Virus record (IMG/VR): IMGVR_UViG_3300030108_004864
Coordinates: 1-23,419 of that record
Direction: 5' to 3' (one strand)
Source of the DNA: a virus
DNA length: 23,419 nucleotides
The position numbers were made by a program, and so were the translations under genes. Position 1 is the first letter of the stretch; every line of letters begins with the position of its first letter. Below the pieces are notes generated by a model. The model searched no databases. It was not told the DNA's origin and saw nothing but the letters and a program-made list of their open reading frames with translations. Shown one piece after another: positions 1 to 23,419 of the stretch.

Positions 1-2191
1 CTTTACCAGTAGCACCTTCTCTTTTTGAAGCTGTTTGATTTATTAAACTTTTACTTAGTTTTCCAGTTTTAACACTTGTTGAATATTCTCTTAAAAAACT
101 CTCAACACCTTCAACTGTTTCAAAATCTATTTTTTCAAAACCAAAAAATCTAAGTGCGGGTAATATTAATTCTTTAAATTTTTCAAGTGCACTTTTATTT
201 AGTGTTATTTCTTTTGCTTGTATTGCTTCTGATAGCTGTGTTATATATTCATCTGGATTAGCGTCTAAATATGCAACAGTATCACCTTCTTTAACGCCTA
301 ATCTTTTTGCTATTTCTTTATTTGCTTTAAATGTTTTTCCTTCATAAGGTTTTAATCTTTTGCTTAAAACATCACCATATTTATTTTTTATATCATTAAT
401 TAAATCTTGACTTATTTTACCTTGTCTAACAGCTTTTCTAAGTATACCATGTAAAAGCTCATGATTACCAACAGTAACATTATTTGTCTCTATCGCTTTT
501 TGTCTATTAATTACTATTTCACCAGTATCTTCATTAACATAACCAGCTGCTTCAAGATCTTTTAAATCTTGTTCATTTGTAATATTGTTATCTTTAATAT
601 ACTTGTCTATAGCAGCTTGGTCTTTTAACTCGTTAACCTCTAAATCATAAAAACGAGCATATTTTTTAGCAAAAGCAATGTCTCCTTTTAATTGTATTTC
701 TGTAAACCCTTTATCAGCAGCAGCCATAGTGTCACCAGCAGTTATACCTTCTACACCTTCTAAAATGTCATTTATTTCTTTTTCTGTATTTTTTAATTTA
801 TTTTTTGTTTCTAAAAGTTGGTTTTCACCTTGCTCTTTAAGTTGAAATCTTAAATTTAATCTTTTATATTCTAAATCTATAATTTTATTTCTTTTTTCTT
901 TAGATATAGAAGGATCTAAATTTTTATCTATAGTAGCTCTTTGTTGCGCAAGTTTAACTTTGTTTTCAAGACTAACATCGTTTTCAATTTTAATATCTAA
1001 CTCAGCTAATTGTTCACTAGTTATATCGTTGTTTTCTATGTAGTCTAATACAGATTGTCTTTTTACTTTTCTACCGTCTATTTCATAGGAAGGTCTATTA
1101 ATAGTTAAATCAACAGCAGCAACACTAGCATCTATAGGGCCAGAAACAACCGAACCAGAAAGGCCTTCTAAAATAACATCTACACCTGTAGCTTCTTTAC
1201 CAGCTGCTTTAGCACCTAAAAATTCACCTAAACCACCACCAACAGCTTCAATAGGTGTTGTTATAGCTGTTTGTGCTGTTGTTTTAGCAATTCTACCTGC
1301 TGTTGTAGAAACATCACCTATAGCTTTACCAACAACACCAGCGCCTTTAACACCTATTAAACTTGTTAAACCTTCTACAGCACCTATAGTAGCACCTCTT
1401 TTTCTAGCTTTTGCTTTTATTCTTTTTCTTATAGTATCATCAGCTAGTATTTTTCTTATAGAGTCTGGATTAAAATCTAAATTAGCAGCTTCTATTTCTT
1501 CTTGAAGTAATTCGTTGAAAGTATTTATAGTTTCTAATCCGTAATTCATAGATCCAAATAAACCAACAAAAGCTCCAGGTATAGCTCCAATACCACCAAC
1601 AGCAAAACCACCAGCAGCAGTAGTTACAGTAGGAGCAATAGCTTCTTTTGCAAGTTCTTTATTAGCCATTGATCTAAAACTTTGTATTGCAGATTGAGCA
1701 AAACCTTTAATATTACCAGTTTCTTTTATAGCATTAATAGTAGACATAGCCCAGTTTTCACCTTTAGAGTTGTATTTTTGAAAAGCAGTGGTGAATTTAT
1801 TAAGCTCTTCCATTTCAGCTGCTGAAGCTTGAGATTGTTGTATTAATGATATATAAGCTTTTAACTGATCATCTGATAGACTCGCTACTTCAGTAGAACT
1901 ACTTACATCAAAAATAGCATCTGCATCATCATATAAATCAGCATTTACTCTACCTGCTTGTAAAGCTTGCTCAAACCAGCCTACTGATTCCGATGAACCA
2001 TCTTCCAATTGCGACCCCATACTTTTTTGGCTCATCGTCGGGTCTTCCGTCGAGCCTTTTTCTTTTCCCCTTTTTAAAGTTAAAGGTTTTATTTTTAAAT
2101 ATTCTTCAAGCGATTTACCTTCTTGACTAGCGTAAATTTTTAACTCGTCTTCAGTATATGTAAAACCGTTTTCGTGTTGATATAAATTCAT
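1..2191 (-). CDS. Large presumed internal virion protein with HELLH zinc-peptidase-like motif (partial at left edge)
   Basis: The frame starting at the ATG at 2189-2191 is open for 730 codons to the left edge with no stop; I read the full frame. The N-terminus (NGFTYTEDELKIYASQEGKS, then LEEYLKIKPL) and the block MSQKSMGSQLEDGSSES resemble, from memory, the start of large internal proteins of crAss-like and marine phages. Residues 183-213 form a Gly/Ala-rich hydrophobic stretch (TTAAAGGFAVGGIGAIPGAF), and a second Gly-rich helical stretch follows (about 250-340), both plausible for membrane insertion. A long charged helical region comes next (about 370-480). Residues 577-581 (bases 449-463) read HELLH within VTVGNHELLHGILRKAV, the HExxH zinc-metallopeptidase pattern. 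The protein may be ejected with the DNA and cut cell-wall or host proteins; this is inference. The C-terminus is missing. Confidence 0.8.
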   Translation of the reverse strand, partial: MNLYQHENGFTYTEDELKIYASQEGKSLEEYLKIKPLTLKRGKEKGSTEDPTMSQKSMGSQLEDGSSESVGWFEQALQAGRVNADLYDDADAIFDVSSSTEVASLSDDQLKAYISLIQQSQASAAEMEELNKFTTAFQKYNSKGENWAMSTINAIKETGNIKGFAQSAIQSFRSMANKELAKEAIAPTVTTAAGGFAVGGIGAIPGAFVGLFGSMNYGLETINTFNELLQEEIEAANLDFNPDSIRKILADDTIRKRIKAKARKRGATIGAVEGLTSLIGVKGAGVVGKAIGDVSTTAGRIAKTTAQTAITTPIEAVGGGLGEFLGAKAAGKEATGVDVILEGLSGSVVSGPIDASVAAVDLTINRPSYEIDGRKVKRQSVLDYIENNDITSEQLAELDIKIENDVSLENKVKLAQQRATIDKNLDPSISKEKRNKIIDLEYKRLNLRFQLKEQGENQLLETKNKLKNTEKEINDILEGVEGITAGDTMAAADKGFTEIQLKGDIAFAKKYARFYDLEVNELKDQAAIDKYIKDNNITNEQDLKDLEAAGYVNEDTGEIVINRQKAIETNNVTVGNHELLHGILRKAVRQGKISQDLINDIKNKYGDVLSKRLKPYEGKTFKANKEIAKRLGVKEGDTVAYLDANPDEYITQLSEAIQAKEITLNKSALEKFKELILPALRFFGFEKIDFETVEGVESFLREYSTSVKTGKLSKSLINQTASKREGATGK

Positions 2192-2201
2192 ATTATTTTT
2201 T

Positions 2202-4178
2202 TTATGGTCTTGGTTTAGAAAGCATTAATCCTTTAAATTCTGGCATATTAAATAAAGCATCTAAGTCTTCAATAGCTTTTCTTCTTCTTTGCAAACTACC
2301 ACCTGTTTTTATTTCTATTACTTTGCCATTTATAACAACAGGTTTAATACGATATCCATCTGGTCCTGTAAAACTTGTTTTATCTCCTTGATCTGCTAAT
2401 TGATAAAGCATTACACTTTCTCTAGTAAAATCTCCACCACCTCTTTCAAAACTAATACCTTCGCTTCTTCCCATTTGAGTAGTATAAAAAACATAACCTT
2501 TTGGATTAGACTTGTCTCTAATAGGTGGTAAAAACTGATTAATTTTATCAGCAACATTATTATCATCAAGATTCATTGTGTCAATATCAATGCTTGCTAT
2601 ATTTGTACTATAATCACCCTCTATCCTAGTTTCTCGAGATTTAGTTACGCCACCAAGCTCAATTCTTTCTTCAACTACAGTTTGTAAATTTCTAAATCTA
2701 GAATCATTAGTAAATTTTGCAGCTAAATTAGAGCCAGATCCAATAAACTGAACAGATTTAGGCGTGTCACCTTCTTCATAGTTTTCATACCATCCACTTA
2801 CACCATCAATAGTTTTATAAGAGTATTTATTTTGTTGTTTAGTTAATGGATCTACTTCTTCAAACTCAATACCATCTCTTATAGCGGTGTAAAGAGACTC
2901 AGCTGAACTACCTGTTATTATTTGCTTGTTGTGTAACATTACGCCTTTACCTTTAGAGTAAAAATCAAGATCAGTATCATCATCTTTAGTTCCAGATTTT
3001 TTATTTTTTTGTTTAGCTCCAAACTCATAAGCTTCTTCTGTTCTTTTTACTACAAAATCTGTAAATAATTTTTTAGCCATAGGGCCTTCACCTGTTAATA
3101 TTGAGTTTTGAAAAAGTACGTATTGATCGTTTATTTCTTGTTGACTTATACTACCATCTTTATTAGCGTCTAAATCTTCACTTAAAGCGTCTGCTTTAAT
3201 TTCTTTTTTTCCTGTTTCTTTATTAATAGTTGTGTTAGCAATATCTTCTAACATTAAAGTAAAATATTTTGAACTAAGCTCTGTTTGGTTAGGACCTGTT
3301 AATTCATCAAAAAAAGATGTACCTGAATGACCAAACTTAGAACGCATTGCTCTTCTTAATCCAGGAACATTTTTAGTTATATTATCTATAGAGGTTAATA
3401 ATTTACCTCTATTATATTTATCTAAAGTTCCACCATATGTAGCACCGTAAAGCTCTGCATTGTTAGTTATTGCGCTTAAAGTTGTACCCATAACATTGTC
3501 TACATCTTTAGCTGAATCTTTTATAAGCGTTTTAAAAGTAGATAAACTCATTGTTTTACCAGGTATTGCAGTCCCATCTTCTTTATGTAGCGTGTACATT
3601 AACTCGCCAGTTTTTGAGTCACGAGTAACTTTAGCTATATTTCCTTCGCTTGTAACTTTATTATTTGTATTACTAGCTATTATAGCGTTAACAAACTCAA
3701 CATCACCTCCCATTAAATCGTAATCTAACAAACCATTTTTAGAGGCTAAAGAAGCTTCTTCTAAAGATTCACCCCAACCATCTATTTCTGCAAATAGTTT
3801 ACTTCTTTTAGCAAGAAGTTGACTTCTTTTTCTTCTAGTTTCTCTATCACCAAACTTACCACCAAAACTACCAAGTGCTTTTAACTCGTCTTTTATATTG
3901 TAAAGTTCATCAACAAGCTCTTCAGTTCCACCAGCATCATATACTCTTTGTGCTTGATCAGAATATACTTCTGCATTTTTTTGTAACTCAGCACCTACTA
4001 GAGCTATAGTACCAGATATTTGACCCCAAGCTTCAGCTGCAGCTTCTTGAGATTTAGCATAACTATCAGCTACACTTTGAAATGTATCACTATAATCTTT
4101 TGGAGAAGTAGCTAAACCAGCTCTTGTTGCTGCTGTTACTATCGTTGAATCTGCCCCTTGTGTTAATTTTATTGCCAT
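2202..4178 (-). CDS. Presumed internal (cargo/ejection) virion protein with an EF-hand-like loop
   Basis: The 658-residue protein is not assignable to a named family. Residues 28-150 are mainly helical and charged (DTFQSVADSYAKSQEAAAEA; KNAEVYSDQAQRVYDAGG; RRKRSQLLAKRSKLFAEI). The middle is mixed helix and strand. A canonical 12-residue EF-hand loop, DANKDGSISQQE, occupies residues 337-348 (bases 3135-3170) with Asp1, Asn3, Asp5, Gly6, Ile8 and Glu12 all in place. The C-terminal third is beta-leaning (WYENYEEGDTPKSVQFIGSG; GYVFYTTQMGRSEGISFERG) and ends with a basic helix (SLQRRRKAIEDLDALFNMPE). Flanking genes look like ejection proteins, so I infer that it is packaged in the particle. The start MAIKLTQGADST follows TTGCC-free A/T sequence without a Shine-Dalgarno site. 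A tail-associated role is the alternative. Confidence 0.72.
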   Translation of the reverse strand: MAIKLTQGADSTIVTAATRAGLATSPKDYSDTFQSVADSYAKSQEAAAEAWGQISGTIALVGAELQKNAEVYSDQAQRVYDAGGTEELVDELYNIKDELKALGSFGGKFGDRETRRKRSQLLAKRSKLFAEIDGWGESLEEASLASKNGLLDYDLMGGDVEFVNAIIASNTNNKVTSEGNIAKVTRDSKTGELMYTLHKEDGTAIPGKTMSLSTFKTLIKDSAKDVDNVMGTTLSAITNNAELYGATYGGTLDKYNRGKLLTSIDNITKNVPGLRRAMRSKFGHSGTSFFDELTGPNQTELSSKYFTLMLEDIANTTINKETGKKEIKADALSEDLDANKDGSISQQEINDQYVLFQNSILTGEGPMAKKLFTDFVVKRTEEAYEFGAKQKNKKSGTKDDDTDLDFYSKGKGVMLHNKQIITGSSAESLYTAIRDGIEFEEVDPLTKQQNKYSYKTIDGVSGWYENYEEGDTPKSVQFIGSGSNLAAKFTNDSRFRNLQTVVEERIELGGVTKSRETRIEGDYSTNIASIDIDTMNLDDNNVADKINQFLPPIRDKSNPKGYVFYTTQMGRSEGISFERGGGDFTRESVMLYQLADQGDKTSFTGPDGYRIKPVVINGKVIEIKTGGSLQRRRKAIEDLDALFNMPEFKGLMLSKPRP

Positions 4179-4188
4179 ATTTTTTATT

Positions 4189-5007
4189 TTACTGTAACAT
4201 CATACCTAAACTACCACCACCTAAAGCCATACCAGCCGCACCTACTATAGAAGAAAACATTTGTGCACCTGCTGCTGCTTGCGCTCCATACATTTGTGAC
4301 TGCATACCTAAAGAAGACATTTGATTAGCCATAGCTTGTTGTTCAGCTTGATTAGCACCAGCTAATAAACCATAGTCAATACCTAATAACGTAGACTCTC
4401 TACCAAACTGAGCTTGTTGAACAGCTGCAGCACCTTGTTGTCTTAAAACGTCAGCTTTAAAACCTCCTTGCGCTCTTAAACGTTCAGCTGATACACCTAA
4501 AGCTCTAGCTCTTTCAGCACCAGCTAACTCCATTTGTTGAACTTGTTGAGCACCTCTTGCAGCTAATCTTTGATTCATAGCTTCTTGTTGACCTATATTA
4601 GCAGATATTTGTTGCGCTTGTACTGCACCTTGATTAGCTAACACTTGTGCTAAACTAGCTATACCAGTACTACCAGCAGCTTGTCTTAAATTAGAAAGTA
4701 TATTAGCTCTTTGTCTTTCACCTTGTTCAGCTTGAAACTCAGCTTGCCTCATATTAACTGTTAAGTCTTCATAAGGATTTTCTATACCTTCATATAAATT
4801 TTCAAACTCTGTTTTTAAATCTTCATACGGATTTTTAATATCAGCAAAAGGATTTTCAAACTGAAAACTTTTAAATTGTTCTTTTTGCTGATCTAATATA
4901 GCCTGTTGCTCTTCTTGTCTTCCTTGAAAATACTCAAATTGCTCTTGAGCCATTTGGTTCATTTCACGCATAGTTGCAGCTTGTCGTCTTCTTGCTCTTT
5001 TACCCAT
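4189..5007 (-). CDS. Presumed internal (ejection/cargo) virion protein with NPYEDL-type repeats
   Basis: The 272-residue protein begins with a basic end (MGKRARRRQ) and a Gln/Glu-rich helix (residues 12-48). Next is a short repeat region with four related units at 51, 58, 69 and 76: ENPFADI, KNPYEDL, ENLYEGI and ENPYEDL. Residues 85-240 are Ala/Gln-rich helix (GSTGIASLAQVLANQGAVQA; SANIGQQEAMNQRLAARGAQ), and the end (about 245-272) is Gly/Ala/Met-rich and hydrophobic (MFSSIVGAAGMALGGGSLGM). Long Ala/Gln helices with a membrane-compatible end match small ejection proteins such as T7 gp14 in style, though I cannot claim homology. I recall proteins with the same NPY repeats in marine podovirus-like contigs. 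It is followed 10 bases later by another presumed internal protein. It may line a trans-envelope DNA channel during injection. Confidence 0.72.
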   Translation of the reverse strand: MGKRARRRQAATMREMNQMAQEQFEYFQGRQEEQQAILDQQKEQFKSFQFENPFADIKNPYEDLKTEFENLYEGIENPYEDLTVNMRQAEFQAEQGERQRANILSNLRQAAGSTGIASLAQVLANQGAVQAQQISANIGQQEAMNQRLAARGAQQVQQMELAGAERARALGVSAERLRAQGGFKADVLRQQGAAAVQQAQFGRESTLLGIDYGLLAGANQAEQQAMANQMSSLGMQSQMYGAQAAAGAQMFSSIVGAAGMALGGGSLGMMLQ

Positions 5008-5008
5008 A

Positions 5009-5437
5009 TTATTGTTTGTTTATTAAATATTTAAAACCTTCGTATTTTACTGGTATCATAATCCAGTCTAAACTATCGTGTATGTTAGACATGTGAACAT
5101 CACCACATACTGTAAAAAGTTGCATAATACCGTATTTTTTAGCTTCTTTTTCTACTTTTTTTATTAATAGTTTAATTATATCTCTTCTATCTTTTTCTTT
5201 ATACTTTGGATTAGACACTAAATAAGTAGTCCAACCAACAGTTTTTGGTTCCATTATAAATAAAAAATAACAAGCTATAGGTATGTTATCTTTTTCTATA
5301 ACAAAACATCTTTCATCTTTCGGTAAAAACGCTCTAGGCACTGGACCTTGACCGTTTCTCCACCACCATTCCCACCACTCACAACACATTTCATAATCTC
5401 CTTGATGGAAAGATCTAACGTTTATATTATCATGCAT
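5009..5437 (-). CDS. GNAT-like (N-acetyltransferase fold) protein
   Basis: The 142-residue protein has the size and order of a GNAT domain: a beta start (INVRSFHQGDYEMCCEWWEW), a strand pair (CFVIEKDNIPIACYFLFIME), a core strand followed by a helix (VGWTTYLVSNPKYKEKDRRD; IIKLLIKKVEKEAKKYGI), a further strand (MQLFTVCGDVHM) and a final strand pair (WIMIPVKYEGFKYLINK). The Trp-rich helix WWEWWW (residues 21-26) is striking. The usual acetyl-CoA loop (R/Q-x-x-G-x-G/A) is not evident where expected after VSNP, so catalysis is doubtful. Small GNAT-like genes of this kind occur, to my memory, among structural genes of crAss-like and marine phages. The role could be modification of a virion or host protein, or a non-catalytic structural one. 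Its stop is one base from the next ATG, so it is coupled to the downstream ejection-protein gene. Confidence 0.7.
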   Translation of the reverse strand: MHDNINVRSFHQGDYEMCCEWWEWWWRNGQGPVPRAFLPKDERCFVIEKDNIPIACYFLFIMEPKTVGWTTYLVSNPKYKEKDRRDIIKLLIKKVEKEAKKYGIMQLFTVCGDVHMSNIHDSLDWIMIPVKYEGFKYLINKQ

Positions 5438-5481
5438 TTAATTATATTTAAGTGTACTTATATAGTCACACTTTTTACTAT

Positions 5482-5817
5482 TTATTTACTACTAGGTGAT
5501 ATTTCAGAGCCTATAGCAAATAATTCAGCGTGTTTTAAAGAATTGTTTTTTAACTGTATTTCTGCATAATAACCTAATAAACTAGTGTTGTTAACTATTC
5601 TATTTTTTCTAAACATTAAAAAACTTCCTGCACTAGGTACTGATTGCTCATTGGCTATTGCAATAGTGTTTTCACTCATACCAGTTATTTCACCTACTAA
5701 CTGAGGATTAGAAGCTACCTGTTGGCTACCTACACCAGTAGTATTAGTGAAAAAAACTAAATCACCTATTTGTAAAGAAACGTTTGTTGTAGTATTTATT
5801 TCTATTATTATTGACAT
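5482..5817 (-). CDS. Small beta-barrel-like presumed virion protein
   Basis: The 111-residue protein reads as a small beta barrel: MSIIIEINTTTNVSL, then QIGDLVFFTNTTGVGSQQV, LVGEITGMSENTIAIANEQ, FLMFRKNRIVNN, GYYAEIQLKNNSLKHAELFA and a polar end (IGSEISPSSK). I recall similar short proteins in the structural regions of marine phage metagenomic contigs, without a known function. The ending GYYAEIQLKNNS followed by AELFAIGSE is the most distinctive part. Its IGD-V--F/V pattern resembles the inserted segment of the capsid protein in this window, so a decoration or vertex role is conceivable. It shares the operon with the beta-rich gene 11 bases upstream; 44 bases separate it from the GNAT-like gene downstream. 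Confidence 0.78.
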   Translation of the reverse strand: MSIIIEINTTTNVSLQIGDLVFFTNTTGVGSQQVASNPQLVGEITGMSENTIAIANEQSVPSAGSFLMFRKNRIVNNTSLLGYYAEIQLKNNSLKHAELFAIGSEISPSSK

Positions 5818-5828
5818 ATTTTATTGTT

Positions 5829-7169
5829 TTATGATGCTGCACCTACAGTAATAAAGTCATCTAAATTTAAGTTTATAGTTCTATTAGAAGAAGGATGTTT
5901 TAAAACAGCTACATCAGCTTCAATTACAACAATATTATCAGTATTGTTAAAATTTATTTCAGTACCTGCTAACACACCTGTTTGATCTAATTGAACTGTA
6001 ACACTTCCAGCAGTAGAAGAAGCACTAACAGACTGAACAGTGTTTGCTGCAGAGTTATTTACGTTTAAACCACTTATAGTAGCGTGACCTCCTCCCATAA
6101 CACCGTAAGTACCATTTAAATCTACTGTTGCATTAGTAGGACTTGTTCTAACCGTTTTTATAAATTTACCATTGTTAAACAGTCTTACATTAAAACTTTT
6201 AAAATCTAAGCTCATTTGTAAATCAGAGTTGTAACTAATAAACTTACCAAGAGCTCTTATTGTTAGTGTTATACCGTCAGCAAACTCTTGTATTGTAGAT
6301 ATTGTAATAGTATTAGTAACTTCATCTATACCTAAAATTTGAGGAGTACCCTCTAAACTACCACTACTAACACCTACTATATGCATACCTGTACTTATAT
6401 CTGTTAAGCTACTTAAAATAAACTCAGTACCAGTTGCACCTCCAGTTGTAACAGTTTTTTCAAAAAACCAAGAATTTGAAGTAAATACAGCTTGAGAATT
6501 ATTAGTTCCAGCTGTAGGGCTTGTAAGCCTAAGACCAAACCCATGACTATCATTTTCTACATTACGAACCATCCATCTAATTTTAACTATATTTGTAGTA
6601 GTATTTCCTGCTGCAGCTACAACTTCTGTTTTTGAAGCGTATAGTATTTCACCTCCTGGAGCAGAAGTACTAAAAGCTTGATAATTACTAGTGTTTGACG
6701 TTGACGGTGAAAAAGTTAAAGTAACATTAGAAGACTGATTTATGCTTCTTATATAAATATTTTGTCCATGAACACCAGCTGATTTATTAAAAGTTGTTTT
6801 TGAACTAGGCTCGGCATATGCTGTTATAATATATTGACCAGTGTAAGAACCTGGAAATTTTATAAAAGTACTAAATGTTTTACCTTTTAAAACAGCTTTT
6901 AAAGTTGTATTTTTATTAAAAGAACTTACAAAAGTATTTGTTGTAAAATCATAAAATTTATCAACAACACTCGCGGATTCAGATTTTTGAACAATATTAA
7001 TATTAAAAGAAGCACCTCTTTCTCCTTTTATTAAAAACCTTCTATTACTACCAGAAGATTGTATTTCAGAAGTATTTATTTCAAAACTATTTACTTTAAA
7101 ACTTTCAAAATCAGTTATAGTAGCGTTTTCATCTAAATTAATATTGTTGTGATATGAATTATGTGCCAT
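5829..7169 (-). CDS. Beta-rich presumed virion/tail protein, function unknown
   Basis: The 446-residue protein has no recognised family. It is rich in Asn, Ser and Thr with alternating hydrophobic strands throughout (RRFLIKGERGASFNINIVQK; STFIKFPGSYTGQYIITAYA; NIYIRSINQSSNVTLTFSP; GTPQILGIDEVTNTITIS; SVTVQLDQTGVLAGTEI). This pattern fits a chain of beta-sandwich domains such as occur in tail, fibre or capsid-decoration proteins. It has no signal peptide, membrane segment or catalytic motif. It lies 10 bases after the muzzle stop and 11 bases before the next small beta protein, so it probably belongs to the same tail-assembly operon. A tail-fibre, tail-hub or capsid-associated role are all possible. 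The start MAHNSYHNN is the first ATG after the upstream stop. Confidence 0.8.
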   Translation of the reverse strand: MAHNSYHNNINLDENATITDFESFKVNSFEINTSEIQSSGSNRRFLIKGERGASFNINIVQKSESASVVDKFYDFTTNTFVSSFNKNTTLKAVLKGKTFSTFIKFPGSYTGQYIITAYAEPSSKTTFNKSAGVHGQNIYIRSINQSSNVTLTFSPSTSNTSNYQAFSTSAPGGEILYASKTEVVAAAGNTTTNIVKIRWMVRNVENDSHGFGLRLTSPTAGTNNSQAVFTSNSWFFEKTVTTGGATGTEFILSSLTDISTGMHIVGVSSGSLEGTPQILGIDEVTNTITISTIQEFADGITLTIRALGKFISYNSDLQMSLDFKSFNVRLFNNGKFIKTVRTSPTNATVDLNGTYGVMGGGHATISGLNVNNSAANTVQSVSASSTAGSVTVQLDQTGVLAGTEINFNNTDNIVVIEADVAVLKHPSSNRTINLNLDDFITVGAAS

Positions 7170-7179
7170 GTTTTATATT

Positions 7180-10100
7180 TTAATTACTAGATGAATAACC
7201 ACTTCCAGATCCACTTGTAGATCCACTTCCAGATCCACTTCCAGATCCAGTTACAGAACTACTACTTGAAGATACATTACTAGGACCATATGTACTTGGG
7301 AATACAGCGGGACTTGATAGAAAATTAACTACTGAAGGAATAGTAGATACACTTACAACTTCACCTATACCTTGAAAACTAAACTCAGCTGTAGATAAAT
7401 CAGCGCTTGAACTACCTCTTATATAGTTAAACCATTTACCTTCTTTTTCAACAAACTCTTTAACAGTACCAACTTGATTATCTGTAATTATATAGTTTAC
7501 ATACCAACCAAGCTTAGAATATTTTTCATAATCAGTAGAAGCAGCTGGAAACTTTAAATAAGACTCACTTGACACTGAAACGTTATAAGGCTTTATAGTT
7601 TCGTCTATATAATTATCGTTATATTTATATATTTGAGACTGAGTACCTTCGTAATTTAAAGTATTAAAAGTTTTTATTAAAGAAGGATCTTGATTAAATA
7701 TCATTGTCACAGAAGACTCTGTTATATCTGTAATATTTTCACCATAAAATTGATTTCTATTTTCATTGGTGTGATGTTTAAACAATTTACCTTGATTTAA
7801 AGTGTAATATTGTTTTGCTAAACTTAAACCGTTTTCTGGTGTAAATGATTTAAAACTTATCCAACCTTTTGTTTTTTCACTAAAAGACAAAGTTGTTGGA
7901 TCAAACTCTATAACTTTTTGCATTGAAAAATTATCCAAAGTACCAGTAACATCTCCACTTGCGTCTATAAGCTCAACTACAAAAGTATTTTTTAATGGAT
8001 TTGTAATACCAGAACTAGCAGCTGTAGACTCACCAATTGAGTGTATTTGATTATAATAACCTGAAGAGTTAATTATTTCTGTTACAAAACCATTTCCTGC
8101 AGTATTAAAATAATAAACTCTTATTGCACCAGAAGTTATTTGATGATTAAATTTAATTTTATATTTTGAGTTATCTAAAACGTTTGTGTTTATTATTTGT
8201 CTTATTTCTGTAAAAGTAGGTGCGTTGTTTAATTCTATATTTTCATTTGCATCGTTAAAAAATATAAAATCATCATCTGTAGCATCGAAACCTACGAACT
8301 CCCAAAAATCAACAGAACCACCTGTTATTAAATTAGAAGCGTCAAATAATCTTATATTACGAAAATCACAACTTAAAGGTATAACAGGGTCAAAAGTAGG
8401 GTAATAATCTTTATTATGTATACGTAGCGTATTTTCATTATTTGTAGAAGTGTGAATAGTTATAGTTGGACTAGTATTTGGTGAATAAGTATTATTATCT
8501 TTTTCTATAGAAGATATATTTTCATTTCCTTCTTCAACATTAAAAGTTATTTTATAAACACCATTTTCGTTAATAATAAGTTTTAAATAATAACCTTCTG
8601 CATTTTGATTACCTTGAGCGTCAGGCATAAACAAAGGTGTTCTTAAACTTATATGAGCTTCACCACTAGTTAAATTTTCTATTGTAAATTCAAATTCATA
8701 ATTGTCTTGAGCAGGTAAAAAGTCAAAACTATTAGAAACATTGCTAAATTCTTGTTCAACTATATGACCTGGCGCTGAAGCGTTTCTAAATTTCAACCTA
8801 CCACTTTCTGCAAATAAACTTTTTCTATGTATACTATTAACTACTAGTAATTGATCGCTACCACCGTAATCAGGTAATTCCCAAGACGTAGTTGGGTTTG
8901 ATGTTTGCCATTGTCCAGTTCCAGAAAGACCAGAAGTATATGAAAATTCTGAAAGTTCACCACCTGTTTGTTTTTCAGATATATCTCTAACATTAATTAA
9001 ACGTATATTACCTTCAACATTATAAAACTGAACTTTAAAATCATCAGTAGCATTATCAACATTTGCGCTATTAGAATCTACTTTAACAACAGCTCTATAA
9101 AGTTTATAATTAGTATTAAGTATACTGTTGTCAAAATAACCAGCAGAGTCTATACCTACTAAATCATAGCCGTGCATATTATTATATTGTGGCCATTGTT
9201 CTGGATCTAACAAGCGAAAACCTCTATCTGTACCAACAGCTGGATTACCGGTACTATAAATATTAAAATTACCAAAACTACCATAAGGAATTGAACTAGC
9301 AAAGAAATTACTATTCCAATATGTTGACGCTGTGTCTGTGTAAACAGCTGGATCTATTAATCTTCTTACTAAAACCCCTTTATTATTAATGGTGTCTGTT
9401 CCTGAAAATTGGTCGATAACAACATCTACCATTAACCATTTGTCGGCTGTTTTTAAAGCAGTTAAATCTGAAGCACCATCAAATTGATTTGAGTTAAAAT
9501 GTATACCACTTGCATTTCCACTTACAGTACCTGTAGAAGTAGTGTTTATGTAAACAGCTTTAGAATTACCATAATCAATTGTAATTTGTTTAGGAGTTAT
9601 GCTACCATAATTTGAGTTAGGAGTTTGTATTATAGGAAGTGAAATTTCATTACCATCAGTAGCGTCATATTCATTATAAGAAGTGCTACCAAAAGAAATA
9701 TTTGCACCACTTATAGATGTTGGCTGTGCAAAAGTACCAGTACCAGATGGTAATGAAGTTGCGGGAACAGGCCAAGAAAAAGTCTGTGGATTTGCACCTA
9801 GTGTTGTAGCTGTGTCTGTAGAAGCTAAATGATCAGGTCCATGTACAGAAATACCATGTGAGCATAAAAGCTTACTAGCACCATACAGCACGTTAGCTCC
9901 AGAAATATTCCATTTATTTGGAAACTTTAGTTTATTTTCAACTGAAGCCCAAGCAGGTACTGTATAAGATGGTATAGGTAATTGCTGTTGTATAAATGGC
10001 TGACCAACAGTATATGGTTGTGTAAATTTAAAAACCTTTTCAACTTTAAAATTATCTAAATTAAAACCACCTTCGTTTGCTGATATAATTGGATAATAAC

Positions 10101-13100
10101 TTCCAACAGACATAGCAGGATTATCTATAGCAAATTTTAAAGTATCAAATATTTTACCTTCTTTAGCTGCAACAGCACCAGATGCGCCTTGACCAACAGT
10201 TAAACTTCCTGGATTTTTAAATTTAAAGAAGTATTCAAAAGTAAAAGTTCTAACATGACTTCCTCCTCCTCCTGAAGGAGCCCAACCGCCAACAGTTGAC
10301 CAAGCTGTACTATTCATATTTGAAGGTGGTAATAAAACCGTACCATCAGGTTGATATCCCATATTGCTCTGTACATAAGTATTACCAGATGGATCAGGAT
10401 TAATATTTGGATAAGTAAGAGAGCTCGGTGAATTACCAGGATCGTTTTGGTGTTTGGAAAATTTAACTCCTGATGCATTGTTAGGATTTTCCCAAGGACC
10501 GTTTGTTACAGAAACTAAGTTATCTGATGTAACCAAATTACCATCACCAAAAAGCCTTAACCTAGGGGTTGTTTTTGACGAGTCTAAAACTGTTAATGTT
10601 ATACTTACTTTAATTTCTTCTCCTGCAAAAATACTTAAATTATGTGCAGAACTATAATCTTCAGTTCCACTAGAAGAAAAGTGGTGGTTGTTAGATCCAG
10701 CATTAAGTGTAACATCGTGTTCTAATAAACCAGGCCCCCAAGTTGAAACTGCAGTAGGAACAAGATTATCTGGATAAACACCGGTTTGGTGTTTATGTGG
10801 TATCATGACAGAAGCTGTTTTATTATAACTTGATCCAAAATACATTTCATACCACTGCCACCCTAACGAGCCAAACATTCCAACAGGAGCACCACCTAAA
10901 CCTACAAAACCCACGTCTGTACCCGGATTACTTTGTGTTGGATTTGGACCACTTATATTTTTATAATATGGCTCACCATCATCAGCAGTAACATAATTAT
11001 TAAAAGTTGAAGGATGATTATTATCAACATCTCTTGATAAAATCCAACCACCTTGAGAATCTAAAGAACCAGGGTTTATGTCCTCAAAAGGACCTGTAGG
11101 AATACTAGTAGGAAGGTTAGTTGGAGAAGAGTTAGCCCATGTGTTGCTAGAATCCCAAATATCAGATACAGTAGTAGTAGAAGAAGAAGATATAGGAAAT
11201 GTACCATCTTCTGAAGGAAAAGTTAAGTCTATTATTGTATCTGAAGAAAGTTGAAAAACTGTATATTGAGCTATAGTTTCTGTTTGCGGAGACACTTGTT
11301 CTTGAAAATAACCTAAAGGTATTTCTGGATAATTTACAACAATAGTTTCTTGCGGAAAGTGACTATCGTTGTATGTCATCATGTTTTGAGCACTTGAAGT
11401 TTGATCCATTTCAGGAGTATTCAAATTAGTTGTATTTACAATCTCTCCATTTTGTATTAAGTTACTAGGCGTTGGATTTATGTTTACTAACTCTTCACCT
11501 TCTGAAATACCAGAATTTTTTAGTAAGTTTTCACTAAAATCTGATTTTAATGTTAAGTTATATTCTTTTTTATACTCATCATACGTACCAATTAGCTCAT
11601 TAGGAGTCATTATATTGTCTCTAAACCAATCAGTCATACCTATATCAGATATTGGTGTTAACCCGTCCATAGATAATCTTAAAACAGCTCCACGTTGTTT
11701 ATCAGTAAAATAAGCTCTATATGATTCTGAAGCAAACGATTCTGGGTTTTTAGATATACCATAATCACCTACAAATGGAGTTGCAGTACCTAAAACTCTA
11801 TTAGACGCTACAAGCTGTGGATTACCATCTGCATTAAACAAAGTATCTTTACCAGCAACTATATCTACTATTCTATCTTCACAAAAAGCAACTAAACCAA
11901 CTCTTCTTTGAAATAATTTTTGTATACTACCATAAGTAGGGTTTAAATCTTTAGTTATTTGTTCAGCAGTTATAAATTGATTTAAATTGTTTATACTACT
12001 ATTGGCATTATAAATACCAGAATATATTAAACCACTAGTTCTTTGCTCTTCTATATAATCATCGTCTATAGTTGAAGAAACAACAGGACCGTTTGTAATT
12101 TTCATTTCATTGAAACCATCCTGTATTCTATTAGATTCTAATCCGTTTCCAAATGAAAAACAATTGTACCAACTTAAACCTACTTGCAAGTCTTCACTAA
12201 CATCTGGATTAATAGTAAAAATATTTTTAAATCCATCAGCACCTCCATAGCCTAAAGAGTTATTTGGATCTGAAGTTTGAGCAGCTAATCTAGCTATAAC
12301 ATAACTACCGTCTTTTTTAGTAAATCTAATTTTATAATTAGAATAATCTATTTCAACTTTAGGAGTAGTACCTGGTACACTATACCTAAAACCTTTATCT
12401 AATTCAAAAGTTGTATCATCGATCCATCTTTTTAAAATACACTTTTGGTGTGTATAATCATTATTACTTAAATTTTCAGAAGCAAATGTATAAGCAGTTG
12501 TTTGCTCAATAGCATCAAAATCATTTTCACCTAATGTTTCTACAATACAACCAACTGGTGCTAATAGCTCATTAGTATTAGAATTTATTTTTATAGGTAT
12601 TGCATCAGTAGCTTCGTGATAAATTTCTGCATTAATAGACTGTTTAGCTTCTGTTTCCCAAATAATAGGTTTTTCAGCGTCTAACTCTATAAAGCTACTA
12701 GCTTGAGCTAAAAACTGAATACCACTACCTGTTACAACGTTTAAAGTACTTCCGTCAGAAGGATCATAAGTAGCATCTTTAGGATTTTTATCTAGCTCTA
12801 TTATATAACAAAGTCTTCTGTTATTAGCTTGGCCAAACCTATGTATTGCTTTTTTAAAATCTAAAAGGTCAGCAGCGTCACCATTTGGATTATTAGCGTC
12901 AATTGAATTTGCCCAACTTCTTCCTTCTTGAAAAACACTTAAACTACCAACTCCATCATAGTCATTACCATCATACAACCTTCTATTTCTCCAAGAGGTA
13001 TGATTGTATATTTTTTTTATAGTTACTTTTTTTATTGTGTATATAGTGTTGTTAGTGTCTGCTTCAAACTTAAATTTACTACCAGGCCTTATATTATTAA

Positions 13101-16100
13101 TAAATTCTTGTGTTTTACCATCTGGATCTGTTGGCCAACAAGGATTCCATTGGTTTTCGTGTCTAGCTCTATATTTTTCATCATAACCAAAAGAGTTTGG
13201 AACACCAGGACCTGGTGGCTCGCTACCATCATCATTATCATCAATAGGATATTTACCCTCCATAGGTATAATTATATCATCAATATTAGTAAAAGGTTCT
13301 CCGTTATGTGCGGTTATTACACCACCTCCCCAAATACCTTGTAAAAATCTACCTATACCTTGTTCACCATATATAGCGTTAGCATTATTAGGGCCACCAA
13401 TTTCATTAGTGTCAACTAAATCTTCACCAGGAGATAAAAAAGAAAGGTGCATAAAAAATTTACCTTCTTCTTTTCCATATGTATAATCTAAGCTGTTTTG
13501 TGTCTCATGCAAACCAGATCCAGTGCTATTTTCTGCTCTCCATCTTCTTATACCATCGCCTTGAAAAGTAAAATCACCAACATGGGTTGCGTCTGTTGTT
13601 ATTATACCTTCTAATCCATTTACTGAGTTATTTTTTATTGAAATAGTACCTGGTTCTTCTTCCCATTGCCTGTTAATATATTTCCACCCGTAAGTATAGC
13701 TAGTATTATATTGAACATTACTTTGCTCAGAATTTACAGTAATAACATCACCATCTGTATATCCTTGTGGTTCTATAGTTCTACCAACCCAAATTGGTAG
13801 TTTTGGATAATGAGCCATCGAACCTGCCCAAGTGGCACCAACTGTTTTAGCGTAGTTACTGTCTGATATTTGACCAGCTTTCATAAACATAGCGTCAATA
13901 AAAAATGCTCTACCTTCATCTTCCATTTCACCTATAACACCTGCCCAAGCGTTTTGAGTTCTAGTAGTATTAAGGTTTCCATTGTGTTCAAAAGGACTAT
14001 TATTAGTAGCAGTTGTGCTTACTTCATCAAAAGTTTGTGCATGTACTATACCAGAAACAGAGCTATCACCTGATGTTTGCACGTCATTAAGATAAAATGT
14101 TTTTTTACGAGCAAGCCATACAAATTTATCTAATAAAGATGTGTCATCTAATATATCTCCATAAACAATAGGTTGACTTAAAACTTTAACAAAAAACTTA
14201 CCAGATAATAATTCTGGTTTTCTTTCTTTTCTTTTTTCTAATCTAATACCTAAGTCTTGAAAACCACTAGTACCTTGACCACCACCAGAAATAACATCGT
14301 CTTTTTCAGATATAGGTTTTTCTAATTGTAATATATATTCAGGACCAGTGACTAATATATCTATAATTCTATATTTATCAGAACATAAACCAACATCGTC
14401 TCCATCAAATCTAAACCAAGACAAGTATAAGTCTTCAGGATAAGTTCCACCCACCGTTTTGTCATAAGCAGGTCTAAAATTAGTGTTAGCTAAAAAACTA
14501 GTTTTATCTAAAGAAACAGTAGTATTTCCTTTTTTAAGTAATTGACTTTCGTCTGTGGCATTAGCAGAAATATTAAAAAGATCATCTAAAAAATCAGTGC
14601 CACCTTCAGTAGCTTGAGTAAATTCAAATATTAAACCATACTCAAACTTTACAAAATCAGGGGCTTCATTTTTTATATCAAGTATTTTAAATTTATTTTT
14701 TTCTTGTATTTGAGTTTCACCACTACCTATTTTCTTTTTTAATATTAAGTAATCATCTTCACTTACTTTATTTCTTTCAGAAGAAGGAAAAGAAAGCCAC
14801 AAGTGCTGTTTGGTTTCTATTTCAGAAATATCTGCAGGTACATAAACCTTGTCCATTATTAAATTATAATAATCTCCAGAAGTTTCTTTTACAAAATATT
14901 TTATATATTCTGCAAAACTAGGAGGTTTAGACTGTAAAGTTACGTTTAATTGATATGACTGCGTTGAAGATAAATTACCATATTTACTTCTCCATGGTAT
15001 TAATACAGAGCCTTTATTAGATGTAAACACTGGTGTTTCTCTACCATATTTATCACCAAATACAATACCTATTTCGTAATTTCTTTGTGACTTTATAGAT
15101 GGTAATGCAGTAGAATTAAAATCATAAAAAGGTAAGTTATAAGATTTTCTAGAAACATAATCAGAGACAAATTTAGGAACTTTAGTATCTAAGTTATAAC
15201 CTTGAACATAATTACCATAAACTATTCTATTACCAGTTATTTCTTGAGCTAAAGCTTTTCTTGGTAAAGCATCCCAAGGTCTTAACAATTGATTTTCAGG
15301 AAGTGCGTTATTTAAGTGTTGAGAATTTATTATATATTTACCTCTAAACAAACCACCATAAACCGCAGGTTTGCCATTACCTGTTAAACCTCCTGGTAAA
15401 ATACTATTATTGTAACCAACGTTTTGTTGTTGTCCAGATCCATATTCGTACCACTCTCCATCTATTCTTTTTATACTAGCTATTGAGTGTATTGTTGGTG
15501 AGTCTTCTTTTTTATATAAAATATCAACTTGCTTTACATTTTCATCTGTGTCACTATTAATAAAGTCAGTTAACTCTACAGAATCAATTACGTTTAACAT
15601 TGATGTATTATAAGGTTCTTTTACATCATAAGCAACGTCTAAACTATATTTGTCTTTGTGTTCTGGATTAAAAACTATATCTGTAAAAGGAGCAAAAGTA
15701 GAATATTCGTTATCATTATATTTGTATCTATAAGAAAACCTAGGAAATATTCTTTCAAATAAAAGCTCTTTGTTTTTATTTTCTGTAGTATTTATTTTTA
15801 CACCAAGTTTTGTTTTAGGAGACTTTTTTATAGCAGTAATATTTTCTTCTTTTATATCTCTTGATATATTATTACCATATAAAACATCACCCACTTTAAA
15901 ATATCTATTTGCTTCAAAAAAAGTGCCAGGCGTATTAAAAGCAGTTAATCTAGCGTGCATACCATTTCCACTTCCGTTGTTCCATACTCTAACGTAAATT
16001 ACACCTAAAAACTCTCCGTCTCTATAATGTCTAAGAGGATTTATATTACCACTTTCAGAATTATCATCAGCATTTGGAGAGGCATGAACAACTTCATTTT

Positions 16101-16773
16101 CAAAAAGTTTGTCAAATTGATCTTTTTCAAAATAAAAATATCTACCTTCTTTTACTCTTGAATCATCAAGAGTGGTAACCATTTGCGCTAAGTTATTACC
16201 ATTATCATCTTGCTTTAAACCAACAGTATTAATAGTCAAACCGTCGAAGCTACCAAAATCATTAAACAACTTTGTATGTGTTTGTAAGTCTGTAGTACCT
16301 TTTTTACATTGGCTTATATTTATTTTTCTTGGCTCATTAACACCATCTGTAAAAAACAATAAACCATCTATTATGTTTATACCAGTAATTATTTTATCTG
16401 GAAACTTTAATACAGCTTCAGATGTATTTACTTTTGTATCTACTAAAACAGGTGTTACTCCAAACTCAACAGAATACTCTAATATAGCTTCAAAATTAAA
16501 ATAACCAGACTCACTTTTATATTCTCTTTTTACAAACCAATATAGATTATTATTTTTTTCATCTTCAATACAGCCAACACATTTACAATCTGAAGGAATT
16601 ATGTTTTCTACAGATAAATTACCTAATATATTTTGAACAGTACCAACATCAGAACCTTCAGATGTAGCTACCTGTATATTCATAGCATCTCTATACTCCC
16701 CTTGTGGAATAAGTCTTTCGTCAAGGTCTTTGTTCATACGACCTTTTAGAAAATTATTCTTAATTTCTGGCAT
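7180..16773 (-). CDS. Giant muzzle/stabilisation-type tail protein with large internal insertion
   Basis: The 3197-residue protein opens MPEIKNNFLKGRMNKDLDER and GEYRDAMNIQVATSEGSDVG, a start I recognise from the tail 'muzzle' or P22 gp10-like stabilisation proteins of crAss-like and marine podoviruses. It carries a CKCVGC cluster (Cys63, 65, 68). The first 1,750 residues include repeated beta segments and the characteristic block around FVGDYGISKNPESFASESYR, TDKQRGAVLRLSMDG and MTDWFRDN (about 1665-1720). A second typical block, KGWISFKSFTPENGLSLAKQ (Trp2971), with NRNQFYG and TFNTLNYEG, forms the C-terminal core. Between them (about 1750-2960) lies a beta-rich, Asn/Ser/Thr-rich insertion with several jelly-roll-like ends (LDNFKVEKV, FRNIRLFDAS, LDNFSMQKV). 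The last 36 residues are Ser/Gly repeats. It should form the distal short tail; the insertion is a candidate receptor-binding part. It lies 3 bases after the second ring gene. Confidence 0.8.
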   Translation of the reverse strand: MPEIKNNFLKGRMNKDLDERLIPQGEYRDAMNIQVATSEGSDVGTVQNILGNLSVENIIPSDCKCVGCIEDEKNNNLYWFVKREYKSESGYFNFEAILEYSVEFGVTPVLVDTKVNTSEAVLKFPDKIITGINIIDGLLFFTDGVNEPRKINISQCKKGTTDLQTHTKLFNDFGSFDGLTINTVGLKQDDNGNNLAQMVTTLDDSRVKEGRYFYFEKDQFDKLFENEVVHASPNADDNSESGNINPLRHYRDGEFLGVIYVRVWNNGSGNGMHARLTAFNTPGTFFEANRYFKVGDVLYGNNISRDIKEENITAIKKSPKTKLGVKINTTENKNKELLFERIFPRFSYRYKYNDNEYSTFAPFTDIVFNPEHKDKYSLDVAYDVKEPYNTSMLNVIDSVELTDFINSDTDENVKQVDILYKKEDSPTIHSIASIKRIDGEWYEYGSGQQQNVGYNNSILPGGLTGNGKPAVYGGLFRGKYIINSQHLNNALPENQLLRPWDALPRKALAQEITGNRIVYGNYVQGYNLDTKVPKFVSDYVSRKSYNLPFYDFNSTALPSIKSQRNYEIGIVFGDKYGRETPVFTSNKGSVLIPWRSKYGNLSSTQSYQLNVTLQSKPPSFAEYIKYFVKETSGDYYNLIMDKVYVPADISEIETKQHLWLSFPSSERNKVSEDDYLILKKKIGSGETQIQEKNKFKILDIKNEAPDFVKFEYGLIFEFTQATEGGTDFLDDLFNISANATDESQLLKKGNTTVSLDKTSFLANTNFRPAYDKTVGGTYPEDLYLSWFRFDGDDVGLCSDKYRIIDILVTGPEYILQLEKPISEKDDVISGGGQGTSGFQDLGIRLEKRKERKPELLSGKFFVKVLSQPIVYGDILDDTSLLDKFVWLARKKTFYLNDVQTSGDSSVSGIVHAQTFDEVSTTATNNSPFEHNGNLNTTRTQNAWAGVIGEMEDEGRAFFIDAMFMKAGQISDSNYAKTVGATWAGSMAHYPKLPIWVGRTIEPQGYTDGDVITVNSEQSNVQYNTSYTYGWKYINRQWEEEPGTISIKNNSVNGLEGIITTDATHVGDFTFQGDGIRRWRAENSTGSGLHETQNSLDYTYGKEEGKFFMHLSFLSPGEDLVDTNEIGGPNNANAIYGEQGIGRFLQGIWGGGVITAHNGEPFTNIDDIIIPMEGKYPIDDNDDGSEPPGPGVPNSFGYDEKYRARHENQWNPCWPTDPDGKTQEFINNIRPGSKFKFEADTNNTIYTIKKVTIKKIYNHTSWRNRRLYDGNDYDGVGSLSVFQEGRSWANSIDANNPNGDAADLLDFKKAIHRFGQANNRRLCYIIELDKNPKDATYDPSDGSTLNVVTGSGIQFLAQASSFIELDAEKPIIWETEAKQSINAEIYHEATDAIPIKINSNTNELLAPVGCIVETLGENDFDAIEQTTAYTFASENLSNNDYTHQKCILKRWIDDTTFELDKGFRYSVPGTTPKVEIDYSNYKIRFTKKDGSYVIARLAAQTSDPNNSLGYGGADGFKNIFTINPDVSEDLQVGLSWYNCFSFGNGLESNRIQDGFNEMKITNGPVVSSTIDDDYIEEQRTSGLIYSGIYNANSSINNLNQFITAEQITKDLNPTYGSIQKLFQRRVGLVAFCEDRIVDIVAGKDTLFNADGNPQLVASNRVLGTATPFVGDYGISKNPESFASESYRAYFTDKQRGAVLRLSMDGLTPISDIGMTDWFRDNIMTPNELIGTYDEYKKEYNLTLKSDFSENLLKNSGISEGEELVNINPTPSNLIQNGEIVNTTNLNTPEMDQTSSAQNMMTYNDSHFPQETIVVNYPEIPLGYFQEQVSPQTETIAQYTVFQLSSDTIIDLTFPSEDGTFPISSSSTTTVSDIWDSSNTWANSSPTNLPTSIPTGPFEDINPGSLDSQGGWILSRDVDNNHPSTFNNYVTADDGEPYYKNISGPNPTQSNPGTDVGFVGLGGAPVGMFGSLGWQWYEMYFGSSYNKTASVMIPHKHQTGVYPDNLVPTAVSTWGPGLLEHDVTLNAGSNNHHFSSSGTEDYSSAHNLSIFAGEEIKVSITLTVLDSSKTTPRLRLFGDGNLVTSDNLVSVTNGPWENPNNASGVKFSKHQNDPGNSPSSLTYPNINPDPSGNTYVQSNMGYQPDGTVLLPPSNMNSTAWSTVGGWAPSGGGGSHVRTFTFEYFFKFKNPGSLTVGQGASGAVAAKEGKIFDTLKFAIDNPAMSVGSYYPIISANEGGFNLDNFKVEKVFKFTQPYTVGQPFIQQQLPIPSYTVPAWASVENKLKFPNKWNISGANVLYGASKLLCSHGISVHGPDHLASTDTATTLGANPQTFSWPVPATSLPSGTGTFAQPTSISGANISFGSTSYNEYDATDGNEISLPIIQTPNSNYGSITPKQITIDYGNSKAVYINTTSTGTVSGNASGIHFNSNQFDGASDLTALKTADKWLMVDVVIDQFSGTDTINNKGVLVRRLIDPAVYTDTASTYWNSNFFASSIPYGSFGNFNIYSTGNPAVGTDRGFRLLDPEQWPQYNNMHGYDLVGIDSAGYFDNSILNTNYKLYRAVVKVDSNSANVDNATDDFKVQFYNVEGNIRLINVRDISEKQTGGELSEFSYTSGLSGTGQWQTSNPTTSWELPDYGGSDQLLVVNSIHRKSLFAESGRLKFRNASAPGHIVEQEFSNVSNSFDFLPAQDNYEFEFTIENLTSGEAHISLRTPLFMPDAQGNQNAEGYYLKLIINENGVYKITFNVEEGNENISSIEKDNNTYSPNTSPTITIHTSTNNENTLRIHNKDYYPTFDPVIPLSCDFRNIRLFDASNLITGGSVDFWEFVGFDATDDDFIFFNDANENIELNNAPTFTEIRQIINTNVLDNSKYKIKFNHQITSGAIRVYYFNTAGNGFVTEIINSSGYYNQIHSIGESTAASSGITNPLKNTFVVELIDASGDVTGTLDNFSMQKVIEFDPTTLSFSEKTKGWISFKSFTPENGLSLAKQYYTLNQGKLFKHHTNENRNQFYGENITDITESSVTMIFNQDPSLIKTFNTLNYEGTQSQIYKYNDNYIDETIKPYNVSVSSESYLKFPAASTDYEKYSKLGWYVNYIITDNQVGTVKEFVEKEGKWFNYIRGSSSADLSTAEFSFQGIGEVVSVSTIPSVVNFLSSPAVFPSTYGPSNVSSSSSSVTGSGSGSGSGSTSGSGSGYSSSN
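7201..7248 (-). repeat. Four tandem 12-bp units coding Gly-Ser repeats
   Basis: Four adjacent 12-base units occur at 7201, 7213, 7225 and 7237. Three are identical (acttccagatcc on the plus strand) and the second differs at two bases (acttgtagatcc). On the minus strand each unit encodes GSGS, or GSTS for the variant. The near identity at DNA level shows recent unit duplication rather than selection for Gly/Ser alone. The array sits in the extreme C-terminal tail of the giant muzzle protein. Confidence 0.9.
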
Positions 16774-16776
16774 ATA

Positions 16777-18363
16777 CTAATGTTTTATTTGCTTAGATTT
16801 ACCTCTAAGTATTCTAGTTAATTCTTCTAATTTTAAATTTGATAATCTTAGTTTAGCTTGTCTTATAGCAGCAAACTTTTCTTTTTTAAGTCTAGGTACT
16901 ATTTGCTGTGTGGCCATTTGACCAGCAGCTATAGCATGTAGTATATATCTATACATTGCTTCTTCTGCAAACTTATGCACTTGCATTTCTTCATCTGTAC
17001 CAAGACTATCGCTTATATAATCTAATATCACAGTTTTTCCTGAAATATTAGAACTAAAATGTATTCTACCTAATCTTTGATCTATATAAAAATTACCGTT
17101 TACTTGAGACTGTGCAGGTTCTAATCCATATCTTTCACCTTCAAAAGGCCAGTAAACTTGGTTTTCATAATTGTCATTATTATTTTCTGTAGGATCTATT
17201 GATTTATAATTTTTCCAAGTAGACGAACTTGTTTCATTACCAATTGGAGAACTAAGCTGCGTACTAGCAAAAGCATTTACAAGGCTTAAATTATCTATTG
17301 AATTTATATTTCCTGTACCTGTTACACTACCTTTAGGAGAAGCTGTTAAAGCTGCTGGCTTTAAAGCAAAACCATTTTCTAAAGGCGTTGTAGTTTCTAT
17401 AAAAGATAGAGCAATAACATAAACAGTGTCATGGTTAACAAGGTCTATAGCTTCTAAAGTTTTAGTACTAGTGTCATTACCAGTCCACTCTAAATAACCT
17501 ATATCAAAATAATCAGGGTCTAAAAATTGTGTTTGTGGAAATACAGTACCAGCTGGAGTAGAGTTATTTCCAGGATGCACATATGTATCGTGTGTGTTTA
17601 ACGTGTTAAAAACACTTGGATCTTGTGTTGTTAATCCAAGTCTAATAGTACCAACCGCTGTTCCAGTGTTAGTATTTACGTCTGTATTAGCAAAAGTTAT
17701 ATCACTAGTAACGCCATCAGCAGATAAATCAGCATAAGTTAAACTAGAAACATCTACTTGTTGATATAAAAGACCAACATGTCCCCAACCGGATTGTCCA
17801 AAACCGTTTTTGTTTACATACGACCACATTAACTTACCATCTGAAATACCTATTGTACTAGAAAAATTAGCACCAAAATTTTGCCCTTGTGCTATTTTGT
17901 TCCAGTTTTCAGGAATTTGCCCTAATAAATCTGTAAAACCAGGGTTAGCTAAAGTTTCTTCACCTGAAGGAAAAGAGTAGCTTAAGTCTTCTTCGTTTTG
18001 TTTTATTTGAAAAGGATTATTAGTATCTTTTATAGGATATAAAATATGTTTTATACCTGAAGAATCTACTGTAGATATTTTAGTATAGTTAACGTAGTCA
18101 TGAGGTATTGTCATTACTAAGCTAGGTGGTAACTCTATTTGTTGTGACTTTACAGATTTAAAAGTATCAAAGCTTAACTCTGCTAAAGCTCTTTGCGCAT
18201 GAAAAGAAACGTCTACTTGACTACATTTTTTAATAAGTTTTTCATCGCCAACATATACTGTTATAAACTGATCGATAATATCTTTTAATGATACAAATTG
18301 ATAACTACCAAAGTCGTTTCCTTGGTAATAATTTTGATGTGTTATGTTATCGTATAATCCCAT
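16777..18363 (-). CDS. Ring/adaptor-type connector protein 2 with an inserted jelly-roll-like domain
   Basis: The 528-residue protein has two conserved-looking halves. Residues 20-125 (VSLKDIIDQFITVYVGDEKL; VSFHAQRALAELSFDTFKS; IELPPSLVMTIPHDYVNYTK) and 377-528 (FYIDQRLGRIHFSSNISGKT; MQVHKFAEEAMYRYILHAIA; RQAKLRLSNLKLEELTRILR) resemble tail-tubular/ring connectors with a helical, basic C-terminus. Between them, residues about 138-366 look like a separate secreted-type beta domain: it opens LANPGFTDLLGQIPENWNK and closes SIDNLSLVNAF, the usual beginning and end of carbohydrate-binding jelly-roll modules. The gene starts 3 bases after the first ring gene's stop and ends 3 bases before the muzzle ATG, so the three connector genes appear translationally coupled. 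In the virion it should sit between portal and muzzle. The insertion could face outward and bind sugars or brace the capsid; that is inferred. Confidence 0.74.
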   Translation of the reverse strand: MGLYDNITHQNYYQGNDFGSYQFVSLKDIIDQFITVYVGDEKLIKKCSQVDVSFHAQRALAELSFDTFKSVKSQQIELPPSLVMTIPHDYVNYTKISTVDSSGIKHILYPIKDTNNPFQIKQNEEDLSYSFPSGEETLANPGFTDLLGQIPENWNKIAQGQNFGANFSSTIGISDGKLMWSYVNKNGFGQSGWGHVGLLYQQVDVSSLTYADLSADGVTSDITFANTDVNTNTGTAVGTIRLGLTTQDPSVFNTLNTHDTYVHPGNNSTPAGTVFPQTQFLDPDYFDIGYLEWTGNDTSTKTLEAIDLVNHDTVYVIALSFIETTTPLENGFALKPAALTASPKGSVTGTGNINSIDNLSLVNAFASTQLSSPIGNETSSSTWKNYKSIDPTENNNDNYENQVYWPFEGERYGLEPAQSQVNGNFYIDQRLGRIHFSSNISGKTVILDYISDSLGTDEEMQVHKFAEEAMYRYILHAIAAGQMATQQIVPRLKKEKFAAIRQAKLRLSNLKLEELTRILRGKSKQIKH

Positions 18364-18366
18364 TTA

Positions 18367-19062
18367 TTATATTTTTTCTTGTTGAATTTTTTTAACTTCT
18401 TCTTGAGCAGTAGCTTGAACTATATTATAATCTTTTATACCAACACCTGCTAACTGTAATATTTTTACTACTAAATTTTTTTGTTCAGAAACATGAAGTT
18501 CAAAATGATTAGCACCTGTTGAATTAAATAAAGGTTTTTCGTCAACAACAACATATTGCCAATTTGGCTTGCTAGGTGTTTTTATATAAGTAGCATTAGC
18601 TGAAGCTGAAGTTGAATTAGGAAACATTACTATAGAACCACCTGAAGATATACTATAGTTTGGAGACGTGAAAGTACCTTGAGTTAATCTAGCTCTATTT
18701 ACTCTAGAAAAATCTTCAGCATTTATTTCTTGCGCTTTGTATGCAGCGTTTTGATAAAGTAAAAAAACACCTGTTACTAAATAAGTGTCAGCTGGAAGTT
18801 GATAAGGAGCACTTGGTGAAAATTCAGGAGTTGTTTGTTTAAATTGAGATATTTTATAATTAATTAAGTCATCACTATTACTATATTCTTTATCAACACT
18901 AAAACGTCTTTTGTATTGGTTTAAATCAAAAAAATATTGATTAAAAATATCTAATTGAGCTTGACTAGCATATAAATTAAATTCTTGAGGTGTTATATAG
19001 CCTCTTTGTTCTTTGTTAGCTAAAGCTAATACTTTTTGATATACCTCATCTATATTTACCAT
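18367..19062 (-). CDS. Ring/adaptor-type head-to-tail connector protein 1
   Basis: The 231-residue protein starts with MVNIDEVYQKVLALANKEQR and YITPQEFNLYASQAQLDIFN, a helical opening I recognise from connector proteins of crAss-like and marine podoviruses. The middle is beta-rich (YQLPADTYLVTGVFLLYQNA; NYSISSGGSIVMFP) and the end is helical (VSEQKNLVVKILQLAGVGIK through QEEVKKIQQEKI). Helices flanking a beta sandwich match the general plan of portal-proximal adaptor/ring proteins, which form a dodecameric collar under the portal. Its stop is followed by a second in-frame TAA and then at once by the ATG of the second ring gene, indicating translational coupling. The upstream gap carries a UNCG hairpin. 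Role by family memory and position; P22 gp4-like or T7 gp11-like adaptors are functional analogues. Confidence 0.72.
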   Translation of the reverse strand: MVNIDEVYQKVLALANKEQRGYITPQEFNLYASQAQLDIFNQYFFDLNQYKRRFSVDKEYSNSDDLINYKISQFKQTTPEFSPSAPYQLPADTYLVTGVFLLYQNAAYKAQEINAEDFSRVNRARLTQGTFTSPNYSISSGGSIVMFPNSTSASANATYIKTPSKPNWQYVVVDEKPLFNSTGANHFELHVSEQKNLVVKILQLAGVGIKDYNIVQATAQEEVKKIQQEKI

Positions 19063-19085
19063 AATGCTTTTTTATTGTAGTTGTA

Positions 19086-19103
19086 ATCGCCCCGTAGGGC
19101 GAT
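19086..19103 (-). terminator. Perfect 7-bp hairpin with UACG loop, between post-capsid and ring genes
   Basis: Read on the minus strand, ATCGCCC and GGGCGAT form a perfect seven-base-pair stem closed by a TACG loop, a member of the stable C(UNCG)G tetraloop class. It lies 16 bases after the stop of the post-capsid gene and 23 bases before the ATG of the first ring gene. It is followed by TACAACTACAATAAAAAAGC, which lacks a U-run, so it is a poor intrinsic terminator. A transcript-stabilising or RNA-processing hairpin, or a factor-assisted pause site, fits equally well. The element itself is clear; the terminator label is tentative. Confidence 0.5.
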
Positions 19104-19119
19104 CACCTCTACAGTTTGA

Positions 19120-19974
19120 TTAATTTAATCTTTTTTCTATATTAGAATAAACCTCCATACCTTCGTCAGTTTTAAACCAAGAGGCTAAAGCTGAATATGG
19201 ATGCTCATCAAAAGGAACATTTAATAGTTTTCTATCATTAGAACCCCACATAAAAGTTCTTTGATCAGAAGATAATTTTAATATTCCCATCTCAGTAGCT
19301 TTAATACCAAAGTTTCTAAGAACTACATTGTCATCATTAACAAGTTCTAAGAACAAAGATGGATTACGCTTAGCGTAAAGTAATAAATCTCTTTTAAGCT
19401 CCTTAGAAGTCATCTTAGATACCTTAGAACCGTTTTCAACTCTCATAACTGCTTCTGCCATATCAATATCTAAATCTCTAGCTACACTTAATGCTTCTAT
19501 TTCTAGCTCTAGTATATCTACTTCGTCAGCAGCTATTTTAACTGGTTTGTATTCTTCAAAAAGTTTGTCTCTATGTGGATGATATAAAGATAAAAGTTTT
19601 TGCAAAACTGTTTTTTCTTTTGGAACAAACAAAGATCCATTTTCAAAAATAATATGAGCTAATCTTTGATCTCCTTTCATTTCATCTACAAAACAAGTTT
19701 TTTGATTAGAAGTATATTTTAGTTCTCTTTCATAACCTTTTTCACTGTCAAACCAAAATATATTACTACCTCTTATTAAATATGTTAAAGGAGTTGCATC
19801 ATTTTTTAAATAATACATTCTATCTTTTAACTCCCAACCATCTTCTAGTTTTTTGTAAGTAGGTTCTTTTCTTGTTTCTTTTTTTTCTTGAGGTTCTTTT
19901 ATAATAACCTCTTTAATTTCATTTGCAACTTTAAACTCAGGTTCAGTTGCTTTTTCTTTTTTCTTTTTTGCCAT
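19120..19974 (-). CDS. Conserved post-capsid structural protein, function unknown
   Basis: The 284-residue protein begins with a Lys/Glu-rich, probably disordered arm (MAKKKKEKATEPEFK, to about residue 40). A compact, partly beta region follows (DGWELKDRMYYLKNDATPLT; NIFWFDSEKGYERELKYTSN), then a helical C-terminal half with KTVLQKLLSLYHPHRDKLFE, DILELEIEALSVARDLDIDM, TSKELKRDLLLYAKRNPSLF and SSDQRTFMWGSNDRKLLNVP. I recall proteins with this pattern directly after the capsid gene in marine crAss-like and similar phages, but no assigned function. Position between the capsid and ring genes suggests a head-completion, capsid-auxiliary or portal-vertex role. It is bracketed by two stable hairpins (20004-20033 and 19086-19103), so it may be expressed at a level different from its neighbours. 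There is no signal peptide, membrane segment or enzyme motif. Confidence 0.85.
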   Translation of the reverse strand: MAKKKKEKATEPEFKVANEIKEVIIKEPQEKKETRKEPTYKKLEDGWELKDRMYYLKNDATPLTYLIRGSNIFWFDSEKGYERELKYTSNQKTCFVDEMKGDQRLAHIIFENGSLFVPKEKTVLQKLLSLYHPHRDKLFEEYKPVKIAADEVDILELEIEALSVARDLDIDMAEAVMRVENGSKVSKMTSKELKRDLLLYAKRNPSLFLELVNDDNVVLRNFGIKATEMGILKLSSDQRTFMWGSNDRKLLNVPFDEHPYSALASWFKTDEGMEVYSNIEKRLN

Positions 19975-20003
19975 AATATAATATATAATAAAATTAATAA
20001 AAT
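19975..20003 (-). promoter_or_regulatory. AT-only leader of the post-capsid gene, resembling the leader at 22743-22769
   Basis: Between the terminator-like hairpin and the ATG at 19974 lies a stretch made only of A and T; minus strand: TTATTTTATTAATTTTATTA then ATATTATATTATG. It closely matches the leader of the scaffold-like gene. Because it follows a likely terminator, it is a candidate place for a new promoter, but I see no defined promoter boxes. It may equally be a leader that keeps the start codon unstructured in a translation system without Shine-Dalgarno pairing. Confidence 0.3.
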
Positions 20004-20033
20004 AAAAGGCCGAGGCCGAAGCCCCGGTCTTTT
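20004..20033 (-). terminator. Intrinsic terminator after the capsid gene, cUUCGg tetraloop
   Basis: Read on the minus strand, a 30-base element begins 11 bases after the capsid stop codon. It starts AAAAG, ends CTTTT, and its core arms are CCGGGGC and GGCCTCGG-type sequence closing on a C(TTCG)G loop. The stem has 12 pairs, including one G-U, with one A-C mismatch. It is followed by T-rich sequence (TTTTATTTTATT). The UUCG loop closed by C-G is the exceptionally stable form and occurs on the minus-strand transcript. The surrounding DNA is almost purely A/T, so this block stands out. The complement also ends in TTTT, so weak activity in the other direction is possible. Confidence 0.82.
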
Positions 20034-20043
20034 AAAAATAGTT

Positions 20044-21522
20044 CTAGTTCATTAACATGAAGTTATTAGCTCCTTGTGTAACTAAACATCTTTCAGATAA
20101 ATAGTGTACTTCCATTGTATCTTTACCAGATGTTACAGCACCTACAGAACCAGTAACCCAAGTCTTCATTCTTCTAGACTCAGTTTGTGATTGTCTGTAA
20201 CGAACATGTAAGAAAGGTCTCTTCATGTTTCTACCTAACTGCTCATCGTAAACAGAAGATACACCAGCAGGAATAACAACACCTCTAATGTTAGTAACAG
20301 TGTCATTAAGACCTCCTCTAGTACCTTTATCGTTTAGGTATTTAAAGTCAGACTTATAGAAGTCATAAGAACCTCTTCTAAACCCAGAGAAACCTAAGTT
20401 AAGCGCCATGTCTTCAGAGTTGTTAAATACTCCATAAGAAGTACCACCAGCTCCGTAAGAATTCATTGAAGCTAACATGTCATCAATAGCAAGAGAAGTT
20501 CCTCTATCAACGAATAACATATTTTCTTCAATAGAACCTTGTTGGTCAAACACAGCTAATATAGCGTCAAACTCAGCTAAATCAGTAGCAGCGTTAACAC
20601 CAGTTACACCAGTAGTTTGGTGACCTCTTGTAGTTATAGCTTTAAATAAACCTTCAGTACCAGCATCAATACCAGTAGTAGAAGCAGATAAACCTAAACC
20701 ACCAGTTCCAGACTCAATAGTAGAAGCAGCAGCAGCATGCTCAGCTTCCATCATTGTCATCTCTAAGTAGTCAGTAAAACGAGCTCTAGTATCGCCCTCA
20801 GCTTTTAAATACCATAAGTAACCTGATTGACCTTCTTCACCAGAAACTTCAATCCAACCAATAGCACCAGCATCAGATCCAGATACTTCGTAGTAATCTT
20901 TCATGATAATATGCTTGTTTTGGTAAGACTTAAACTTTGGCTCATTAGCAGAAGTTCTTGCAGCTGTACCTTTACCAAATTCAGATCCAACAACTAATAT
21001 TCTATAAGCATCAGCTCCAGCACCATCAGAGAAACCAGCAGTATCAAAGTTAGCGGCAGCATAAGGTAATATTTCAACGTTATTATCTGAACCAACTTGA
21101 CTAACGTAACCTCTTAAAGTTAATGAAGCGTTAGATACTAATACAACATCACCTACTCTAAGACCGTGCTCACCAGCATCGATTGTATTACCATCAATAT
21201 CTTTAGTAACTGTAAATCGGTTATCAGACGCATCGTCGTTACCACCAACTGCATCCTCACAAGTAGCTCTATAAGCTAAATGTAATCTACCCTGCTCTGA
21301 CCAAACAACTCTATCAGAGTCAGAAGGCTCTTCAGCTCCTACTTGAGCTAAAAATCCTGAAATTGTTCTATTACCAAAGATCTCAGCTTCTTTATCCATA
21401 AGATCTGGTAAGTATTGTTGAGCCCATCCTTGTGTATCACTTGTTAAAAAGTCTACATAATTAGTGGTCAACGTTTGTTTACGTGGAGCCGCATCCGGTC
21501 CACTCGCACTTGTAATTGCCAT
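20044..21522 (-). CDS. Major capsid protein, probably HK97 fold
   Basis: The 492-residue product sits after the scaffold-like gene. Features seen: an N-terminal arm (TTNYVDFLTSDTQGWAQQYL; then MDKEAEIFGNRTISGFLAQ), an apparent inserted beta-rich segment at about residues 100-180 (HGLRVGDVVLVSN, GYVSQVG, EILPY), a central helix (RFTDYLEMTMMEAEHAAAAS, residues 248-267) resembling the HK97 spine helix region, a domain with EFDAILAVFDQQGSIEENMLFVDR (317-340), and a C-terminal beta segment ending HYLSERCLVTQGANNFMLM. Length and order fit major capsid proteins of crAss-like and related phages. The gene uses visibly more C and G in wobble positions than its neighbours, as expected for the most highly expressed virion protein. 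It starts at MAITSASG, preceded by ACAAAATG with no Shine-Dalgarno site. A GC-rich hairpin follows its stop, so expression may be partly insulated from downstream genes. Capsid identity is strong; the fold is inferred. Confidence 0.87.
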   Translation of the reverse strand: MAITSASGPDAAPRKQTLTTNYVDFLTSDTQGWAQQYLPDLMDKEAEIFGNRTISGFLAQVGAEEPSDSDRVVWSEQGRLHLAYRATCEDAVGGNDDASDNRFTVTKDIDGNTIDAGEHGLRVGDVVLVSNASLTLRGYVSQVGSDNNVEILPYAAANFDTAGFSDGAGADAYRILVVGSEFGKGTAARTSANEPKFKSYQNKHIIMKDYYEVSGSDAGAIGWIEVSGEEGQSGYLWYLKAEGDTRARFTDYLEMTMMEAEHAAAASTIESGTGGLGLSASTTGIDAGTEGLFKAITTRGHQTTGVTGVNAATDLAEFDAILAVFDQQGSIEENMLFVDRGTSLAIDDMLASMNSYGAGGTSYGVFNNSEDMALNLGFSGFRRGSYDFYKSDFKYLNDKGTRGGLNDTVTNIRGVVIPAGVSSVYDEQLGRNMKRPFLHVRYRQSQTESRRMKTWVTGSVGAVTSGKDTMEVHYLSERCLVTQGANNFMLMN

Positions 21523-21542
21523 TTTGTAATAATTTTAAATTG

Positions 21543-22742
21543 TTATTTATTGTTTTTGATTTTAAACTTAAAATCAGAAGAATTATCACCTAACACTTTA
21601 AATTTTAAACCACCAGCCTCAATATTATTATGACTTTGTCTTGGGTTCATATTAACGTTTTTAGATTTAGCAACACTGTCTTTCATAGCGTCAGCTTTAC
21701 CTTGTTCGTAAAAGTGTTTTGCAATAGCGTCTGCGTTCATTGCTGTAAATAAAGATTTATGATAACCCTTAGCATCTGATAATGTAGAATTTTTATCTAA
21801 AAACTTTTTAGTAAAATTATTTATATCACTTTGGGTTTGTTTAATCTCTTCAGCATTGTTCACATTAAACCTGTATTTTTTATCACCGACGTTGTATTCA
21901 AAACCTTTGAACTTGTCGTTAAAAACTTGATTAGTTTTTTGTGTAAAAATATCAGAGTTCTTTTTAACTATTTTTTGATTTGCTTCCGACTCTTTGTTAT
22001 ATCTATTAAAAAAATCTATAGCTTTCTGTTGTTCTTTTGTAAGTTTACTTCCAGCTTTGATTTCTTTATAGTATTTGGACTTTTGCCCGTCCAAGTGGCT
22101 TCTAGCGCTGGCAACTTGCTCTTTAAACGCTAGTTTTTTTCTTTTTATTTCTCTATCGGTGTCTTCTTCTTCATCTATATTAAAAGTGTCTTCCATTAAG
22201 AAATTTATTTCATCATTAGTTAAATGAGGTTTTGTTTGTTTATAATATTCAAAAACAATATCATTATCATTTAACTTGCTATAATCTTGATTAAGCTTTA
22301 CATAATCACTTATATCACCACCTGTTTCTTCCATAAAATCTACAAGCTTTTGTATATTTTCAGGAAGTGGTTCACCTTTTTCTTTTGCTTCAGCAACAGC
22401 TTCTTCAACTTGTTCTTCTACTTCAGCAACCTCTTCTTCAGTTGAATCTTCAGTTATCTCTTCTAATACTACTTCTTCTTTTTTCTCCTCACTTTGTTCG
22501 GTAGACTCTTCAGACTTTTCTTTGTTTTCTTCACGAACTTCTTCGCTAGCTTCGGGTTTGTCGCGAACAGGTACCTCATCTGTGCTTTGCTTCTCAGTGG
22601 CATTTTCTTGTTTTTTTATTGGTTTATTTAAATCTACTTTTATAACAGAATCGTCATTAGCAGATTCAAACTTACTTTTATCAACTTGTTCAGTTGTTTC
22701 TTGTGTAGTTTCTTCAACTACTTGTTCTTTATTTTCTTCCAT
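21543..22742 (-). CDS. Acidic, coiled scaffold-like protein
   Basis: The 399-residue protein lies between portal and major capsid genes, the usual place for a scaffolding protein or a scaffold/protease. Residues 1 to about 125 are extremely acidic low complexity (runs such as EEVREENKEKSEESTEQSEE), followed by predicted helices (NIQKLVDFMEETGGDISDYV; DEINFLMEDTFNIDEEEDT) and a Lys/Asn-rich helical second half (KEQQKAIDFFNRYNKE; AKHFYEQGKADAMKDSVAKS). The C-terminus is a short basic tail (FKFKIKNNK). A highly charged, helical, elongated protein with a basic end that can dock on the shell is typical of phage scaffolds. I see no Ser-His-Asp protease signature, so a fused prohead protease is not supported. 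The ATG follows an AT-only leader. The name scaffold is an inference from position and composition; no family was recognised with certainty. Confidence 0.6.
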   Translation of the reverse strand: MEENKEQVVEETTQETTEQVDKSKFESANDDSVIKVDLNKPIKKQENATEKQSTDEVPVRDKPEASEEVREENKEKSEESTEQSEEKKEEVVLEEITEDSTEEEVAEVEEQVEEAVAEAKEKGEPLPENIQKLVDFMEETGGDISDYVKLNQDYSKLNDNDIVFEYYKQTKPHLTNDEINFLMEDTFNIDEEEDTDREIKRKKLAFKEQVASARSHLDGQKSKYYKEIKAGSKLTKEQQKAIDFFNRYNKESEANQKIVKKNSDIFTQKTNQVFNDKFKGFEYNVGDKKYRFNVNNAEEIKQTQSDINNFTKKFLDKNSTLSDAKGYHKSLFTAMNADAIAKHFYEQGKADAMKDSVAKSKNVNMNPRQSHNNIEAGGLKFKVLGDNSSDFKFKIKNNK

Positions 22743-22769
22743 AATATAATATAATAATAATTAATAAAT
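22743..22769 (-). promoter_or_regulatory. AT-only leader of the scaffold-like gene, resembling the leader at 19975-20003
   Basis: The 27-base gap between the portal stop and the next ATG consists almost entirely of A and T. Read on the minus strand it holds TTATTAATTATTATTATATT, followed by ATATTATG at the start. The leader of the gene starting at 19974 is nearly the same. No Shine-Dalgarno site is present. It may be an unstructured ribosome-loading leader of the Bacteroidota type, or part of a phage late promoter. I see no clear Bacteroidota promoter boxes, so a promoter role is only a guess. Confidence 0.3.
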
Positions 22770-23419
22770 TTATCTAGGTTCAAACGACTCTAAATTAAAA
22801 CTGCCACCCATTATATCATTACCGGCAGACTCAAAGTTTTTAGGTGGTTTACCAGTTTTTCTTTGATCTATAAGTTCACTTTGTTGAGTTGCTTGAATCT
22901 TTGTTCTTTCGTCTTTTCTATCTTCTTTTTGTTTTTCTCTTTGTTTTAAGTTTTCTGTTTCAACTCCTCGTAACTGCATGTTATATTGAAACTCTAAAGC
23001 CATTAGTTCTTTTTTAAGCTCTGCTTCAGACTGCATTTTTTGCATTTCAATTTGAGCTTTTAATTGTTCCATTTGAGCTTGACTTTGAGACAGTGCTTGA
23101 TTTTTTTGCACTTCAACTTGCGCAGCAGCTTGAGCAGACTGAGTATTAGACTGTGTTTGAGCTTGTATATTTTCCATTTGCAACTGTCTATCTCTTTCTT
23201 GCTTTTTCTTTCTACGTATTTTAAGCATTTGGTTTGCTAACTTAATATTCTTTATATCTCTAAGATCAATAGCGTCTTCAAGTTCTATACTTTGTTGTTG
23301 TAGTGCCATTTGAATATTATTTTCAAGTCTAGCTTTTTCTTCTTCATCTGGTTGTAGCTCTATAAATATACCAAAATCATACAAATGTAACTCAGACATT
23401 TCTTCTAATGTAGCTACAT
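22770..23419 (-). CDS. Portal protein, C-terminal part (partial at right edge)
   Basis: The reading frame stays open to the right edge (last complete codon ends at 23417), so the ATG at 23399 is very probably an internal methionine and the true start lies outside. The visible 215 residues begin in a mixed segment (VATLEEMSELHLYDFGIFIE), continue into helices with LENNIQMALQQ and IELEDAIDLRDIKN, then a basic patch (KIRRKKKQERD), and end in a long Gln/Glu/Lys-rich predicted coiled coil. From memory, crAss-like and related marine podovirus portals share this helical, Q-rich C-terminus; it fits the helical barrel of a portal, the dodecameric DNA channel at the capsid vertex. Position just before a scaffold-like gene and the major capsid gene supports this. 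The clip, stem and wing domains are not in the window, so the call rests on tail sequence and context. A separate minor head protein is the alternative. Confidence 0.72.
   Translation of the reverse strand, partial: VATLEEMSELHLYDFGIFIELQPDEEEKARLENNIQMALQQQSIELEDAIDLRDIKNIKLANQMLKIRRKKKQERDRQLQMENIQAQTQSNTQSAQAAAQVEVQKNQALSQSQAQMEQLKAQIEMQKMQSEAELKKELMALEFQYNMQLRGVETENLKQREKQKEDRKDERTKIQATQQSELIDQRKTGKPPKNFESAGNDIMGGSFNLESFEPR

Follow-up and report, generated by a model that had tools for sequence, protein, structure and literature searches.

How can the nozzle of a phage tail hold more than a thousand extra residues in its core, and what would such a segment do? The question is raised by a 23,419-nucleotide stretch of viral DNA (IMG/VR record IMGVR_UViG_3300030108_004864; the window, here always the whole stretch analysed), in which one minus-strand open reading frame (7180–16773) encodes a muzzle, or tail nozzle, protein of 3,197 amino acids. 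The protein is homologous to Cellulophaga phage phi38:1 gp97, matches PHROG 14478 in a PHROG profile scan (E = 1e-126) and has a Pfam crAss_MUZ_C match at residues 3005–3120 (E = 5.3e-6, with a score of 27.2 bits where the cut-off is 27). A PDB sequence search with the muzzle core profile returned no credible match; mapping onto crAss001 gp44 required hhalign, in which gp44 aligned with a profile of 26 insertion-free relatives over 245 columns along the propeller (E = 1.1e-7) and over 135 columns in the N-terminal ring-joining part (E = 4.7e-5). The C-terminal Pfam domain and the profile similarity both indicate, at the level of sequence, a Crassvirales-type (gp44-like) muzzle, and we took the names of the core domains from the mapping onto gp44 (PMC10172136). 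Alignment with 8–13 homologues delimits a first core part, residues 1–1749 (11527–16773, minus strand), comprising the ring-joining part, the IG/crass region and the propeller blades up to one hairpin. The return of that hairpin and the next blade form a second part, residues 2961–3120 (7414–7893, minus strand), recognized by crAss_MUZ_C and by the HMM anc2 in 77 relatives. The chain ends in a Ser/Gly-rich tail (7180–7269, minus strand); low-complexity C-terminal tails of this kind also occur in relatives L002, L004, L006 and L041.

Between the two core parts lies an insertion of 1,211 residues (1750–2960; 7894–11526, minus strand), flanked by the blocks EYNLTLKSDFSEN (residues 1737–1749) and KGWISFKSFTPENG (residues 2969–2982). 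A previous sequence-only reading had proposed an insertion of about 1,200 residues at this place and had described the flanking blocks as nearly adjacent in related proteins, and both proposals are borne out: the blocks are separated by 3 residues in phi38:1 gp97, 4 in Tenacibaculum phage Gundel_1, 12 in L007, L010 and L012, and 18 in elemo phages. The PHROG 14478 match ends at residue 1746 and a PHROG 18548 match begins at 2959, so that these profiles too stop and resume at the insertion boundaries. The same reading correctly described the segment as rich in Asn, Ser and Thr (9.8, 10.8 and 9.1%, against 8.2, 7.0 and 6.8% in the part of the protein that precedes it). By profile alignment the site maps to about residue 1197/1198 of crAss001 gp44, a propeller-blade hairpin. 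Insertions are known to make muzzles differ in length (Bayfield et al. 2023; PMC10172136), but those described fall within the IG2 and crass regions, whereas the present one would sit outside them, in a hairpin of the β-propeller, and nearly equals the whole of gp44 (1,371 amino acids) in length.

The gap between the flanking blocks is bimodal over 77 complete relatives, measuring 2–41 residues in 45 that lack the insertion, 122–150 in 3 and 583–1,442 in 29. On a tree of the core, the long insertion defines a single clade (support 100/99) with one nested loss, in L030; 30 of the 31 complete clade members, the window counted, keep it as an open frame of 583–1,442 amino acids with conserved structural motifs. 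Where present, the insertion is hypervariable. Compared with the nearest relative, L002, it retains 39–63% identity against 78–92% in the flanking core blocks, and the remaining pairs whose cores have diverged show the same imbalance. Between the nearly identical L033 and L034, the insert exceeds the core fourfold in dN (0.052 against 0.013) and 1.6-fold in dS. The overall dN/dS of the insert in this pair is 0.37, below 1, indicating that folding is maintained; its rapid divergence also fits relaxed constraint or recombination, one 150-residue stretch of the pair having a dS of 0.43. Searched alone by tblastn against 50,697 annotated phage records, the insertion gave no match at E = 0.1. Its modules were matched neither by other open reading frames in the fetched loci of insertion-free relatives nor anywhere in the L030 record, and the C-terminal extensions (585–1,289 amino acids) of insertion-free relatives, of which five were compared, showed no profile similarity that would mark them as relocated modules. 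Cultured and genome-linked relatives have mainly Bacteroidota hosts, and we take the window to derive from a marine phage of flavobacteria.

AlphaFold2 models of the insertion, built as pieces A and B with modest mean confidence (60–62), suggest a division into four modules, all encoded on the minus strand. Module 1 (about residues 1800–2250; 10024–11376) is predicted to form one or more hypervariable β-rich domains, has 39% identity to L002 where the flanking core has 92%, and is in part confidently modelled (piece A, pLDDT averaging 60.5 and rising locally to 93). Foldseek found no significant fold match for piece A, the first half of the insertion (best E = 0.028). Module 2 (about residues 2251–2600; 8974–10023), modelled in piece B at low to moderate confidence, appears β-rich, is assigned no fold and showed no similarity to modules 1, 3 or 4 in profile comparisons. 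Modules 3 (about residues 2640–2813; 8335–8856) and 4 (about residues 2825–2954; 7912–8301; pLDDT mostly 80–92) are predicted jelly-rolls and are homologous to each other (hhalign, 96.7%, E = 5e-10). Module 4, which adjoins the propeller re-entry, varies less than the rest of the insertion, at 63% identity to L002. Foldseek matched modules 3–4 to the tandem CBM22 structure 4xup (probability 1.00, E = 1e-5) and to GH101 and Vip3 proteins, with TM-scores that are low because multi-domain models were compared whole; among viral models, the matches include CBM-cenC and F5/8C tail proteins. Across 33 insertions, a Pfam scan gave no carbohydrate-binding or lectin family above cut-off (the best, in a single insertion, was GalBD_like at E = 0.009), and a PHROG scan gave two single-member matches only. 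Rab5-type PDB matches to the insertion profile (E = 0.13 or worse) were taken as chance.

The models thus support two homologous tandem jelly-rolls resembling carbohydrate-binding modules at the C-terminal end of the insertion, with a predicted CBM4/9/22-like fold in modules 3–4 only and without membership of a CBM sequence family, and they portray the N-terminal half as β-rich and poorly predicted. The three strands that the sequence-only reading had picked out as closing strands of jelly-roll type, LDNFKVEKV (residues 2239–2247), FRNIRLFDAS (2804–2813, a slight correction to the position near 2803 first given) and LDNFSMQKV (2946–2954), all fall on last strands of predicted β-domains (model positions 499–514 of piece A, equal to 2237–2252, and 555–566 and 696–709 of piece B, equal to 2800–2811 and 2941–2954), closing modules 1, 3 and 4. 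At least two independent jelly-rolls are recovered, in modules 3 and 4 with carbohydrate-binding modules among their matches; the first half of the insertion lacks a significant fold match. With the insertion absent from many homologues and independent jelly-rolls present, neither outcome that the reading had named as counting against it occurred, namely a segment conserved in all homologues or one folded into the nozzle without such domains.

Two neighbouring genes lie on the same strand. A 111-residue protein (5482–5817) is the detached C-terminal domain of the muzzle: in profile comparison it corresponds to the C-terminal end of the still intact muzzles of phi38:1, elemo, Gundel_1, L086, L093, L097 and L100 (E = 2e-12 to 3e-26), and PHROG 18548 covers both it and the window's muzzle. 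Between the two genes lies a β-rich protein of 446 amino acids (5829–7169) with no Pfam and no significant PHROG match; at 39% identity to its L002 orthologue, against 79–86% for genes 2202–5437, it evolves by this comparison as fast as the muzzle insertion. The ring protein (gene 16777–18363) carries a second inserted domain, defined by comparison with relatives (residues 125–400; 17164–17991, minus strand), which is missing in phi38:1 gp96 and others (27–47 amino acids) and measures 136–491 amino acids in many relatives. It has no profile similarity to the muzzle insert and was rejected as a member of the same family.

What is the insertion for? An extra segment occupies one exact site in one clade, has been lost once, evolves faster than the core and ends in two tandem CBM-type jelly-rolls. 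We consider it probable that residues 1750–2960 serve adhesion as an accessory cassette, inserted at a hairpin on the surface of the muzzle β-propeller, with separate fibres making the main receptor contact. The sequence-only reading had gone further, taking the insertion as the principal receptor-binding protein of a phage without separate fibres, so that one chain would supply both DNA exit and host recognition. Hypervariable jelly-rolls at the tail tip agree with this, as does the finding that neither the 23.4 kb window nor the 26.4 kb record contains a fibre gene, but the genome is incomplete: the record is a fragment that begins inside gene 2–2191 and stops short of the fibre region. L051, a relative that bears the insertion (65.9 kb record G008) and shares the window's gene order, encodes beyond its homologue of gene 2–2191 a 446-residue Peptidase_S74 tail-fibre protein, a 307-residue Laminin_G_3 lectin and a 932-residue fibre-like protein. 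Separate fibre or lectin genes also occur in the insertion-bearing relatives L044, L034 and L027, and L030, having lost the insertion, keeps its muzzle and encodes a 1,153-residue triple Laminin_G_3 protein. Because close relatives with the insertion have their own tail-fibre genes, the insertion more probably adds a means of host contact than takes the place of fibres, and we regard a principal receptor-binding role as quite unlikely. One Peptidase_S74 match, weak and below cut-off (E = 5.6e-5, L006 record), was set aside, its position being that of the orthologue of gene 4189–5007, an internal-type virion protein.

It is unlikely, too, that the insertion serves to dock or scaffold tail fibres or the 446-residue neighbour and varies along with that partner. 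The T7 gp12 and SU10 nozzles offer the precedent, since they are seven-bladed propellers that, as here, carry additional domains on the blades or where blades meet, among them a jelly-roll fibre dock in gp12 and a dock loop prolonging a propeller blade in SU10 (PMC6702177, PMC9509320), and the adjoining protein is equally variable. Those additions lie at other insertion points, however, and are far smaller than 1,000–1,400 residues; CBM-like domains are atypical of docks, and the slowest-changing end of the insertion is the one that adjoins the propeller junction. A decoration lacking a specific ligand, serving virion stability or loose stickiness and diverging under relaxed constraint, could explain the loss in L030 and the absence from many relatives with no evident replacement beside the muzzle, yet the maintained reading frame and motifs of the clade and the dN/dS below 1 make it decidedly unlikely.

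An accessory adhesion cassette has partial parallels. The muzzles of phi38:1 (gp97), elemo and Gundel_1 share the core and the flanking blocks with the window's protein, but lack the insertion and still have the C-terminal domain fused. In Cellulophaga phage phi18:3 the muzzle is split (gp114 and gp115, both annotated as virion proteins by MS/MS), and 499 extra residues begin at the window's insertion site; they carry Big_9/cadherin-like domains, and the chain breaks there, whereas the window's muzzle continues. In siphophages, evolved distal tail proteins (evoDit) bear CBM insertions that promote adsorption (PMC10688798). The likeness is one of mode of action only, CBM domains in a structural tail-tip protein that are present or absent among relatives: the scaffolds are unrelated (a Dit ring in siphophages of Gram-positive hosts, and here the muzzle of a podovirus-type module, not a Dit fold), and function was tested for evoDit whereas here it is deduced. 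A single substitution in the nozzle protein TTPB can alter host range (PMC10904470).

We infer that the insertion itself binds a receptor. It would project from the tail tip, in six copies if the muzzle is hexameric as in crAss001, with its conserved base made up of module 4 and the insertion's first roughly 40 residues, and with modules 1–2, which are hypervariable, as the outer, host-contacting part. A flavobacterial host may offer its surface polysaccharide or its capsule as the ligand, and binding would raise adsorption and orient the nozzle, the main receptor contact coming from fibre proteins probably encoded off this contig; in this role the insertion may be to a podovirus what the evolved Dit is to siphophages. 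A doubtful but broader possibility is that the propeller-blade hairpin of the nozzle serves generally as a site where exchangeable adhesion domains are grafted, with jelly-roll cassettes in the window's muzzle, cadherin/Ig-like domains in phi18:3 and chain breaks elsewhere. Host recognition would then be placed on a blade that gates the DNA channel, and the force of binding could act on the gate directly. The finding bears on how crAss-like and related short-tailed phages recognize Bacteroidota and on what opens the muzzle gate: a hypervariable, CBM-bearing cassette at a fixed nozzle position is a concrete candidate for contact with the host surface beyond the fibres, for which the insertion-free relatives and the one loss within the clade provide natural comparators.

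We ran HMMs of the blocks that flank the additional segment in the muzzle of the window phage (before, residues 1560-1743; after, residues 2961-3060) on all ORFs of about 100 loci. Gaps between the two blocks span 2-41 residues for 45 of the 77 complete muzzle genes, 122-150 for 3 and 583-1,442 for 29, in a sample biased by retaining only the best 80 of at least 587 loci. The segment (residues 1750-2960 of a muzzle encoded at 7180-16773, minus strand; window 7894-11526) is thus a true insertion, real and well delimited, as the sequence-only reading had proposed from motifs and coordinates that all proved right against the muzzle sequence. In Cellulophaga phage phi38:1 only 3 residues occupy the site, and the chain '...KEYVMHEK' runs directly into 'TTAYSNLVTGYPSF'. 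Assembly error is ruled out as the source, because the same architecture recurs in independent metagenomes (L002, L004, L006, L029 and others).

The insertion is rich in Asn, Ser and Thr, and scans of 33 insertions against Pfam and PHROG found no convincing sequence family. AlphaFold2 models of two overlapping pieces, built from 31 and 28 aligned sequences, reached a mean pLDDT of 60.5 and 62.4, respectively. The second piece contains two confident jelly-roll β-sandwiches at about residues 2640-2811 and 2825-2954 (modules 3 and 4), which are mutually homologous (hhalign 96.7%, E 5e-10). Foldseek gave 61 PDB matches to this piece with E-values up to 0.001, the top ones being Vip3 and GH101 proteins, a tandem CBM22 (4xup, probability 1.00) and an arabinanase; among viral models it matched CBM-cenC, F5/8C and tail proteins. 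Vip3 and GH101 proteins contain carbohydrate-binding-type domains. The first piece (1739-2345) is beta-rich and had no significant Foldseek match (best E 0.028), its weak matches being nearly all viral jelly-rolls.

In a core tree built with the insertion left out, all 30 long-insertion sequences, the window included, fall within one group of 31 (support 100/99). The sole member without a long insertion, L030 (record G001), has a 9-residue linker instead and looks like a clean loss of the whole cassette within the insertion clade, as seen in a single assembly; it offers a natural comparator. The site also tolerates other changes. Cellulophaga phage phi18:3 has 499 more muzzle residues from the same site, with Big_9/cadherin-like domains, and the remaining muzzle is a separate gene; both pieces are annotated as virion proteins by MS/MS. 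The chain is broken at the same hairpin in IMG/VR phage L088 and Flavobacterium caseinilyticum contig L124 (split points 13846-13852 in the phi18:3 locus L017, 15316-15327 in L088 and 12499-12527 in L124).

The insertion changes faster than its surroundings. Identity between the window and L002 is 92% in the block before it and 78% in the block after, versus 39% in its first part, 51% in its middle and 63% in its last 160 residues, and other pairs follow a similar pattern. For this pair dN is 0.50 in the insertion and 0.23 in the core, with dS similar and near-saturated. For L033 and L034, dN is 0.052 versus 0.013 and dS 0.139 versus 0.089; one stretch with dS 0.43 suggests recombination. A host-contacting surface would show such rapid change, and relaxed constraint fits it as well.

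Profile alignment places the insertion at about residues 1197/1198 of the crAss001 muzzle gp44, in a propeller hairpin ('...DVYFTYK | DHCLCYSE...') that lies beyond IG2 (318-1021), going by the domain description in PMC10172136. By our own count this would be the sixth blade; blades 4-6 line the channel of SU10 (PMC9509320), and the tightest gate of T7 is a loop of blade 6 (PMC6702177). The site therefore differs from the muzzle length variation described so far, which lies in the crass and IG2 regions and not in a propeller hairpin.

All main genes of the window, bases 1-23,419 of a 26,365-base record, lie on the minus strand in the order of phi38:1 and IMG/VR relatives. Gene order assigns a portal-like C-terminal end (22770 onwards) and a scaffold-like gene (21543-22742); there follow the major capsid gene (20044-21522; PHROG 13704 and gene order), genes at 19120-19974 and 18367-19062 (the latter PHROG 14543), the ring protein gene (16777-18363; PHROG 13977) and, next, the muzzle. 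Beyond it lie genes for proteins of 446 aa (5829-7169) and 111 aa (5482-5817) and for a GNAT-like protein (5009-5437; Pfam E 0.0015, just under the cut-off), with internal or cargo-type proteins from there down to base 2. The small GNAT-like acetyltransferase gene, amid structural genes, is one of the best conserved (93% to L029). The cargo-type protein at 2-2191 carries a zinc-peptidase-like motif, NHELLHG, at residue 577, common to six relatives (L055, L059, L062, L065, L072 and L081). The host is likely a marine flavobacterium: Cellulophaga, Flavobacterium and Tenacibaculum are the hosts of cultured relatives, one of which is named a Maribacter phage, and bacterial-assembly matches are mostly Bacteroidota.

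Other parts of the tail have also been remodelled. The 111-aa protein is the muzzle's C-terminal domain, detached in the window phage: intact muzzles of phi38:1, elemo phages, Tenacibaculum phage Gundel_1 and four IMG/VR relatives (L086, L093, L097 and L100) have a homologue of it fused at their C-terminal end. Between its gene and that of the muzzle lies the gene for the 446-aa protein, which is hypervariable and fast-evolving (39% to L002). A Ser/Gly tail now closes the muzzle chain. Muzzles without or nearly without the insertion often have C-terminal extensions of 585-1,289 aa (L007, L009-L011, L013, L060, L073, L081, L085, L087 and L096), and those tested are unrelated to the insertion; the one in L010 weakly resembles BACON domains (E 0.008). 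Another insertion, of some 275 residues (125-400; 17164-17991, minus strand), lies in the ring protein above the muzzle; it occurs in a wider set of relatives than the muzzle insertion and is missing from phi38:1 and others. L006 has a shorter inserted ring domain of another type, which starts 'ELIKNGNF' and ends 'VVIDDISIVRV'.

The sequence-only reading had also taken the absence of a fibre gene to mean that a single chain serves as both nozzle and receptor-binding protein, which was not borne out. The record ends at base 2 inside an open gene (2-2191), short of the place matching the fibre and lectin genes of L051, a 65.9-kb record with a 991-aa insertion. Past its cargo gene, L051 encodes proteins of 932 aa (fibre-like), 446 aa (Peptidase_S74: Pfam E 1e-9, PHROG tail fiber E 1.5e-26) and 307 aa (Laminin_G_3, E 3e-20). 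Relatives of the 932-aa protein occur in the L044 and L034 records, LamG proteins in the L044 and L027 records and an S74 protein in the L027 record; L030, with its insertion lost, has a 1,153-aa triple-Laminin_G_3 protein elsewhere in its record. The apparent absence is therefore a contig-end effect and does not establish the window phage as fibreless. That the insertion is the only adhesin cannot be concluded, and the relatives argue against it.

The insertion itself, its distribution and variability and its two jelly-rolls are established; we infer further that the cassette serves the nozzle as an accessory device for adhesion, exposed, glycan-binding and with a role in infection. Its conserved first ~40 residues and module 4 would form a base at the propeller, variable modules 1 and 2 (about residues 1800-2600) would point outward, and binding of surface glycans would assist adsorption or gate triggering, a plausible mechanism. 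Among analogues tested by experiment, the evolved Dit of skunaviruses comes closest, a CBM insertion there promoting adsorption (PMC10688798), and in an Acinetobacter phage one substitution in the nozzle, tail tubular protein B, alters host range (PMC10904470). The insertion would belong with already known adhesion domains inserted into tail-tip proteins, at a site and of a size that, as far as the literature consulted shows, are new for muzzles.
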